A stretch of DNA of 60,060 nt, from the NCBI GenBank assembly GCA_017459985.1, contig JAFUBX010000017.1:1-60060 (forward strand), given 5' to 3'. The translations under genes and the position numbers were made by a program. A model generated the notes under the pieces. The model was not told where the DNA came from. It ran no database searches and saw only the letters and a list, made by a program, of their open reading frames with translations. Within the stretch, counting starts at the first letter, position 1. Every line of letters starts with the position of its first letter. This document shows positions 1 to 60,060 of the stretch, piece after piece. Origin of the DNA: Parasporobacterium sp. Its GTDB lineage: Bacteria > Bacillota > Clostridia > Lachnospirales > Lachnospiraceae.

Positions 1-17
1 ACGGGAGGTAACGCCTT

Positions 18-884
18 TTGAACACAATTCTCGAACAGATTACGGAGTGGCTCAAAGGGATGCTCATTGACGGCATCATGAACAATCTGTCGGGGATGTT
101 CGACGCGGTCAACCAGCAGGTTGGCGACGTGGCGGCTCAGGTAGGGAGGACGCCCTCGGCTTTTTCGCCGGGGGTCTTCTCCATGGTACGGAACGTGTCA
201 GAGTCCGTCATCATCCCGATTGCAGGCATGATTCTCACCTTCATCGCCTGCTATGAGCTGATCCAGATGATTATTGATCACAATAACCTGTCCAACTTTG
301 AAACCTGGATTTTTTTCAAGTGGGTCTTCAAGACCTTCGTGGCAGTCCTGCTGATCACGAATACTTTCAGCATTACCATGGCCGTCTTTGACGTAGCCCA
401 GCATGTGGTGAATGCCAGTGCCGGGATCATTTCCGGCAGTACAGCGGTAGACGCATCCATGTTGGAAGCCATGCGGGACACGCTGGAGGAAATGGAGCTG
501 GGGCCGCTTCTGGGATTGTTCCTGCAGTCCTTCGTGGTGAACCTTTGCTCTATGATCCTGTCCGTCGTGATTTTCGTCATCGTCTATGGCCGTATGGTGG
601 AAATCTACCTCATGACCAGCCTTGCGCCGATCCCGTTTGCGACCTTCGGGAACCGGGAACAGAGCCAGATCGGGCAGAACTATCTCCGGTCGCTCTTTGC
701 CCTGGGCTTCCAGGGATTCCTGATTATGATCTGTGTCGGCATCTATGCGGTACTGGTGCAGACGGTGTCTTTCTCGGATGACATTATCGCCTCCATCTGG
801 GGCGTGATGGGATACACGGTGCTGCTGTGCTTCTCCCTGTTCAAGACGGGAAGTCTTGCCAGGAGCGTGCTGTCAGCGCATTAG
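18..884 (+). CDS. VirB6/TrbL-like conjugation channel membrane protein
   Basis: A 288-residue polytopic membrane protein starting at a TTG with GGGAGG at positions 3-8. Hydrophobic segments lie around residues 62-82, 105-125, 168-195, 222-250 and 257-278, with a soluble loop around 125-165. Size, topology and position directly before PrgI and VirB4 match the VirB6/TrbL-like inner-membrane component of Gram-positive ICE type IV secretion systems. It would form part of the DNA translocation channel. It is the first complete gene of the window; the coupling protein (VirD4/TcpA) normally found upstream would be off the left edge. The family is inferred from context and topology, since these proteins have no catalytic motif. 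Confidence 0.75.
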   Translation: MNTILEQITEWLKGMLIDGIMNNLSGMFDAVNQQVGDVAAQVGRTPSAFSPGVFSMVRNVSESVIIPIAGMILTFIACYELIQMIIDHNNLSNFETWIFFKWVFKTFVAVLLITNTFSITMAVFDVAQHVVNASAGIISGSTAVDASMLEAMRDTLEEMELGPLLGLFLQSFVVNLCSMILSVVIFVIVYGRMVEIYLMTSLAPIPFATFGNREQSQIGQNYLRSLFALGFQGFLIMICVGIYAVLVQTVSFSDDIIASIWGVMGYTVLLCFSLFKTGSLARSVLSAH

Positions 885-982
885 CCGCAAAAAGAAACCG
901 GGCATAAACAGGAAAAATCAGAATGTATCTGCAATAGAAACCATAAAACGCCGGTGCATCCGGCAGAAAGGAGGGAACGGCT

Positions 983-1429
983 TTGGCTGCGTATATCCCT
1001 GTCCCGAGAGATTTATCAAGGGTCAAATCCAAGGTGTTTTTCAACCTGACAAAACGGCAGCTCATCTGCTTTGGCGGCGCGGCGCTGATCGGTGTCCCGG
1101 TCTTCTTCCTGATGAAGAAGGCCACAGGCAATGTCAGCCTGTCCGTCATGTGCATGATGGTCCTCATGCTGCCGCTGTTCTTCCTCGCTATGTATGAGAA
1201 GGACGGACAGCCCTTTGAAGTCGTTGCGAAGCAATTTATCGAAAGTAAATTCATCCGCCCGAAGATCCGGCCTTACCAGACTGACAATTACTACTCGATC
1301 CTGGAGAGGCAGGCAAAGGCAGAAAAGGAGGTAAACCAGATTGTTCGGAAGAAACAAAAGAACAGCCCGAAAAAGCGCAAAGGGAAAACCGGCGGAAATC
1401 CGTCTGCCGGCAGGCCTCACAAAGCGTGA
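983..1429 (+). CDS. PrgI family conjugation protein
   Basis: A 148-residue protein opening MAAYIPVPRDLSRVK, a recognisable PrgI-family start, with two adjacent hydrophobic segments (about residues 28-45 and 50-72). It begins at TTG with an AAAGGAGGG ribosome site about 10 bases upstream. PrgI proteins are small bitopic membrane parts (VirB3-like) of Gram-positive type IV secretion systems and almost always sit directly before virB4, as here. The basic C-terminal tail (about residues 120-148, many K and R) is encoded by DNA that also encodes the start of virB4 in another frame: 89 bp are shared. The long overlap suggests translational coupling. Confidence 0.85.
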   Translation: MAAYIPVPRDLSRVKSKVFFNLTKRQLICFGGAALIGVPVFFLMKKATGNVSLSVMCMMVLMLPLFFLAMYEKDGQPFEVVAKQFIESKFIRPKIRPYQTDNYYSILERQAKAEKEVNQIVRKKQKNSPKKRKGKTGGNPSAGRPHKA

Positions 1430-3791
1430 GCAGAAGCAGGTAAAGGAGATCATCGAGCGGGCGAGGAAGGATGACGGGGTGCCGCGCACAGCCCAGCAGT
1501 CGATCCCCTTCCAGCGGATGTTCCCGGATGGGATCTGCCGGGTATCGGATAATTATTATACCAAGACGATTCACTATCAGGACATCAACTACCAGCTGGC
1601 ACAGGACGAGGACAAGACAGCCATATTTGAAGAATGGTGCAGTTTCCTGAACTTCTTCGACAGCTCCATCCATTTTGAACTGTCTTTCCTGAACATGGCC
1701 ACTGATGCGGAGAGCTTTGAAAAGAGCATCCGGATCCCCTATCAGAAAGATGCATTTAATTCCGTGCGCAGCGAGTACAGCCAGATGCTGAAGAGCCAGC
1801 TGGAACAGGGAAACAACGGACTGACCAAGACAAAATATCTCACCTTCGGGATTGAAGCGGACAGCATGCGGCAGGCCAAACCCAGGCTGATTCATGTGCA
1901 GAACGATCTGCTGAACAATTTCCGCAGGCTGGGTGTACGGGCAAAGGCGCTGAACGGCAAGGAACGCCTGCATCTCATGCACGATATGTTCCATCTGGAT
2001 GAAAACGACCGCTTTTATTTTGACTGGGGCTGGCTCCCGAAGACCGGTCTTTCGGTGAAGGATTTTATCGCTCCTACGGCCTTTGCCTTCCCCGGCAGCC
2101 GGAGTTTTCAGATGGGCGGTATCTACGGAGCCATGAGCTATCTGGCCATCACGGCATCGGATCTGTCCGATGAAATGCTGAAGGATTTCCTCGATATGGA
2201 ATCCACGCAGATCGTGACGATCCACATCCAGGCTGTGGACCAGACGGAGGCCATCAAGCAGATCAAGCACACGATTACGGAGTTGGACCGCTCCAAGATC
2301 GAGGAGCAGAAAAAGGCCATCCGTTCCGGCTACGACATGGATATCCTGCCGAGCGACCTGGTGACTTACGGAAGTGATGCGAAGAACTTCCTGAAGGAAC
2401 TGCAGAGTCAGAACGAGCGTATGTTCCGCATCACCTTCCTGGTGATGAATACCGGAAAAACGCCGCAGGAACTGGAGACCAACTATTTCCAGGCATCCAG
2501 TATCGCCCAGAAGCACAGCTGCAACCTGCGGAGGCTCGATTTCCAGCAGGAAAATGCCCTGATGAGCAGCCTCCCGCTGGCACAGAACCTGATCACCATC
2601 GAACGGCAGATGACCAGCAGCGCGACAGGGATCATGATCCCCTTCACGACGCAGGAGCTCTTCCAGAACGGAAAGGAAGCCCTGTACTACGGGCTGAACG
2701 CCATTTCCAACAACCTGATCATGGTAGACAGGAAGCTGCTCAAGAATCCGAACGGCCTGATCCTGGGTACGCCCGGTTCCGGTAAATCTTTCAGCGCCAA
2801 GCGCGAGATCACGAACGCGTTCCTGGTGACGGATGATGACATCATCATCTGCGATCCGGAAGCGGAGTATGCGCCGCTGGTGCACCGCTTTAATGGCCAG
2901 GTTATCAAGATCAGCCCTACCAGCACGCAGTATATCAATCCCATGGATATCAATAGCAATTATAGCGAAGAGGACAATCCCATCGCGTTAAAAGCGGACT
3001 TCATTTTGTCGCTCTGCGAGCTGATTGTCGGCGGCAAGGAAGGGCTGCAGCCGGTGGAAAAGACAGTCATCGACCGCTGTGTCCATCAGATCTATCAGGG
3101 ATATTTCAATGACCCGAAGCCGGAGAACATGCCGCTTCTGGAGGATCTTTATGATTCCCTCTTAGAACAGGAGGAGAAGGAAGCCCATCATGTGGCGACG
3201 GCGCTGGAGATCTATGTCAAAGGCTCCCTGAATCTCTTTAACCACCGGACGAACGTGGATGTGAGCAACCGCCTGGTCTGCTATGACATCAAGGAACTGG
3301 GCAAGCAGCTGAAAAAAATAGGGATGCTGATTGTGCAGGATCAGGTCTGGGGGCGTGTGACCGCCAACCGCGATGCAGGAAAGACCACCCGCTACTACAT
3401 GGATGAATTCCATCTGCTGCTCCGTGAGGAACAGACGGCGGCCTATTCCGTGGAGATCTGGAAGAGATTCCGTAAATGGGGCGGCATCCCGACGGGCATC
3501 ACGCAGAACGTGAAAGATCTGCTGTCCTCCCGGGAGGTGGAGAACATCTTCGAGAACAGTGACTTTCTGTATATGCTCAACCAGGCCTCCGGTGACCGTG
3601 CGATCTTGGCAAAACAGCTGAATATCTCACCCCATCAGCGATCCTATGTGACGCAGTCCGGCGAAGGCGAAGGGCTGCTTTTTTATGGCAATGTCATCCT
3701 TCCCTTCGTAGATCACTTCCCGACGGATCTGGAATTGTACAGGATCATGACCACCAAATGGATCGACAACTCCGTCCAGAAGGATGGGTGA
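1341..3791 (+). CDS. VirB4-like type IV secretion ATPase
   Basis: An 816-residue cytoplasmic ATPase that powers assembly and DNA transfer by the conjugation machine. The Walker A motif (GTPGSGKS) is near residue 476, a Walker-B-like segment (IIICDPEAEY) near 500, and the downstream acidic motif (YYMDEFHLLL) near 683, as in VirB4/TraC/TraE. The N-terminal 450 residues form the family's less conserved domain. It starts at a TTG inside the end of the PrgI gene, with AAAAGGAGG immediately before it, and is followed after 14 bp by the NlpC/P60 gene. Length and order are typical for Tn1549-like elements. Several long open frames on the opposite strand here are shadows. Confidence 0.95.
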   Translation: MFGRNKRTARKSAKGKPAEIRLPAGLTKREQKQVKEIIERARKDDGVPRTAQQSIPFQRMFPDGICRVSDNYYTKTIHYQDINYQLAQDEDKTAIFEEWCSFLNFFDSSIHFELSFLNMATDAESFEKSIRIPYQKDAFNSVRSEYSQMLKSQLEQGNNGLTKTKYLTFGIEADSMRQAKPRLIHVQNDLLNNFRRLGVRAKALNGKERLHLMHDMFHLDENDRFYFDWGWLPKTGLSVKDFIAPTAFAFPGSRSFQMGGIYGAMSYLAITASDLSDEMLKDFLDMESTQIVTIHIQAVDQTEAIKQIKHTITELDRSKIEEQKKAIRSGYDMDILPSDLVTYGSDAKNFLKELQSQNERMFRITFLVMNTGKTPQELETNYFQASSIAQKHSCNLRRLDFQQENALMSSLPLAQNLITIERQMTSSATGIMIPFTTQELFQNGKEALYYGLNAISNNLIMVDRKLLKNPNGLILGTPGSGKSFSAKREITNAFLVTDDDIIICDPEAEYAPLVHRFNGQVIKISPTSTQYINPMDINSNYSEEDNPIALKADFILSLCELIVGGKEGLQPVEKTVIDRCVHQIYQGYFNDPKPENMPLLEDLYDSLLEQEEKEAHHVATALEIYVKGSLNLFNHRTNVDVSNRLVCYDIKELGKQLKKIGMLIVQDQVWGRVTANRDAGKTTRYYMDEFHLLLREEQTAAYSVEIWKRFRKWGGIPTGITQNVKDLLSSREVENIFENSDFLYMLNQASGDRAILAKQLNISPHQRSYVTQSGEGEGLLFYGNVILPFVDHFPTDLELYRIMTTKWIDNSVQKDG

Positions 3792-3805
3792 TATGGGAGG
3801 CGTGA

Positions 3806-5839
3806 ATGAAGAAACAGACGACAAAGCTTCATTTCACCGGAGAAGACCTGCGAAATGAAACGGTAAAGAAAGCCGCTGAAAAGGCGGACAAAGCGGTCGG
3901 CAAGGCGGACGAGGCGAAAGCCCGTCTGCCGGGCAGAAAGCTCCGGACAAAAAAGGCCTCTGCAGAGGCGGAAGGAGCCAAGCTTCGCTTCGGTAAGAAA
4001 GAAATCGTGGAGGAAGTGAAAGCCCCGACCGCCCTGAAGCAGAAAATCATCATGAAAGGCGCTGCGATCTCAGCCTCGGCCAAAGCCCATGAGGCGGTAT
4101 CCGAATATGAGGACGACAATGTGGGCGTGGAGGCAGCCAATAAAGTGGAAGGCGCTGCGGAAGCTGCGGCACAGACGGCGGATACGGTTCGGTACAGCCA
4201 TAAGCTGAAATCTTATAAGCAGGCGGCAAAGCTGGAGGCGAAAGCAGACAAGGCCAATATTGAAGCCCTGTATCAGAAACGGATGGCGGAGAATCCGCAG
4301 GCAGCCACAAACCCGATCTCCCGCTGGCGGCAGAAACAGGCCGTTAAAAAGGAGTATGCCGCCATCAAAGCCGGGCAGGCTTCCGGCGGTACGGCAGCTG
4401 CCTCTTCCGTGGGCGGTTCAAAAGCGGCAGCCAGTGCGGGGAAGGCGGCGAAGAAGGGCAAAGATATCGGCACGGTTGCAACAGAATTTGTGAAGCAGCA
4501 CAGCCATATCCTGCTGGTGATCGGATCTCTTGCTCTGGTAATCATCCTGATCTCGGGATCCCTCTCTTCCTGCTCCATGCTTTTGGGTGGGACGGGGAAT
4601 GCGGTGATCGGAACCTCTTTTACCGCAGAAGATGAGGATATCCGGGGCGCGGATGAGGATTACAGCGACATGGAGGAAGCCCTGCGGGAGCGGATCCGGG
4701 AGATCGAGGAAGATAATCCGGATTATGACGAGTACGACATTGATATGTCGGAGATCGGCCACAATCCCTATGTGCTGGCAGCCTTCCTGACGGTGCTCTA
4801 TGAGGATTATACCAGGGCGGAAGTCCAGAGGACACTCCGGGAGCTTTTTGCGGCACAGTACGAGTACTCCACCAGCCATCACACGGAAACCGTAACGGAA
4901 ACCCGGCAGGTACGGGTCGGGGAATCCCTGGGGCAGGTGGTGACCAGCGGCTACTGCAACTGCCCGATCTGCTGCGGCATCTGGTCCGGAGGCCCGACGG
5001 CCAGCGGTGTGTATCCGACGGCAAACCATACGATCGCTGTGGATGCAAATAACCCGTTTGTCCCCATGGGAACCAGGGTCGTGATGAACGGCGTGGAATA
5101 TACCGTGGAGGACACCGGAAACTTTGACCGGTACGGCGTACAGTTTGATGTTTACTACGATGACCACTGGACGGCGACGCTTCACGGGCACCAGACCTGG
5201 GAGGCGTATCTGGCAGATGACAACGGCTCCAATACCGTAGAAGTGACGCAGACTATCACGAAAAAGATCCTGACAGTGGAAGTCACAAACCACAGCCTGG
5301 AAACCGTCATTGAGAACTGGGGCCTGACAGATGATCAGATGGAGCGCTACCGCCTGCTTGTGCAGCAGAAAGGCAACCGGGACTATCTCTTTGCGGACAG
5401 CATGTATATCACGCCGGGCGGCGGAATCCAGTACACGATCCCCGGCGAAGCCCTGACGGATGAGAAATTCGCAAAAATGATCCGGGAGGCAGAAAAATAT
5501 CTGGGCTATCCCTATGTTTGGGGCGGTTCATCCCCGTCCACCAGCTTTGACTGCTCCGGCTTTGTCTGCTGGGTGATCAATCACTGCGGAAACGGCTGGA
5601 ATGTAGGCCGCACAACGGCGGAGGGACTCAGGCAGATGCTGCCGGCGATCCGGCCGAGCGAAGCAAAACCGGGAGATATTATTTTCTTCCAGGGGACCTA
5701 TGATACAGCGGGCGCTTCGCATGTCGGAATCTACGTGGGCAACGGAATGATGATTCACTGCGGATCCCCAATCCAATATGCCTCGGTCAACTCTGACTAT
5801 TTCCAGCGGCACTTCATGTGTTACTGCAGGCTGCCATAA
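3806..5839 (+). CDS. Conjugation-associated cell-wall hydrolase (3D domain + NlpC/P60)
   Basis: A 677-residue bifunctional wall enzyme of the VirB1/CD1108 type. Residues 1-230 are Ala/Lys-rich and probably cytoplasmic; a membrane segment lies at about 234-255. A 3D (double-psi barrel) domain follows at roughly 380-450 (SGYC, ASGVYP, VEDTG). A C-terminal NlpC/P60 peptidase covers about 545-677, with the nucleophile Cys in FDCSGFVCW near residue 582 and the His in SHVGIYVG near 637. It would open peptidoglycan locally for the conjugation channel. The single membrane pass puts the catalytic domains outside. It follows virB4 with 14 bp spacing in the same transcription unit. Confidence 0.9.
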   Translation: MKKQTTKLHFTGEDLRNETVKKAAEKADKAVGKADEAKARLPGRKLRTKKASAEAEGAKLRFGKKEIVEEVKAPTALKQKIIMKGAAISASAKAHEAVSEYEDDNVGVEAANKVEGAAEAAAQTADTVRYSHKLKSYKQAAKLEAKADKANIEALYQKRMAENPQAATNPISRWRQKQAVKKEYAAIKAGQASGGTAAASSVGGSKAAASAGKAAKKGKDIGTVATEFVKQHSHILLVIGSLALVIILISGSLSSCSMLLGGTGNAVIGTSFTAEDEDIRGADEDYSDMEEALRERIREIEEDNPDYDEYDIDMSEIGHNPYVLAAFLTVLYEDYTRAEVQRTLRELFAAQYEYSTSHHTETVTETRQVRVGESLGQVVTSGYCNCPICCGIWSGGPTASGVYPTANHTIAVDANNPFVPMGTRVVMNGVEYTVEDTGNFDRYGVQFDVYYDDHWTATLHGHQTWEAYLADDNGSNTVEVTQTITKKILTVEVTNHSLETVIENWGLTDDQMERYRLLVQQKGNRDYLFADSMYITPGGGIQYTIPGEALTDEKFAKMIREAEKYLGYPYVWGGSSPSTSFDCSGFVCWVINHCGNGWNVGRTTAEGLRQMLPAIRPSEAKPGDIIFFQGTYDTAGASHVGIYVGNGMMIHCGSPIQYASVNSDYFQRHFMCYCRLP

Positions 5840-5924
5840 AAAATGTATTTTTGAAATGACAATCAAGTTTGAAAAATCTGTATACGCATTTCACGGCACC
5901 CGCAAAGGAAGAAGGTGAATATCT

Positions 5925-6176
5925 TTGGATGATACGAAACTGAAAAAGATCGGTGCGGAGCTTTCCAAAGCCCGCGCCAAACGAGATGAGTGGGATAAAA
6001 AAGTGAAGGATCTGGAGCGCAGATACCGGGAGGCAGAAAACACCTGCATCCATGACATGGTGCATGCGGCAAACCTGTCTCCGGAGCAGCTCTCCGAACT
6101 GATCCGCAAAGCGATGACCACAGCCCCGGCCGGTGATCCGGCCCTGGTAATCCATCAGAACGAGGAGGATGAATAA
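5925..6176 (+). CDS. DUF4315 family small ICE protein
   Basis: An 83-residue charged, helical protein starting MDDTKLKKIG at a TTG with GAAGGTG upstream. Residues 5-45 look like a coiled coil rich in Lys/Glu. This profile, and its place between the NlpC/P60 gene and the DUF4366 gene, fits DUF4315 proteins, which occur throughout this ICE family without assigned function. The stop is 3 bp from the next start, so the two are probably translated together. Confidence 0.8.
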   Translation: MDDTKLKKIGAELSKARAKRDEWDKKVKDLERRYREAENTCIHDMVHAANLSPEQLSELIRKAMTTAPAGDPALVIHQNEEDE

Positions 6177-6179
6177 GAC

Positions 6180-7400
6180 ATGAGAAAGAAAATGAGACTG
6201 ATTGCGATCCTGTCAGCAATGATCCTGAGTGCCGGAGCCATGAGCGTTCCGGCATTTGCCAATACAGGAGAAAATACAGGGGACGGCAGCACCCAGGCTG
6301 CGGCGGTACAGACGCAGGAATCAGCCAGCCAGAATGAGGATAATTCTGCAGCCGCAACGACAGAGAAACCGGCAGAGACGGATGCCACGAATCCCATTGA
6401 GGATATCACGGGGACAAAACAGCCGGAAGGAACCATCGACCGCTCTGTAACCATCACGGACGATACCGGCAGCGAGCTTGCCATTCCTGTTTCCAACGTG
6501 GAAATGCTCCTGACGCTGATGGAAAAGCTGCAGGGGAAGGGAGAAGGAAAGCAGACCGGAACGGTGACAACACACGGCGACGTCCTGAATGTCCGTACCG
6601 GCGGCAGTACCGATTATGACATTATCGACCAGCTGCGGAACGGGTCCATCGTGGAAGTCCTCGGCGAGGAAAATGGCTGGTACAAGATCCGGATCCCGGA
6701 CAGCACCGGATATGTGTGCGGTGATTATCTGTCAGTCAGCACGGCACAGGAGGAACTGATCTCCATGGAAGCTCTGAAGACCCTTCTGGAGATGGTGATG
6801 TCGCAGGAAGGAGCCGGGAAGTCCCTGGCCCTTACCCCGGACGGAAACCTGACGCTGGTGGATGATGTGGGGAAAACGACCGGAGCAGGCAAGCAGTTTG
6901 TCACCATGGTTACAAAGAACGGCAACTATTTCTATCTGGTCATCGACCGGGACGACAAGGGCGAAAGCACGGTGCATTTCCTGAACCAGGTAGATGAGAG
7001 AGATCTTTTCTCCCTGATGGATGAAGACGAAGCGGCGGCCATGAAGGAAGAGCTGGCGGCAGAGGAAGCAGCAAGGCAGGCGGCTGAGAATCCCCCGGTT
7101 GCTACCCCGGCCGAAACAGAGCCGGAAGTGCAGGAACCGGAGAAAAAATCTGCAGGCAGCATGATCCCGGCCCTGATCGTTCTGCTTCTGGTTCTTGGCG
7201 GAGGCGGCGCATTCTTCTTCCTCCAGCTGACAAAGAAAAAGAAAACGGAGGCCGTAAGGCCGGATCCGGATGCGGATTATGAAGAGGAGGATGACAGCGA
7301 CTTTGATTATCCTGTGGATGATGAGGACATGGGTGCGGAAGGATCTGACGGTAGCGACAGTGATTACTATGATGAGTCTGAGGATGACGATTCTATCTGA
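6180..7400 (+). CDS. DUF4366-like surface protein with SH3 domain
   Basis: A 406-residue exported, membrane-anchored protein. It has a signal peptide (residues 1-28, ending about SVPAFA), a Thr/Glu/Ala-rich stretch, and a bacterial SH3 domain at about 120-185 (DVLNVRTGGSTDYDIIDQL, GWYKIRI, GYVCGDYL). A C-terminal membrane helix near 324-346 is followed by a very acidic cytoplasmic tail (repeated D/E, residues 358-406). DUF4366 proteins occupy this position in many Firmicute ICEs, and the SH3 domain suggests contact with peptidoglycan near the transfer channel. The extreme acidity of the tail is notable and may mediate contact with basic partners (inference). Confidence 0.8.
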   Translation: MRKKMRLIAILSAMILSAGAMSVPAFANTGENTGDGSTQAAAVQTQESASQNEDNSAAATTEKPAETDATNPIEDITGTKQPEGTIDRSVTITDDTGSELAIPVSNVEMLLTLMEKLQGKGEGKQTGTVTTHGDVLNVRTGGSTDYDIIDQLRNGSIVEVLGEENGWYKIRIPDSTGYVCGDYLSVSTAQEELISMEALKTLLEMVMSQEGAGKSLALTPDGNLTLVDDVGKTTGAGKQFVTMVTKNGNYFYLVIDRDDKGESTVHFLNQVDERDLFSLMDEDEAAAMKEELAAEEAARQAAENPPVATPAETEPEVQEPEKKSAGSMIPALIVLLLVLGGGGAFFFLQLTKKKKTEAVRPDPDADYEEEDDSDFDYPVDDEDMGAEGSDGSDSDYYDESEDDDSI

Positions 7401-7451
7401 CGCTGATTAAAACAGGTATCAGCTGAGAAAGAACCAGCGAATGAAGGATTA

Positions 7452-7479
7452 CCGGGCAGGGAATGCTCTCCCTGCCCGG
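7452..7479 (+). repeat. Perfect 11-bp hairpin directly before a ribosome site
   Basis: CCGGGCAGGGA at 7452-7462 pairs perfectly with TCCCTGCCCGG at 7469-7479 around a 6-base loop. No T-run follows; the next bases are the GAAAGGAG ribosome site of the small gene at 7494. It is therefore more likely a transcript-processing or translational-control hairpin than a terminator. Confidence 0.7.
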
Positions 7480-7493
7480 GGAAAGGAGCTGTT

Positions 7494-7619
7494 ATGGACA
7501 GGCAGGAAATGACAGTCGAGGAACTCCGGGAGTATCTGAAAACGATTCCTGAGAATGTGATCGTCCGGGTGACGGTTATGGAGGATGAAAATGGCAGCAC
7601 GGAAGTCGAATCCATATGA
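7494..7619 (+). CDS. Small ICE protein, 41 residues
   Basis: An ATG frame starting MDRQEMTVEELREYLK with a strong GAAAGGAG ribosome site 6 bases upstream. It ends in TGA at 7617-7619, so its last 35 bases overlap the start of the JAB/RadC-like gene. The product is acidic and probably helical in its first half, then beta (NVIVRVTVME). Similar short acidic proteins occur at this position in related ICEs, but no function is known to me. The ribosome site and coupling overlap support translation. Confidence 0.6.
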   Translation: MDRQEMTVEELREYLKTIPENVIVRVTVMEDENGSTEVESI

Positions 7620-8598
7620 GTTAAAGGAAGTGGTTCTGCGGCTGGCAGAAGGACAGAGCCTGTATTCCGACCAACCGATCAGCAACGCGGAAGCGGCTGT
7701 GGAGGTCATGCGGAAGGAACTGATGCAGGAGGACAGGGAACGGTTGGTGGTAATCAATTTAAATTCAAAGATGAAAGCCATTAACTACAATGTCGTGAGT
7801 GTCGGGAATCTGACGCAAACCGTCGCGGACATTCCCTTCATCATGAAAAGCGCGATCTGCTCCAATGCGGCATCCACGATCCTCCTTCATACACATCCAA
7901 GCGGAGATCCGACGCCCAGCGGCCTGGATGTGGAGCTGACGAAACGTGTCGTAGAAGCCGGGAAGCTGATCGGGATCAGCTGCGTTGACCATGTGATTGT
8001 GGGCTGTGGAACAGGCTTTACTTTCAGCATGAGAGAACAGGGTATCGTGGACTTTGACCCGACATACCGGGGCGTTGCTGCGGAAAACATTATGAACGTC
8101 GCCGAAGAAACCGGCGCTTATCAGGGAAAGGAGCAGAACATGGAAAACAGGACGGAAAACAAGATGGAAGAAATCAGCATCAAGTTCGGAAAGGGACTGG
8201 CGGAGCCATTTACCGGCAAAGACGGAAAAGAGTATATGAAGATCCTGATTCCGAACGAGGATAAAGGTGATCATACACCCTGGGCCTCCTTCGTACTTCC
8301 GGCAAAGTCTGTGCATGAGAACAAGTACGGAAAGGGACTCTGGGCAAAGATCCCGGTAGACGGCACCACCACGGTCACCAAGCCGGTGCTGGTTGGGGAG
8401 CAGGACGGGAAGCGCATCTGGGAAAACCAGAAGACAGCGGTTCCCAACAGGGATCTGAAGGCGCGGGTGGAGGCTTATAAAGGCAGAAACCGCGAATCCG
8501 CCCGTGGGAAGCTGGAACAGTTAACTGCACAGGTGGCGGAGAAGCTCTCTCCAAACACTGACAGGCCCAGAGCGAGGGCGGCAGGGATGGAGAAGTGA
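7585..8598 (+). CDS. RadC-like JAB/MPN domain protein with C-terminal extension
   Basis: A 337-residue protein. Residues 1-165 form a RadC-like JAB metalloprotease-fold domain with the metal-binding motif HTHPSGDPTPSGLD near residues 101-114. The remaining 170 residues (from about MEEISIKFGKGL) are a separate module (VLPAKSVHEN, GKGLWAKIPVDG) joined by a Gln/Glu/Asn linker, resembling small stand-alone ICE proteins that are usually encoded separately, so this looks like a gene fusion. RadC-like proteins are frequent on mobile elements; a role in DNA processing is commonly assumed but unproven. A second ATG at 7591 could also serve as start. Confidence 0.8.
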   Translation: MKMAARKSNPYELKEVVLRLAEGQSLYSDQPISNAEAAVEVMRKELMQEDRERLVVINLNSKMKAINYNVVSVGNLTQTVADIPFIMKSAICSNAASTILLHTHPSGDPTPSGLDVELTKRVVEAGKLIGISCVDHVIVGCGTGFTFSMREQGIVDFDPTYRGVAAENIMNVAEETGAYQGKEQNMENRTENKMEEISIKFGKGLAEPFTGKDGKEYMKILIPNEDKGDHTPWASFVLPAKSVHENKYGKGLWAKIPVDGTTTVTKPVLVGEQDGKRIWENQKTAVPNRDLKARVEAYKGRNRESARGKLEQLTAQVAEKLSPNTDRPRARAAGMEK

Positions 8599-8695
8599 TT
8601 TTACAGGGGCGGTAATCAATCCGCCCGGTACATATCAGCTCTGTATTACGCGCGGGGCTGGTTTATTGCCATCAAAAGGAAAGGAGCGTGTGTGT

Positions 8696-10789
8696 ATGGG
8701 ATATCGTTTAGCCCTGGCGGAAAAGCCATCTGTGGCACAGGCCATCGCCAGAGTGCTTGGTGCTACGAAACGATGCGACGGATATCTGGAAGGAAACGGC
8801 TGGCTGGTCAGCTGGTGCGTGGGGCATCTGGTGGAACTGGCGGAACCGGAAAGCTATGATGAAAAGTACAGCAAATGGAGATACGAGGATCTTCCGATCT
8901 TCCCGGAGAAATGGAAGTACGAAGTCTCCTCTTCTACCAGGAAACAGTTTGCCATCGTAAAGCAGCTGATGAACCGGGAGGATGTTACGGAGATTGCGGA
9001 ATGCACTGACTCGGGCCGCGAAGGGGAATTGATCTACCGGCTTGTCTATCACAAGTGCGGCTGCAGGAAACCCTTCCGAAGGCTGTGGATCTCATCCATG
9101 GAGGATGCGGCAATCCGGGAAGGATTTGCAAATCTTCGTCCATCCTCCGAATATGACAACTTATATGAAGCAGCCCTTTGCCGGGAGCGTGCCGACTGGA
9201 TCGTCGGGATGAACGCCACCCGGCTTTTTTCATGCCTGTACGGGCAGACGCTGGCAGTCGGGCGGGTGATGACGCCGACCCTGGCCATGGTGGTGACGCG
9301 GGATGCGGCCATCGACGCATTCAAATCGGAACCATTCTATACGGTGCGGATCATCATGGACGAAATCAATGCAGAAATCAATGCGGAAAGTGAACGTTAC
9401 TCAGACAAGGAAGAAGCGGCAAAGCTCGCAGCTCTTTGTAAGCAGGCAGGGACAGCGGCAGTACAGAAGGTCGAGCGGAAGGAAAAGACAGAAAAGCCCC
9501 CATCCCTGTACGACTTGACAAGCCTGCAGAGGGATGCCAACCGGATCCTTGGATTTACCGCCCAGCAGACCCTGGATTATACCCAGAGCCTGTATGAAAA
9601 GAAGCTGGTCACGTATCCAAGGACAGACAGCCGGTATCTGACAGATGACATGGCCTCCATGATCCCAGGACTGGTACAGGATGTGGCGGCGGTTTATGGC
9701 ATTACGGAGGGTCTGTCGGTAAAACCGGGGCAGGTGATCAACGGAAACAAAGTATCGGACCATCACGCCATTATCCCCACAAAGACCATGCCGAAGACGG
9801 ATTTATCCGGCCTTCCCTCCGGGGAGCAGGCAATCCTGCAGCTCATATCAGCACGTCTGATTGCAGCGGTCGGGGAAGTCCATAAATACGAGGAAACAAC
9901 GGTAGTGTTCGACTGTGACGGCCACCTGTTTACGGCGAAAGGAAAAACCGTGCTTGAGGCAGGGTGGAAAGACGCTGAAAGCAGGATCCGGCCGGTAAGA
10001 AACAAAGAGAAAAATCCGGCAGATCTTCCTGCGATAAAAACCGGTGATGCACTCCCGATTGCCAGGGCAGAAGTGCATGAGGGAAAGACAAATCCTCCCC
10101 GGCACTTTACGGAAGACACCTTATTGCAGGCCATGGAGGCCGCCAGCGCGGACGAATTCCCGGAGGAGGCAGATCGAAAAGGCATCGGCACCCCGGCCAC
10201 CCGGGCAGCTACGATTGAAAAGCTGGTGCAGAAAGGCTTCGTGGAGCGGCGCGGGGATAAGAAGACGAAATATCTGTGCGCCACCCAGAAAGGGACGGCG
10301 CTGATCACGGTAATGCCGGAGCAGATCCAGTCCCCTTCCATGACAGCGGACTGGGAAGAAAAGCTGCTCCGGATCGAGAAGGGTGATTATTCCCCGGGGA
10401 GCTTTATGGAAGATATCACGGGCATGGTCGGTTCCCTGGTAGGAACCTATGAGGCGGCAAAGGAAGCAGAGGTACTCCTTCCCTCCCGCAGCGTGATCGG
10501 CCGGTGCCCCCACTGCGGCCGGGAGGTTGTGGAGCGCAGAAAGGGATGGTTCTGCGATAACCGGGACTGCCGCTTTGCCCTCTGGAAAGAAAACGCCTTT
10601 TTTGACAGCATCGGAAAGAAGCTGACCAAAGGGACAGCGGAGAAGCTGCTCTCTTCCGGAAAGATCCGGCTTACCGGCTGCAAATCCAGACGAACCGGGA
10701 AGACCTATGACACAACGCTCTTTTTGGAGACGGAATCGGACGGGAAAGCGAAATTCCGGATGGATTTCGGGAAAGGCGGCGGAAAATGA
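8696..10789 (+). CDS. topB: DNA topoisomerase III (ICE type)
   Basis: A 697-residue type IA topoisomerase. The TOPRIM domain begins MGYRLALAEKPSVAQAIA with the catalytic acidic residue in AEKPS; a DSGREGE segment lies near residue 105. The active-site Tyr is in the segment reading TYPRTDSRYL near residue 307. A four-Cys zinc ribbon sits near the C-terminus (CPHC and CDNRDC, about residues 604-624). I chose ATG 8696 over an in-frame start at 8666 because AAAGGAG precedes it at the right distance. TopB copies are standard in this ICE family, where they probably resolve single-strand transfer or replication intermediates. The last 4 bp overlap the next gene. Confidence 0.95.
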   Translation: MGYRLALAEKPSVAQAIARVLGATKRCDGYLEGNGWLVSWCVGHLVELAEPESYDEKYSKWRYEDLPIFPEKWKYEVSSSTRKQFAIVKQLMNREDVTEIAECTDSGREGELIYRLVYHKCGCRKPFRRLWISSMEDAAIREGFANLRPSSEYDNLYEAALCRERADWIVGMNATRLFSCLYGQTLAVGRVMTPTLAMVVTRDAAIDAFKSEPFYTVRIIMDEINAEINAESERYSDKEEAAKLAALCKQAGTAAVQKVERKEKTEKPPSLYDLTSLQRDANRILGFTAQQTLDYTQSLYEKKLVTYPRTDSRYLTDDMASMIPGLVQDVAAVYGITEGLSVKPGQVINGNKVSDHHAIIPTKTMPKTDLSGLPSGEQAILQLISARLIAAVGEVHKYEETTVVFDCDGHLFTAKGKTVLEAGWKDAESRIRPVRNKEKNPADLPAIKTGDALPIARAEVHEGKTNPPRHFTEDTLLQAMEAASADEFPEEADRKGIGTPATRAATIEKLVQKGFVERRGDKKTKYLCATQKGTALITVMPEQIQSPSMTADWEEKLLRIEKGDYSPGSFMEDITGMVGSLVGTYEAAKEAEVLLPSRSVIGRCPHCGREVVERRKGWFCDNRDCRFALWKENAFFDSIGKKLTKGTAEKLLSSGKIRLTGCKSRRTGKTYDTTLFLETESDGKAKFRMDFGKGGGK

Positions 10790-11106
10790 GCAGAAGAGAC
10801 CGACTGACCCTGGCAGAACAGGAAACCATCATTCTTTGGGATAACGAGCTGGATATCGCCAGTGTCTATACCCATGACCAGAGGATTGCCAAAAAACTGA
10901 AGGAGCTGGCGAAGAAATATCCTGACCAGTTCCGATTGAAGGAAAAAGGAGCACACCGCTCCGTGACTTATGAGGTTCCCAAGCGGTGCGTCAATATCCG
11001 TCCGCCCTACAACGAGGCGCGGAGGCAGCAGCAGATCAGGGACGCCGCGGCATGCGGCACATTATTTCAGACGGAGGATGAATATGAAAATTCAGAAATG
11101 GGATGA
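10786..11106 (+). CDS. Conserved ICE protein of unknown function
   Basis: A 106-residue basic protein starting MSRRDRLTLAEQETIILWDNE, coupled by an ATGA overlap to topB. The central part (EWD-free, with KKLKELAKKYPDQFRLKEKGAHRS split over residues 38-62) is lysine-rich, and the segment VTYEVPKRCVNIRPPYNEARRQQQ is typical of a short protein found in this position in related ICEs. No enzymatic motif is visible. Its last 23 bp overlap the YodL gene start. Confidence 0.7.
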   Translation: MSRRDRLTLAEQETIILWDNELDIASVYTHDQRIAKKLKELAKKYPDQFRLKEKGAHRSVTYEVPKRCVNIRPPYNEARRQQQIRDAAACGTLFQTEDEYENSEMG

Positions 11107-11695
11107 GATCAACGGGACGGGCAGCAGTGAGGACCGCATGGGAGCCTTTCTTACCAGCGAGACCGATACTTATGCCATCCTGCAGTTAAGCTACGACCAG
11201 CCGGAAGTGACAGCCTATGAGCGGTTTGAATCCTTAAACGGCCTGGCCAGGCAGGGAAAACAGCCGGATATCGACCATTATGAAGTTGTTTATACGGCTC
11301 CTCTTCTGCCCTACAAAGACCTGGGCACCATGCTGGAGGAAATGTACACGAAATTCAATATCGACCATCCTGCAGATTTCCGGGGGCACAGTCTGTCGGT
11401 CAGCGACATCGTAGCCATCCGGCAGAGCGGCATTGTATCCTGCCATTACGTGGATTCCATTGGTTTTCAGGAGCTCCCTGAGTTCCTGAAACCGGAAAAC
11501 TATCTGAAGAATGCAGAAATGGCCATGGAAGATGACTACGGGATGATCGATGGCGTGATCAATAACGGGAGGGCAGACCGGATAAAAGACACTGAGGAAA
11601 AAAGGCCTTCCGTACTGGAGCAGCTGAAGGCGGAGCCGGCGCAGATCGGCCATCCGGAGAGACCCCATAGGCCGGAAGAAAGGAATATCGGATGA
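11084..11695 (+). CDS. YodL/DUF4316 domain ICE protein
   Basis: A 203-residue protein beginning MKIQKWDEINGTG; ATG 11084 is preceded by ACGGAGGATG, better than any upstream in-frame start. Residues 25-140 match the YodL-type domain (YERFESLNGL, HSLSVSDIV, SCHYVDSIGFQELP). Residues 145-170 carry the DUF4316 signature (NYLKNAEMAMEDDYGMIDG). Both domains are typical of ICE maintenance genes between topB and the SNF2-methylase giant, and neither has an established biochemical role. The stop overlaps the next start by 4 bp. Confidence 0.8.
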   Translation: MKIQKWDEINGTGSSEDRMGAFLTSETDTYAILQLSYDQPEVTAYERFESLNGLARQGKQPDIDHYEVVYTAPLLPYKDLGTMLEEMYTKFNIDHPADFRGHSLSVSDIVAIRQSGIVSCHYVDSIGFQELPEFLKPENYLKNAEMAMEDDYGMIDGVINNGRADRIKDTEEKRPSVLEQLKAEPAQIGHPERPHRPEERNIG

Positions 11696-11889
11696 AACTG
11701 ACAACAGATGAACAGATGCTGGTTCTGCTCTATGGGGACGGCACAAAGGCGGGACTGGAGCAGGCTCTTATGGAAATGCAGGGAACACTGCAGCCGGACG
11801 AGGCAGAGCTTAACCGAATGACAGAGCAGCTTCTCAGGAAACTCCGGCATATGTCCGAAGCGGGATTCCGGAAGCTGACAGAAGGATAA
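11692..11889 (+). CDS. Small acidic/helical ICE protein, 65 residues
   Basis: Starts MKLTTDEQMLVLLYGDG in an ATGA overlap with the YodL gene and ends 17 bp before the SNF2-methylase gene. The sequence is amphipathic and helical with leucine-rich spacing (MTEQLLRKLRHMSEAGFRKL). It fits small uncharacterised proteins that fill this slot in related elements. No function can be assigned. Confidence 0.65.
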   Translation: MKLTTDEQMLVLLYGDGTKAGLEQALMEMQGTLQPDEAELNRMTEQLLRKLRHMSEAGFRKLTEG

Positions 11890-11906
11890 ACGTTACGGAG
11901 GAATTT

Positions 11907-14900
11907 ATGGCAGATAAAATGCAGTTCTACGCGCAGATGGCGGAGGACGCGGCAAAACAGATCACAGGGAGCCGGGAGCAGTGGACAGCGTTTCTCCGGA
12001 CTGCAGCCCGGCTCTATAAATATCCCTATCATGAACAGCTGATGATCTTTGCCCAACGCCCGGACGCGACAGCCTGTGCGGAATACGACCTTTGGAATGA
12101 TACCATGCGCCGGTATGTCAGGCGCGGCTCAAAGGGAATCGCCCTGATCGATACCAGAGGGGACAGGCCGAGACTACGGTATGTCTTTGACGTATCGGAT
12201 ACCGGGGAGAGGCGGAATTCCCGCCCGGTGCAGCTCTGGCAGATGAAGGAGGAATACCGGGAGCCGATCATGCAGGCCCTGGGGCAGGCCTTTGAAGTCA
12301 GCCGGGAAGGACAGTCCCTGGAATCCATGATCTATGCAGCGGCAGAACGTCTGGCTGCAGATTACTGGGACAACTACAGCCGCCAGATCCGCGACATCGT
12401 TGAGGATAGTTATCTGGCAGGCTATGATGGATTTGAGACCGGAGTGGCGTTCCGGCGGGCGGCAGCGACCAGCATCGCCTACTCCTTGTACAGCCGGTGC
12501 ACGGAGGATCCGGACATTTATTTTGAACACGAGGATTTCCTGGATATTTTTGATTTCAATACCCGGCAGGCGGCCAATACGCTGGGAACAGCCGTCAGCG
12601 GCCTCTCCGCCCGGATCTTCCGGGAGATCGAAGCCACCACAAGGAATTATGAGCGCATCAAGGCGGCAGAGCAGGCCTTGGAAGCAGAGCAGGCTTTGGA
12701 AGCGGAGCAGGTTCTGACAGCAGATCAGGACTTGGAAACAGGAAACCGCAGGAACATTGCACCGGCACAAAACGTACAGGATACAATCACAGAAGGGAGC
12801 GACAGCCATGATGAAGGAAGTAACGTACACGCAGAAGGGGGATTATCTGATCCCGGACATTCAGATGGAGATGACAGAGGCGCAGCCACTGGGGAAATAC
12901 GGGAGGATGCGGAGAGCCTTCCTGGAGGAGAACAATCCGATGCTCTTAAACGACCTGATCCTGACAGAGAAGCTGTATCCGCATCTGTGGGAGATCCAGC
13001 GGACAGCGGCCGCGCGGATGGAGCAGCTGATGCTGCAGCTCCTGCAGAAGAATCCAGCCCCGGACAAGAAGACCGATCCGATGGCCTGGACGCAGCACAT
13101 GAACAGCCTGAAGGCACAGGCGGAGGAGATCGTGACAGTGGAACTTATCACCAGCTGAGCTTTACAGACCTGATCCTCCCGGAAGCGGAGCAGATCCGGA
13201 GAATTGATATGGCACCTGAAATGGCGGAGAGCGAAAAGCCCTCCGCTTTTTCTATTTCCAATGAAGAAGTGAACCGGGTTCTTCAGAACGGTTCCGGCTT
13301 CATGAACGGTAAGATGCGGATCCAGGTTCTGTATGCCAGTGAGCATGACGCGAAGAAAAGGGCTGATTACCTGAAGGATGAATATGGCATTGGCGGCCGG
13401 AGCTGGACATTTTCTGACGGTTCCCGGGGATTCGTGGACTACAGCGCCAAAGGCTTGCTGATCCGGAGCTATGAGCATGATGTGGAACGGAGGCTCCGCT
13501 GGCCGGAAGTGGAGAAGATGCTCGACGCGTTGTTTCGGGACGGCCATTACCTGTCCGAGCAGGAGCAGGCAGAATATGCACGCCTGCAGGCGGATTATGC
13601 AGGCCTTGGCGGCGTTCCTCTCCCCTCTCCGGCACATGCTTTTCCGGCCATAGAGGATTCTGCGCGACAGCATTCGGAAGATACAGAAGAGATATCTGCT
13701 GCAGAATCACCGGCAGATGCGGAGGCGGCTGGTCTTGAAGGTGCCTTTGCGGTGGGGAACCCGAATGAAGCGGTTTCCGGTACAGAGACTGCGCAAATGC
13801 CGGAAGAATTGACCGTGGAATCAGACATACAGGCAGAGGATCGGGAGGAAGCAGATTCAGAGGAGAAAGGCGTTACAGAGGCATCTCCGGAAAATGAGAC
13901 ATCCCCTGACAAAGAGATATCCCCGAAGCTCCAATCAGAAGAAGCCGTTGAAGCAGAAAGGCCGGAAGTCCCCGGTATCAACTTCCGTATTACAGATGAT
14001 CACCTGGGCGAAGGCGGTCCGAAGGAGAAATTTGCCCGGAATATCGCCGCCATTGAGACGCTTTTTACACTGGAAACGGAAAACCGCAATGCCACACCGG
14101 AAGAACAGGAAATCCTCTCCCGCTATGTTGGCTGGGGTGGGCTTGCGGACGCTTTTGATCCCCATAAAGACAATTGGGCCGGGGAATATGCGCAGCTGAA
14201 AGCCCTGCTACCGGAACGGGAGTATGAAATGGCGCGGGCATCTACCCTGAACGCCCATTACACCAGCCCCACGGTCATACAGGCGATCTATGATGCCCTT
14301 GGACAGATGGGCTTCCAATCTGGGAATATCCTAGAACCTTCCATGGGCATCGGCAATTTCTTCGGGATGCTGCCGGAGGCAATGCAGGACAGCCGCCTGT
14401 ATGGTGTGGAACTGGATTCCATCACCGGCCGTATCGCGCAGAAGCTCTATCCGGAAGCAGAGATCACAGTGGCCGGCTTTGAGACTACGGACCGCAGGGA
14501 TTTCTACGACCTTGCCATCGGGAACGTGCCCTTCGGTAATTATAAGGTCAGCGATAAGCCCTATGACCGGCTGGGCTTTTCCATCCATAACTATTTCTTT
14601 GCCAAGGCGCTGGACCAGGTGCGGCCGGGCGGCATCGTGGCCTTTGTGACAAGCCGCTATACCATGGATCAGCAGTCGCCGGAGGTGCGGAAGTATCTGG
14701 CACAGCGGGCGGAGCTTCTGGGAGCGATCCGTCTGCCGAATAACGCTTTCCGTGCCAACGCCGGGACAGATGTCGTGTCAGATATCATTTTCCTCCAGAA
14801 GAGGGATCATCCTATCGACATCGAACCGGACTGGGTACATCTGGGGCAAACGCCGGAGGGGCTGACCCTGAACAGCTATTTTGTGGAGCATCCCGAGATG

Positions 14901-17900
14901 GTACTGGGACAGCTGACCACAGAGAGCACACAATATGGGAGACAGGAATGCACGGTTATTCCGATTCCTGGTACAGAGCTGTCTGACCAGCTGCAGGAAA
15001 CGGTTTCCCATATCCACGGCAGCTATACGCCGCAGGTGATCGGGGAGCAGGATTTCAGCGATACGCCGGATACCATACCGGCGGATCCGAATGTAAAGAA
15101 CTTCTCCTATACCGTTGTCTCCGGCGAGGTTTACTTCCGGGAGAACTCCGTCATGCGTCCGGTGGACCTGAACGACAAGATGAAGGGGCGGATTAAGGGA
15201 CTGGTGGCCCTGCGGCAGGTCGTGAACGAACTGATCGATTACCAGATGAACGACTATCCGGAGGAAGAGATCGCGGCAAAGCAGCGGGAACTGAACACAG
15301 CCTATGACGCATTCACAGCGGAGTACGGCATCATCAATTCCCGGGCCAATGCCCAGGTATTTGCCGAGGATTCGTCCTATTATCTGCTCTGCTCCCTGGA
15401 GAACATCGGCGAGGACGGCGAGCTGGAAAGCAAGGCGGATATGTTCACAAAACGGACCATCCGTCCGGAGCGGAAAGTGACACAGGTGGATACGCCCAGC
15501 GAAGCTCTTGCGGTCTCCATCGGGGAGAAAGGCCGGGTAGACCTGCCCTATATGGCAGAACTCCTCGGCACATCAGGAAGGTACCGGGAGATCATCACGG
15601 AACTTGCCGGCGTTATCTTCAAGGATCCTATGGCAGAAGTGGAAATCGAGAAAGGCTGGCAGACAGCGGATGAATACCTGTCCGGGGATGTGCGGCACAA
15701 GCTGAAGCTGGCCAAGATCGCGGCGGAAAGTGATCCGTTTTTCAGGGCAAATGTGGAGGCATTGGAGAAGGCGCAGCCGAAGGACCTGGACGCTTCCGAG
15801 ATCGATGTCCGGCTTGGGGCAACCTGGCTGGACACAGACATCATCCAGCGTTTTATGCACGAGACCTTTGAGACACCGTATTACCTGCGGCGTTCCATTG
15901 AGGTGAAGTTTTCCCCCTACACAGCCGAGTGGCGGATCCAGGGAAAGACCAATCCCAGCTATAACGATGTGGCCTGCTATGTAACCTATGGTACCGACCG
16001 GGCCAATGCCTATAAGATCCTGGAGGAGACCCTGAACCTGAAGGATATCCGGATCTACGATACCGTGGAGGATGCGGACGGGAAGAAGCGCCGGGTGCTG
16101 AACAAAAAGGAAACCACGCTGGCGCAGCAGAAACAGCAGGCCATCCGGGATGCTTTCCGGGACTGGGTCTGGAAAGAACCGCAGCGCCGTGAGCAGCTGG
16201 TGCAGCGGTACAATGAACTGTTCAATTCCACCCGCCCACGGGAATATGACGGATCCCATATCCATTTCGTAGGGATGAGTCCGGACATCCGTCTCCGGGA
16301 GCATCAGTTAGGCGCGATTGCCCATGTACTGTACGGTGGCAACACCCTGCTGGCCCATGAGGTCGGCGCAGGCAAGACCTTTGAAATGGCAGCCTCCGCC
16401 ATGGAAAGCAAGCGGCTGGGGCTCTCCCAGAAAGCGCTTTTCGTGGTGCCGAACCATCTGACGCTCCAATGGGCGAATGAATTCCTGCGGCTCTATCCCA
16501 GCGCGAAACTGCTGGTGGCCAGCAAGCGGGATTTTGAAACGAAGAACCGGAAGAAGTTCTGTGCCAGGATCGCCACCGGCGACTATGATGCAGTGATCAT
16601 CGGGCATTCCCAGTTTGAGAAGATCCCGATCTCAGCAGAGCGTCAGGAACGGCTTCTCCGGGCACAGATCGATGAGATCACGGAAGCCATACAGGAGCTG
16701 AAATACAGCCGGGGCGAGAGCTTTTCCATCAAGCAGATGGAGAAGACAAAGCGCTCCCTGCAGGCGCGGCTGGATAAACTCATCAATGAAGACCGGAAGG
16801 ACGATGTGATCACCTTTGAGCAGCTGGGTGTGGACCGGCTGTACGTGGATGAGAGCCATGCTTTCAAAAACCTCTTCCTTTATACGAAGATGCGGAACGT
16901 GGCAGGCCTGTCCACATCGGAGGCGCAGAAGTCCTCGGATATGTTTATGAAATGCCGGTACATGGACGAGATCACCGACGGCAAGGGCGTGGTATTTGCC
17001 ACCGGCACTCCGGTCAGCAATTCCATGACAGAGCTGTACACGGTCATGCGATATCTTCAGTACAGTACGCTGCAGCAGAAAGGGCTGACGCACTTTGACT
17101 GCTGGGCTTCCACCTTCGGGGAGACCACCACCGCCATCGAGCTGGCCCCGGAGGGAACCGGCTACCGGGCACGGACCCGTTTCGCGAAGTTTTTCAACCT
17201 GCCGGAGCTGATGTCCATGTTCAAGGAAGTGGCAGATATCAAGACCAGCGACCAGCTGGAGCTGCCGGTTCCGGATGCGGACTTTGAGACGGTAGTGGTG
17301 CAGCCCTCGGAGATCCAGAAGGATATGGTTGCTTCACTTTCCGAGCGGGCAGCGAAGGTTCACAGCGGCAGCGTGGATCCTTCCGTAGACAACATGCTGA
17401 AGATCACTTCCGACGGCAGGAAGATCGGCCTCGACCAGAGGCTCATGAATCCGCTGCTTCCGGACGATCCGGGCAGTAAGCTGAATGCCTGCGTGAGCAA
17501 CGTGCTGAAGATCTGGGAGGACGGAAAGGAGCAGAAGCTGACACAGCTGGTATTCTGCGACCTGTCCACCCCGAAGAATGATGGGACGTTCAATGTTTAC
17601 GATGACATCAAGGCAAAGCTGATGGCGGCGGGGATCCCCGAAGCGGAAATTGCCTTCATCCATAACGCGGATACCGAGGCAAAAAAGAAAGAATTGTTTG
17701 CCAAAGTCCGGAGCGGGCAGGTTCGCGTCCTGATGGGCAGTACCCAGAAGATGGGAGCCGGCACAAACGTGCAGGACAGGCTGATTGCCGTCCATCACCT
17801 GGATGTAGGTTGGCGTCCTGCGGATATGACGCAGCGCAATGGCCGCATCATCCGGCAGGGAAACCGAAACCCGGAGGTAAAGGTATTTCAGTATGTGACG

Positions 17901-18848
17901 GAAGGAACCTTCGATGCTTATCTGTACCAGACACTGGAGAACAAACAGAAATTCATCAGTCAGATCATGACCAGCAAATCCCCTGTCCGCTCCTGTGACG
18001 ACGTGGATGAACAGGCGCTCTCCTATGCGGAGATCAAAGCGCTCTGCGCCGGGAATCCGCTGATCCGGGAAAAGATGGATCTGGACGTGGATGTGGCGAG
18101 GCTGAAGGTGCTGAAGGCAGATCACCAGAGCAAGCAGTACCGCCTGGAGGATCAGCTTTTGAAATATTTCCCGGCGGAAATCGAACGGAACAAGGGATAT
18201 ATCGCCGGTTTTCAGAAAGATCTGGAGACTGTGGCAGCGCATCCCCTCCCGAAGGATGATTTCGTCGGAATGGCGGTGAAAGGGAAAACGTATGCAGACA
18301 AAGAAGCCGCCGGCGAAGCGATCCTTGCGGCCTGTAAGGAATATAAGGGAAATGATTCCGCTGTTCCCATCGGCAGCTACCGGGGCTTTACCATGGAGCT
18401 CACCTATGACAGCTTCCGGAAGGATTTTGAAATCATCCTGAAGGGAAGCATGAGCCACCGGGCGACGCTCGGCACGGATGCCAGAGGAAATATCACCCGT
18501 CTGGACAACTGCCTGGCCGCCATGCCGGACCGGCTGCAGAGAGTGCAGGATACGCTGCAAAATTTCTATAACCAGCAGGCAGCCGCGAAGGAAGAAGCCG
18601 GGAAGCCCTTCCCGCAGGAAGCGGAGCTGAAGGAAAAGTCGGCGAGGCTTGCAGAGCTGGATGCGGCGCTCAACATGGATGAGCGGGATGTGCCGGTGGC
18701 CGGGGAGGAGTATTCCGATCTGGCCGAAGTTGCGGAGACAAAGACCCCTTACGGGAAACCTTCCGTACTGGCACAGCTGAAAGAGAAAATGGAACAGGTG
18801 GCCGCAGAGCCTCACCAGAGCAGGCCCAGAGAGGCGGTGGTGCTGTGA
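11907..18848 (+). CDS. Giant SNF2 helicase/DNA methylase fusion (ICE antirestriction-type)
   Basis: A 2313-residue multidomain protein preceded by ACGGAGG. Residues 1-95 resemble an ArdC-type N-terminal ssDNA-binding domain (YPYHEQLMIFAQRP, GSKGIALI). Residues about 290-420 are a low-complexity linker rich in G, D, E and A that overlies the nested tnpV gene. An N6-adenine methylase-like domain follows, with its NVPF catalytic motif near residue 872. A superfamily-2 SNF2 helicase has Walker A HEVGAGKT near 1483, DESH near 1647 and motif VI (QRNGRIIRQGN) near 1975. These giants are a hallmark of large Firmicute ICEs, perhaps remodelling or protecting incoming DNA. NVPF departs from the usual N/D-P-P-F/Y, so methylase activity is uncertain. 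Confidence 0.9.
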   Translation: MADKMQFYAQMAEDAAKQITGSREQWTAFLRTAARLYKYPYHEQLMIFAQRPDATACAEYDLWNDTMRRYVRRGSKGIALIDTRGDRPRLRYVFDVSDTGERRNSRPVQLWQMKEEYREPIMQALGQAFEVSREGQSLESMIYAAAERLAADYWDNYSRQIRDIVEDSYLAGYDGFETGVAFRRAAATSIAYSLYSRCTEDPDIYFEHEDFLDIFDFNTRQAANTLGTAVSGLSARIFREIEATTRNYERIKAAEQALEAEQALEAEQVLTADQDLETGNRRNIAPAQNVQDTITEGSDSHDEGSNVHAEGGLSDPGHSDGDDRGAATGEIREDAESLPGGEQSDALKRPDPDREAVSASVGDPADSGRADGAADAAAPAEESSPGQEDRSDGLDAAHEQPEGTGGGDRDSGTYHQLSFTDLILPEAEQIRRIDMAPEMAESEKPSAFSISNEEVNRVLQNGSGFMNGKMRIQVLYASEHDAKKRADYLKDEYGIGGRSWTFSDGSRGFVDYSAKGLLIRSYEHDVERRLRWPEVEKMLDALFRDGHYLSEQEQAEYARLQADYAGLGGVPLPSPAHAFPAIEDSARQHSEDTEEISAAESPADAEAAGLEGAFAVGNPNEAVSGTETAQMPEELTVESDIQAEDREEADSEEKGVTEASPENETSPDKEISPKLQSEEAVEAERPEVPGINFRITDDHLGEGGPKEKFARNIAAIETLFTLETENRNATPEEQEILSRYVGWGGLADAFDPHKDNWAGEYAQLKALLPEREYEMARASTLNAHYTSPTVIQAIYDALGQMGFQSGNILEPSMGIGNFFGMLPEAMQDSRLYGVELDSITGRIAQKLYPEAEITVAGFETTDRRDFYDLAIGNVPFGNYKVSDKPYDRLGFSIHNYFFAKALDQVRPGGIVAFVTSRYTMDQQSPEVRKYLAQRAELLGAIRLPNNAFRANAGTDVVSDIIFLQKRDHPIDIEPDWVHLGQTPEGLTLNSYFVEHPEMVLGQLTTESTQYGRQECTVIPIPGTELSDQLQETVSHIHGSYTPQVIGEQDFSDTPDTIPADPNVKNFSYTVVSGEVYFRENSVMRPVDLNDKMKGRIKGLVALRQVVNELIDYQMNDYPEEEIAAKQRELNTAYDAFTAEYGIINSRANAQVFAEDSSYYLLCSLENIGEDGELESKADMFTKRTIRPERKVTQVDTPSEALAVSIGEKGRVDLPYMAELLGTSGRYREIITELAGVIFKDPMAEVEIEKGWQTADEYLSGDVRHKLKLAKIAAESDPFFRANVEALEKAQPKDLDASEIDVRLGATWLDTDIIQRFMHETFETPYYLRRSIEVKFSPYTAEWRIQGKTNPSYNDVACYVTYGTDRANAYKILEETLNLKDIRIYDTVEDADGKKRRVLNKKETTLAQQKQQAIRDAFRDWVWKEPQRREQLVQRYNELFNSTRPREYDGSHIHFVGMSPDIRLREHQLGAIAHVLYGGNTLLAHEVGAGKTFEMAASAMESKRLGLSQKALFVVPNHLTLQWANEFLRLYPSAKLLVASKRDFETKNRKKFCARIATGDYDAVIIGHSQFEKIPISAERQERLLRAQIDEITEAIQELKYSRGESFSIKQMEKTKRSLQARLDKLINEDRKDDVITFEQLGVDRLYVDESHAFKNLFLYTKMRNVAGLSTSEAQKSSDMFMKCRYMDEITDGKGVVFATGTPVSNSMTELYTVMRYLQYSTLQQKGLTHFDCWASTFGETTTAIELAPEGTGYRARTRFAKFFNLPELMSMFKEVADIKTSDQLELPVPDADFETVVVQPSEIQKDMVASLSERAAKVHSGSVDPSVDNMLKITSDGRKIGLDQRLMNPLLPDDPGSKLNACVSNVLKIWEDGKEQKLTQLVFCDLSTPKNDGTFNVYDDIKAKLMAAGIPEAEIAFIHNADTEAKKKELFAKVRSGQVRVLMGSTQKMGAGTNVQDRLIAVHHLDVGWRPADMTQRNGRIIRQGNRNPEVKVFQYVTEGTFDAYLYQTLENKQKFISQIMTSKSPVRSCDDVDEQALSYAEIKALCAGNPLIREKMDLDVDVARLKVLKADHQSKQYRLEDQLLKYFPAEIERNKGYIAGFQKDLETVAAHPLPKDDFVGMAVKGKTYADKEAAGEAILAACKEYKGNDSAVPIGSYRGFTMELTYDSFRKDFEIILKGSMSHRATLGTDARGNITRLDNCLAAMPDRLQRVQDTLQNFYNQQAAAKEEAGKPFPQEAELKEKSARLAELDAALNMDERDVPVAGEEYSDLAEVAETKTPYGKPSVLAQLKEKMEQVAAEPHQSRPREAVVL
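12669..12740 (+). repeat. Four tandem 18-bp in-frame repeats
   Basis: Four consecutive 18-bp units encode EQALEA, EQALEA, EQVLTA and DQDLET inside the SNF2-methylase gene, just ahead of its low-complexity linker. The units keep the reading frame and show increasing divergence toward the 3' end. They look like a slippage-prone helical spacer. Confidence 0.85.
12808..13158 (+). CDS. tnpV: TnpV-family protein nested out of frame in the SNF2 gene
   Basis: A 116-residue frame lying entirely inside the SNF2-methylase gene but one frame over. It starts MMKEVTYTQKGDYLIPDIQ with GGGAG 9 bases upstream, and continues with the TnpV-type signature: PLGKYGRMRRAFLEENN, LTEKLYPHLWEI, DPMAWTQHMNSL and a final AEEIVTVELITS. 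TnpV is a conserved transposon-encoded family of unknown function. The nested frame reads like a normal globular protein, whereas the host frame over the same DNA is low-complexity (GDDRGAATGEI-like). This suggests the nested frame is the constrained one and the host gene merely tolerates it as a linker. This is a rare long overprint. Confidence 0.75.
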   Translation: MMKEVTYTQKGDYLIPDIQMEMTEAQPLGKYGRMRRAFLEENNPMLLNDLILTEKLYPHLWEIQRTAAARMEQLMLQLLQKNPAPDKKTDPMAWTQHMNSLKAQAEEIVTVELITS

Positions 18849-19180
18849 TGGAAAAACGGGATGAAATTCTGATCCTCCGGGTCTCACCTTCCGACAAGGA
18901 ACGGATCCGCAGGAAGATGGAGGAGCTTGGCATCCGGAACATGAGCGCCTATATCCGGAAAATGGCTCTGGACGGATATTGCGTGAACCTGGATCTTTCC
19001 GATGTGAAGGAACTGGTTCATCTGCTCCGCCAGTGCAGCAACAACCTGAACCAGTATGCGAAGAAAGCTCATCAGACCGGAAGCATCTACGAAGAGGACA
19101 TCCGGGATCTGAAAGAACGATTTGATGAATTTTGGGGAATCGGGAAAGAACTGCTGACGCGTCTTTCCACGATCTGGTGA
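18848..19180 (+). CDS. mobC: MobC-like relaxosome accessory protein
   Basis: A 110-residue protein beginning MEKRDEILILRVSPSDKERIRRKM, a ribbon-helix-helix start followed by the MobC-type region (IRNMSAYIRKMALDGY, LLRQCSNNLNQYAKKAHQTG). MobC proteins bind oriT and help the relaxase nick it. The ATG overlaps the SNF2 stop by 1 bp (TGATG); a GTG 3 bp earlier is an alternative. The relaxase follows 460 bp downstream, with a small membrane protein between, a common order in this ICE family. Confidence 0.85.
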   Translation: MEKRDEILILRVSPSDKERIRRKMEELGIRNMSAYIRKMALDGYCVNLDLSDVKELVHLLRQCSNNLNQYAKKAHQTGSIYEEDIRDLKERFDEFWGIGKELLTRLSTIW

Positions 19181-19247
19181 CCGGCGGCGACATCGTTGCC
19201 GGTTCAGCCCCGCAAGATTACAATGAAGCCAGAAGGAGGAAACGGTG

Positions 19248-19541
19248 ATGAAAGTGATCCGGAAATTTGCAAAAATCATGATACTTCCCCTGATGCTGCT
19301 GATCGGCATCCTGCATTTTATGCTGAATCTGATCACGAAGCTTTCCAGCTACCTGATCGGGCCGCTGATGCTCCTGATCTTTGGGTGCGGTGTTTATACG
19401 GTTGTAAAACAGCTTTGGAGCCAGACCTTTCTCCTGGCACTCATGGAGGGAGCCTGCTTCCTGGTTCTGTTCGGCGCGAGCTTTGTGATCGTCACGCTGG
19501 AAAGCTGGAATCATCATCTGGCAGTGTTCCTGCATTCCTGA
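19248..19541 (+). CDS. CD1845-like small membrane protein
   Basis: A 97-residue protein starting MKVIRKFAKIMILP at ATG 19248 (GTG at 19245 is possible), with AGAAGGAGG upstream. It has three hydrophobic segments (about residues 9-30, 35-55 and 62-85). It lies between mobC and the relaxase, where CD1845-type membrane proteins of unknown function are usually found in Clostridium-type ICEs. Attribution rests on size, topology and position. Confidence 0.65.
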   Translation: MKVIRKFAKIMILPLMLLIGILHFMLNLITKLSSYLIGPLMLLIFGCGVYTVVKQLWSQTFLLALMEGACFLVLFGASFVIVTLESWNHHLAVFLHS

Positions 19542-19570
19542 AAAACGAAAATAGAATTACGATGTAGCAC

Positions 19571-19615
19571 CGGCGGTTCTGTGGAAATACTTTCTGCGGA
19601 GCCGCCGCTTTTTTT
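19571..19615 (+). terminator. Rho-independent terminator after the CD1845-like gene
   Basis: Fourteen paired positions (19571-19584 with 19594-19607, some G-T pairs, core CGGCGG/CCGCCG) enclose a 9-base loop and run into seven T at 19609-19615. The structure lies where an upstream-extended relaxase frame would begin, which argues for the relaxase start at 19641. Confidence 0.75.
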
Positions 19616-19640
19616 GATAAAGGCGAAAGGCGGTGAGAGG

Positions 19641-21041
19641 ATGGCGGCGACCAGGCTGATTGCAATGCATGTGAATAAAGGGAAAACACTGGCACAGTGT
19701 CTGGAAGCCAGGACGGACTATGCCCAAAATCCGGGGAAAACGGAAAAGGGGAATCTGGTCACTGCCTATGAATGCGATCCCATGACTTGCGATGAAGAGT
19801 TCCTGCTCTCCAAGCGGCAGTACCGGCAGTACACAGGCAGAGAACAGAGGGGCGATGTGATCGCCTATCAGATCCGGCAATCCTTCAAGCCGGGGGAGAT
19901 CACAGCGGAAGAAGCAAACCTTGTCGGCTATGAGCTGGCCCTGGCCTTTACGAAAGGACGGCACGCCTTCATCGTAGCCACACATACAGACCGAGCGCAC
20001 ATCCATAACCACATCATTTTCAATTCCACATCCCTGGACTGCAGACGGAAGTTTCGCGATTTTCATCGCTCCAACATGGCGCTGCAAAAAGTCAGCGACC
20101 GTATCTGCCTGGAACATGGAGTGTCCGTCATTGAGCCGAAGCCATACCGCGAGAGGGTGAAACGGACGGAGTATCCAAAGAGACCAAAACTGCGGAATCA
20201 TATCTGCGAAGAGATTGACAGAATTCTCTCCGGGAAGCCGAAGGATTTTGAAGAGTTCCTCCGTCGGCTGGAGGCCGCCGGTTATGAGATCAAGCGGGGA
20301 AAGCAGATATCGGTAAAAGGTCCGGAGCAGAAACGCTTCATCCGGCTGCGGTCTCTGGGTGAAGGATATAAGGAAAACGATATCCGCGACCGGATTGCCG
20401 GAAAGGTGCTCCACGCAGGAAGCCGGAGCAGTCAGCCTCACGGAAAGCCCCGCTTCAATCTTCTGATCGACATCCAGCAGCGGATGCAGCAGGGAAAGGG
20501 TGCCGAGTATGAGCGGTGGGCGAAGGTATATAACCTGAAGCAGATGTCGGAGACCTTCCTGTTTATGAGGGAGCAGCACATCGAGAGCTTTGAAGATCTG
20601 TATGAAAAGACCGATGCCGCGGTCTCCCGTTTCAACGATTTGAACAGCAGGATCAAAGATGCGGAATCACAGATGGCGGCAAACCTGGCCATGCAGAAAC
20701 ACATCCAGAACTACGCAAAGACCAGAGATGTCTATGAGGCTTACTGCAAGTTCGGATACAGTAAAAAATTCTTTGAGGAACACCGCGCTGAGATCACACT
20801 TCACAAGGCTGCGAAGGAAGCCTTCAACGCCGCAGGAGCGGCAAAGCTGCCGACGATCCGGGAGCTGCGGCAGGAATACGCACAGCTGATCGTGCAGAAA
20901 AAGGAAGCATACAAAGGCTACCGCGAGGCAAAACGGGAAATGCAGGAGCTGCTGAAAGCCAGACAGAACGTGGAGCAGTTCTATGGCGATGACCTGAAGA
21001 AAGAGCGGGAAGCCGCCAGGCGGCAGCGGAAAGAATTGTAA
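19641..21041 (+). CDS. Relaxase (MobA/MobP-type mobilisation nuclease)
   Basis: A 466-residue relaxase that would nick oriT and pilot the single strand during transfer. The N-terminus MAATRLIAMHVNKGKTLAQCL and the metal-binding motif HTDRAHIHNHIIFNSTSLD (near residue 115) give the HxDxxHxHNH signature of MobA/VirD2 relaxases, with the likely catalytic Tyr upstream in the NPGKTEKG..YECD region. The C-terminal 200 residues are helical and charged (coiled-coil-like from about 330). ATG 19641 has GTGAGAGG before it; the longer in-frame start at 19581 falls inside a terminator. It is the last gene of the transfer module. Confidence 0.9.
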   Translation: MAATRLIAMHVNKGKTLAQCLEARTDYAQNPGKTEKGNLVTAYECDPMTCDEEFLLSKRQYRQYTGREQRGDVIAYQIRQSFKPGEITAEEANLVGYELALAFTKGRHAFIVATHTDRAHIHNHIIFNSTSLDCRRKFRDFHRSNMALQKVSDRICLEHGVSVIEPKPYRERVKRTEYPKRPKLRNHICEEIDRILSGKPKDFEEFLRRLEAAGYEIKRGKQISVKGPEQKRFIRLRSLGEGYKENDIRDRIAGKVLHAGSRSSQPHGKPRFNLLIDIQQRMQQGKGAEYERWAKVYNLKQMSETFLFMREQHIESFEDLYEKTDAAVSRFNDLNSRIKDAESQMAANLAMQKHIQNYAKTRDVYEAYCKFGYSKKFFEEHRAEITLHKAAKEAFNAAGAAKLPTIRELRQEYAQLIVQKKEAYKGYREAKREMQELLKARQNVEQFYGDDLKKEREAARRQRKEL

Positions 21042-21054
21042 AATACCGATGAAC

Positions 21055-21105
21055 AGGGCAAGGCAGAAATGGATGGATTCCACTACTGCCCTGCCCTCTT
21101 TTTTT
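21055..21105 (+). terminator. Rho-independent terminator after the relaxase
   Basis: GGGCAAGGCAG at 21056-21066 pairs with CTGCCCTGCCC (one mismatch) around an 18-base loop, followed by a CT plus seven T run. It ends the mobilisation transcript 14 bp after the relaxase stop. Confidence 0.85.
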
Positions 21106-21399
21106 GATTACTGTGAATACAATCAGCGGCGGAAACCGACGCACAGCCTGACAACGAAGTTGGCAATCAGAAGGGGATTGGGGATGTCCCCAACAAGGCG
21201 GTTTTCACAGATTCGGGATAATCCGAAAATGTGGAAACGGAGCATCTGTATATACAGATGCCCAGCTTGCCAATTTGCGAAAGAGACAGACAAAGAGACA
21301 AACAAAGACTTCCAAAATACTTTACAAGACTTCCATACATAGATATAATGAGCATTGGTGCAGTATGCTTATTCGAAAACGTGATGTGAGGATGTAATC
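21106..21399. other. Gene-free stretch with palindromes (possible oriT or control region)
   Basis: About 290 bp between the relaxase terminator and the dnd remnant hold no credible gene. They contain a perfect 18-bp palindrome CATCTGTATATACAGATG at 21243-21260, a short palindrome GGGGATGTCCCC at 21180-21191, and inverted TTGGCAA/TTGCCAA copies about 110 bp apart. Position next to a relaxase gene makes oriT a possibility, but the nick sequence cannot be recognised by eye; a regulator-binding site or a recombination scar are alternatives. Confidence 0.45.
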
Positions 21400-22004
21400 A
21401 TGAATAACGCAGATCTCAACAGATGTTTTCGGACCTAAATCGCTATGCAATAAAGCCTACGAAATCAATTAATATCCTGTTTAACTCAAGAGAGGAATCA
21501 TCCGTCATAGCAAAAGCGGTTATTGAAACGGCTGATGTTTTTAAAGGACTTGTTGAGAAAGAAAAAACAACCATTTCTAATAGAGCCAAGGCACTATTTA
21601 CCCTTAGTGCGATTTGTACAGCGACTACGGAATTACTTAGAGATTCAAAGAAAAGCACAGATAAAAAAATAGAATTGGCGGTTGATTTTTGGAACCAGAT
21701 AGGTGTGCATATTCCGGAATGGAACATGGTTAAGGAGGGTTCTAAAAGGTCTTCAGACGTACGTAAAGAATCAATTTGTTCATTGAGCATTACCCTTGTG
21801 GCGATAGGAACTGCCGGTAGGGCCTTGATTGCTGCTAATCCAGATAATTGGAAAGAACACTTATTAGCACTTGACCAGATTGATTGGAGAAAAACAAATC
21901 CAACATGGAATAACCTGGTCTTTGTTAATGGAAAAGTTGCGGCAAATAGATCAACTCAACACGCAATGTCTTCGTACATAGAAAAGAAATTATTACAAGG
22001 GTGA
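21400..22004 (+). pseudogene. dndB: dndB remnant (3' part, frameshifted)
   Basis: A 193-residue open frame from 21423 matches the C-terminal half of DndB, the DGQHR-type regulator of DNA phosphorothioation islands (MFSDLNRYAIKPTKS, EKTTISNRAKALFTLSAI, NPDNWKEHLLALDQIDW). The N-terminal half is absent. The first codons of a frame starting at ATG 21400 (NNADL) continue the DndB sequence only after a shift of frame near 21415, so the gene carries both a 5' deletion and a frameshift. AT content is visibly higher than in the conjugation genes, suggesting separate acquisition. The stop overlaps the dndC start, as in intact dnd operons. Confidence 0.75.
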
Positions 22005-22972
22005 ATGATAATATGGCAAGTTTAAGTAAGCAAGATATCAGAGACGTTATTGAGACCATAAAAGGTTTATATTTGGAAGATATGACCCCATGGATCTGTG
22101 GATATAGTGGCGGGAAGGATTCTACGGCGGTTGTTCAATTGGTGTGGATGGCACTCAAGGAGCTTCCACAGGAAAAGCTCAAGAAAACGGTTCATGTGAT
22201 AAGTACGGATACACTGGTCGAGTCACCAGTTGTGTCTCTATGGGCGAAAGAATCAATTCAGAAAATGATAGAAAGAGCAAAGGATGCGCACCTTCCGATA
22301 TTCCCTCATATTTTGACCCCAGCAATAACGAATACATTCTGGGTTAATTTAATTGGAAGAGGGTATCCATACCCCAGGAGAGATTTTCGATGGTGCACAG
22401 ATAGAATGAAAATCGATGCATCTAACCGGTTTATAAAAGAAGTCCTGGATGCTGAAAGCGAAGCCATCATGGTGCTGGGATCAAGAAAAGCTGAAAGTGC
22501 TACACGGCGTGCTGTGATGGAAGGATATGAAAAGAAGCGTTATAGAGACCATTTAAGCCCAAATGGATCCTTTCCCAATTCCTATGTTTTTACACCTATT
22601 GAGAATTGGCAGAATGATAATGTCTGGCAATTTTTAGTACAGTACGAAAACCCCTGGGGACACTCAAATAAAGATCTGCTTGCGATGTACAGTGGAGCAT
22701 CGGCTGATGGAGAGTGTCCGCTTGTAATAGATACTTCTACTCCCTCATGCGGGAACAGTCGGTTTGGATGCTGGGTTTGCACAATGGTGACAGAGGATAA
22801 ATCCATGGCTGCGATGATCCAAAACGATGAGGAAAAATCGTGGATGTTACCGATGCTTGATTTTCGCAATTATATTGCTGGAGATTGGGATACAGATAGA
22901 AGACGGAGAGATTTCCGTCGTAGAGATGGTCATTTGACATATGGTTGTTATCTAAATATTCGCAAGCCTTAG
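22001..22972 (+). pseudogene. dndC: dndC remnant: phosphorothioation sulfurtransferase truncated at the 3' end
   Basis: A 323-residue PP-loop (PAPS reductase/ATP pyrophosphatase-type) protein: YSGGKDSTA near residue 32, FRWCTDRMKI near 130, and the Cys-rich segment CGNSRFGCWVCTM near 248. This is DndC, which activates and transfers sulfur onto the DNA backbone. Full DndC proteins run to about 500 residues; here homology ends at RRRRDFRRRDGHLTYG and the frame stops 12 residues later, so roughly a third is missing. dndD and dndE do not follow. GTG 22001 overlaps the dndB stop (GTGA); ATG 22013 is another start. Function is therefore unlikely. Confidence 0.8.
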
Positions 22973-23060
22973 ATACGAATGTCCTTTCGCCATAATTGTC
23001 CGAATTCGTACCCCCAATTAGTCTGGCCATAAAAACCCCTCGTTTCTCTGTTTTTGGCTG

Positions 23061-23270
23061 TTATTCTTCGTCTGGTGTAAACTCCACAAAGTCATCTATG
23101 GGGCACCCTAGAGCAATACTGATTTTTCCTAACACTTCGGCAGACACGTTTTCATTTCGCGTTAGTTTCTTAGTTGTGTATTCATTTATACCTGCTAACC
23201 GCTCTAAATCCTTCTTCTTCATGTCTCGATCGAGAAGTATATGCCAGAGTTTTTTGTAACTGATTGCCAT
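23061..23270 (-). CDS. Small Xre-family repressor-like regulator
   Basis: A 69-residue Cro/C1-type helix-turn-helix protein (MAISYKKLWHILLDRDMKKKDLERLAGINEYTTKKLTRNE, shown in part) of the YozG type, with GGGAGGTCC before its ATG. It is on the minus strand between the dnd remnant and the Bcp operon. Such short Xre proteins often control defence or restriction loci, so it may have regulated the lost dnd genes (inference). Confidence 0.8.
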   Translation of the reverse strand: MAISYKKLWHILLDRDMKKKDLERLAGINEYTTKKLTRNENVSAEVLGKISIALGCPIDDFVEFTPDEE

Positions 23271-23418
23271 TCAGGACCTCCCTCTTTTTAGCTCAAGGTT
23301 CGAGCAATACTGTTTACAACAGCCATATCATAAAATAAAGAATCTATGCCTTATTATAGCATTGTGGCCTGCGCGAGTAAACCGATTATGGCGAAAAATC
23401 ACCGTTTTTGTAGAAATA

Positions 23419-23446
23419 TTGACGAAAACTGATTGAGAACTATGAT
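23419..23446 (+). promoter_or_regulatory. Sigma-A-type promoter of the bcp operon
   Basis: TTGACG (23419-23424), a 16-bp spacer, then TATGAT (23441-23446), about 90 bp upstream of the bcp start. It is the only good match in the 260-bp gap and is correctly oriented to drive the ten-gene operon. Confidence 0.55.
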
Positions 23447-23534
23447 AGAAGATGTTAATATGATAACAGTCGTGTTTGGGCTGTTTTGATTACATGACAG
23501 AACTACTGTATTAGAGACAGTTTGGAGGGCAATT

Positions 23535-23990
23535 ATGCTAGAGATTGGAACCAAAGCCCCGGCATTTTCCCTGCCGGATCAAAACGGAGAAATAAGAAGC
23601 CTTGCAGATTATCAGGGCCAGAAGGTTATTCTGTACTTCTATCCAAAGGACATGACGGCTGGTTGCACCAAGCAGGCATGCGCATTCGGCGAACTGTATC
23701 CGCAGTTTCGGGAGAAGGGTGCTGTTGTTCTTGGAGTGAGTAAGGATAGTGTGGCCTCCCACAAGAAGTTTGAAGAGAAATATGGTCTGCCCTTTACTCT
23801 TCTCTCCGACCCGGAGAAGGAAGTGATCCAGGCTTACGATGTCTGGAAGGAAAAGAAGAACTACGGCAAGGTCAGTATGGGCGTTGTCCGGACGACCTAT
23901 CTGATCGATGAGAACGGCATTATCGTGAAAGCTTTCGACAAGGTGAAGGCGGCGGACAATCCGGCACAGATGCTGGGAGAACTGGAATGA
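23535..23990 (+). CDS. bcp: Thioredoxin-dependent peroxiredoxin (Bcp/PrxQ)
   Basis: A 151-residue atypical 2-Cys peroxiredoxin that reduces peroxides with thioredoxin. The peroxidatic Cys44 and resolving Cys49 lie in PKDMTAGCTKQACAF, the spacing typical of PrxQ. Length is normal. ATG follows GGAGGG at 23524. It opens a ten-gene operon and its stop overlaps the YaaA start by 4 bp, pairing two peroxide-defence genes in one translational unit. Confidence 0.93.
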   Translation: MLEIGTKAPAFSLPDQNGEIRSLADYQGQKVILYFYPKDMTAGCTKQACAFGELYPQFREKGAVVLGVSKDSVASHKKFEEKYGLPFTLLSDPEKEVIQAYDVWKEKKNYGKVSMGVVRTTYLIDENGIIVKAFDKVKAADNPAQMLGELE

Positions 23991-24766
23991 GGATCATCAT
24001 ATCCCCCGCAAAGCAAATGCGGGTAGATACGGATTCGTTTTCCTGCAGCACGCTCCCGGTATTTATGGAGAAAACGGAAATCCTGATGCAATGGATCCGG
24101 AGCCTGTCCTATGAGGAGCAGAAAAAGCTCTGGGTCTGTAATGACAAGATCGCCCGGCAGAACGCCGAGCGATTTGCGCATATGGATCTTCGGAAAAATC
24201 TCACGCCTGCCCTGCTGTCTTATGACGGCATCCAATACACCTACATGGCACCGGCGGTCTTTGAGGACGGCCAATACGATTATGTGCAGGAGCATTTGCG
24301 GATCCTGTCTGGGTTCTACGGGGTAGTGAAACCAATGGATGGCGTCGTACCTTATCGTCTGGAGATGCAGGCGAAGGCGACATTTGCCAGATATAAGAAC
24401 TTATATGACTTCTGGGGCGACAGCCTGTACCATGAAGTGGTCGATGACAGCAGGATCATTATCAATCTGGCCTCTAAGGAGTACTCCAAGTGCATTGAGA
24501 AATACCTGCAGTCAGGAGGCCGCTATATCACTTGCATCTTTGGTGAGCTGGAAGGTGAAAAGGTCGTCCAGAAAGGCGTCTATGCCAAGATGGCCAGAGG
24601 CGAGATGGTGCGTTATATGGCCGGGATTCAGGCGGAGGAGCCGGAGCAGATGAAGAACTTCAACTGGAGCGGATATCATTTTGACGAGGACAGATCTTCC
24701 GAAGCAGAGTACGTCTTTATCCGCACAGAGGTGCCGGGGCGTTCTGGCGGCCGCTACCCAAACTGA
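23987..24766 (+). CDS. yaaA: YaaA/DUF328 peroxide-stress protein
   Basis: A 259-residue YaaA protein, full length. Conserved segments are the N-terminal MRIIISPAKQM, LLSYDGIQYTYM, a central GVVKPMDGVVPYRLEM, NLASKEYSK and the C-terminal KGVYAKMARGEMVRYM. In E. coli YaaA limits intracellular iron and DNA damage under hydrogen peroxide, and its fold binds DNA. Being coupled (ATGA) to Bcp fits a shared role in oxidative stress. A second, broken yaaA lies at 47165-47430. Confidence 0.92.
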   Translation: MRIIISPAKQMRVDTDSFSCSTLPVFMEKTEILMQWIRSLSYEEQKKLWVCNDKIARQNAERFAHMDLRKNLTPALLSYDGIQYTYMAPAVFEDGQYDYVQEHLRILSGFYGVVKPMDGVVPYRLEMQAKATFARYKNLYDFWGDSLYHEVVDDSRIIINLASKEYSKCIEKYLQSGGRYITCIFGELEGEKVVQKGVYAKMARGEMVRYMAGIQAEEPEQMKNFNWSGYHFDEDRSSEAEYVFIRTEVPGRSGGRYPN

Positions 24767-24783
24767 CGGAGGTAATCAGCAAT

Positions 24784-25335
24784 TTGGAATATCTGGACAT
24801 CGTAAACGAAGCCGGACTTCCGACCGGCGAAACAATAGAGCGCTCCATCGCACACAGGGATGGCATACTGCACCGGACAGCCCATGTGTGGGTGGTGAGG
24901 AAGAATGCTGACTCCTTCGACATTCTCCTTCAAAAGCGGAGCATGCAGAAGGAATCCTTTCCGGGCTTTTATGACACATCCTCGGCCGGACACATTCCGG
25001 CTGGAGATGAACCGGTGGAATCAGCACTGCGGGAGCTGCAGGAGGAGCTGGGTATCACAGCAACGTTGTCAGATCTGCAGTACGCCGGCATGTTCCGCAT
25101 CCGGTATGAGAAGGAATTCCACGGCTCTTTGTTCCGGGATAATGAGGTGACGCGGGTCTATGTGTATGACAAGCCTGTGGATATTACCACACTGGTCCTG
25201 CAGGCCTCCGAAGTGGATGAGGTCAGGTGGTTTCCACTTGAAGAAGTGTGGGAAGAGATAAAGACCAGCCGCAGCAGGTTCTGCGTCCCGACGGGAGGGC
25301 TGAAAGTGCTGCGGGATTATTTGAAGGAGCGGTAA
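24784..25335 (+). CDS. Nudix hydrolase
   Basis: A 183-residue protein with the Nudix box G-x5-E-x7-RELQEEL-GI (GHIPAGDEPVESALRELQEEL, residues about 70-91). The N-terminal YLDIVNEAGLPTG and HRTAHVWVV resemble the isopentenyl-diphosphate isomerase-like Nudix branch, but the substrate cannot be read from sequence; damaged nucleotide clean-up is one possibility in this operon. TTG start with ACGGAGGT upstream. Confidence 0.88.
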   Translation: MEYLDIVNEAGLPTGETIERSIAHRDGILHRTAHVWVVRKNADSFDILLQKRSMQKESFPGFYDTSSAGHIPAGDEPVESALRELQEELGITATLSDLQYAGMFRIRYEKEFHGSLFRDNEVTRVYVYDKPVDITTLVLQASEVDEVRWFPLEEVWEEIKTSRSRFCVPTGGLKVLRDYLKER

Positions 25336-25337
25336 CA

Positions 25338-25871
25338 TTGTACCGATACATCGTTTTTGACGTAGAGACACCGAATAGATATAACAACCGTATGTCCGCC
25401 ATCGGAATCAATATTGTTGAGGGTAGAGCTATCAAGGTTTCTTTCTTCTCCTATGTAAACCCGGAGACGCATTTTGATTATTTCAACACGCAGTTGACGG
25501 GGATTGATGAGGAGACGGTACGGACTGCGCCGACGTTTCCCGAGTTATGGACAACGATCGAACCGATGATGAGCAGCGGCATTCTCTGTGCCCACAATGC
25601 CGTTTTCGATATGGGCGTGCTGAAGAAATGCCTGGCTGATTATGAGATCGACTGGCGGCCGACGGTGAAGTATTGCTGCACGGTGCAGATGGGAAGAAGG
25701 CTGCTTCCCGGTATAAGGCATAAGCTGAACGATCTCTGCGATTATTATGGCATAGCGCTGGATCATCATCAGGCGGATTCCGACAGCCATGCAGCTGCGG
25801 AGATTCTGCTCCGGTATTTTGAAGCGGGAGCCAATGAACGGGATTTCATCAGGACATATAGATTGGGATAA
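25338..25871 (+). CDS. DnaQ-like 3'-5' exonuclease
   Basis: A 177-residue DEDDh exonuclease. Exo I is FDVETPN (residues 7-13), Exo II is AHNAVFDMGVL near 89-99 and Exo III is HHQADSDSHAAAE near 143-155. It resembles stand-alone epsilon-subunit-like exonucleases that trim DNA or RNA 3' ends. TTG 25338 follows GGAGCGGTAAC and lies 3 bp after the Nudix stop. A frame open further upstream overlaps the Nudix gene and is not needed. Confidence 0.88.
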   Translation: MYRYIVFDVETPNRYNNRMSAIGINIVEGRAIKVSFFSYVNPETHFDYFNTQLTGIDEETVRTAPTFPELWTTIEPMMSSGILCAHNAVFDMGVLKKCLADYEIDWRPTVKYCCTVQMGRRLLPGIRHKLNDLCDYYGIALDHHQADSDSHAAAEILLRYFEAGANERDFIRTYRLG

Positions 25872-25892
25872 GAAACAGAGTGGGTTGGCATT

Positions 25893-26390
25893 ATGGTGGA
25901 AGAAGAAAGATGGGTCATGCAAGGGCTCAGGCAGCTGACAGCTGAATATGATGTTGCTGTAGCGGAGCTGATACGCACAAATCTGAAAGCACATCAGCTG
26001 GATATACCCGGGACGGTCTATTTTGATGAGGGACTCGATCATCTCAGCGATTTCTATGATGATCCGCGCAGGGCGTACTATGTCCTGCTGCAGAATGAGC
26101 AGATAGTCGGCGGGATCGGGCTAGCAGAATTTGACTATTTCGAATCCTGCTGTGAACTACAGAAGCTGTATTTGAGTGATGCTGTTAAGGGCAGAGGCCT
26201 CGGATACGATCTGATTGATTATATTGAAAAATGTGCCAGAGAGCTGGGATACCGGCGGATGCATCTGGAGACACATAACAATCTGCAGACAGCGATCCAT
26301 GTTTATGAGAAAGCCGGTTATCACGAGATACCGCGGCCGGAAAGCGTCGTGCACAGTACGATGAACCGCTTTTTCCTGAAGGAACTGTAA
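25893..26390 (+). CDS. GNAT family N-acetyltransferase
   Basis: A 165-residue GNAT protein: YYVLLQNEQIVGGIGL (beta4 region), the acetyl-CoA loop LSDAVKGRGLGYDLIDY near residues 90-107 (Q/RxxGxG type) and NLQTAIHVYEKAGYHE near the end. Substrate unknown. It is 21 bp after the exonuclease and 33 bp before the radical SAM gene. Confidence 0.88.
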   Translation: MVEEERWVMQGLRQLTAEYDVAVAELIRTNLKAHQLDIPGTVYFDEGLDHLSDFYDDPRRAYYVLLQNEQIVGGIGLAEFDYFESCCELQKLYLSDAVKGRGLGYDLIDYIEKCARELGYRRMHLETHNNLQTAIHVYEKAGYHEIPRPESVVHSTMNRFFLKEL

Positions 26391-26423
26391 GAATGAGCGG
26401 CATATGGTAAAGGAGCTGGGAAG

Positions 26424-27287
26424 ATGCACTTTGTACAGGCGAAATCTCTCCTGACCCGGGAGAACGGAATGAATATATACCGAGGCTGCCTGCATGGCTG
26501 CGTCTATTGTGATTCCCGCAGCCGGTGCTACCAGTTTACCCATCCGTTTGAAGACATCGAGGTCAAGGAAAATGCCCCGGAGCTTCTGGAAAAGATCCTC
26601 CGGACAAAAAGGAAAAAGATCATGATCGGTACAGGCTCCATGTGCGATCCTTACCAGCCCTGTGAGATGGATCTGAAGATCGTAAGGCGCTGCCTGGAAC
26701 TGATTGATCAGTACGGGTTTGGGGCGGCGGTCCTCACCAAATCGGACCGTGTGCTGAGAGATATAGATCTTCTCGCGAGCATCAACAGGAAGGAGAAAGC
26801 TGTTGTACAGATATCCCTTACCATTGCAGATGACGAACTGAGCCGTAAGCTGGAGCCGAATGTCTGCAATTCCAGGCGCAGATATGAGGTGTTGAAGGAG
26901 TTTCAGAAAGCAGGAATACCGACCGTTGTCTGGATGACCCCGATCCTTCCCTTCCTGACGGATACCAGGGAAAATCTTGAAACAATCCTGGGCTGGTGCA
27001 TTGATGCAGGTGTGAAGGGAATCATCTGCTGGAATATCGGCATGACACTGCGGGAGGGAGACCGGGAATACTATTACCAGGCATTGGACAGGTATTTTCC
27101 GGGGCTGTCCCAGAAATACCGGGAAGTTTACGGAAACAGTTATGAGGTGAACAGCCTCCGAAATACTGAATGGATGCCATTTTTTCACGAGCAATGTGAA
27201 AAACATGGTATCCTGCATACGCCGGAAGCCTGTTTTTCCTATATGCATAAACTGCCGGAGCGGTACGAGCAGATGACATTGTTTTGA
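26424..27287 (+). CDS. Radical SAM protein, spore photoproduct lyase (SPL) family
   Basis: A 287-residue protein with a radical-SAM cluster motif in RGCLHGCVYCDSRS (CxxxCxxC, residues about 19-26) and SPL-type segments GTGSMCDPYQPCE and ITKSDR-like VLTKSDRVLRD. SPL-family proteins include the spore DNA photolesion enzyme and shorter homologues of unknown substrate; at 287 residues it is shorter than true SplB (about 340), so it is probably one of the latter. ATG 26424 follows AAAGGAGCTGGG. The stop overlaps the next upstream region of sfsA. A nucleic-acid repair role is inferred from context only. Confidence 0.82.
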   Translation: MHFVQAKSLLTRENGMNIYRGCLHGCVYCDSRSRCYQFTHPFEDIEVKENAPELLEKILRTKRKKIMIGTGSMCDPYQPCEMDLKIVRRCLELIDQYGFGAAVLTKSDRVLRDIDLLASINRKEKAVVQISLTIADDELSRKLEPNVCNSRRRYEVLKEFQKAGIPTVVWMTPILPFLTDTRENLETILGWCIDAGVKGIICWNIGMTLREGDREYYYQALDRYFPGLSQKYREVYGNSYEVNSLRNTEWMPFFHEQCEKHGILHTPEACFSYMHKLPERYEQMTLF

Positions 27288-27298
27288 GGAGTGAGGTT

Positions 27299-27967
27299 AT
27301 GCGGTACGAAAACATAACCAGAGGGCGTTTTATCGGCCGCCCCAACCGGTTTGTAGCTCATGTGGAGATCAAGGGAAAATCCGAGACCGTCCATGTGAAG
27401 AATACTGGCCGATGCAGGGAGCTGCTGCTTCCCGGTGCGGAGGTTTATCTGACGGAGCCCGGTACGCCGGGAAGAAAGACTCGGTATGATCTTGTGGCGG
27501 TGCGGAAGGCAAACGGGATCCTTTTCAATATTGACAGCCAGGCTCCCAACAAAGTGGTTAAGGAATGGTTGGCCGGACAGGCCTTTGACAGGGTGGTTCC
27601 AGAATATACTTACGGCAATTCCAGGATTGATTTTTATATGGAGCGTGGCGATCAGAAATACCTGATGGAGGTCAAAGGCTGTACGCTGGAGGTGGATGGC
27701 ATCGGCTATTTCCCGGATGCGCCGACAGAACGGGGCGTTAAACACCTGCATGAACTGATCTGCGCTGCAGGGGACAGTTACCGGGCAATCGCCACCTCTG
27801 TGATCCAGATGGACGGTGTGACAGAGATCCGGCCTAATACAGCGACACACCCGGAATTTGCGGCGGCATTTGCCGAGGCAGTGGCAGCGGGTGTGCAGAT
27901 CCTGATGCTGCCATGCCATGTGGAACCGGACAGACTGGAAATTCTTCCGGGATTCGAGGTGAAATGA
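27299..27967 (+). CDS. sfsA: SfsA family DNA-binding protein
   Basis: A 222-residue SfsA protein of normal length. It carries the OB-like N-terminus (RFIGRPNRFVAHVEI, HVKNTGRCRELLLPG) and a C-terminal PD-(D/E)xK-like part (YTYGNSRIDFYME, YLMEVKGCTLEVDG, FPDAPTERG.KHL, IQMDGVTEIRPN). Originally named for sugar fermentation stimulation, the family has a nuclease-like fold. ATG 27299 has GAGGAGTGAGG before it and is preferred to an in-frame ATG 15 bp upstream. Confidence 0.92.
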   Translation: MRYENITRGRFIGRPNRFVAHVEIKGKSETVHVKNTGRCRELLLPGAEVYLTEPGTPGRKTRYDLVAVRKANGILFNIDSQAPNKVVKEWLAGQAFDRVVPEYTYGNSRIDFYMERGDQKYLMEVKGCTLEVDGIGYFPDAPTERGVKHLHELICAAGDSYRAIATSVIQMDGVTEIRPNTATHPEFAAAFAEAVAAGVQILMLPCHVEPDRLEILPGFEVK

Positions 27968-27968
27968 A

Positions 27969-28709
27969 ATGCGGCAGTCGATTTACGACTACATCAAGAA
28001 GAAATACAAGGTATCTCCGGAATTCCCCTGGCGAAAATATCCGGCCAATGCTGTTTTCCGCCATGACGATAATCGGAAGTGGTTCGCGCTCATAATGGAC
28101 GTGGAGGGGGATAAGGTCGGCGTATCCGGCGCTGACTATGTGGATGTGATCAACCTGAAGGTGGATGACATGTTCTTCCGGGATATGATCATCCAGGAAG
28201 ACGGGATCATACCGGCATATCACATGAACAAGATGCACTGGATTACAGTTCTGCTGGATGGTACGGTGCCGGAAGAGCAGGTGAAAGACCTGATCGGCAT
28301 GAGTTTCATGGCAACGGCTTCAGCAAAAAAGAAGGAGAAGCATCGCCCACCAAAGGAATGGATCATTCCGTCCAATCCGAAGTATTTCGATATTGTCCAT
28401 GCCTTTGATCATGTGGATGAAATCAATTGGAAACAGGGCGCCGGAATCAAGAAGGGCGATACCGTCTTCATGTACGTCGGTGCGCCGGTCTCCGCCGTAC
28501 TGTATCAGTGCAAGGTGATGGAGACAGACATCCCCTATGAGCACGGAAACAAGTACATTACCATCAAGGCACTGATGAAGATCCGACTCCAAAAGCGGTA
28601 TCCGGCGGACAGATTCACGTTTGAAGTACTGAAATCTGAGTATGGGATCTATGCTGTACGCGGGCCGCGCGGCATTCCAAATTCATTGAGTGCGGCACTG
28701 AAGAAATGA
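27969..28709 (+). CDS. MmcQ/YjbR-EVE (PUA-like) fusion protein
   Basis: A 246-residue two-domain protein. Residues 1-118 match MmcQ/YjbR (IYDYIKKKYKVSPEFPW, WFALIMDV, HMNKMHWITVLLDG), a cyanide-fold DNA-binding-like family. Residues 130-246 resemble an EVE/PUA-like domain (KEWIIPSNPKYFDIVHAF, EINWKQGAGIKKGDTVFMYV). EVE domains read modified bases in DNA or RNA and are frequent in defence proteins. The two are usually separate genes, so the fusion is unusual. It starts 1 bp after sfsA and fits an operon dealing with altered nucleic acids. Confidence 0.78.
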   Translation: MRQSIYDYIKKKYKVSPEFPWRKYPANAVFRHDDNRKWFALIMDVEGDKVGVSGADYVDVINLKVDDMFFRDMIIQEDGIIPAYHMNKMHWITVLLDGTVPEEQVKDLIGMSFMATASAKKKEKHRPPKEWIIPSNPKYFDIVHAFDHVDEINWKQGAGIKKGDTVFMYVGAPVSAVLYQCKVMETDIPYEHGNKYITIKALMKIRLQKRYPADRFTFEVLKSEYGIYAVRGPRGIPNSLSAALKK

Positions 28710-28716
28710 GGTTGTT

Positions 28717-29265
28717 TTGGAATACAGGAATACGATAACATTGAAAGACGGCAGAAGCTGCGTGCTACGTAATGCCACGGAATATGACGGAAAGGCCGTG
28801 CTGGATAATTTCATCCTGACGCATGAGCAGACGGATAATCTTCTCTCCTATCCGGATGAATCGGATATGACAGTGGAGCAGGAATCGGAGTTTCTGAAAA
28901 GCAAAACAGGGAACGACCGTGAGATTGAGATCCTTGCAGAGATTGAAGGCTCTGTCGTCGGCCTTGCGGGCATTGATTCCATGGGGGAAAAATACAAAGT
29001 ATGTCACCGTGCAGATTTCGGAATCAGTATTGATAAAGCCTACTGGGGACTCGGCATCGGGCGTGCTCTTCTGGAGGCATGCGTCCAATGTGCCAGGAAA
29101 GCCGGTTATGAACAGCTGGAGCTGAATGTGGTGGCGGAGAATTCCCGCGCTATAGCCATGTATAAAGCCGCTGGATTCATGGAATTTGGCAGAAATCCGA
29201 GAGGCTTTAAGTCCCGTTTGTCTGGATATCAGGAACTGGTCTATATGAGGCTGGAATTGCTATGA
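28717..29265 (+). CDS. GNAT family N-acetyltransferase (RimJ/L-like)
   Basis: A 182-residue GNAT protein with a TTG start 7 bp after the MmcQ gene. Key parts: IEGSVVGLAGIDSM, the acetyl-CoA signature WGLGIGRALLEACVQCA (about residues 107-123) and NSRAIAMYKAAGFMEFGRNPRGF near the end. Substrate unknown. The stop overlaps the next start by 4 bp. Confidence 0.88.
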   Translation: MEYRNTITLKDGRSCVLRNATEYDGKAVLDNFILTHEQTDNLLSYPDESDMTVEQESEFLKSKTGNDREIEILAEIEGSVVGLAGIDSMGEKYKVCHRADFGISIDKAYWGLGIGRALLEACVQCARKAGYEQLELNVVAENSRAIAMYKAAGFMEFGRNPRGFKSRLSGYQELVYMRLELL

Positions 29266-30005
29266 GCCTGTATGCAATCGGCGATCTGCATCTGCATTAT
29301 CAGTCTCTGCTGAAGGCACCGGGGCATCTGCATGATCGGGTCTGGAAGAATCATGAAGAGAAGTTTCGGAAGAATTGTGGGAAGCTGATAACGGATGAGG
29401 ATACTCTTGTCCTGGTCGGCGATCATAGCTGGGGAAAGACCCTTGCAGAATGTGAGCAGGACCTGCAGTATATCTGCGACCTGCCAGGCCGGAAGATCCT
29501 CATTCGAGGCAACCATGACATGTTTTGGGACGCAAAGAAGACGCAGCAGCTGAATGACCTGTATAAGCCGCGCCTCACCTTTCTGCAGGACAGCTATGAA
29601 ACGTATCAGGATTTTGCGCTTGTCGGAACGAAGGGATTCTGCTTTGAAGGGCCGTTCTATCTGGACCGGCGCGGCCGGATCATGGGTTGGGATGAAGATG
29701 CGGAGGTTCATGCAAAGAAGTTGGCGGAGCGGGAACTGCAGAGGCTGCGGAAGTCCTTTGAACTGGCCAGGGCAGACGGTTATCGGAAATACATCATGTT
29801 CCTGCACTACCCTCCCACCAATATTCTGGAAGAGCGAAGTGGTTTTACCGATATGGCGGAGGAATACGGCGCGGAGCAGGTGATCTATGCGCATTGCCAC
29901 GGGGAAAGCCGGTTCCATGACAGCATTCATGGGGAATACAGAGGACGAACCTATCATCTGGCATCCGGTGACTATCTGCGGTGGAAGCCTTTAAGAATAT
30001 GCTGA
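29262..30005 (+). CDS. Calcineurin-like metallophosphoesterase
   Basis: A 247-residue phosphoesterase with the full metal-binding series: GDLHLH (residues 6-11), GDHSWG near 53, GNHD near 85, and late His motifs FLHYPP and YAHCHGE. It resembles cytoplasmic YkuE/Icc-like enzymes. It is the last gene of the ten-gene operon and is followed by a terminator hairpin. Confidence 0.88.
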   Translation: MSLYAIGDLHLHYQSLLKAPGHLHDRVWKNHEEKFRKNCGKLITDEDTLVLVGDHSWGKTLAECEQDLQYICDLPGRKILIRGNHDMFWDAKKTQQLNDLYKPRLTFLQDSYETYQDFALVGTKGFCFEGPFYLDRRGRIMGWDEDAEVHAKKLAERELQRLRKSFELARADGYRKYIMFLHYPPTNILEERSGFTDMAEEYGAEQVIYAHCHGESRFHDSIHGEYRGRTYHLASGDYLRWKPLRIC

Positions 30006-30062
30006 AGGAGCGATGACAAAAGCACCTTTTGCGAAATAAATATACATATGGAGACAGACTTA

Positions 30063-30087
30063 AAACCCCGCCATACCGACGGGGTTT
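30063..30087 (+). terminator. Hairpin ending the bcp operon
   Basis: AAACCCCG (30063-30070) pairs perfectly with CGGGGTTT (30080-30087) around nine bases. The following T-run is weak (AATAATGTTTTTA), so termination may be partial, but no other candidate lies before the sigma factor gene. Confidence 0.6.
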
Positions 30088-30192
30088 AATAATGTTTTTA
30101 AAAGCGGGAAAGAAAAATTTCAATCCATGGCGCACAAACAGGTTATTTTTCCGTTATACATTCTGAGAAGGCTATAGGAAGGAGGGCACAAG

Positions 30193-30657
30193 GTGAATCT
30201 GGAAGACCAATATGACCGGATTTTCAAATATCTGTTCTTTCATCTTCACGATAAACATGCGGCGGAAGATCTGACACAGGAAGCCTTCCTTCGGTTTCTC
30301 GGAAGCAGGACATATCAGGATGAAAACCGACAGCTGCAGTATCTGTATACCATTGCCCGTAATCTCTGCCACCAGTATTACAGGGATCGGACGATTACAT
30401 ACAGCTTGGACAAAGAAACGGATCCCCCAATAATAGACAGCTTCGAACAGCTATTGTTGGATCAGATTGTTCTGCGGGATGCGCTGCAGAAGCTCTCACC
30501 TGAAGAGAGGGAACTGCTTTTTCTTCGCTACGTCAATGGTGTCCCAGTTCCTGTAATCAGCGGTCTGTACCGGATCTCGAGGTTTGCAGTGTACAGGAGA
30601 TTAAGAAACATCCTTCAAAAAGTCAGAGTCGAAATGGAGGCGGATCAGAATGAATAA
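30193..30657 (+). CDS. ECF-type RNA polymerase sigma factor
   Basis: A 154-residue sigma-70 family protein. Region 2 is near residues 1-60 (IFKYLFFHLHDKHAAEDLTQEAFLRFL) and region 4 near 95-145 (LQKLSPEERELLFLRYVNGVPVPVISGLYRISRFAVYRRLRNIL). It starts at GTG with AGGAAGGAGGG upstream. It overlaps a membrane-protein gene by 8 bp, then an ABC transporter, so it probably controls the following transporter with the membrane protein acting as its sensor/anti-sigma factor (inference). Confidence 0.85.
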   Translation: MNLEDQYDRIFKYLFFHLHDKHAAEDLTQEAFLRFLGSRTYQDENRQLQYLYTIARNLCHQYYRDRTITYSLDKETDPPIIDSFEQLLLDQIVLRDALQKLSPEERELLFLRYVNGVPVPVISGLYRISRFAVYRRLRNILQKVRVEMEADQNE

Positions 30658-31375
30658 CGAGAAACTTATTTCGCAGATCAGGGTGCTCTGCCATTCTCCG
30701 CATCCGGAGAACAAAAAAGAATTCTTTCAGCATCTGAAGGAACAGGAGATGGTGAACCGGCGTCTACGGGTAATGAGTCATGGGGAATTCCTTGCTTGTC
30801 AATTGTTTTATATCAGGAAATGGACCTGGATGTTGTCCGGATGTCTGCTGCTGTTCATTATATGGATCAGTTACCGACATCCGGGAAATTATCCATTTGC
30901 ACTGACACCGCTTCTTTCTACAGTAATCCTTTTAGAAACCAGGCGGTCATTTCGGTGGAAAATGGCAGAGTTTGAGCATGCGGCAAGGTTTTCTTTGAGA
31001 AGTGTCATCCTTGCAAGATTATTTTTACTGGGTACGGTGAATACAGTGGGGCTTTTGATCGTTATTCTGATTGTTCGGCCATTCTTTTCTTACTCCCTGA
31101 TTCGGGTGTTCCTGTACATGATGGTGCCTTATCTGACCGCTTCGTGGCTGGGGTCGGTCTATGAGAGAATGCATCGGACGGATCAGGGAATGGGCAGTAC
31201 AATGATTAGCATTTCATCCTCGGCCTTTTTTGCTGTCGCTCCTGCCTTTTTCAGCCAGCTATATGAGGAAAGACTGACTGTCTTGTGGGCTGCTGCATTC
31301 GTTTTGATGGCGTGCAGCGTGACACGAAATCTCAGAGAGTGGATATGTAACATGGAGGAACCGGTATGGAATTAA
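30650..31375 (+). CDS. Integral membrane protein, possible anti-sigma factor
   Basis: A 241-residue protein with a soluble N-terminal 57 residues followed by about six membrane helices (59-78, 82-95, 120-140, 148-165, 184-203, 208-222). It overlaps the sigma factor (ATGA) and the ABC ATPase gene (10 bp). The arrangement sigma factor / membrane protein / ABC ATPase / ABC permease recurs in Clostridiales. No zinc-finger anti-sigma motif is visible, so the anti-sigma role is inferred from position only. Confidence 0.6.
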   Translation: MNNEKLISQIRVLCHSPHPENKKEFFQHLKEQEMVNRRLRVMSHGEFLACQLFYIRKWTWMLSGCLLLFIIWISYRHPGNYPFALTPLLSTVILLETRRSFRWKMAEFEHAARFSLRSVILARLFLLGTVNTVGLLIVILIVRPFFSYSLIRVFLYMMVPYLTASWLGSVYERMHRTDQGMGSTMISISSSAFFAVAPAFFSQLYEERLTVLWAAAFVLMACSVTRNLREWICNMEEPVWN

Positions 31376-32064
31376 CAGCGGACAGAATCACAAAGCAGTA
31401 TAAAAATAAGATCGCAGTAGACCGTATGTCATTTGCCTTGACGAAGGGCGTGACAGGACTGCTTGGGGCAAACGGTGCCGGGAAGACAACGTTGATGCGT
31501 ATCCTCTGCGGTATTCTTGTTCCGGACAGCGGAACCGTCACCTGTGACGGAATGGACGTGGAAACAGAAGAATATCGTGAAATACTCGGATATCTTCCAC
31601 AAGAGTTTGGCTATTATCCGGAATTTACCGGCAGGGATTTTCTCCTCTATATGTCAGCGGTAAAAGGATTGCGGAAACCCGACGCCGATCAGAAGACGGC
31701 CGAGCTGATCGAGCTGGTGGGGCTGAAAGATGCAGCAAGGAAAAAGGTCCGTACCTATTCCGGAGGAATGAAGCAGAGGCTTGGAATCGCACAGGCACTA
31801 TTAAATGATCCGCAGATACTTATTATGGATGAACCTACAGCGGGTCTGGATCCTCAGGAAAGGATCCGTTTCCGGAATCTGATAGCAGACATCGGGAAAA
31901 ACAGGATCGTTCTGCTGTCTACGCATATCGTTTCTGATTTGGAACATATCGCAGACGGGCTGATGATTATGAAAGAAGGCAGGCTTCTCTGGCAAGGTGC
32001 ATGGAATGCAGACGAGGGAGATCTTGAGGAATTTTATATTTCTAAGATCGGTGATAACCAGTGA
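31366..32064 (+). CDS. ABC transporter ATP-binding protein (ABC-2 type)
   Basis: A 232-residue ATPase with Walker A GANGAGKTT (residues 34-42), signature YSGGMKQRLG near 131, Walker B ILIMDEPTAGLDP near 150 and the H-loop STHIVSDLEH near 185. It resembles the antibiotic/bacitracin-type exporter ATPases that work with a single ABC-2 permease, which follows 10 bp downstream. Confidence 0.92.
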   Translation: MELTADRITKQYKNKIAVDRMSFALTKGVTGLLGANGAGKTTLMRILCGILVPDSGTVTCDGMDVETEEYREILGYLPQEFGYYPEFTGRDFLLYMSAVKGLRKPDADQKTAELIELVGLKDAARKKVRTYSGGMKQRLGIAQALLNDPQILIMDEPTAGLDPQERIRFRNLIADIGKNRIVLLSTHIVSDLEHIADGLMIMKEGRLLWQGAWNADEGDLEEFYISKIGDNQ

Positions 32065-32073
32065 GGAAGAACT

Positions 32074-33216
32074 ATGCGAAGTACTATCTATAAGTTTGAA
32101 TTGAAAAAACTGTTCTGCTCAAGAGTGAACATGATCGCTATGGCGGCTTCGGCTGTCATGCTTGTCCTTCTTGTCGTTTCTTCTATCTATGAAGCCCGGC
32201 CCGTATCCCGGGAGGCTGCAGGCGAACTCAACGGCAGAGAGATCGATGATCAGCTGATGGAGGAAATGCGGCCGGTATTCAAATATGTCAATGGAATGAC
32301 AGTATTTGAAGTGACCAGCGAATATGAAAAGTATGTGCCTGTTATAGATGTGCTCGATGTCATGATTACCGCAATCGACAGAGACATCGACCTTACAAAA
32401 ACCCAGGCAAGTACGCTTTATGACCTGAGAAAAAGAGTACTGACACAGCGGTTGGAAAACCAGGGCCTGTCAGAAAAGGACAAAGAGTTCTGGTACAGTC
32501 TGGAGTCACAGATAGAAAAGCCGTTTGTTTACCGGTATCACAGAGGACCTGCAAACCTGCTCAGATCCTTTCAGGCACTTGGGTTTTTCGTGCTGTTTTT
32601 ATCAGCGATCGGTCTTTCCGGCTCCTTTGCAAGAGAAAATGGAGATCGTATGAATCAGCTTTTGCTTTGCAGCCGATATGGAAAAAAGGAATTATATACT
32701 CTCAAGCTGGCCGCAGGATTCACATGGATCCTGGCAGAAGCATTGATCATGTTTTTGTCTGTAATGATTCCATATTTCAGTGTTTACGGCATGGAAGGCA
32801 TGGGCGAAATGCTGCAGCTGGTAAAACCGTTATCTATGCTGCCTTACAGTATTGGGTATATGCTCGCAATCTATTTTGGGATCTATCTGCTTGCGGCAAT
32901 ACTGTTTGCAGCTGTGACGATGCTTCTGTCTGTCATTACACAGAATCAGCCGGCAACGACCTGTGGACTGATGGGGTATCTTCTGATCGACCTTTTTGTG
33001 GAGCTCCCGGAACGCTTCGGCATACTGCAGAAGATATGGCTTCTCAGGCCTAATGTTATTCTGATGAATTCAGGCTTTTCGAATTACCGTCTGATTCATC
33101 TGGTGGGTAGACAATTACTGAACTTCCAGGCGGCACCCGCATTATATGCTGTAATTGTTATAGCGTCGCTGATGATTGGACGGTGGAAATACAAAGGGCT
33201 TCAGGTCGGAAATTAG
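32074..33216 (+). CDS. ABC-2 type transporter permease
   Basis: A 380-residue permease: one N-terminal helix (residues 20-38), an extracellular loop of about 130 residues, then about five helices (175-195, 215-235, 260-285, 290-315, 350-370). It partners the ATPase at 31366. The exported substrate is unknown. An operon under an ECF sigma factor suggests response to envelope stress or antimicrobial compounds. Confidence 0.85.
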   Translation: MRSTIYKFELKKLFCSRVNMIAMAASAVMLVLLVVSSIYEARPVSREAAGELNGREIDDQLMEEMRPVFKYVNGMTVFEVTSEYEKYVPVIDVLDVMITAIDRDIDLTKTQASTLYDLRKRVLTQRLENQGLSEKDKEFWYSLESQIEKPFVYRYHRGPANLLRSFQALGFFVLFLSAIGLSGSFARENGDRMNQLLLCSRYGKKELYTLKLAAGFTWILAEALIMFLSVMIPYFSVYGMEGMGEMLQLVKPLSMLPYSIGYMLAIYFGIYLLAAILFAAVTMLLSVITQNQPATTCGLMGYLLIDLFVELPERFGILQKIWLLRPNVILMNSGFSNYRLIHLVGRQLLNFQAAPALYAVIVIASLMIGRWKYKGLQVGN

Positions 33217-33302
33217 AATTCAGGTATAAGCAGGTTTTTGGACTAAACCAAAAGTAGGGTGATAACCTTAAGAAAAGCTGTATAGTGAATGATGGAAATG
33301 GT

Positions 33303-33347
33303 GCCATCTGCAACGGGTGAATTCCTGTGGCAGATGGCATTTTTTTG
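33303..33347 (+). terminator. Rho-independent terminator after the ABC-2 operon
   Basis: GCCATCTGC (33303-33311) pairs perfectly with GCAGATGGC (33330-33338), followed by a seven-T run. It closes the sigma/ABC operon. Confidence 0.88.
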
Positions 33348-33436
33348 CGATAAGCAGAACAATCAATAGTCTTATGCTGCATTTCTGCAGCAGGATTTAT
33401 CACTGGGTAAACTATCATCACAATGGGAGTCGCAGG

Positions 33437-33601
33437 ATGAGAAATGGTGTGCTTCTATCGGGAGGTGCACTGTATCATGACCGGTTCACTATATTTGCCC
33501 AACGTACAAACTTTTATGGCGTGGAACACTGCTTACGTTGGGCAAGACTATTTCCGTTTCCGAGCAGCGGTTCTATGCCGGAAATGGAGAACATGACATG
33601 A
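33437..33601 (+). CDS. Hypothetical small protein over a 12-bp inverted repeat
   Basis: A 54-residue frame (MRNGVLLSGGALYHDRF) with a modest GGGAGT upstream. No family recognised. It spans a perfect inverted repeat (33495-33506 with 33534-33545), which may be the real functional element, so the frame could be fortuitous. Confidence 0.25.
   Translation: MRNGVLLSGGALYHDRFTIFAQRTNFYGVEHCLRWARLFPFPSSGSMPEMENMT
33495..33545. repeat. Perfect 12-bp inverted repeat
   Basis: TTGCCCAACGTA at 33495-33506 and its exact complement TACGTTGGGCAA at 33534-33545, separated by 27 bp. No T-run follows on the + strand, so it is not an obvious terminator. It may be an operator or mobile-element terminus scar. 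Confidence 0.75.
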
Positions 33602-33765
33602 AGGAAATCAGAAAACACGATTTGAGTTGCACGCCTCTAACTTCAAAATTTTTTTCAAAAGATACCTTGGCAAGGGAACTGTTACCTTGTGGCTTTATGG
33701 CTTCATTCGACGTGATTTTTTATAATGAAGATGAAGAAATGTCGGAAGGAGGTGGCGACCTGTGA
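33598..33765 (+). CDS. Hypothetical 55-residue protein coupled to an Xre gene
   Basis: Starts MKEIRKHDLSCTPLTSKFF with GGAGA 8 bases upstream and ends in a GTGA overlap with the Xre gene at 33762, which suggests translational coupling. No domain is recognised; the C-terminus is acidic (EDEEMSEGGGDL). Confidence 0.45.
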   Translation: MKEIRKHDLSCTPLTSKFFSKDTLARELLPCGFMASFDVIFYNEDEEMSEGGGDL

Positions 33766-34130
33766 AACCAAAATTTACAGCGGAAGAACGTAAGCTGATC
33801 GGTCGCCGCATCCGTGATTCCAGAAATGCAGAGAAGTATACGCTGGAAGAACTTGCAGAGATAGTCGGATGTTCTCCAAAACATCTTGGGGATGTAGAGA
33901 GAGGCACCGTCAGCGCATCATGGCCGCTGGCGGTAAAGATCGGGAAAGCACTGAATACAGGCGTTGACTACTATCTCGCCGATACCTCTGACCAGTATTT
34001 TGACATCCAGATTGACGTGGAACTCTCAGATATCCTGAAAGAGTGCGACATGGAGGGCCGCATGGCGATACGCGATACCGCCAGAAGAATCGCGGAGTAC
34101 GGAAAGAGGTTACAGAAAAAGAACAGATAG
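33762..34130 (+). CDS. Xre-family transcriptional regulator
   Basis: A 122-residue protein with an N-terminal Cro/C1 helix-turn-helix (residues 10-65: IGRRIRDSRNAEKYTLEEL, GCSPKHLGDVERG) and a C-terminal helical tail. GTG start with GGAGGTG 9 bases upstream. It precedes a GAF-BTAD activator gene after a terminator. Target unknown. Confidence 0.85.
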   Translation: MKPKFTAEERKLIGRRIRDSRNAEKYTLEELAEIVGCSPKHLGDVERGTVSASWPLAVKIGKALNTGVDYYLADTSDQYFDIQIDVELSDILKECDMEGRMAIRDTARRIAEYGKRLQKKNR

Positions 34131-34188
34131 GCGTGATTGTAGTTGCCAATGAAACCTCCTTGGCAGCCACTAATAAAACAAAGGATGT

Positions 34189-34233
34189 CCGCAGGGTTGC
34201 CGGGATTACGATAAGGCAGCTCTGCGGTTTTTT
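34189..34233 (+). terminator. Terminator-like hairpin after the Xre gene
   Basis: CCGCAG (34189-34194) pairs with CTGCGG (34222-34227) across a long loop and is followed by six T. It separates the Xre gene from the activator gene at 34279. Confidence 0.6.
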
Positions 34234-34278
34234 ATATACTGTGAAATCTTTCTGAATCTACTGATAAGGGGTGATGGT

Positions 34279-35679
34279 ATGTTGGAAAAATTCTTTTCAT
34301 TGGGAAAATCAAAGGGAAAACCTTCCGACGACACCACCGGAGAATACCGGACGATCACGGAAGAGGAATACCAGCGGTATGTGTTCGAGGATGAGCTTTT
34401 CAAAATTATTGTAGAAACGGAAGCGGCTCTGCACAACATTGAAGATCCCATAGAGATCGCGGTTGGCGTTATGAAGGCAGCCTGTAAATTCTATGGTGCT
34501 GACTGGTGCGGCATTCTGATCGCTGATCTTCGATCCCAATTATGGCGTCCTGAAATGTGGTATGATGTGGAAACCGGTCCGATGCAGGAGACCCTGTTTC
34601 ATGAATTTGAGATGACGGATGAATTCGTCGCATGGGCTGAACACCTGGTTAATCAGAAACCCATGATCATCCCGGATACCGATGCCATACGGGATACCAA
34701 TCCGAAAGAATATGAGGCATATCAAAGACTACAGGCCAAAGCGGTAATCGGCGTCCCCTTTGGTCAGCATCCATTGGGGTACATGGTTGTACGAAATCCG
34801 ATCCGCAACATCTCTCAGCCAGAGCCTCTACAACTGGCCTGCTTCGTGGCTATGATGATGGTGCTGCAGAAGCGCCGTCTTGATGCGGAGCGCCGTTATA
34901 TCTCAGATGACATTATGGAAGATGGAAAGCTGAAGATTCGTTATAACATTCTTGGCCAGCACAGTATGGACATTAATGGCCGACGGATCCGTGAGCAGGA
35001 TCTGGCACACCCGAATCGACGCGGATGGGTGATCCTCCTCTATCTGATCCTTCATAAAATCCCGGTAGATCAGCTGAGTATGGCGGCGGAACTTTGGCCG
35101 GACGAGTCGGAAAAAGCTGCAAGGACCAATATCCGGCAGGCAATCTACCGGCTACATAGTGATCTGGCCGTATATCATGATGCGAAAGTCATCGATGTAA
35201 AGTCCAGAATGCTGGAGCTTCTGGATGATGTACATATCGTGACCGATGCGGAAGAGATGGAAAGCCTGTACCTGAAGGCGAAGTCTACGGCGACTTCTGA
35301 TGAAAAGGCGGAAGCGCTCAAAAAGGCATTTGAGTTATACCAGGGACGGCTGTTTAAACTGGGAGAGCTGGATATGGGATCCTGGCTGATCCCATATACA
35401 ACGCACTATAACCAGGTGTTCATTGATGTTACGAGAGAACTCCTGACAATGCTTGGGCATAGCAGGGATTATCACAGGGTTATTGAGTATGCATCCCGTG
35501 CTCTGAGTTTTGAGCCGGGAATCCAGGATGCGTATTACTGGATCTCCATTGCTGCAGAAGCAACTGGGAACAGTATGATGAAAGACCGCTACGATCAGAT
35601 GGCCAGGGAGGAGCTGACGGAAGAGGAATACCAGAAAGTGCAGCATCTGCTGGAGATACGAACGCATACAACAGAATAA
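34279..35679 (+). CDS. GAF-domain transcriptional activator with BTAD region (SARP-like)
   Basis: A 466-residue regulator. Residues about 45-205 form a GAF-like sensor domain (MKAACKFYGADWCGILIADL, AVIGVPFGQHPLGYMVVRN). Residues 225-320 form an OmpR/SARP-type winged helix (NGRRIREQDLAHPNRRGWVILLYLIL, ELWPDESEKAARTNIRQAIYRL). Residues 325-460 are a TPR-like bacterial transcriptional activator domain (KAFELYQGRLFKL, EYASRALSFEPGIQDAYYW). The combination suggests a ligand- or redox-sensing activator. Several gut Firmicutes carry such proteins, but the target is unknown. Confidence 0.8.
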   Translation: MLEKFFSLGKSKGKPSDDTTGEYRTITEEEYQRYVFEDELFKIIVETEAALHNIEDPIEIAVGVMKAACKFYGADWCGILIADLRSQLWRPEMWYDVETGPMQETLFHEFEMTDEFVAWAEHLVNQKPMIIPDTDAIRDTNPKEYEAYQRLQAKAVIGVPFGQHPLGYMVVRNPIRNISQPEPLQLACFVAMMMVLQKRRLDAERRYISDDIMEDGKLKIRYNILGQHSMDINGRRIREQDLAHPNRRGWVILLYLILHKIPVDQLSMAAELWPDESEKAARTNIRQAIYRLHSDLAVYHDAKVIDVKSRMLELLDDVHIVTDAEEMESLYLKAKSTATSDEKAEALKKAFELYQGRLFKLGELDMGSWLIPYTTHYNQVFIDVTRELLTMLGHSRDYHRVIEYASRALSFEPGIQDAYYWISIAAEATGNSMMKDRYDQMAREELTEEEYQKVQHLLEIRTHTTE

Positions 35680-35697
35680 GCCGGGATAGGATATGGG

Positions 35698-35740
35698 GGC
35701 CTGCCGATAACGGTTTTATCCGTTTCAGCAGGGCCTTTTC
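35698..35740 (+). terminator. Terminator after the BTAD activator gene
   Basis: GGCCTGC..ATAACGG pairs with CCGTTTC..GCAGGGCC around a six-base T-rich loop, followed by TTTTCTCT. One bulge and one mismatch. Confidence 0.65.
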
Positions 35741-35887
35741 TCTGCCTGGAATATTGAGCGGCAGTAAATAAAATTTCCGTATATTTAACAACTGTTCAAT
35801 AGGCAGAGCTGTCATTTTAAGGTATTCTATGACCAAAGGTAAAAATGCTGCAGCTATCATCCTCACGATTCAAGGAGGTGCATATAG

Positions 35888-36979
35888 ATGTTGATTGGCG
35901 ATGTAATCAGAAAATACAGGAAGCAGGTTGGAATAACACAGGAAGAGATGGCCAAGCGGCTGGGCGTGACTACACCGGCTGTGAACAAGTGGGAAAATAA
36001 TAACACGCAGCCGGATATCGCGCTGCTGGCTCCGATTGCAAGGCTTCTAGGAATTACGACCGATACTCTTCTGTCTTTCCGGGATTCCCTGTCCTCCGAG
36101 GAGATCGCAGCCTTTGTAAAAAAGCTCGACCAGGATCTGGAGACAAGAGAGTACGCGGAAGTGTTCGCTGAGGTGAAGAAGACGCTCGAAGAGTATCCGA
36201 ATTGCGACCAGCTGATCTGGCAGGCTGCCGTGATCCTTCAGGCCAGACGCAATATGAACCCTATCCCGGGCAAAGAGAAATATGATGATGTGATCTTCGG
36301 ATGGTTGGAACGCTGCCTGCAGTCGGAGGACGCAAATATCCGGAAGGAAGCAGCAGGATCTCTTTTTTATGCGTATCTGCAAAAGGAAGAATATGAAAAA
36401 GCCCATTCTTATCTCTCCTATCTTGCCGTGGACAGTCCGGAGCGGAAGCGGAAAGAAGCAGTGATTTTCAGCAGGACCGGCAAAAAGGAAGAGGCTTACC
36501 GGGCATACGAAGAACTGCTGTTTACCAATTATCAGTTTATCAGCCTGGTGCTTAACGACCTCCGGATCCTTTACATGGAAGATGGAAACCGCGGGATGGC
36601 CTGGAAGCTGGTGGATGTACAGAATCAGGCAGCGAAGGTCTTTGAGATGGGCCGGTACAATGAAGTCAGTACCGGCCTGGATGTCGCCTCATGGGAGAAG
36701 GACGTTCCTAAGACGGCAGAGATTATGCGGGAGATCCTGGCGGCTGTTGATCATATTAGCGACTTCTCACAATCCCCCTTGTATCAACACATGGCATTTA
36801 AGGATATGGACCCTGGCTTCACAGATCGGCTGCACAAAAACCTGATCGAGGGAATGCACGACGAATCGTATTCCTATATGAGAGGAAATGAGTTCTGGGA
36901 GGAAACATTGAAAAAGGGCCTTGACTCTCCCCTTAGGTCAGAAGATACACTTGCATCAGATTCGAATCAAACATCATGA
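35888..36979 (+). CDS. Xre-family regulator with long TPR-like C-terminal region
   Basis: A 363-residue protein. Residues 1-62 form a helix-turn-helix (VIRKYRKQVGITQEEMAKRL, VTTPAVNKWENNNTQPD). Residues 80-340 are helical and repetitive, TPR-like, with YEKAHSYLSYLAVDSPER and EEAYRAYEELLFTN segments. Preceded by CAAGGAGG. Such regulators often bind a peptide or protein signal through the TPR part. The next gene is 16 bp downstream, so both are probably co-transcribed. Confidence 0.82.
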   Translation: MLIGDVIRKYRKQVGITQEEMAKRLGVTTPAVNKWENNNTQPDIALLAPIARLLGITTDTLLSFRDSLSSEEIAAFVKKLDQDLETREYAEVFAEVKKTLEEYPNCDQLIWQAAVILQARRNMNPIPGKEKYDDVIFGWLERCLQSEDANIRKEAAGSLFYAYLQKEEYEKAHSYLSYLAVDSPERKRKEAVIFSRTGKKEEAYRAYEELLFTNYQFISLVLNDLRILYMEDGNRGMAWKLVDVQNQAAKVFEMGRYNEVSTGLDVASWEKDVPKTAEIMREILAAVDHISDFSQSPLYQHMAFKDMDPGFTDRLHKNLIEGMHDESYSYMRGNEFWEETLKKGLDSPLRSEDTLASDSNQTS

Positions 36980-36994
36980 AAGGGGCTGATACTT

Positions 36995-37798
36995 TTGCTT
37001 CAGATAGGCGAATTTTCAAAGATATGTCAGGTTAGTGTCAAGACCCTGCACCATTATGATAAGATCGGACTTCTGGCACCGGCAGAGGTGGACCGGTTTA
37101 CAGGATACCGCTATTATCAGGTAGAGCAGATCGATACCATGAACTATATCCAGCGCTTAAAGCGCTACGGTTTTTCCCTTGAGGAAATCCAGCATATCAT
37201 CACCCTTTCGGATGAAAAGGAGATCTCCGGACTTCTGCGTCAGCAGAGAGACAGATTAAAACGTGAGCAGCAGGAAAAGGCTACGATCCTGAATGAACTG
37301 CAAACGCATATCTCCATATTTGAAAGGACTGGTGATGTTATGAATTATCAGAAAGGATATCAGATTGAAATCAAAAACTCTCCCGCCATGAATGTGCTCG
37401 TGGCCAGAGCAAAGATGAGCGTGGATGAGTTCGGCAGGTATTACGGAACGCTGTTTGAACGAGTCCCGAGGGATCAGGTTACTCCGACCGGTTTGAACGG
37501 GGCACGGTATTATGATGAGGAGTTCAATCCGGAGTCTTCGGATATTGAAGTATTTGTCGGGATCCGTGAGAAGGAAAAGGCGGATGCTGTCATGGAGCCC
37601 TGTGAATGTGCGATGACGGTGCATCACGGAGGATACTCCACACTTTCTGAAGCGTATGGCGCTGTCGTGAACTGGATCATGGAGAACGGATATGAGATCG
37701 CCGGAGCGCCGTTTGACCTGTATATCAAAACACAGTTCGATTCCCTTTCACCGGAAGATTGGGAGACAGAGGTTTATTTCCCAATCCGGAAGAAATGA
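36995..37798 (+). CDS. MerR-family regulator with GyrI-like effector domain
   Basis: A 267-residue BmrR-like protein. Residues 1-70 are the MerR DNA-binding domain (LQIGEFSKICQVSVKTLHHYDKIGLL). A dimerisation helix lies at about 75-112, and residues 125-267 are a GyrI-like small-molecule-binding domain (YQIEIKNSPAMNVLVARAKM, MEPCECAMTVHHGGYSTLSEAY). Proteins of this layout sense toxic cations or drugs. TTG start after GAAAGGGG. Confidence 0.88.
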   Translation: MLQIGEFSKICQVSVKTLHHYDKIGLLAPAEVDRFTGYRYYQVEQIDTMNYIQRLKRYGFSLEEIQHIITLSDEKEISGLLRQQRDRLKREQQEKATILNELQTHISIFERTGDVMNYQKGYQIEIKNSPAMNVLVARAKMSVDEFGRYYGTLFERVPRDQVTPTGLNGARYYDEEFNPESSDIEVFVGIREKEKADAVMEPCECAMTVHHGGYSTLSEAYGAVVNWIMENGYEIAGAPFDLYIKTQFDSLSPEDWETEVYFPIRKK

Positions 37799-37823
37799 GC
37801 TTTATATGCCTGAAAATGGTCCA

Positions 37824-37936
37824 GTCACAGGATTGTCACAGCCGTGTAACAGCCAAGTCACAGCACCACAGAAAAAACAGAAAAAAGTTCTGATGTAACA
37901 GGATTGTCACAAAGCCTGTAGCAGGTCCGGTCACAG
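37824..37936. repeat. GTCACAG direct-repeat array at 11-bp phasing
   Basis: Four GTCACAG/GTAACAG heptamers start at 37824, 37835, 37846 and 37857, exactly 11 bp apart. A second pair lies at 37895 and 37906 (again 11 bp), with further copies GTAGCAG at 37918 and GTCACAG at 37930. The 11-bp period puts all copies on one helix face and is not a multiple of three, so it is a DNA-level, not protein-level, repeat. Iteron-like replication control, recombinase accessory sites or a regulator array are all possible. Confidence 0.8.
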
Positions 37937-38024
37937 CCGACCAGTAGAGTCTGCAATGCAAAAGCAACAAACAGCAGTGTAGACGAAATGGACGGGTGAC
38001 GGAATTGGAACAAGCTAACCAACC

Positions 38025-38075
38025 GGAGGCGGTTGTTTTTGCAGAAATCTGCAGAAGCAGCCGCCTCCTTTTTTT
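38025..38075 (+). terminator. Rho-independent terminator
   Basis: GGAGGCGG (38025-38032) pairs perfectly with CCGCCTCC (38061-38068), with a smaller CTGCAG hairpin in the loop and a seven-T tail. It separates the repeat array from the Xre gene at 38162. Confidence 0.85.
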
Positions 38076-38161
38076 GTGCCTTTTATTACAGGAAAAGTGC
38101 CGGTCTCCTCCGGATCTGAAATTTGCCAAAAACCAGATTTCAGAATTCGGAGGAAAGACAA

Positions 38162-38452
38162 ATGTTATTCAATCAGGAAACATATGGGAAACGAATAAAG
38201 ATGCTCAGGGATGAGAAAGGTCTGACGCAGGAGCAGTTGGCGGATGTCCTTCATATATCTGACGTACATCTGCGCCGCCTCGAGGCCGGACGCAGCACAG
38301 GATCAGTGGAGCTGGTAGTTGAAATCGCCGAATACTTTGATGTCAGCCTGGATTATCTCCTTCTGGGTGTGAACCGCGGGAGCGGCAAGATGCGAAAAGA
38401 CATTCTTGCGATCGCTGGCCGTCTAATCAGTATCGCAGAGGAACTCGGATAA
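38162..38452 (+). CDS. Xre-family regulator of the ICE recombination end
   Basis: A 96-residue protein with a helix-turn-helix at residues 9-62 (YGKRIKMLRDEKGLTQEQLADVL, HISDVHLRRLEAGRS) and a short helical tail. ATG 38162 follows CGGAGGAAAG; an in-frame ATG at 38123 lacks a ribosome site. Small Xre proteins at this position usually control excision or transfer. Confidence 0.82.
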   Translation: MLFNQETYGKRIKMLRDEKGLTQEQLADVLHISDVHLRRLEAGRSTGSVELVVEIAEYFDVSLDYLLLGVNRGSGKMRKDILAIAGRLISIAEELG

Positions 38453-38639
38453 TCCTCAGAACCGAACATAAGAGGATCGGCAACCGAACAGGAGATGTTC
38501 TAAAAAATGGGGCCCCTTCTTATTACACTAACTTCAGAGCAGCGAGATTGCTGCCATGCGCACTTTGACAACTGAATATACATTTCATCAGGCACATTCT
38601 GATTCTTGATTTCCCCAGAGAGCCTTAGCAGGGTTCGCC

Positions 38640-38905
38640 ATGATCGGACAGGTATTGCGACAATGCTTTATATGGCAGCAGTTCTTACCGGGAGCGGTTA
38701 AAACCCACTGCAAATGCCGGGTCTGCACCCGGCGGCGGCCATGACCTGGGGAAGGGGACAATGATACTTCCGTCGAAAGACGGCTCGGCGAGAACCGCGG
38801 AGGGGTGAGACTCCCATGAGCGCAGACAAGCAGGTCTGCCGCCTGATGAATTTCCCATCGGACTTTTGTCCGGTTCTCCGGGGCGTCGTGGACAAATAGG
38901 GGAAC
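38640..38905 (+). ncRNA. Candidate structured RNA upstream of mazF-xis-int
   Basis: Between the Xre gene and mazF (38453-38987) there is no credible gene, but about 200 bp contain a run of perfect hairpins: 38716-38733 (GCCGGG/CCCGGC), 38770-38783 (CCGTC-GAAA-GACGG, a GNRA tetraloop), 38822-38839 (GCAGAC/GTCTGC) and 38859-38872 (CGGAC-TTTT-GTCCG), plus GGGTGAGACTCCC at about 38804. The density, the GNRA loop and the GC-rich, purine-bulged joints are typical of a folded RNA. Ends and strand are estimates; the following genes are on +. I do not recognise it as a known class. Confidence 0.5.
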
Positions 38906-38923
38906 GAGCATATGAAGATGAAC

Positions 38924-38968
38924 GGCAGGCCAGCCACGAGGAGCATTACACTCCCCCACCGGCCTGCC
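38924..38968 (+). promoter_or_regulatory. Inverted repeat upstream of mazF (attenuator or operator)
   Basis: GGCAGGCC (38924-38931) pairs perfectly with GGCCTGCC (38961-38968) across 29 bases, 20 bp before mazF. A TTT follows but no long T-run. It may be a weak attenuator linked to the upstream structured region, or a repressor site. Confidence 0.5.
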
Positions 38969-38987
38969 TTTACACAGGAGGGTAAAG

Positions 38988-39398
38988 ATGAGCATGAATG
39001 CAGACTGGGTATATCGCCGCGGCGATATTTATCTGGCAAATCTGAATCCTTTCAAGGGATCGGAACAGGGAGGCAAGCGCCCGGTGGTGGTGCTGCAGAA
39101 TAATACCGGCAACCTCCACAGCTCCACCATTATCGTGGCGACAATGACATCCCACATAGATAAGAAAAAGGAGCAGCCGACGCACTACATCCTTCCGCCG
39201 GTTGGCAGGCTGAAGACGGCTTCGGTGGTGCAGCTGGAACAGATCAAGACGATCGACAAGTGCCGGGTGCTGAAGTATTTCGGCAGGATCCCGGCAGAGC
39301 ATATGAGGGAAATTAACAGGGTGATCAAGATCAGCATGGGAATCATACGGATCCCGAAGGAGCTGAATATCGAACAGGAGGCAAAGGAGCATGTTTGA
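38988..39398 (+). CDS. mazF: MazF/PemK family endoribonuclease toxin
   Basis: A 136-residue protein with the MazF/PemK core: RRGDIYLANLNPFKGSEQGG, RPVVVLQNN, TIIVATMTSH and TASVVQLEQIKTIDK. MazF toxins cut mRNA at short single-stranded sites. ATG follows CAGGAGGG. No MazE-like antitoxin precedes it; its only close partner is the excisionase-like gene overlapping its 3' end by 8 bp. Toxin genes in this position could stabilise the element or couple to excision. Confidence 0.88.
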   Translation: MSMNADWVYRRGDIYLANLNPFKGSEQGGKRPVVVLQNNTGNLHSSTIIVATMTSHIDKKKEQPTHYILPPVGRLKTASVVQLEQIKTIDKCRVLKYFGRIPAEHMREINRVIKISMGIIRIPKELNIEQEAKEHV

Positions 39399-39621
39399 AG
39401 AACGAATAGCGGAGCTGAATAAAGCAGCGGTCGTGGAAGAACCGGAGAATATCATGGAAAAGCGTACATACACCGTGGATGAAATCCAGGATATCCTGGG
39501 GATCAGCCGCCCGACGGCATACGGACTTGTGAAGAAGAAATTATTCCATAGTGTTCGGATCGGCGGGCATATCCGTATTTCCTGCAGGAGCTTTGATGCA
39601 TGGCTGGACGAACAGCTTTGA
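39391..39621 (+). CDS. Helix-turn-helix (excisionase-like) protein, putative mazF partner
   Basis: A 76-residue protein with an N-terminal acidic stretch and a MerR/excisionase-type winged helix (RTYTVDEIQDILGISRPTAYGLVKKKLF, residues about 25-52, then VRIGGHIRISCRSFDAWL). It overlaps the mazF end and precedes the Xis-like gene. It could be excisionase-like regulator or the cognate antitoxin (inference from overlap). Confidence 0.75.
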   Translation: MFEERIAELNKAAVVEEPENIMEKRTYTVDEIQDILGISRPTAYGLVKKKLFHSVRIGGHIRISCRSFDAWLDEQL

Positions 39622-39628
39622 TCTTGTC

Positions 39629-39668
39629 AAGGATGTCGATGGCGTTTTTTCAGGCTGGCGACATCCTT
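39629..39668. repeat. Perfect 10-bp inverted repeat between the HTH and xis genes
   Basis: AAGGATGTCG at 39629-39638 and CGACATCCTT at 39659-39668 with a 20-bp centre containing six T. It may be a binding site for the HTH protein or a terminator-like attenuator before xis. Confidence 0.7.
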
Positions 39669-39743
39669 CAATAATAGTCAGGCGTTCGATAGAATGAGGC
39701 CAGGTAGAGCGCTTACCGAAAATACGGAAAGGACTGAAGAGCC

Positions 39744-39959
39744 ATGAAGAAAAAGAGTATGTCAGTCAGGGAGATGGGCCGGATGCTCGGCCTTGGGAAG
39801 ACCAACTCTTACTGGCTGGTTAAGAAGCATTATTTTGAGACGATCCTGGTCGCCGGGAAGATGCGGGTGCTGGTAGACAGCTTTGAGGAATGGTATCAAA
39901 ACCAGACGCATTATAAGAAAGTCGCTATTCCCACCGATAGCGGAGAGGAGGCGAGGTAA
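39744..39959 (+). CDS. xis: Excisionase-like protein
   Basis: A 71-residue basic protein with the excisionase winged helix (MSVREMGRMLGLGKTNSYWLVKKHYF, then VAGKMRVLVDSFEEWY). It overlaps the integrase start by 1 bp. Xis proteins bend attachment-site DNA and push Int toward excision. GGAAAGGAC precedes the ATG. Confidence 0.8.
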   Translation: MKKKSMSVREMGRMLGLGKTNSYWLVKKHYFETILVAGKMRVLVDSFEEWYQNQTHYKKVAIPTDSGEEAR

Positions 39960-41380
39960 TGGCATCGATCATCAAGAGACGAAAGAAATACTCTGTTGTG
40001 TACCGCTACGAGGATGAGCAGGGTAACGAGCGTCAGAAATGGGAAACCTTCGCCACGCTGGCAGAAGCGAAAAAGCGGAAGCTGGAAGTGGAGTTCAAGC
40101 AGGAAAACAATGAATTTGTCGCGCCTACGACAAAGACGATCAATGACCTGCTTTCGGAGTACATGAGCATCTACGGCCTGAATACCTGGGCGATCTCCAC
40201 GTATGAGAGCCGTCAGGCACTGATCTCCAATTACATATCCCCGCTGATCGGGGATGTGCTCCTGGATGATGTGACACCCAGGATGATGGATAAATTCTAT
40301 CGGGAGCTGCTGACAGTGAAATCCGTCGGCAGCAAATATGTAAAACCCCGGAATGAGTATGTTTCCCCGCACATCGTGCGCGAGATCCATAAGCTTCTCC
40401 GGAACGCTTTTAATCAGGCGGTGAAATGGGAACTGATGACCAGAAATCCAGTGGAGCATGCGACACTTCCGAAGGAGGAGCATACGCCGCGGGATATCTG
40501 GACGGCGGAAGTGCTCTTCAAAGCACTGGATGCCTGTGAAGACGATAATCTTCTACTGGCTATGAACCTGGCGTTTTCCTGCACGCTCCGCATGGGAGAG
40601 CTGCTGGGATTGACCTGGGACTGCGTTGACATTTCCCAGACCAGCATCGATGCCGGGCAGGCCTATATTTTTGTGAATAAGGAGCTGCAGCGGGTACGGC
40701 GCGATGCACTGGAGGCCATGAATGAAAAAGGTGTGATCCTGAAGTTTCCGATGGCTATTCGTGGGATGAACACGCTGCTTGTTTTGAAGGAGCCGAAAAC
40801 GAAGACCAGCGTCCGGAAGATTTTTCTTCCGAGAAGCGTGGCTGAAATGCTCGCAAAGCACAAGCAGGAACAGGATGAGATCAAGGCGCTTTTCGGGGAG
40901 GAATACACGGATTACGGTCTGGTCTTTGCCTCTACAAATGGCAGACCGATGGAGGCATCCAATATCACCCGGCTGTTTAATGACCTGATCAAGAAACATG
41001 ACCTCCCGAAAGTCGTATTTCACAGCCTCCGCCACACCAGCATTACTTATAAGCTGAAGCTGAACGGCGGCGATATGAAGTCGGTGCAGGGAGATTCCGG
41101 ACATGCACAGTTGAAGATGGTGGCGGATGTCTATTCGCACATCATTGATGACGACCGGTGCCTGAATGCACAGCGGATGGAGGAGGCTTTTTATTCCGGA
41201 CAGAGGAAGCAGGAAGAGTCTGCTGTGATTCCGGAGATTCCGCAGATTGCCGACGGTGGTCGGAATGGAGACACCATCGATGCATCAGGAGAAGATGCCT
41301 CCGATGCCGCGCTGCTGATGCGTTTGCTGCAGAAGCCGGAAATGGCACAGCTTTTGAAGACGTTGGCGCAGAGCTTATGA
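39959..41380 (+). CDS. int: Tyrosine integrase of the ICE
   Basis: A 473-residue tyrosine recombinase. It has an N-terminal arm-binding domain (SIIKRRKKYSVVYRYEDEQG), a SAM-like core-binding domain (about 60-160) and a C-terminal catalytic domain. Catalytic residues are Arg in CTLRMGELLGLTWD (near 209), the HxxR box HSLRHTSITYK near 356, and HAQLKMVADVYSH with the Tyr nucleophile near 393. A Gly/Asp-rich tail of about 70 residues follows. It lies 2 kb from the tRNA-derived attachment site at 43331 and is the likely enzyme acting there. Confidence 0.93.
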   Translation: MASIIKRRKKYSVVYRYEDEQGNERQKWETFATLAEAKKRKLEVEFKQENNEFVAPTTKTINDLLSEYMSIYGLNTWAISTYESRQALISNYISPLIGDVLLDDVTPRMMDKFYRELLTVKSVGSKYVKPRNEYVSPHIVREIHKLLRNAFNQAVKWELMTRNPVEHATLPKEEHTPRDIWTAEVLFKALDACEDDNLLLAMNLAFSCTLRMGELLGLTWDCVDISQTSIDAGQAYIFVNKELQRVRRDALEAMNEKGVILKFPMAIRGMNTLLVLKEPKTKTSVRKIFLPRSVAEMLAKHKQEQDEIKALFGEEYTDYGLVFASTNGRPMEASNITRLFNDLIKKHDLPKVVFHSLRHTSITYKLKLNGGDMKSVQGDSGHAQLKMVADVYSHIIDDDRCLNAQRMEEAFYSGQRKQEESAVIPEIPQIADGGRNGDTIDASGEDASDAALLMRLLQKPEMAQLLKTLAQSL

Positions 41381-41433
41381 GACACATCTACATATGCCGG
41401 ATCATTTGGATGGAGCTTAAGGGTTCCCATCCC

Positions 41434-41482
41434 AGAGGGCGGATGCTCGCAGGAATTCCTGTGGGTGTCTGCCCTCTTTTTC
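41434..41482 (+). terminator. Rho-independent terminator after int
   Basis: AGAGGGC (41434-41440) pairs perfectly with GCCCTCT (41471-41477), followed by TTTTTC. It isolates the recombination genes from the AbiE operon. Confidence 0.8.
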
Positions 41483-41556
41483 TTTTCCTGCAGGTGTGGG
41501 TGGATTTGAATTGTAACGTAAAATGGGTTACAAATCAAAAAAGTGCATCATCTCAA

Positions 41557-41605
41557 TTTTATCGAAAGACTCCATCTTGACAAAAATGGCGACATTCGAT
41601 AAAAT
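41557..41605 (+). promoter_or_regulatory. abiE promoter with an inverted-repeat operator
   Basis: A near-consensus promoter: TTGACA (41577-41582), 17-bp spacer, TAAAAT (41600-41605). A perfect 9-bp inverted repeat brackets it: TTTTATCGA at 41557-41565 and TCGATAAAA at 41596-41604, the second half covering the -10. AbiEi antitoxins are known to bind inverted repeats at their own promoter and repress it, so this is the probable autoregulatory site. Confidence 0.8.
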
Positions 41606-41627
41606 ATAGGGCGAGGAGGTGATAGGG

Positions 41628-42206
41628 ATGATGTCCTTCCCGGTTGAAAAGCAATTCATATCTTCGCAGGAGCTTCATGAAGCGGGATATTCCAATTACA
41701 AGATTCGGCAGCTGGTTGGCGCGGGTGATCTGGTCGGCGTGAACCGGAAATGGTATGAGAATGCCAATTATAATGGGGAAATCAATGACTTCTATGCGGT
41801 CCCCGCGTATGCGGAGCAGGGCGTCATCTGCCTGATCAGTGCGGCGGTATACTATGAACTGTCCAGCGAGCGCCAGAGCCAGATTGAAGTTGCCATACCA
41901 AGAAACGCCCGGATCCCGGAGTCGCCGGACTGGCCTGCAATGAAGTTCTATCGCATGACGGAGCCCCGGTATGGCATGGGCATTGTGGAGGTCCAGGAAG
42001 GAGGAAATTCTTTCCGTATCTACGACAAAGAGAAAACAGTCTGCGACGTAATTTACCACCGTAACAAGATGGGTTTTGAGCCTGCTATGGAGGTGTTGAA
42101 GCGATATGTGCAACAGCCGGACAGAGATATCAACCGACTGATTGCCTATTCCAAGCGCCTGCAGGTCGAAACCACGATAAAGCAATATCTGGAGGCACTG
42201 CTATGA
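41628..42206 (+). CDS. abiEi: AbiEi-type antitoxin (type IV toxin-antitoxin)
   Basis: A 192-residue protein of the AbiEi/DUF6088 group: an N-terminal winged helix (ISSQELHEAGYSNYKIRQLVGAGDL) then the conserved C-terminal domain (VICLISAAVYYELS, FRIYDKEKTVCDVIYHRNKMG, YSKRLQVETTIKQYLEAL). ATG 41628 is used because GGAGGTGAT sits 8 bases before it; an in-frame GTG at 41619 lies inside that ribosome site. It would neutralise AbiEii and repress its own promoter. The stop overlaps abiEii. Confidence 0.88.
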   Translation: MMSFPVEKQFISSQELHEAGYSNYKIRQLVGAGDLVGVNRKWYENANYNGEINDFYAVPAYAEQGVICLISAAVYYELSSERQSQIEVAIPRNARIPESPDWPAMKFYRMTEPRYGMGIVEVQEGGNSFRIYDKEKTVCDVIYHRNKMGFEPAMEVLKRYVQQPDRDINRLIAYSKRLQVETTIKQYLEALL

Positions 42207-43099
42207 AAAATGCTACTTCCGTAAAGGAGCGTCTGAAGAACTATGCGAAGAAGAATAACCGCATAGTTCAGGACATCTTTACGGTTTATGTATTGGAGAG
42301 AACCCTGTACCGGATATCTGTTTCGGAATACAGGGACAAATTCACACTCAAGGGTGGCATCCTGCTGTATGGCCTGTTTACGGAAGATTTTACCAGGGCT
42401 ACGACGGACATCGACCTGCTCGGAGCGAAGATCAGCAACGAGGCCGAGAACATGAAGACGGTATTTGAGGATATTTTCAGCCAGGAGTGTGATGATCCGA
42501 TTGTCTTTAAGCTGGACACGCTGAAGGTCTCCAATATCACGGAATTTAAGGAGTATCACGGATTGAATGTTTCCATCCTGGCTTTCCTTGACCGCACGCG
42601 GATTCCGGTCAGTATCGACATTGGGTTCGGCGATATCATCTATCCGGATCGGGTGGAAATGGAGTATCCTACACTGCTGGATGATGATCCGGCAAAGATG
42701 TACGCTTATTCCATTGAGTCAACGATCGCGGAGAAGTTTGAGGCAATCGTCAGTCTCGGCGAAGCGAACGGACGGATGAAGGATTTCTATGATATTTGCT
42801 CCATCTCCGGAAGGAGGAATATGGACGGCGCGGTGCTGCAGTCCGCTATCATCGAAACCTTCCGCCATCGCAATACCAGCTTTGATATCATCGCTGCGTT
42901 TGATGAGGGATTTTGTGAAGATCCCCTTCGTGCATCCAGATGGAGAGGATTTTTGAAGCAGAAAAACGTGCTGGCACCGATTGACTTTACAGATGCCATA
43001 GAGACGATTCAACAGTTCCTGAATCCCGTTGTACAGGCGATCCGTGAAGATAATTCTTTCAGCGGCACATGGGATTCCGCGGTAAAGGCATGGAAGTGA
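42203..43099 (+). CDS. abiEii: AbiEii nucleotidyltransferase toxin
   Basis: A 298-residue nucleotidyltransferase-fold protein with KGGILLYGLF (the G-[GS] element) and TTDIDLLG (DxD metal motif) near residues 48-75. C-terminal segments SIESTIAEKFEAIVSLGEANGRMKDFYD (in part) match AbiEii. Such toxins nucleotidylate tRNAs and abort phage infection. Coupled to abiEi by an ATGA overlap. It is the last gene before the attachment site, a usual spot for defence cargo. Confidence 0.9.
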   Translation: MKNATSVKERLKNYAKKNNRIVQDIFTVYVLERTLYRISVSEYRDKFTLKGGILLYGLFTEDFTRATTDIDLLGAKISNEAENMKTVFEDIFSQECDDPIVFKLDTLKVSNITEFKEYHGLNVSILAFLDRTRIPVSIDIGFGDIIYPDRVEMEYPTLLDDDPAKMYAYSIESTIAEKFEAIVSLGEANGRMKDFYDICSISGRRNMDGAVLQSAIIETFRHRNTSFDIIAAFDEGFCEDPLRASRWRGFLKQKNVLAPIDFTDAIETIQQFLNPVVQAIREDNSFSGTWDSAVKAWK

Positions 43100-43330
43100 A
43101 CCAGCTTGCATGAGGTTATATTTCCTGTCACAGGCTTTATCAAAACGAACAGCATAACAGCAAACTGTTTTCAGAGACCCTGCTAACTCGCGGCTAACAA
43201 GAGCCCGTTAAAAGCGGTTATATCAGCTGTCACCGGCTTATATCCGGTTGACATCTGACTTGCAAAAAAGCTTGATATTCCTTGACTTTCTTTATACCAG
43301 ATGTCACGCTGTTTATTCGTCCGGGGCAAA

Positions 43331-43371
43331 CTCCTAAGCGCTAGCTGTGGGTTCGATTCCCGCAGGGAACG
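43331..43371 (+). other. Attachment site: 3' fragment of a tRNA-Arg(CCT)-like gene
   Basis: From CTCCTAA the sequence reads as a tRNA 3' half: anticodon loop CT-CCT-AA, the 3' side of the anticodon stem GCGCT, variable AGCT, T-arm GTGGG-TTCGATT-CCCGC, acceptor strand AGGGAAC. The bases before it (GGGGCAAA) do not form the matching 5' anticodon strand, so this is only the 3' part that an integrating element carries. It marks the right end of the ICE driven by int at 39959. The intact tRNA should lie beyond the left edge. Confidence 0.65.
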
Positions 43372-43376
43372 TTGAA

Positions 43377-43401
43377 AGAAGTCAGAAATGGCTTCTTTTT
43401 T
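43377..43401 (+). terminator. Terminator following the tRNA 3' fragment
   Basis: AGAAGTC (43377-43383) pairs with GGCTTCT (43390-43396, one G-T), loop of 6, then six T in all. It is placed as a tRNA terminator would be. Confidence 0.75.
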
Positions 43402-43705
43402 ATTGAAGTCTTTCCCTGAGCCCTGCCAGCTTTCTTTTATCCGTAACAGGATAATGGTTTTCATTTGTCTGTACTTCATGTCCCAGAATCAATGCTCTTT
43501 CCGATGCACTGAATCCGAGGTCAATCAGCCTGGAATTAAAAGCAACCCGAAATGCATGGTTATTGGTTGTTGAAATACCGAGGCGCCGGCAGCGCATACG
43601 CAGGTGCTGCAGATAACTGTCTTCTGTGATCATCTTTCCCTTGGAATCTTTAAAAACTTCGGCGAAACAGATTATTTTCTGTTTCATCGAAAATATATGG
43701 GACAT
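43400..43705 (-). pseudogene. Tyrosine integrase remnant (C-terminal catalytic part)
   Basis: A 101-residue frame holding the end of a tyrosine recombinase: HAFRVAFNSRLIDLGFSASERALILGHEVQTNENHYPV contains an HxxR box, a His and the Tyr nucleophile in correct order. All N-terminal and core-binding domains and the first catalytic Arg are missing, and nothing homologous precedes it. It points at the tRNA-derived site and is probably the relic integrase of an older element occupying 43.4-45.4 kb. It differs from the intact integrase at 39959. Confidence 0.75.
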
Positions 43706-43709
43706 TATC

Positions 43710-43779
43710 TTGACGCAGATGCCGATTTCAAATATAATTTTCGGTGAATATATATTTTATGCTAATTACCGAAAATTAT
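43710..43779 (+). promoter_or_regulatory. Promoter with 12-bp inverted-repeat operator
   Basis: TTGACG (43710-43715), 17-bp spacer, TATAAT (43733-43738). A perfect inverted repeat follows: ATAATTTTCGGT at 43734-43745 overlaps the -10, and its complement ACCGAAAATTAT lies at 43768-43779, just before the ribosome site. This is a classic repressor arrangement, probably for autoregulation of the ATPase gene at 43796. Confidence 0.8.
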
Positions 43780-43795
43780 GTTTAAAGGAGATGCC

Positions 43796-45256
43796 ATGAT
43801 AATTGGAAGGGAGAAGGAACAAAAGAAGCTCAGAAATCTGTATGAAAACGGAAATGCAGAATTTGTTGCGGTATATGGACGAAGAAGAGTTGGTAAGACC
43901 TACCTTGTAGACGAACTCTTCCATGATCGTATTACGTTTCGGCACGCCGGTCTTTCTCCAATAGGTATCGGTGTTGATGAAAATGGAAAGGATCATCATA
44001 TGAAAGGCCAGCTTGAGCACTTTTACAGGTCGCTTTTGATGCAGGGAATGGAGGAGTGCAGTCCGCCGATATCATGGCTGGAAGCATTTTATTTGCTGGA
44101 ACGATTCCTTATTAGTAAAGACGATAATGGAAAAAGACAACTGATTTTCCTTGATGAAATCCAATGGATGGATACCCCAAAAGCGGGCTTTATGACAGGT
44201 CTTGAGGCGTTTTGGAACAGTTTTGCGTGTCACAGACATAATATCATGCTCATTGTATGCGGAAGTTCAACATCATGGATTCTTGACAAGCTGATCAATA
44301 ACCATGGCGGTCTTTATGGCAGACTGACATACCAGATCGAGCTTCAGCCATTTAATCTGTATGAGTGTGAGCAGTTTTTCTTATCGAAAGGGTTTTCTTT
44401 ATCACGCTATGATATTGCACAGGCTTATATGGCTGTAGGAGGGATTCCCTATTATCTGAATTATTTTGATAAAGCCTTAAGTATTCCTAAGAATATACAG
44501 GCGATGTTTTTTGACAGGTCTGCGCCATTAAAAGATGAATTTAACCGCTTGTTTTCATCATTGTTTACTAATCCTGAGGTAATGAAATCACTTGTAATTG
44601 CGCTGAATTCAAAAAAAAGAGGACTTACCAGGAGTGAATTATTAAATAAAACAGGGATTACAGACAGCGGCTCTTTTAGCAGGCAGCTTAAGGCATTGGA
44701 GTCAGGGGCTTTTATCCTTAAATATGACTCTTTTGGAAATGGAAAAAGAGAGAGCTTTTATAAGCTTGCTGATCCATTCTGTATTTTCTATTTAAGATTT
44801 GTAAGTGATAGTTCTTCCAGGAAAAAGAAGGAATGGATCAATGTTGCGGATTCACAGGCAGTTGTGACATGGAGTGGCCTGGCATTTGAAAACGTATGCT
44901 TTAACCACATAAAGCAGATAAAAGCTGCGCTTGGAATCAGCGGCGTCAGTACATATGAATCTTTGTGGTCGAAAAAGGGGACAGATGATACGGAAGGGGC
45001 TCAAATAGATCTTATCATCGAAAGAAAAGATAATGTGGTAAACATGTGCGAGGTCAAATTTTACAGCGATGAATTCATCGCAGATAAAAACTGCCATTTT
45101 TCCCTTGTGCGAAAAGAAAGGCTGCTTCGGGAGATCCTTCCTAAGAAGGTATCGATACATAATACTCTGATAACAACCTTTGGTCTAAAACATATAGAGT
45201 ACTTCGGTGATTTTGTTAACACAATTACTATGGAGGATTTGTTTAGACCTGCATAA
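43796..45256 (+). CDS. DUF234-type AAA ATPase with nuclease-like C-terminus
   Basis: A 486-residue protein of the archaeal-type ATPase family: MIIGREKEQKKLRNL, Walker A YGRRRVGKTYLVDE (about residues 26-39), Walker B LIFLDEIQWM near 119, and sensor-like IVCGSSTSWI. A winged helix lies near 275-320 (TRSELLNKTGITDSGSFSRQLKAL) and a PD-(D/E)xK-like DUF234 end carries EGAQIDLIIERKDNVVNMCEVKFY. ATG 43796 follows AAAGGAG. Its own operator suggests a self-controlled, toxin- or defence-like gene. AT-rich compared with flanking genes, so probably foreign. Confidence 0.82.
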   Translation: MIIGREKEQKKLRNLYENGNAEFVAVYGRRRVGKTYLVDELFHDRITFRHAGLSPIGIGVDENGKDHHMKGQLEHFYRSLLMQGMEECSPPISWLEAFYLLERFLISKDDNGKRQLIFLDEIQWMDTPKAGFMTGLEAFWNSFACHRHNIMLIVCGSSTSWILDKLINNHGGLYGRLTYQIELQPFNLYECEQFFLSKGFSLSRYDIAQAYMAVGGIPYYLNYFDKALSIPKNIQAMFFDRSAPLKDEFNRLFSSLFTNPEVMKSLVIALNSKKRGLTRSELLNKTGITDSGSFSRQLKALESGAFILKYDSFGNGKRESFYKLADPFCIFYLRFVSDSSSRKKKEWINVADSQAVVTWSGLAFENVCFNHIKQIKAALGISGVSTYESLWSKKGTDDTEGAQIDLIIERKDNVVNMCEVKFYSDEFIADKNCHFSLVRKERLLREILPKKVSIHNTLITTFGLKHIEYFGDFVNTITMEDLFRPA

Positions 45257-45418
45257 GGGTTGTTTTATATATAACTGGGTGACAATGAAAAATGTGACAT
45301 GGAAAAGCCTTTCCTTTCAATGTTTTGAGCGAAATGAGCCTGACGGTCGCCGTGCTGGCACGAGCGACCATCAAGCGAAAACGGACAACGAGCGTAAGCG
45401 AGTCAGTATAGCGGTTTT

Positions 45419-45509
45419 CTCCTAAGCGCTAGCTGTGGATTCGATTCTGCTGTGCATAAGTTCGACAACGGAAATCAAAGATTTCCTGTCTCACATACCG
45501 CAGGGAACG
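45419..45509 (+). other. Second tRNA 3' end copy, interrupted by about 50 bp
   Basis: CTCCTAAGCGCTAGCTGTGG is repeated exactly as at 43331, followed by A in place of G and then TTCGATTC (to 45447). The expected end CCGCAGGGAACG appears only after a 50-bp insert, at 45498-45509. The two copies bracket the integrase remnant and ATPase, so this is the right border of an older element or the decayed tRNA 3' end of the original target, split by an insertion. Confidence 0.65.
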
Positions 45510-45518
45510 GAAAAAGAT

Positions 45519-45566
45519 AGCACCGGAGAGTCATTGAACACTACAATGATTCCCCGGTGCTTTTTT
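45519..45566 (+). terminator. Strong terminator after the second att copy
   Basis: About 18 paired positions (AGCACCGG-AGAGTCATTG with CAATGATTC-CCCGGTGCT) enclose a 7-base loop and run into six T. Such a hairpin right after a tRNA 3' end supports the view that this spot was the original tRNA locus. Confidence 0.85.
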
Positions 45567-46025
45567 AGAATGGATTTATTGGACAGCGTACATATGTTAG
45601 CGCTTCTGTTTGATGGATGGCAGAGCATTGAAAATCAAACATTTTTTGTAGAATACCCTCCAGTAGCGAAACGGTATACATTGAACACTTAGCGAGGTCA
45701 CGAGCTTAGTGTGAAAGCGTGCTTTAACAGACGGGTTTTTATAAATTACTAAAGATACTTATTCCGAGGTAGAAGCCGCGCTGCGGATCTCAAAAAGCAC
45801 GCTGATCCGGGAAATCAGGAGGCGGAGGAATTGATACCTGTATAATCATAAAGAAAATATCTTGCAGTATTTATTATAATAGATTATCTATAGAGAAATC
45901 TTCGAAGGAGCAACTTTCTTCATTATAATTATTTTATGCTCCATCGTTTCGAAGAACAAACGGCGTTTATTACGAATATCTTCCATGGATTGTAAGATGT
46001 GGATAATAAAGGAGGATGATATGAA
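45567..46025. other. Gene-poor stretch with a helix-turn-helix fragment
   Basis: No intact gene is seen. Near 45757-45833 a short frame reads YSEVEAALRISKSTLIREIRRR, like the DNA-recognition end of an excisionase or regulator without start or continuation, probably another relic of element decay. The remainder is AT-rich and ends with the AAAGGAGGATGAT ribosome site of the gene at 46026. Confidence 0.4.
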
Positions 46026-47168
46026 ATGAAAAACCAATATGTCGGAGACATCGGTGACTACGGGAAGTATGGTCTGCTGCGATTCCTGGCAAACCACGGG
46101 ATAAAGATTGGTGTTAACTGGTTTCTTACAGAGAATGATGGCTCTACCGATGGCAAATTTACCACATATCTGAAGAATCCGACAGAGAGAGTTTATGATC
46201 CGGAGCTGTTCGATGTTCTTCAAAAAATAGCCGATTGTCCCGAAAAAAATGTCAAAATGATCGAGCAGGCAGGTGTTATTCCAGATGCTGAATTCTATGG
46301 TGAGCTGCTGAAAAGCAGTTCTCTGGAAGCAGATGCAAGGGAATGGAGCCGCAGGCTGTGGTTCAATAATTCAACACTTATGTTGGGGAAAGCCGAACTC
46401 ATTTTTGCAGATCCTGATAATGGCATCAGCTACAGAAAAACAGCAAGGACAAAAGACAGCGAGAAGTTTATTCTCCCGGAAGATGTTGCTGAGTATTATA
46501 ACAGCGGAAGGAACGTCGTTTACTATTGCCATAAAGGCCGTAGAAAGCAGGAGGCCTGGGAGCAGGCAAAGGCAGAGATCAGGAATCATATTAGAGATGC
46601 ACAGCTCCTGGCTGTTACCTGTCACAGGGGTACGCAGCGTTCGTATATATTTGTGCTGCATCCGGATTGTTATGTGAAATATGAACGGATTTTGACGGCT
46701 TTCCTAAATTCTGAGTGGAGAAACATGTTTACGAGGGAAAACGTTGCAGGAAATGCTTCTCTCGCACACAATCAGAAGAATCAGGAGATCAAAATTATTC
46801 TGGAAACACTCCAGCCTCGCTTTTCTGTCTGCAAAGTCACCGATTATTCCGGTATTGACCTGGCGCAGCCGTTCTGCTTCATGGCAGCAACGGATGAGGA
46901 GAATTCCCTGGTCTGTCCGGAGGCACTTGCGCCGGAGAATACGATCGAGAGGGATGACGGATGGAGAGGGTTTCGCGTTGTCGGGCAGTTGGATTTTTCG
47001 CTGATCGGGATCCTGGCGAGGATATTAAAGCTCCTTGCGGTAGAAGAAATTGGCATATTCGCCATCTCAACCTATAACACGGACTATATCCTGACAAAGG
47101 AAGAGAACTTCGAGAAAGCGATCAGGGTACTGAAGAAATCTGGATATGAAATAAAGGAACAATTATGA
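46026..47168 (+). CDS. Unknown N-terminal domain fused to a C-terminal ACT domain
   Basis: A 380-residue protein. Residues 1-240 match a widespread uncharacterised bacterial family that opens QYVGDIGDYGKYGLLRFLA and includes FADPDNGISYRK, VVYYCHKGRRKQEAW and LHPDCY; the DPDNG and YCH segments look like active-site positions, but no activity is known to me. Residues about 255-380 resemble a CASTOR/ACT_7 domain (FRVVGQLDFSLIGILARILKLLAVEEIGIFAISTYNTDYI, in part), which binds amino acids. The ACT part usually occurs as its own small protein, so this looks like a fusion. It overlaps the yaaA relic start by 4 bp. Confidence 0.7.
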   Translation: MKNQYVGDIGDYGKYGLLRFLANHGIKIGVNWFLTENDGSTDGKFTTYLKNPTERVYDPELFDVLQKIADCPEKNVKMIEQAGVIPDAEFYGELLKSSSLEADAREWSRRLWFNNSTLMLGKAELIFADPDNGISYRKTARTKDSEKFILPEDVAEYYNSGRNVVYYCHKGRRKQEAWEQAKAEIRNHIRDAQLLAVTCHRGTQRSYIFVLHPDCYVKYERILTAFLNSEWRNMFTRENVAGNASLAHNQKNQEIKIILETLQPRFSVCKVTDYSGIDLAQPFCFMAATDEENSLVCPEALAPENTIERDDGWRGFRVVGQLDFSLIGILARILKLLAVEEIGIFAISTYNTDYILTKEENFEKAIRVLKKSGYEIKEQL

Positions 47169-47430
47169 GGATCATCTCCCCGGCCGGAAGACCGCTATAT
47201 TACCTGTATTTTTGGGGAGATCGAGTCTGGCCGCATCGTCCAGAAAGGTGTTTATGCCAAGATGGCCAGGGGTGAAATGGTTCGGTTTATGGTCGGCATT
47301 CATGCGACGGATCTGGAGCAGATCAAGGCATTCGACTGGAGCGGTTATCATTTTGACGAAGAGCTCTCTTCAGATAACAAATATGTCTTTATCCAGACTA
47401 AAGTTCCGGGGAAGTCATCCCGGAGGTGAC
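47165..47430 (+). pseudogene. yaaA: yaaA relic with large internal deletion and frameshift
   Basis: The start codes for MRIISPA as in YaaA, then jumps in another frame to the C-terminal end (RYITCIFGEIESGRIVQKGVYAKMARGEMVRF, in part, to KYVFIQTKVPGKSSRR). About 170 codons of the middle are missing. The retained part is clearly related to, but diverged from, the intact yaaA at 23987, so this is an older resident copy and not a recent partial duplication. Confidence 0.85.
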
Positions 47431-47436
47431 TACATT

Positions 47437-47555
47437 TGAGCGAAGCGTTTATAAAGCTAGACCTGCATGGCCAGCGTCAGGAGGAAGCGACGAGGGTCAT
47501 TGACAAGGCCCTTGCCTCCGCAGGGCCGACGACTTATCAGCTGCAGCTGACGTGA
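47437..47555 (+). pseudogene. Smr-domain gene relic
   Basis: A 39-codon frame LSEAFIKLDLHGQRQEEATR then VIDKALASAGPTTYQLQLT carries the first helix-strand units and the LDLHG motif of a MutS2-type Smr nuclease domain, then stops. The TGxG active-site half is missing. Follows the yaaA relic directly. Confidence 0.7.
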
Positions 47556-47580
47556 AGATCTGCACGGAGAAAGAGGCTCC

Positions 47581-47748
47581 TTGGCCTCCAGATCAGACAA
47601 AGATAATCATCGGCTGTGCGGACAGGAAGAACCGGAAGCCTCGCTTGCCGTGCAGAAGGCAAATTATGCGGTCCGGATGTATAGGAAAGTTGGCTTCGAG
47701 ATCGTCGATGAGAATGAAGAAGAATACATAATGGTTTGTCATTTATGA
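47581..47748 (+). pseudogene. GNAT acetyltransferase relic (C-terminal end)
   Basis: A frame ending SLAVQKANYAVRMYRKVGFE then IVDENEEEYIMVCHL is the last part of a GNAT acetyltransferase (beta5-alpha4 region with NYAVRMYRKVGF). The acetyl-CoA loop and N-terminus are gone. Confidence 0.75.
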
Positions 47749-47765
47749 AAGATAAAAGAACAGGT

Positions 47766-48563
47766 ATGAAGATCGCATTAGCACAAATGAAGATGTTTCC
47801 TGATATCCGGGAGAATTATGAAAAATCATTGCGTTTTATCAGAGAAGCAGCCGGGAAAGGGGCGGATCTTGTCTGCTTCCCGGAGGTCCAGCTTACGACA
47901 TTCTTTCCGCAGTACCCGGACCGGGATGCAGCCGGCTATGTCATAACGGAGGGCAGCGAATATGTCAGAGGAGTCCGTGAGGCCTGCGCGGCATTCCATA
48001 TCTTCGCCTCTCCCAACTTCTATATGGAGGAAGGCGGACGAAGATATGATATGAGCCTGCTGATTGATGACCACGGAGAGATCATAGGCAGACAGAAAAT
48101 GGTCCATATCGCCCAGTGTGAACAGTTCTATGAACAGTGCTACTATACTCCTTCTGAAGAGGGATTCCGTGTGTTCGATACATCTCTTGGCAGGATCGGG
48201 ATCGTCGTGTGTTTTGACAGACACTATCCGGAGAGTATCCGGACAGAAGCGCTCCGCGGAGCTGATCTGATCCTGATTCCGACGGCGAATACAACAACGG
48301 AACCGTTAGAGCTTTTCCGTTGGGAAGTGCAGGTGCAGGCTTTCCAGAACAGTGTCAATATCGCCATGTGCAACCGCACTGGCCGGGAGGATGCGATGGA
48401 ATTTGCCGGCGAATCCCTTGTAAGCGACTATACAGGGAAGCTGACGGCTCTGGCCGGGCAGGCGGAAGAAATGCTTATAGCAGATATCGATATGACCGGG
48501 GTGGCAGCCGCCAGAAAGACGAAACCGTACACATCCCTCAGACGGCCTGAACTATATGAGTAA
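47766..48563 (+). CDS. Carbon-nitrogen hydrolase (nitrilase family)
   Basis: A 265-residue amidohydrolase of full length. The Glu-Lys-Cys triad is visible: Glu in CFPEVQLTTFF (near 42), Lys in RQKMVHIAQCEQFYE (near 110) and Cys in GIVVCFDRHYPES (near 146). It resembles N-carbamoylputrescine amidase/omega-amidase-like enzymes. Exact substrate unknown. ATG 47766 gives the canonical MKIALAQMKM start; in-frame upstream starts lie in the GNAT relic. Confidence 0.88.
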   Translation: MKIALAQMKMFPDIRENYEKSLRFIREAAGKGADLVCFPEVQLTTFFPQYPDRDAAGYVITEGSEYVRGVREACAAFHIFASPNFYMEEGGRRYDMSLLIDDHGEIIGRQKMVHIAQCEQFYEQCYYTPSEEGFRVFDTSLGRIGIVVCFDRHYPESIRTEALRGADLILIPTANTTTEPLELFRWEVQVQAFQNSVNIAMCNRTGREDAMEFAGESLVSDYTGKLTALAGQAEEMLIADIDMTGVAAARKTKPYTSLRRPELYE

Positions 48564-48584
48564 AAAAGACAAAGGAGCAGACAG

Positions 48585-48632
48585 ATGAAAGATTATGATC
48601 TGGGCAGACGACTGGCGGAGATGGCGAAATGA
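48585..48632 (+). CDS. 15-residue peptide coupled to the next gene
   Basis: ATG after AAAGGAGCAGAC encodes MKDYDLGRRLAEMAK and stops in an ATGA overlap with the next start. It could be a translational-coupling leader or the remains of a longer gene in this decayed zone. Confidence 0.3.
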   Translation: MKDYDLGRRLAEMAK

Positions 48633-49015
48633 AACACGAATGCAAAATCACAGTAATCGACAAGAAATATTTTACGGATTATCAGGAGAAGTATCTGGCA
48701 GATCCAAAGTCCGGTCCCTGCCCGTTCTTCAATGTGGGTGACGAGTTCATCCTGAAACACACTCCACAGCAGGATGACTTCTATCATCTAATGATAGGAA
48801 TACGGCAGAGGATGCTTATACCGGATGGTAGGACATTGGAACTGTCTCAAGAGAGGGCCTTTCGAGCTTTTAACAATCATATTACAGCTTTGATCGCAAA
48901 GGATGGTGAGTACCGTGGACGAAATAATCATCTGGTATGCTATTTTGCGGTATATTTACACCGGTCTGCAGGGTGTACTATGAAGAGAAATGATGGTTTT
49001 GGCAGAACCAGTTAA
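48629..49015 (+). pseudogene. TIGR04076 family gene, disrupted
   Basis: The first 50 residues match the small TIGR04076 family (HECKITVIDKKYFTDYQEKYL, GPCPFFNVGDEFIL). The middle is then unrelated, and the expected second half (WYAILRYIYTGLQG-like) appears in another frame near 48930-48985. So the gene seems to hold an insertion and a frameshift. Family function is unknown. Confidence 0.6.
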
Positions 49016-49052
49016 CTTGGTTGTTGACTTTGCAAGTTAACCAAGTTAATAT
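49012..49052 (+). promoter_or_regulatory. Promoter with 11-bp inverted-repeat operator
   Basis: TTGACT (49024-49029), 17-bp spacer, TAATAT (49047-49052). A perfect 11-bp inverted repeat flanks it: TTAACTTGGTT at 49012-49022 and AACCAAGTTAA at 49039-49049, the second half entering the -10. The layout is the same as at abiE (41557) and points to autoregulation of the ATPase at 49073. Confidence 0.8.
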
Positions 49053-49072
49053 GTTCTCGAGGGGGTGATATA

Positions 49073-50890
49073 ATGGATTCGGTCAGAGTTCGATATATCG
49101 AAGAGCAGATTGCAAAGCTTCCGAAAGGAAACATCACATTTAGGACAATAAAAGGGAAAAAATATGCTTATCTTCAGTGGACGGAGGGAGGCAGGCAGCG
49201 CAACCGCAGAGTACAGGATGACGAGCTGCCCGTTCTTATAGAACAGATTAAAGAGCGGAAATCTTTGGAAAGTAAATTGAAAGAGACTCCGCAGACAATC
49301 ATATCAGCCCAAATACCACAAACAGAAAGCTGGTTTTCAGAAGTAAAGACAGGACAGGAACTCCTGGAGTTCGCGGAACCTGTTCGGTCTTTTAAGAAGC
49401 GAGAGAGTTTTTCAGTACTTCACGATTATGTATATGGACGTGGCAGCGACAGGGTGTTTATTCTTTACGGGCTCAGAAGGACAGGCAAGACAACACTGAT
49501 CAGGCAGCTGATTCTGGAAATGCCTGAAGAGATGCAGAAAAAGACAGCCTTTATACAGGTAACCCCCGGAGTTGATCTGGCAAAGATCAATCTGGACATG
49601 AAGCAGCTGAAGCGGCAGGGTTATCAGTTTATCTTTATTGATGAAGTGACACTGATGGACGACTTCATTGAAGGAGCTGCCTTATTCTCAGACATTTTTG
49701 CGACCACTGGAATGAAGATTGTGTTATCAGGTACAGACTCTTTGGGGTTTTTGTTTTCTGAAGACGAACAGCTGTATGATCGCTGTTATATGACGCACAC
49801 TACGTTCGTTCCTTACAGGGAATTTGAAAAGGTTCTCGGCATCAAGGGGATTGATGAATACATCCGTTATGGCGGGACTATGAGTTTGGGAGGGATCGAT
49901 TATAACCATGCTGGAATGACCTTTGCAACAGCCAAAAGTACAGCAGAGTATGTAGATAGTGCTATAGCACGCAACATTCAGCATTCATTGAAAAATTATC
50001 AATATGGCGGGCACTTCCGGAATCTGGAAGAATTATTTGAAGCAGATGAACTGACAAGTGCAATTAACCGTATTGTGGAAGATATTAATCATCGCTTTAC
50101 GCTAAGTGTTTTAACCCGGGATTTCAAATCCAATGATCTGGCATTGTCAGCAAGAAATCTTCTGCATGACAGAGAGGAACCAAACACGATTCTTCAACAG
50201 ATTGATACGGATGAGGTTACAGAAAAACTCCGCCAGCTGCCTGAAATCAGGAATAAGCCGGAGCAGACAGTTCCAATCAGTGATGTCCATCGGGCAGAAA
50301 TAAAGGAGTATCTGGATCTTTTGGATATTACTGTGGACATTGATACGCGATATCTTTCGAATCTGAATCGAAAGGATAAACATACAGTCATCACACAGCC
50401 CGGCCTGCGATATGCACAGGCAGAAGCACTGGTCAGATCACTGATGGAAGATGATGTATTCCGCTCTTTTTCTCTGACGGAAAGAAATAATGTCATCGCC
50501 AGGATCATGAGTGATATTCAGGGCCGTATGATGGAAGATATTGTTCTATTGGAGACAAAGCTGGCACTTCCGGATTGTCAGGTTTTTAAGCTGGTGTTTG
50601 CACGCGGTGAGTTTGATATGGTTGTATTTGATCCCAGAGCAGCTTCCTGTAAAATCTACGAAATCAAACACAGTGATAAGATGGTTCCCGAACAATACCG
50701 GCATTTAATCGATCCGGAAAAATGCAAAGACACAGAGTTCTATTTTGGCCCCATTATCGGAAAGTATATTGTCTATCGAGGAGAAACCTTAAAGGCAAAC
50801 AGCATAGATTATCTCAATGTCGAAGATTACCTTGTGGGACTGGGAAACAAGTTACGAGTGGGACACAAACTGGGTATTGCGCGTGATTAA
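49073..50890 (+). CDS. AAA ATPase with N-terminal DNA-binding-like domain and nuclease-like end
   Basis: A 605-residue protein. Residues 1-65 form a short domain (VRYIEEQIAKLPKGNITFRT, IKGKKYAYLQWTEGGRQRNR) that occurs at the N-terminus of several Lachnospiraceae ATPases and toxins and may bind the operator. Residues 115-300 form the ATPase: Walker A LYGLRRTGKTTLIRQ near 139, Walker B FIFIDEVTLMDD near 183 and IVLSGTDSLG near 219. The C-terminal 150 residues carry EYEIKHSD-like KIYEIKHSDKMVPEQYRHL, resembling a DUF4143/PD-(D/E)xK end. Function unknown; self-regulation suggests a defence or stabilisation gene. Ends convergently, overlapping the racemase gene by 4 bp. Confidence 0.78.
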   Translation: MDSVRVRYIEEQIAKLPKGNITFRTIKGKKYAYLQWTEGGRQRNRRVQDDELPVLIEQIKERKSLESKLKETPQTIISAQIPQTESWFSEVKTGQELLEFAEPVRSFKKRESFSVLHDYVYGRGSDRVFILYGLRRTGKTTLIRQLILEMPEEMQKKTAFIQVTPGVDLAKINLDMKQLKRQGYQFIFIDEVTLMDDFIEGAALFSDIFATTGMKIVLSGTDSLGFLFSEDEQLYDRCYMTHTTFVPYREFEKVLGIKGIDEYIRYGGTMSLGGIDYNHAGMTFATAKSTAEYVDSAIARNIQHSLKNYQYGGHFRNLEELFEADELTSAINRIVEDINHRFTLSVLTRDFKSNDLALSARNLLHDREEPNTILQQIDTDEVTEKLRQLPEIRNKPEQTVPISDVHRAEIKEYLDLLDITVDIDTRYLSNLNRKDKHTVITQPGLRYAQAEALVRSLMEDDVFRSFSLTERNNVIARIMSDIQGRMMEDIVLLETKLALPDCQVFKLVFARGEFDMVVFDPRAASCKIYEIKHSDKMVPEQYRHLIDPEKCKDTEFYFGPIIGKYIVYRGETLKANSIDYLNVEDYLVGLGNKLRVGHKLGIARD

Positions 50891-52008
50891 GTGATTCGGG
50901 GTAATCTTTTTCCAAGCCTGCTCAGGATTTCATTCGTAATCGTATGGCATTGCTCTGCAAGATCATAGACCGATATTTCAAGATCTCCGGATCTGCCGAT
51001 GAGAACGGCGGTGTCTCCGGCACGGGCATCCGGTACGTCAGTGATATTCACCATCATCTGATCCATGCAAATGACCCCGACAGTCGGGCAACTGTACCCA
51101 TTTATCAGTACGTTCCCTTTTCCATTTGAGAGTTCCCTGGGAAATCCGTCTGCATATCCGATAGAAAGTACGGCAATGCGGCAATTGGTATCTGCGGTAA
51201 ATTGCTGCCCATAACCAACCGTTTCGCCGGGATGCACGTCCCGGATCAGCGAGATACGGGCCTTGAGTGTTAATACGGGCTTCAGTTCGATCGGACTTGA
51301 TGCAAGATGGCTTCGTTTCCCGAATACACCATATAATGTAATTCCGGGACGAATGAGATCCCCGGCGAACTGCGGGTAATTCAGGATACCATAACTGGCC
51401 AGAATATGCTTCTTCCCATAGGAAAGATGGCGATCATCCAGAAACGATAAAACCCGTTGAAAACGATAAGACTGTTGTCCGGTATAGTTCTTATCGGCAG
51501 GCTCTCTGGTTTCATCACAGCAAAGATGGGTATAAATTCCATCGATGATAAGGTTTTTCATATTCCAGAGTGATAAAAGATCGTCCCCTTTATCAAAAGC
51601 AAATCCAAGTCTGTGCATCCCCGTGTCGATTTTTACATGAACATGGAGTTTATGCCCGCAGGATTCCAGCTGTTTTGCGTATTCAGGATCAATGGCAGTT
51701 TGCGTCAGATGATATTTCCGGAGCAAGGGAAATAAGTCCGGATGCGTGTAACCCAGGATCAGAATCGTGCCATTTATTCCGGACTTTCGAAGTTCTATTC
51801 CTTCTTCTATGGAGGCCACACAAAAACGACGGAGACCATGTCTGCTTAATTCTTTTGCAATCAAAGCAGCCCCGTGCCCGTAGGCATTTGCTTTGACCAC
51901 AGGCATCAGTTCACATCCTGCAGGAACCAGGCTTTTTAATGCCTGCACATTGTGTAAAAGGTGTTCCATATTCAGTTCAATCCATGCCCGGTTTGGCCTG
52001 CCCCTCAT
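50887..52008 (-). CDS. alr: PLP-dependent alanine/serine racemase, VanT-type catalytic domain
   Basis: A 373-residue fold-type III racemase: the PLP lysine in VVKANAYGHGAA (near 38), HVKIDTGMHRLGF near 132, and catalytic Tyr in SIGYADGFPREL near 278. It overlaps the VanG-type ligase gene by 4 bp, as vanT does in D-Ala-D-Ser clusters, so D-serine supply for the ligase is the likely job. Unlike VanT of the vanC/vanG types it has no N-terminal membrane domain, so it could also be an ordinary alanine racemase. Confidence 0.88.
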   Translation of the reverse strand: MRGRPNRAWIELNMEHLLHNVQALKSLVPAGCELMPVVKANAYGHGAALIAKELSRHGLRRFCVASIEEGIELRKSGINGTILILGYTHPDLFPLLRKYHLTQTAIDPEYAKQLESCGHKLHVHVKIDTGMHRLGFAFDKGDDLLSLWNMKNLIIDGIYTHLCCDETREPADKNYTGQQSYRFQRVLSFLDDRHLSYGKKHILASYGILNYPQFAGDLIRPGITLYGVFGKRSHLASSPIELKPVLTLKARISLIRDVHPGETVGYGQQFTADTNCRIAVLSIGYADGFPRELSNGKGNVLINGYSCPTVGVICMDQMMVNITDVPDARAGDTAVLIGRSGDLEISVYDLAEQCHTITNEILSRLGKRLPRIT

Positions 52009-53051
52009 TTGGACATCCCTTCCCGGATGATCGTGTCAAGGATCTGTTCAAATGTCATTCCGGCAGCTTTCAGCATGTTCGGGAAACGGCTGTGGGAAGT
52101 GAATCCGGGAATCGTATTGACTTCGTTGAATACGAGTTTTCCTGATTCTGTCAAGAACATATCCACTCTCGCGAATCCATCACAGCCCAGAATATGATAG
52201 ATTTTCCCCGCAGTTTCTTTGATTGCATCTGCTGTACGGGGATTGATCGGAGCCGGAACATAGATCTGCGAACTTTTCAGAGTGTACTTTTCCTCATAAT
52301 CAAAAAACTCCTGTGCCAGTTCGATCTTATCCACTTCTCCGATGGTCAGACGGTCTTTGCCGATAATGGCACATCCCACTTCAAATCCGGTAATCGTTTC
52401 TTCCAGAATGACCGCGTCGTCATAAGAAAACGCATTTTTAAGAGCTTTTGGAAGCTCTGATGCATTATGAATTTTTGAAATCCCAAAGGAAGATCCGGCC
52501 CGGACAGGCTTCATAAAAATCGGATAGCCAATGATCGCTGCAAGAGAAGAGATCTCTTCTATGGGCGTGTCTTTGCTGAGCAGAACGGATTCCGGGACAG
52601 CAATTCCGGCAGATTTCACCAGCTGATGTGCCCGATATTTGTCCATGCAGAGAGCGGAAGACAGGGGACCACAGCCGATAACAGGAATGCCAGCCAGTTC
52701 CAGCATTCCCTGTACCGTACCGTCTTCCCCCTTCTGCCCATGAAGAACCGGGAAGGCAGCATCTATGTGGATAGATTCCGGGCCCGATGCGGTTTGTTTT
52801 TTAAATGCGGAATTTGACTGATCAAAAGAAAGTAAAACAGGAGTGCAGGTATCAGGGGAATTCCAGGAATCAGCCGGGATATAACCAGCGGGTCCATCAT
52901 AGAAATACCAGCTTCCTTGTCTGGAAATGCCGATGAGAACGGGGGTGTAAAGATCCGTATTGATGTGTGTGATCACGGCATAAGCAGATTGAAGGGAAAC
53001 CTGGTATTCCGGGGAACATCCGCCAAACAGGATTGCGATCGTTTTCTTCAT
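52005..53051 (-). CDS. vanG: D-alanine-D-serine ligase, VanG type
   Basis: A 348-residue ATP-grasp ligase. The start IAILFGGCSPEYQVSLQSAYAV, FPVLHGQKGEDGTVQGM, SALCMDKYRAHQLV, KPVRAGSSFGI and FNEVNTIPGFTSHSR are D-Ala-D-X ligase blocks. The loop around FFDYEEKYTLKSSQIYVPA has the EKY element of the VanC/VanG (D-Ser-adding) ligases and not the KAA/H type of VanA/VanB (D-Lac) or the Y-K type of housekeeping Ddl. Product D-Ala-D-Ser would lower glycopeptide affinity. Adjacent racemase and VanRS strengthen the call. No vanX/vanXY is near. Confidence 0.8.
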   Translation of the reverse strand: MKKTIAILFGGCSPEYQVSLQSAYAVITHINTDLYTPVLIGISRQGSWYFYDGPAGYIPADSWNSPDTCTPVLLSFDQSNSAFKKQTASGPESIHIDAAFPVLHGQKGEDGTVQGMLELAGIPVIGCGPLSSALCMDKYRAHQLVKSAGIAVPESVLLSKDTPIEEISSLAAIIGYPIFMKPVRAGSSFGISKIHNASELPKALKNAFSYDDAVILEETITGFEVGCAIIGKDRLTIGEVDKIELAQEFFDYEEKYTLKSSQIYVPAPINPRTADAIKETAGKIYHILGCDGFARVDMFLTESGKLVFNEVNTIPGFTSHSRFPNMLKAAGMTFEQILDTIIREGMSK

Positions 53052-53113
53052 AATAGATCCTTTCTGGTAAAAAACCGGTTATATTTGCAAAACAGGAATG
53101 AGGAACGGTTCCT

Positions 53114-53179
53114 AGCTTAGCAAAAACAGACAGGAGGTTTTTTAAGATCCGGTTAGGAAATCCTTAAGAAAATCCTTAG
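53114..53179 (-). promoter_or_regulatory. vanG promoter: four 11-bp repeats plus -10 at fixed distance
   Basis: Read on the minus strand, four 11-bp units follow each other without gap (plus coordinates 53179-53169, 53168-53158, 53157-53147, 53146-53136), each beginning CTAA, CTTAA, CCTAA or CTTAA. The -10 (TAAGCT, plus 53119-53114) starts 26 bp after the TTAA of the last unit. Same geometry as at the vanZ and ABC promoters, with a weaker -10. Probable VanR operator. Confidence 0.65.
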
Positions 53180-53221
53180 AAAATACAGAGATTTTATATA
53201 GAAAGAAAAGCCCTTGAAGCC

Positions 53222-53286
53222 TTAAGGATATTTTAAGAAATCATCAAGGAAGAATTAAGAAACGATTGTCTTTACAGGGGTATACT
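53222..53286 (+). promoter_or_regulatory. vanZ promoter: four 11-bp repeats plus TATACT
   Basis: Four contiguous 11-bp units: TTAAGGATATT (53222), TTAAGAAATCA (53233), TCAAGGAAGAA (53244), TTAAGAAACGA (53255). TATACT is at 53281-53286, exactly 26 bp after the last unit begins. No -35 hexamer is needed or seen, as expected for an OmpR/VanR-type activated promoter. A near-identical block lies before the ABC operon. Confidence 0.75.
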
Positions 53287-53346
53287 ATATGAAGATACGG
53301 CTGTTTATGGAAAAGCAGAGTCTAATATAAAACGGAGGAAGTCGCT

Positions 53347-53988
53347 ATGGAAGAAGTTGTTTTGGTCTGTTATGATGTCCTGACAGTCATGCTGCCGACA
53401 GGGGTCCTGACAATCTTATCTGTTATTAGGGGAAAAAAACAGGGAAGATTGGATGTTCGCCGGAGAGCCATACGGATGATCCTGTTTGGCTTATATCTGT
53501 TTGGTCTTTTTCATGTAACCGGTGCCGGAACGTTGTACGATGCGATCCGGTATGGTGCGGAGTTCCATCCTTCTCAGCTTAATCTGGTTCCTTTTTCAGA
53601 CGATATGATAAACCGGTCTGTCCTGATCAGCCATGCCGTTTTGAACATCCTTCTATTTATTCCGTTTGGCGTTTTGCTGCCGCTTATCTGGAGAAATCTT
53701 CAAAAGGTATGGCAGGTGATCTTGACAGGATTCCTGTTGTCAGTCGTTGTTGAACTGAGTCAATTGCTGAATCACAGAAGCACAGATATCGATGACCTCA
53801 TCCTGAATGTTTTCGGAACATTTATCGGAATTCTGCTGTTCAGATTTATCTTCCGAAAAGGAAAACAAAAAGGATATGCAGGGAGAACCGAAATTATTGA
53901 GATGGTGATCTTTATAGCAGCAGCGTTCCTGTGCCGGTTTCTGGCCTTTGATGAATTCGGGGCAGCAAAACTGCTGTATGGATTCTGA
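53347..53988 (+). CDS. VanZ family membrane protein
   Basis: A 213-residue protein with about five membrane helices (residues 10-25, 38-55, 95-118, 122-140, 165-185, 188-200) and the VanZ core: FHPSQLNLVPFSDD, VLNILLFIPFGVLLPL, LLSVVVELSQLL and NHRSTDIDDLILNVFGTFIG. VanZ of Tn1546 gives low-level teicoplanin resistance by an unknown mechanism. Its promoter carries the presumed VanR operator. ATG after ACGGAGG. Confidence 0.88.
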   Translation: MEEVVLVCYDVLTVMLPTGVLTILSVIRGKKQGRLDVRRRAIRMILFGLYLFGLFHVTGAGTLYDAIRYGAEFHPSQLNLVPFSDDMINRSVLISHAVLNILLFIPFGVLLPLIWRNLQKVWQVILTGFLLSVVVELSQLLNHRSTDIDDLILNVFGTFIGILLFRFIFRKGKQKGYAGRTEIIEMVIFIAAAFLCRFLAFDEFGAAKLLYGF

Positions 53989-53993
53989 TCAGG

Positions 53994-55124
53994 TCATTCT
54001 TTCGGCAGCATTACGGTAAAGCAGATGTTATCTCCTTCACTTTCTGCGATAATGGTTCCTCCATGCAAAGTGATGATCTCTTTGGCAATCGCAAGCCCCA
54101 GGCCTGCACCACCGGTATGGGAAGTCCGGGATTCATCCAGCCGGTAAAACTTCTCGAACAGGGAAGCGAGTTGTTCTTGTGGAATGTGTCTGCCTTTGTT
54201 CGCAAAGGTGATACAGACGCGATTGCCGGCGTTCTTTGCAGTAATGGTGATCCGGGAATCCAGGAAACTATAGGCGGCTGCATTTTTCAGGATATTGTTG
54301 AATACCCTGGCCAGCTTGTCTGGATCGGCACAGACTGTCAGGTCTTCTTCCGCCTGAAGATCCACCGTATTTCCATTGGCAGACAAGACCGGGTGCAGTT
54401 CATCAATAAGTTGAACTAGCATATAGGAGAGATCCAGAGAGGTTTTGCTGATCGTGATCTCCTGGGAATTATATCTGGTAATCTCAAAGAATTCATCGAT
54501 CATTTTTTCCAGGCGGTATGCTTTTTCCAATGTAATACCGACATATTTTTCCCGCTTTTCTGCCGGAAGATCCTGGATCTCGGAAAGCAGGTTCAGATAA
54601 CCGATCACAGAGGTGAGCGGAGTCCTAATATCATGGGCCAGGTACATCACCAGCTCATCTTTGCGCTGCCGGGCCAGTCGGGATTCCATTTCATGTTTTT
54701 CCAGGCTGGCTTTGACCTCTTTCAGCTTCGCTTCCGTTGCAGCCATTTCGGGAGGCATGCGAATTTCGGTTGCGGGATCAGAGATGGCAGAGATTCCCTG
54801 ATTGATCACATCGAAATATTGGGTGAAACTGTTCATGATAATTCTCAGAGAGATCAGAAAAATGATGATTACCACTGCGATCCATAACAGATCCATATAA
54901 TTCCGGATCCAGTTAAAATAAAACATGTACGCATTACTGTAATCCATATCCAATATACGATGCAGAAGCCGGACGATCACATCCGCAAACCTGCCTTTTA
55001 CGATCAAAAAATAAAAGATAACAAACAGAAGAAACGTAATGCCTGCGATTACGCCAAACCTGAGCATGAGTTTTCTTTTGACTTGTGTGTAATCGGAGTT
55101 GCTTTTCTTATTGCCTCGTTTCAA
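53994..55124 (-). CDS. vanS: VanS-type sensor histidine kinase
   Basis: A 376-residue kinase with two membrane helices (about residues 22-46 and 77-96) enclosing a short extracellular loop, a HAMP-like linker, the H-box AHDIRTPLTSVIGYL (His near 162), an N box FNNILKNAAAYS near 278 and G boxes near 320-345 (HTGGAGLGLAIAKEI). The short sensor loop and sequence resemble VanS of the VanG/VanB type. Starts inside the 3' end of vanR (17-bp overlap). Confidence 0.85.
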   Translation of the reverse strand: MKRGNKKSNSDYTQVKRKLMLRFGVIAGITFLLFVIFYFLIVKGRFADVIVRLLHRILDMDYSNAYMFYFNWIRNYMDLLWIAVVIIIFLISLRIIMNSFTQYFDVINQGISAISDPATEIRMPPEMAATEAKLKEVKASLEKHEMESRLARQRKDELVMYLAHDIRTPLTSVIGYLNLLSEIQDLPAEKREKYVGITLEKAYRLEKMIDEFFEITRYNSQEITISKTSLDLSYMLVQLIDELHPVLSANGNTVDLQAEEDLTVCADPDKLARVFNNILKNAAAYSFLDSRITITAKNAGNRVCITFANKGRHIPQEQLASLFEKFYRLDESRTSHTGGAGLGLAIAKEIITLHGGTIIAESEGDNICFTVMLPKE

Positions 55125-55815
55125 TTTTATACCCCACTCCCCATACGGTCTTGATATAGTTTGGATGTTCCGCCGTGTCGTTCATTTTCTCCCGCAAATG
55201 GCGGATGTGCACGGTAATCGTATTATTGTTCTTGATATAGTATTCATCCTTCCAGATCTGATGGAACAGATCTTCCGAGCTGACCACTTCTCCTTTGTGC
55301 TCCAGCAGGATCCGGAGGATGGAGAACTCCGTTGGCGTCAGGGTTAAAGGCTTTTCATTCAGGAAACATTCATGGGTGCGGATATTGAGCAGAAGGCCTG
55401 CATGGACGATTTCTTCCGGTTCTTCTTTTTCAGCGTTAGCCAGATTGTATTTCTTATACCGCCTAAGCTGCGCTTTGACCCTGGCCACAAGCTCCAGGGG
55501 CAGGAAGGGCTTCGTCATATAATCATCCGCTCCGAGGGTTAGGCCGTTGATCTTATCGGCCTGTTCTTCCTTAGCAGTCAGCATGATCACGGGATAGGTG
55601 TACTGTTCCCGGATCTTCCGGAGCAGGGTAAAGCCGTTGATCTCCGGAAGCATGATATCCAGAATGGCAAGATCCAATTCTGTGTTTTGGATACAGTCCA
55701 AAGCATCCCGGGAAGAGTAATATTTATAAACCGTATAATTCTCGTTTTGCAGATACACTTCCACAAGATCTGCAATCTCCGGTTCATCATCTACGATCAG
55801 AATCTTTTCAGACAT
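55108..55815 (-). CDS. vanR: VanR-type response regulator
   Basis: A 235-residue OmpR-family regulator. The receiver has Asp-Asp (VDDEPE), phospho-Asp in LAILDIMLP (near 51) and Lys in YMTKPF (near 101); the winged helix (FLNEKPLTLTPTEFSIL, KDEYYIKNNNTITVHIRHLR) closes the protein. MSEKILIVDDE at 55815 is the start, with GAAGGGA before it; an in-frame ATG at 55929 would add 38 unrelated residues. Presumed to bind the 11-bp repeat arrays at 53136-53265 and 55933-56008. Confidence 0.88.
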   Translation of the reverse strand: MSEKILIVDDEPEIADLVEVYLQNENYTVYKYYSSRDALDCIQNTELDLAILDIMLPEINGFTLLRKIREQYTYPVIMLTAKEEQADKINGLTLGADDYMTKPFLPLELVARVKAQLRRYKKYNLANAEKEEPEEIVHAGLLLNIRTHECFLNEKPLTLTPTEFSILRILLEHKGEVVSSEDLFHQIWKDEYYIKNNNTITVHIRHLREKMNDTAEHPNYIKTVWGVGYKIETRQ

Positions 55816-55884
55816 GTTTGGTTTCCCTTCATTTCCGGCTGTAGAACCAGGTGTCACGTGTCCCTGGCTTCTGCCCGATAGTTC

Positions 55885-55954
55885 TATATAGTATAGCAAA
55901 TCTTTATCCGGATTTATGAGTTTTTCCATGAGAAATCCTTAAGATTTTCTTAAG
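55885..55954 (-). promoter_or_regulatory. vanRS upstream region with two phased repeats
   Basis: On the minus strand two adjacent 11-bp units, CTTAAGAAAAT and CTTAAGGATTT (plus 55954-55944 and 55943-55933), match the VanR-type repeat. A TATACT box follows at plus 55890-55885, and a weaker TAAATC lies 26 bp after the last unit. Autoregulation is likely, but which -10 is used cannot be told. Confidence 0.5.
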
Positions 55955-55964
55955 ATGCCGGAGG

Positions 55965-56029
55965 TTAGGGAATCCTTAAGAAAAGCTCAAGGAAGCGTTA
56001 AAGACTCCCCGTATTCTTCCGGATATACT
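55965..56029 (+). promoter_or_regulatory. ABC operon promoter: four 11-bp repeats plus TATACT
   Basis: Units TTAGGGAATCC (55965), TTAAGAAAAGC (55976), TCAAGGAAGCG (55987) and TTAAAGACTCC (55998); TATACT at 56024-56029, again 26 bp after the last unit begins. Order of units, phasing and distance equal those at 53222-53286. The 22 bp at 55963-55984 differ at one position from 53151-53172 in the other intergenic region. Confidence 0.78.
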
Positions 56030-56083
56030 ATGGCTGTTTCAGTACTGGGATCGATAATACAGATGGCGTAGAAAGGAGTTTTT

Positions 56084-56617
56084 ATGAAGAACATAAGGAA
56101 ATACGGATGGTTGTTTGGTATAGGAAGCCTGATTCTTTTAAATCTGACAGGATGCACAGAGACGGTAACATCTTCTTCCCAAGAGGCAATACCGAATCCG
56201 GCGGAACAGAAAACGGTGACCGGGATGCAGGAACCGGAGACAACATTGCAGGAACCGGAAGCCGGGTTACATAATGGCGCTTATTATGATGGTTCCAATC
56301 TCCAGGGGCATGTGACACAGTTAACAGCGGATGGATTTATGATGGCGCCTGCTTTTATATCGCAGGAAGCAGAAGGGGAAGTTATGGCAGAAGCTGCACC
56401 GGAAGCAGATAACAAAGAGCAGGAAGTCGAGATTATCTACGCTGATCCGGTATCCATTCAGATCGCCACAATTGACAGCGCCAGTCTCACCGAAATCTCC
56501 CGGGAAGACGCAGAGAAAGAAGTCATCAAGAAGCAGACCGATGTCTGCATTTTCGGGAGCTGTCAGGATACCCGTCATTGGATTGCGGATAAGATCCTGA
56601 TCATCAGATGGAGGTAG
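56084..56617 (+). CDS. Putative lipoprotein of the VanRS-linked ABC operon
   Basis: A 177-residue lipoprotein: signal peptide with lipobox LNLTGC (Cys24), a Glu/Pro/Thr-rich linker (residues 28-65) and an uncharacterised outer domain. A short C-terminal segment looks irregular (IFGSCQDTRHWIADKILIIRW). AAAGGAG before the ATG. First gene of the operon; a periplasmic-side partner or sensor of the transporter is likely (inference). Confidence 0.65.
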   Translation: MKNIRKYGWLFGIGSLILLNLTGCTETVTSSSQEAIPNPAEQKTVTGMQEPETTLQEPEAGLHNGAYYDGSNLQGHVTQLTADGFMMAPAFISQEAEGEVMAEAAPEADNKEQEVEIIYADPVSIQIATIDSASLTEISREDAEKEVIKKQTDVCIFGSCQDTRHWIADKILIIRWR

Positions 56618-56620
56618 GCC

Positions 56621-57805
56621 ATGAATATAATTTACAGGGCAGGCTGCTATGTCTTCCGAAAGAAAGGACGGACGATCCTGTTATTGATGGTTTTTACAGT
56701 GTCTGTTTTTTTGATACAGGGGATTTTTATGGTACGGGAAAATGCCAAAAATATACTGAAAGAGCTGGCTGAAAATGCAGAAGGCAGAGTTGCTCTGGAA
56801 TACGCAGATTCTTCCACGGGATTTCAAAAGGCAGAACTGGAGAAGATAGAAAACCAGGATAATGTGGCCTGGATCAATTACTTGTATGAAGAAGTTTTTT
56901 CACCAAAGGATCTGGAACTGATTGGAGATGATCATGGAGACGGCCGCTGCCGGATTCATATGCAGGATAAAATTCAAAACGACAGCCCTTTTGAAGAAAA
57001 AATGTACCGGGTTGTTAAGGGGCGTTATCCGGAAAGAACAGGAGATATATTGATTAATCTGTTCCTGGCGCAGGCGAACGGTTTGTCCGTAGGAGATATG
57101 CTTTTTGGAGATCATCAGATCACGGGGATGTTTTTGGCCGGAAGTGAGAGACAGCAGACAGATCATGTCATTCCGGAAAACAGAATCGAGAATCAGATTT
57201 ATATGAAGATAGATTCAAGCCATTCAAAAAAAGAGGAAGATCGGGCGGAGATACCGCTGCAAAGGATCGTATGCTATCTGGAAGATCCGGAGCTTTTGGA
57301 GCAGACGATACAGGAATTCCGGGAATTCTGCCCGGATCCGGTTCATATCACTTCTGACGATCATGTGTATCAGAAAATGAAAACGACGATGACGCAAAGC
57401 ACCAGGATTACCTTATTGATACTGATTCTGACGATTCTGACCGGAGGATTTATTTCCTGCTTTCTCCTGATGATGTGGATACGCAGCCGGAAAAAGGAAA
57501 TGGCTGTATTTCGGAGTATGGGGATGTCCAAAGGAACGATACTGGGACAGCTTCTGTTTGAGGAGACATTTATTTTTGCAGGTGCTTTTCTGATTTCTTC
57601 CCTGGGTAGTATTTGGGGACTGCCAGGGCTGTTACAGAAAATGGAATTACTGTCGGAAGCGGATATTTCCGGCCTGATCACGGGAAAAGACTTGTGCATG
57701 CAGGGAATTTGCGGATTGCTGTCCGTACTCTTTCTGACAGCAGCCAACGGTTTGCCGGCTACGAGTGGAAATATAAAAAACATCTTAAGTTCCATGGAGG
57801 AGTAA
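56621..57805 (+). CDS. FtsX/MacB-like ABC permease 1
   Basis: A 394-residue permease: helix 1 at about 18-38, an extracellular domain of about 220 residues (residues 40-255), then three helices at 262-285, 305-330 and 350-375. The TRITLLILILTILTGGFISCF region and the FRSMGMSKGTILGQLLFEE loop are typical FtsX-family features. Such proteins use mechanical force on extracytoplasmic substrates. Begins 3 bp after the lipoprotein stop. Confidence 0.85.
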   Translation: MNIIYRAGCYVFRKKGRTILLLMVFTVSVFLIQGIFMVRENAKNILKELAENAEGRVALEYADSSTGFQKAELEKIENQDNVAWINYLYEEVFSPKDLELIGDDHGDGRCRIHMQDKIQNDSPFEEKMYRVVKGRYPERTGDILINLFLAQANGLSVGDMLFGDHQITGMFLAGSERQQTDHVIPENRIENQIYMKIDSSHSKKEEDRAEIPLQRIVCYLEDPELLEQTIQEFREFCPDPVHITSDDHVYQKMKTTMTQSTRITLLILILTILTGGFISCFLLMMWIRSRKKEMAVFRSMGMSKGTILGQLLFEETFIFAGAFLISSLGSIWGLPGLLQKMELLSEADISGLITGKDLCMQGICGLLSVLFLTAANGLPATSGNIKNILSSMEE

Positions 57806-57811
57806 AGAAAC

Positions 57812-59251
57812 ATGAGTTTGCTGAATCTGAGCCTGAAGGCGATCTATCGAAAATGGAAGCGCTCGCTTCTTTTGGTATTGATCATCGTTGTTATCACGGT
57901 ATTTTTCTTTCTGGGATGGAGTCTGAAAAACGCTTCTGTAAAAACGCAGAATGCGGGAAAACAGGCCATTGGCGCATCTTTCCGCCTGGAACAGAACGAA
58001 GAAAACCGGCATGTGCGTTTAACTAAAGCCTGCCGGAAAATAGGAGATAATCAGGAAGGATATGCAGACGGGGTGCATGCAGAACAGCTGGCAAGCGGGG
58101 CATGGCTTATTTATACGGATCATTTGTTTGAAACGCTTGTTTTGTCTGATATCCAAAGAATTGCCGCTGTACCGGGAATCGCAGAGTATAACATTGTTAC
58201 CTCCAATACCGTTGTCCACCCGGTAAACTTTCTTCGCGTGGAAGATCCGGAAACGGATCAAAGCAAGGATGAAGGAGGGGTATCGCTCCGGGGGGAATGG
58301 AATATGAAACTGGATTTTGAAGTGCAAAAGGGAAATGTGGAGATCCTGCAGGGGCGAATGATTGTTCCGGGTGACATTAATGTATGCGTGCTGTCACGGC
58401 AGTTGGCGGAGAAGAACGGGCTGCAGGTTGGCAATCGGGTTTCCTTTAACAGTTGGAAGGAACCGGACAGCTCTGCGGAGTTCCAGGCGGAGATCATCGG
58501 GATCTATGATTCCAAAGCGGGAATCCCTGCGTATATGAATGGGGACAGTTACCGGAGTGAAAATATTATCTTTACAGATCTTGATTTTCCCTGTAAAGCG
58601 GAAGGACATGCACAGGATCCATTATACCAGTATGCAACATTCACGGTAGAAGATGTAGATCAATACGATGCTGTCAAAGACCGCATTCTGTCTTTGGATA
58701 TCCAATGGGAGAGGTATGATTTTCTGGATCATACAGGGATGAGTGAGACGATCGCGGATAATTACAAAGATTTGCAGAATATCAGCAGGTTGCTGCTGAT
58801 CCTTTCGTTTGCATCAGGGCTGCTGATTTTATGTCTTATCTTCCAATTCTGGATCAGAGGCCGGATCCGGGAAATCGGGGTTTTTCTCGCTTTAGGGAAA
58901 CGAAAGATCCAGATTATTCTGCAGATTCTATTGGAAGGGATCCTCATCGGAATCATTGGCTTTTTCCTGGCCTTTGCAGCTGCCGAACCTGCCTGCAGCC
59001 TCCTGGAGGGATTGATCTCGGACTATCATATACAACTGCAGGAAGAACAAAAACTGTCGGATGCAGGGATGGTGGCAAACTCCGTACAGGAAGAGGATGC
59101 CCGGATTGTAGGGGTGGAGACAGAAATGAATGAAAGTATGGTCATCCTTTGTGCAATCTCTGTGTTCGGAATGTTGGCAGGATCCATACTGCTGGCGGTA
59201 GGGTTTGTGATGATCAGAAAGCCAAAAGAAATCCTGGCAAAAATGATATGA
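57812..59251 (+). CDS. FtsX/MacB-like ABC permease 2
   Basis: A 479-residue permease of the same family: helix 1 at residues 18-38, a large outer domain (about 40-300), and three C-terminal helices (near 322-345, 370-395 and 445-468) with the FLALGKRKIQIILQILLEG loop. Two unlike FtsX-type permeases with one ATPase match the Vex1/Vex3 pattern. Confidence 0.85.
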   Translation: MSLLNLSLKAIYRKWKRSLLLVLIIVVITVFFFLGWSLKNASVKTQNAGKQAIGASFRLEQNEENRHVRLTKACRKIGDNQEGYADGVHAEQLASGAWLIYTDHLFETLVLSDIQRIAAVPGIAEYNIVTSNTVVHPVNFLRVEDPETDQSKDEGGVSLRGEWNMKLDFEVQKGNVEILQGRMIVPGDINVCVLSRQLAEKNGLQVGNRVSFNSWKEPDSSAEFQAEIIGIYDSKAGIPAYMNGDSYRSENIIFTDLDFPCKAEGHAQDPLYQYATFTVEDVDQYDAVKDRILSLDIQWERYDFLDHTGMSETIADNYKDLQNISRLLLILSFASGLLILCLIFQFWIRGRIREIGVFLALGKRKIQIILQILLEGILIGIIGFFLAFAAAEPACSLLEGLISDYHIQLQEEQKLSDAGMVANSVQEEDARIVGVETEMNESMVILCAISVFGMLAGSILLAVGFVMIRKPKEILAKMI

Positions 59252-59266
59252 GGGAGGAAAAGAAAC

Positions 59267-59890
59267 ATGCTGACATTGGAAAACATTGTATATTACTATA
59301 AAGCACAACCGGAAAAGATGATTCTGGAGCATTTGTCCCGGCAGTTTGAAGCCGGAAAAATGTATGCGATACTGGGAGAAAGCGGATCCGGAAAAACGAC
59401 ACTGCTTTCCCTGATGGCAGGGCTTGATATTCCGACGGAGGGAAGGATCCTGGTTTCAGGTGAAGATATCCGACATAGGAATCTGAATGAATACAGAAGA
59501 CACCATGTGAGCCTGGTCTTCCAGAATTATAATCTGATCGATTATCTGACCCCGCTTGAAAATGTAAAATTGGGAGGAAGGAAAGATCCGATGGAATTAT
59601 TACAACTGGTAGGACTGACGGAGAAGGAGGCCAGAAGGAACATCCTGCAGTTATCCGGAGGACAACAGCAGCGGGTAGCCATTGCGAGGTCGATTGCGGG
59701 GGATGCCCCGATTCTTCTGGCGGATGAACCGACCGGGAACCTGGATGAATCGACTGCATTGGAGATCATCCGCATTTTCCAGGATCTGGCTCATACGCAA
59801 AGAAAGTGTGTGATCATCGTTACCCACAGCAGTCAGTTGGCTGAGGAAGCAGATATTGTACTGCTGTTAAAAGACGGAAAACTTGCATAA
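59267..59890 (+). CDS. MacB/LolD-type ABC transporter ATPase
   Basis: A 207-residue ATPase: Walker A GESGSGKTT (residues 38-46), signature LSGGQQQRVA near 128, Walker B ILLADEPTGNLDE near 150 and H-loop VTHSSQ near 186. The compact length is normal for the FtsE/LolD/MacB branch. Last gene of the operon, 15 bp after permease 2. Confidence 0.92.
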   Translation: MLTLENIVYYYKAQPEKMILEHLSRQFEAGKMYAILGESGSGKTTLLSLMAGLDIPTEGRILVSGEDIRHRNLNEYRRHHVSLVFQNYNLIDYLTPLENVKLGGRKDPMELLQLVGLTEKEARRNILQLSGGQQQRVAIARSIAGDAPILLADEPTGNLDESTALEIIRIFQDLAHTQRKCVIIVTHSSQLAEEADIVLLLKDGKLA

Positions 59891-60060
59891 AAGCCTCATT
59901 GTTTATAATAGAAATCGAAAGAGACTAACTATTAAAAGTCAAGCCTAATTTTAAGTAAATTCGCAGAAATGCGTTTTACATATAAGCACATTGAAAATCG
60001 CATGACAAACAGAGTATCAAGGATACCCTCAAAAACACATATGGGAGAATAAGAGCCTGG
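59891..60060. other. Gene-free end of the window
   Basis: AT-rich sequence after the ABC ATPase with no credible gene and no clear hairpin-plus-T terminator. Confidence 0.6.

What the first reader, a model, noticed from the sequence alone, without database searches (positions are those of the whole stretch)
53114..56029. Shared VanR-type regulon: four 11-bp repeats with a -10 at a fixed 26 bp
Three promoters, for vanG (-), vanZ (+) and the lipoprotein-ABC operon (+), have the same architecture: four contiguous 11-bp units (consensus about TTAAGRAANNN) and a -10 box starting exactly 26 bp after the last unit's TTAA. The two + promoters also share unit order (TTA.., TTAAG, TCAAGG, TTAA) and TATACT. 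The vanR upstream region has two such units. A one-helical-turn direct-repeat array is what an OmpR-type regulator recognises, and VanR lies inside the locus. A four-unit array is longer than the usual two-site pattern.
Basis: partly seen in the sequence, partly recalled or inferred. Interest (0 to 1): 0.82.

Follow-up and report, generated by a model that had tools for sequence, protein, structure and literature searches.

The report
VanR-controlled four-repeat promoter arrays
Four promoters in a gut bacterium's vancomycin-resistance-type locus carry the same evenly spaced DNA repeats, very probably docking sites that let one sensor-controlled regulator switch on the resistance genes, a VanZ protein and a membrane pump together.

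Summary
The vanG(-), vanZ(+) and lipoprotein-ABC(+) promoters each have four 11-bp units and a -10 box starting 26 bp after the last unit begins. The vanR promoter, described as having two units, reads as four, with the -10 at 25 bp. A promoter model trained on other genomes' vanR promoters, window excluded, ranks exactly these four places first in the 60-kb window, both strands. A pattern for the architecture occurs three times in the 3.53-Mb genome, all three these promoters. Such arrays are in 38 of 47 VanR-ortholog loci (partly the training loci) and 0 of 72 control loci. The models also rank first the vanR and vanH promoters of the VanA cluster, which VanR is reported to bind. I conclude that these are VanR operators: tandem OmpR/PhoB-type protomers covering the -35 position of promoters with poor -35 boxes. 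The operator kind is known. The four-unit, 26-bp grammar with two sub-types, and a lipoprotein-ABC exporter in a VanR regulon, appear new within the papers searched. Binding and induction were not tested.

The parts
53135..53178 (-). vanG operator: four 11-bp units TAAGGATTTTC TTAAGGATTTC CTAACCGGATC TTAAAAAACCT
   Evidence: Top place of the window with both models trained without it (R 28.4; T 37.6)
53114..53119 (-). predicted -10 of vanG(-vanT), TAAGCT, 26 bp after the start of unit 4
   Evidence: transcript start not mapped
53222..53265 (+). vanZ operator: TTAAGGATATT TTAAGAAATCA TCAAGGAAGAA TTAAGAAACGA
   Evidence: R 17.8, T 2.5; 0 mismatches in the architecture pattern
53281..53286 (+). 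predicted -10 of vanZ, TATACT, 26 bp after the start of unit 4
55910..55953 (-). vanR operator: TTAAGAAAATC TTAAGGATTTC TCATGGAAAAA CTCATAAATCC (four units, the last two degenerate)
   Evidence: R 21.2; array part alone 43.7, best of window
55890..55895 (-). predicted -10 of vanRS, TATACT preceded by TGC (extended -10), 25 bp after the start of unit 4
55965..56008 (+). lipoprotein-ABC operator: TTAGGGAATCC TTAAGAAAAGC TCAAGGAAGCG TTAAAGACTCC
   Evidence: R 20.6, T 5.9; 0 mismatches in the architecture pattern
56024..56029 (+). predicted -10 of the lipoprotein-ABC operon, TATACT, 26 bp after the start of unit 4
55108..55815 (-). vanR, OmpR/PhoB-family response regulator, VanR family
   Evidence: NCBIfam vanR_ACDEGLN 381.7 bits, cut-off 350
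53994..55124 (-). vanS, sensor kinase
   Evidence: HK_VanS_ACDEFG 370.3 bits, under its cut-off of 400
52005..53051 (-). vanG, D-Ala-D-Ser ligase
   Evidence: D_ala_D_ser_VanG 519.6 bits, cut-off 495
50887..52008 (-). vanT catalytic part, serine racemase
   Evidence: vanT-G-Cterm 527.8 bits, cut-off 460
53347..53988 (+). vanZ-family membrane protein
   Evidence: PF04892 83.9 bits, cut-off 30.1
56084..56617 (+). predicted lipoprotein, first gene of the ABC operon
   Evidence: LTGC lipobox read from the sequence; no Pfam or NCBIfam family at 0.001
56621..59890 (+). two FtsX/MacB-type permeases and an ATPase (56621-57805, 57812-59251, 59267-59890)
   Evidence: PF02687, PF12704, PF00005

Best explanation
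The arrays are operators of the VanR encoded between them. On a cell-envelope signal VanS phosphorylates VanR. VanR protomers then line up head-to-tail on the four 11-bp units (probably two dimers), on one face of the helix, the last unit lying over the place where a -35 box would be. All four promoters lack a good -35 box, so bound VanR recruits RNA polymerase to the -10 26 bp (vanR: 25 bp) beyond the start of the last unit. One signal thus switches on vanG-vanT (D-Ala-D-Ser precursors), vanZ, the lipoprotein-ABC exporter and vanRS itself (positive feedback). Shown here: architecture, conservation, association with VanR-type loci, identity of the recognition helix. Inferred: binding, cooperativity, activation, inducing signal.
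For: Promoter model from 46 ortholog vanR upstream regions (window excluded) scanned over the window: the top four places are vanG 28.4, vanR 21.2, ABC 20.6, vanZ 17.8; next 4.6 (overlapping the vanG array), then -5.6. 60 block shuffles of the window reach at most 6.6. Second model from 14 target promoters of relatives: vanG 37.6, ABC 5.9, vanZ 2.5, next -6.2; block shuffles at most 0.5. A place over 18 with either model in 38 of 47 VanR-ortholog loci (these include the training loci) and 0 of 72 control loci, 1.04 Mb. Offset 26 for the -10 in 18 of 20 target arrays not used for training. Same recognition helix in VanR-A. First genes after the 32 target arrays in relatives are VanG, VanY, VanZ, VanW, S11 carboxypeptidases and ABC ATPases in 31. 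Best -35 match in each of the four promoters is 3 of 6.
Against: No binding or expression data. 9 of 47 VanR-ortholog loci have no place over 18 with either model; four of these have a different recognition helix, five do not. A VanR-like array (T 23.6) precedes an ABC transporter beside a different two-component system in G374 (L212), so such arrays are not exclusive to VanR. VanRG of E. faecalis protects -100 to -43 and does not bind its own operon's promoter; that paper places the VanR sites of P_R and P_H upstream of the -35 too (PMC4405338), and another draws the vanHAX -35 and -10 boxes apart from the VanR site, with an insertion between them (PMC4914660). At the VanA vanR promoter a perfect TATAAT lies 16 bp after the start of unit 4, 10 bp before the model's -10 TAAATT.
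Confidence: 0.87

Rival explanations
1. Another OmpR-family regulator of the same genome (CiaR- or PhoP-like) is the main user of the TTAAG arrays, and VanR lies between them by coincidence.
For: CiaR of streptococci uses TTTAAG-N5-TTTAAG, also an 11-bp period (PMC8186281 passage). The own-genome VanR search scored 33 candidate places, though only one passes 1e-70. A similar array lies next to a different two-component system in L212.
Against: In the own genome the architecture pattern with up to 2 mismatches occurs only in this locus. Arrays go with VanR orthologs (38 of 47 loci, training loci included) and not with 72 loci of other regulators. Both models find the VanA promoters.
Confidence: 0.07
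2. Only two units per promoter are real VanR sites, as in the published 12-bp-site description; the others are AT-rich background in register by chance.
For: Units 3 and 4 of vanR-type promoters and units 1 and 3 of target-type promoters match the motif weakly (mean matches to TTAAGRAA 5.0 and 4.5; 4.4 and 3.5 of 8). Published accounts speak of one, two or three 12-bp sites (PMC4405338; PMC11702846).
Against: Unit 1 (TTAGGATTTTC) and unit 4 (TTAAAGT) of the target model are conserved in their own way. vanZ and ABC here have four good units. The published 80-bp footprint at vanH is longer than two 12-bp sites; matches to the published consensus there are 33 bp = 3 x 11 apart.
Confidence: 0.2
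3. The arrays are repressor or dual operators: VanR covers the -35 position to keep the promoters off.
For: Unit 4 overlaps the -35 position, where repressors often bind (general knowledge).
Against: None of the promoters has a good -35 box (best 3 of 6), as expected for activated promoters. VanR of VanA type is reported to increase transcription at such promoters (PMC4405338 passages).
Confidence: 0.05

Closest known systems
VanR-A promoters P_R and P_H of Tn1546 (VanA)
   Same: VanR about 71% identical, same recognition helix.
   Different: Described in print as one and two 12-bp sites upstream of the -35. Before vanH three units are strong and the units between them weaker (7, 5, 3, 7, 3, 8 of 8). 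The predicted vanH -10 sits at the apex of a strong inverted repeat and I have not seen a mapped start. At P_R a perfect TATAAT lies at 16 bp instead.
VanRG operator at P_YG of E. faecalis BM4518
   Same: Direct repeats with consensus (T/C)CGTANGAAA(T/A)T, close to CTTANGAAAAT here; poor -35; -10 TACAAT as in several relatives.
   Different: Three sites, footprint -100 to -43 upstream of the -35; VanRG does not bind its own promoter; an extra repressor VanUG (PMC4405338).
PHO boxes of PhoB/PhoP
   Same: OmpR/PhoB-type regulator on tandem 11-nt direct repeats, head-to-tail (PMC4415409 passage).
   Different: Other unit sequence. A minimal box is two units; arrays of four TTAACA-like repeats for B. 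subtilis PhoP are recalled, and one search showed no paper with that string.
CiaR box of streptococci
   Same: TTTAAG-N5-TTTAAG, 11-bp period (PMC8186281).
   Different: Two units; different regulon.

Membership tests
VanR-regulated promoter | Lies in a locus with a VanR-family regulator | tested here: met
   vanR_ACDEGLN over its cut-off
VanR-regulated promoter | Direct repeats resembling the published VanR consensus | tested here: met
   Units read about TTANGRAAAT; VanA stretches match the published consensus with 1-2 mismatches in the same register; window sites rank first with ortholog models
VanR-regulated promoter | Protection by VanR in a footprint | not testable with these tools
   Bench experiment
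VanR-regulated promoter | Induction by a cell-wall antibiotic through VanS | not testable with these tools
   No expression data
OmpR/PhoB tandem operator | Head-to-tail repeats of 11 bp | tested here: met
   Window units contiguous at 11 bp; mean best-array score over ortholog vanR upstream regions peaks at period 11 among 8-16 (20.7 against at most 18.74)
OmpR/PhoB tandem operator | Regulator with receiver and Trans_reg_C domains | tested here: met
   PF00072 and PF00486
VanG-type D-Ala-D-Ser cluster | vanG ligase and vanT racemase | tested here: met
   Both over NCBIfam cut-offs
VanG-type D-Ala-D-Ser cluster | D,D-peptidase (vanXY/vanY) in the operon | tested here: not met
   vanG and vanT overlap with nothing between; the genome's two PF02557 genes lie on other contigs and have no array
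CiaR box | TTTAAG-N5-TTTAAG used by CiaR | tested here: inconclusive
   Unit sequence overlaps; a CiaR ortholog was not searched for

The most novel reading that the evidence does not exclude
VanR-family regulators of Clostridia and enterococci obey one promoter grammar: a run of at least four protomer sites phased at 11 bp, ending over the -35, with the -10 26 bp after the last site begins. There are two sub-types: autoregulatory (best units 1-2, TG-extended -10) and target (best units 2 and 4). The textbook VanA vanH promoter, described as two 12-bp sites, is really a six-unit run. Here the grammar has been used to recruit a lipoprotein-FtsX-type exporter into a vancomycin-type regulon, joining target modification and export under one switch. 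(Probability lowered from 0.6 to 0.55 on re-check, because the VanA vanR promoter has a better -10 match at 16 bp.)
Probability: 0.55. Interest if true: 0.66.

Novelty: new variant of a known kind. Interest (0 to 1): 0.56.

Why it matters
It gives a testable promoter grammar for the VanR family that may explain why VanR protects about 80 bp at a promoter said to hold two 12-bp sites. It lets VanR regulons be read directly from genomes of gut Lachnospiraceae and kin, where 37 of 47 VanR loci show no vanG within the stretch fetched and VanR-type arrays stand before VanY, VanZ, S11 carboxypeptidases or ABC transporters. It points to a lipoprotein-ABC exporter as a candidate new partner of glycopeptide-type defence.

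Tried and rejected

The motif is too specific to this genome; ortholog units read TTAGGAAAATC TTAATAATTTC, seen when the best array of each region was printed without a threshold.

Conservation of the array at homologs of the ABC operon (17 loci) and of vanZ (29 loci), first model only: none over 10 for the ABC loci, one AT-rich 12.0 (L025) for the vanZ loci.

Close relatives for direct footprinting: none, as 13 of 13 other genomes of the genus lack a VanR at 1e-70.

Circularity checks. A blind count of 9-mers in 40 non-redundant vanR upstream regions gives TTAGGAAAA in 11, against at most 6 for any 9-mer in 200 shuffles; TTAGGAAA and TTAATA are 11 bp apart in 6 of 6 co-occurrences. The 47 loci compared with the 72 controls include those 46 training regions and the 14 training sites of the second model; only the window, the VanA locus and the target sites not used for training are out of sample. 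The threshold of 18 was set after seeing scores. Of the 80 loci, 7 served as VanR orthologs, 72 as controls and one (L045, 48%) as neither. Of the VanR hits (132 of 397 genomes), the 40 best besides the window's own were fetched.

The unit counts use the window's own motif, so relatives score lower partly by construction.

Literature. Searches listed no paper recognisable as describing 11-bp VanR arrays or a fixed 26-bp rule; the held library lacks most subscription papers, and Holman 1994 and Depardieu 2005 were seen only as references. Papers seen as matched passages only: PMC4405338, PMC8541618, PMC11702846, PMC11273654, PMC4415409, PMC8186281, PMC4914660, PMC8329863. The others were seen in search listings only.
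Full report
What is there. The window is one whole contig (C74) of a 3.53-Mb genome in 131 contigs; the closest named relatives of its VanR are Lachnospiraceae and Eubacterium assemblies. The right part holds vanT catalytic part (50887-52008 -), vanG (52005-53051 -), vanZ (53347-53988 +), vanS (53994-55124 -), vanR (55108-55815 -) and an operon of a predicted lipoprotein, two FtsX/MacB-type permeases and an ATPase (56084-59890 +). VanG, VanT and VanR exceed their curated NCBIfam cut-offs; VanS is below its own (370.3 against 400). Two divergent intergenic regions hold the arrays.

Observation. The three promoters have exactly the stated geometry: four contiguous 11-bp units and a -10 hexamer starting 26 bp after the start of the last unit. 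vanZ and ABC arrays agree at 28 of 44 positions, their spacers at 6 of 15 and their -10 at 6 of 6. The vanR promoter also reads as four units (TTAAGAAAATC TTAAGGATTTC TCATGGAAAAA CTCATAAATCC) with TATACT at 25 bp. So all four promoters of the locus belong to the set, as two back-to-back pairs.

Genome-wide uniqueness. TTAAGRAA-N3-TTAAGRAA with at most one mismatch occurs at 7 places in the genome, all 7 in these two regions. With up to two mismatches there is no excess over the reversed control (19 against 21). A pattern that I made for the whole architecture, with 17 fixed bases and at most two mismatches, gives 3 places, all named promoters; the reversed control gives 2. Without mismatches, 397 family genomes give 5 places, two of them in the window, with 1 reversed-control place. 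One of the other three lies just before a VanR ortholog (G221).

Test of the VanR assignment. I fetched the 40 best other VanR loci of the family search (66-76% identical; 132 of 397 genomes had a match) and used 7 of the 80 named loci (L039-L044 and L081, 53-67%). Their vanR upstream regions give the highest mean best-array score at period 11 among periods 8 to 16 (20.7 against at most 18.74 for four units). An EM model (44-bp array, 15-bp spacer, -10) trained on 46 of these regions, without the window, was scanned over all positions of the window on both strands. The four best places are vanG 28.4, vanR 21.2, ABC 20.6 and vanZ 17.8; the next are 4.6 (overlapping the vanG array) and -5.6. Sixty block-wise shuffles of the window reach at most 6.6. 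Three thousand shuffles of each intergenic region reach at most 12.3 and 7.3. With the array part alone the ranking starts vanR 43.7, then a + strand reading of the vanG stretch 19.1, vanZ 18.4, vanG 16.9, ABC 15.3.

A second promoter class. A model of 14 such target promoters puts vanG (37.6), ABC (5.9) and vanZ (2.5) first in the window, next -6.2; it does not pick the vanR promoter. Block shuffles of the window reach 0.5; local shuffles reach 11.5 and 3.4, so vanZ is not significant with this model taken alone. Finding arrays from the 44-bp part alone and then placing the best -10-like hexamer anywhere from 14 to 44 bp gives offset 26 in 18 of 20 non-training target arrays (the other two 25 and 27) and in 11 of 14 training ones. 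For the vanR-type model the same count, in sample, is 21 of 30.

Association with VanR. Of 72 loci of other regulators (1.04 Mb), none has. The 47 include the training loci.

Recognition helix (so named from general knowledge of the fold). ITVHIRHLREK is identical in the window's VanR, VanR-A and 31 of the 38 array-bearing relatives; the other 7 differ at one or two residues. Four loci with a clearly different helix (TVMxHIARxREK) have no place over 18. Five loci with the usual helix also have none: L040, L178, L195, L204 and L206.

The classic VanA promoters. The matches to the published 12-bp consensus before vanH lie 33 bp apart, three 11-bp steps. Read at 11 bp, six units there match the motif at 7, 5, 3, 7, 3 and 8 of 8 positions: three strong sites with weaker ones in register. 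That offers a simple reason for the 80-bp footprint at a promoter credited with two sites (PMC4405338 passage). Cautions: the predicted vanH -10 lies at the apex of a strong inverted repeat (fold z -7.9); printed accounts place -35 and -10 boxes beyond the VanR sites (PMC4405338; PMC4914660); at the VanA vanR promoter a perfect TATAAT lies at 16 bp, where the model takes TAAATT at 26. I have seen no mapped start for either.

What stands behind the arrays in relatives. The first genes after the 32 target arrays in VanR loci are VanG in 7, VanY in 5, an S11 D-Ala-D-Ala carboxypeptidase in 9, a VanZ-S11 fusion in 1, VanZ in 3, VanW in 1, an ABC ATPase in 5 and an F420_ligase-like protein in 1. 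VanG calls rest on BLAST against the window's VanG. Twenty of the 32 proteins were scanned with Pfam; 19 pass the cut-off and the F420_ligase match is just under it (24.7 against 25). In L198 the S11 frame was taken over an overlapping 82-aa frame that starts first. Of the five not covered by BLAST to VanG or Pfam, one VanZ (L169) was read from its likeness to L167, and four ABC ATPases from their near-identity to one another and BLAST to the window's ATPase. Association of vanRS with vanY, vanZ and ABC genes in bacteria without a resistance ligase is in print (PMC11273654 passages); its main text holds no occurrence of 'promoter' or 'binding site'. So its entry into the regulon looks particular to this lineage.

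Mechanism. OmpR/PhoB-type regulators bind tandem 11-bp repeats head-to-tail (PMC4415409 passage). Four units fit two dimers. With the -10 at 26 bp, unit 4 covers the -35 position, and the best -35 match in each of the four promoters is 3 of 6. This is the signature of an activator standing in for the -35. The vanZ and ABC arrays match TTAAGRAA at 30 and 28 of 32 positions, against at most 25 in 31 vanR-type and 23 in 32 target-type arrays of relatives; since the motif was read from this window, part of that difference is built in. If real, a likely effect is a lower threshold or steeper induction; that is inference.

Against, and limits. Nothing here shows binding or induction. VanRG of E. faecalis protects a region further upstream and does not touch its own operon's promoter, so the 26-bp rule is not universal. 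A similar array lies before an ABC transporter beside another two-component system in G374, so the unit alone does not name the regulator. The genome is 94.75% complete and was searched by patterns, not by the weight matrices, so a distant or diverged regulon member could be missed.

Verdict. The kind is known (VanR operators, OmpR/PhoB direct repeats). The four-unit, fixed-distance grammar with two sub-types, and this regulon's make-up, appear not to be in print as far as the searches reach.

Noticed in passing
window 1-41380: Left part looks like an integrative conjugative element: TraG-type ATPase, NlpC/P60 hydrolase, CD1107-like protein, topoisomerase, relaxase (19581-21041), 2313-aa SNF2-type helicase protein (11907-18848), phage-type integrase (39959-41380). 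The van locus lies beyond the integrase, so whether it is part of the element is open.
   Followed up: no
window 50887-53051: vanG is followed directly by the vanT catalytic part, with no vanXY/vanY dipeptidase between them as expected of a full D-Ala-D-Ser cluster; two PF02557 genes on other contigs have no VanR array.
   Followed up: partly
L212 (G374:C13), array starting at 1565 on -: VanR-like four-unit array before an ABC transporter, beside what reads as a different response regulator and kinase (no family search run): perhaps a second regulator with similar operator grammar.
   Followed up: partly
L176:4186-5745(-): A VanZ domain fused to an S11 D-Ala-D-Ala carboxypeptidase, behind a VanR target array.
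   Followed up: no
L186:9103-9924(+): A VanR target array precedes an F420_ligase-like protein (just under the Pfam cut-off), an unexpected target.
   Followed up: no
L207:4905-4957: Strong inverted repeat between vanS and vanH of the VanA cluster, with the predicted vanH -10 at its apex.
   Followed up: partly
window 53135-53265 and 55910-56008: The arrays are back-to-back in divergent pairs (43 bp apart for vanG/vanZ, 11 bp for vanR/ABC), so bound VanR on one side may affect the other promoter.
   Followed up: no
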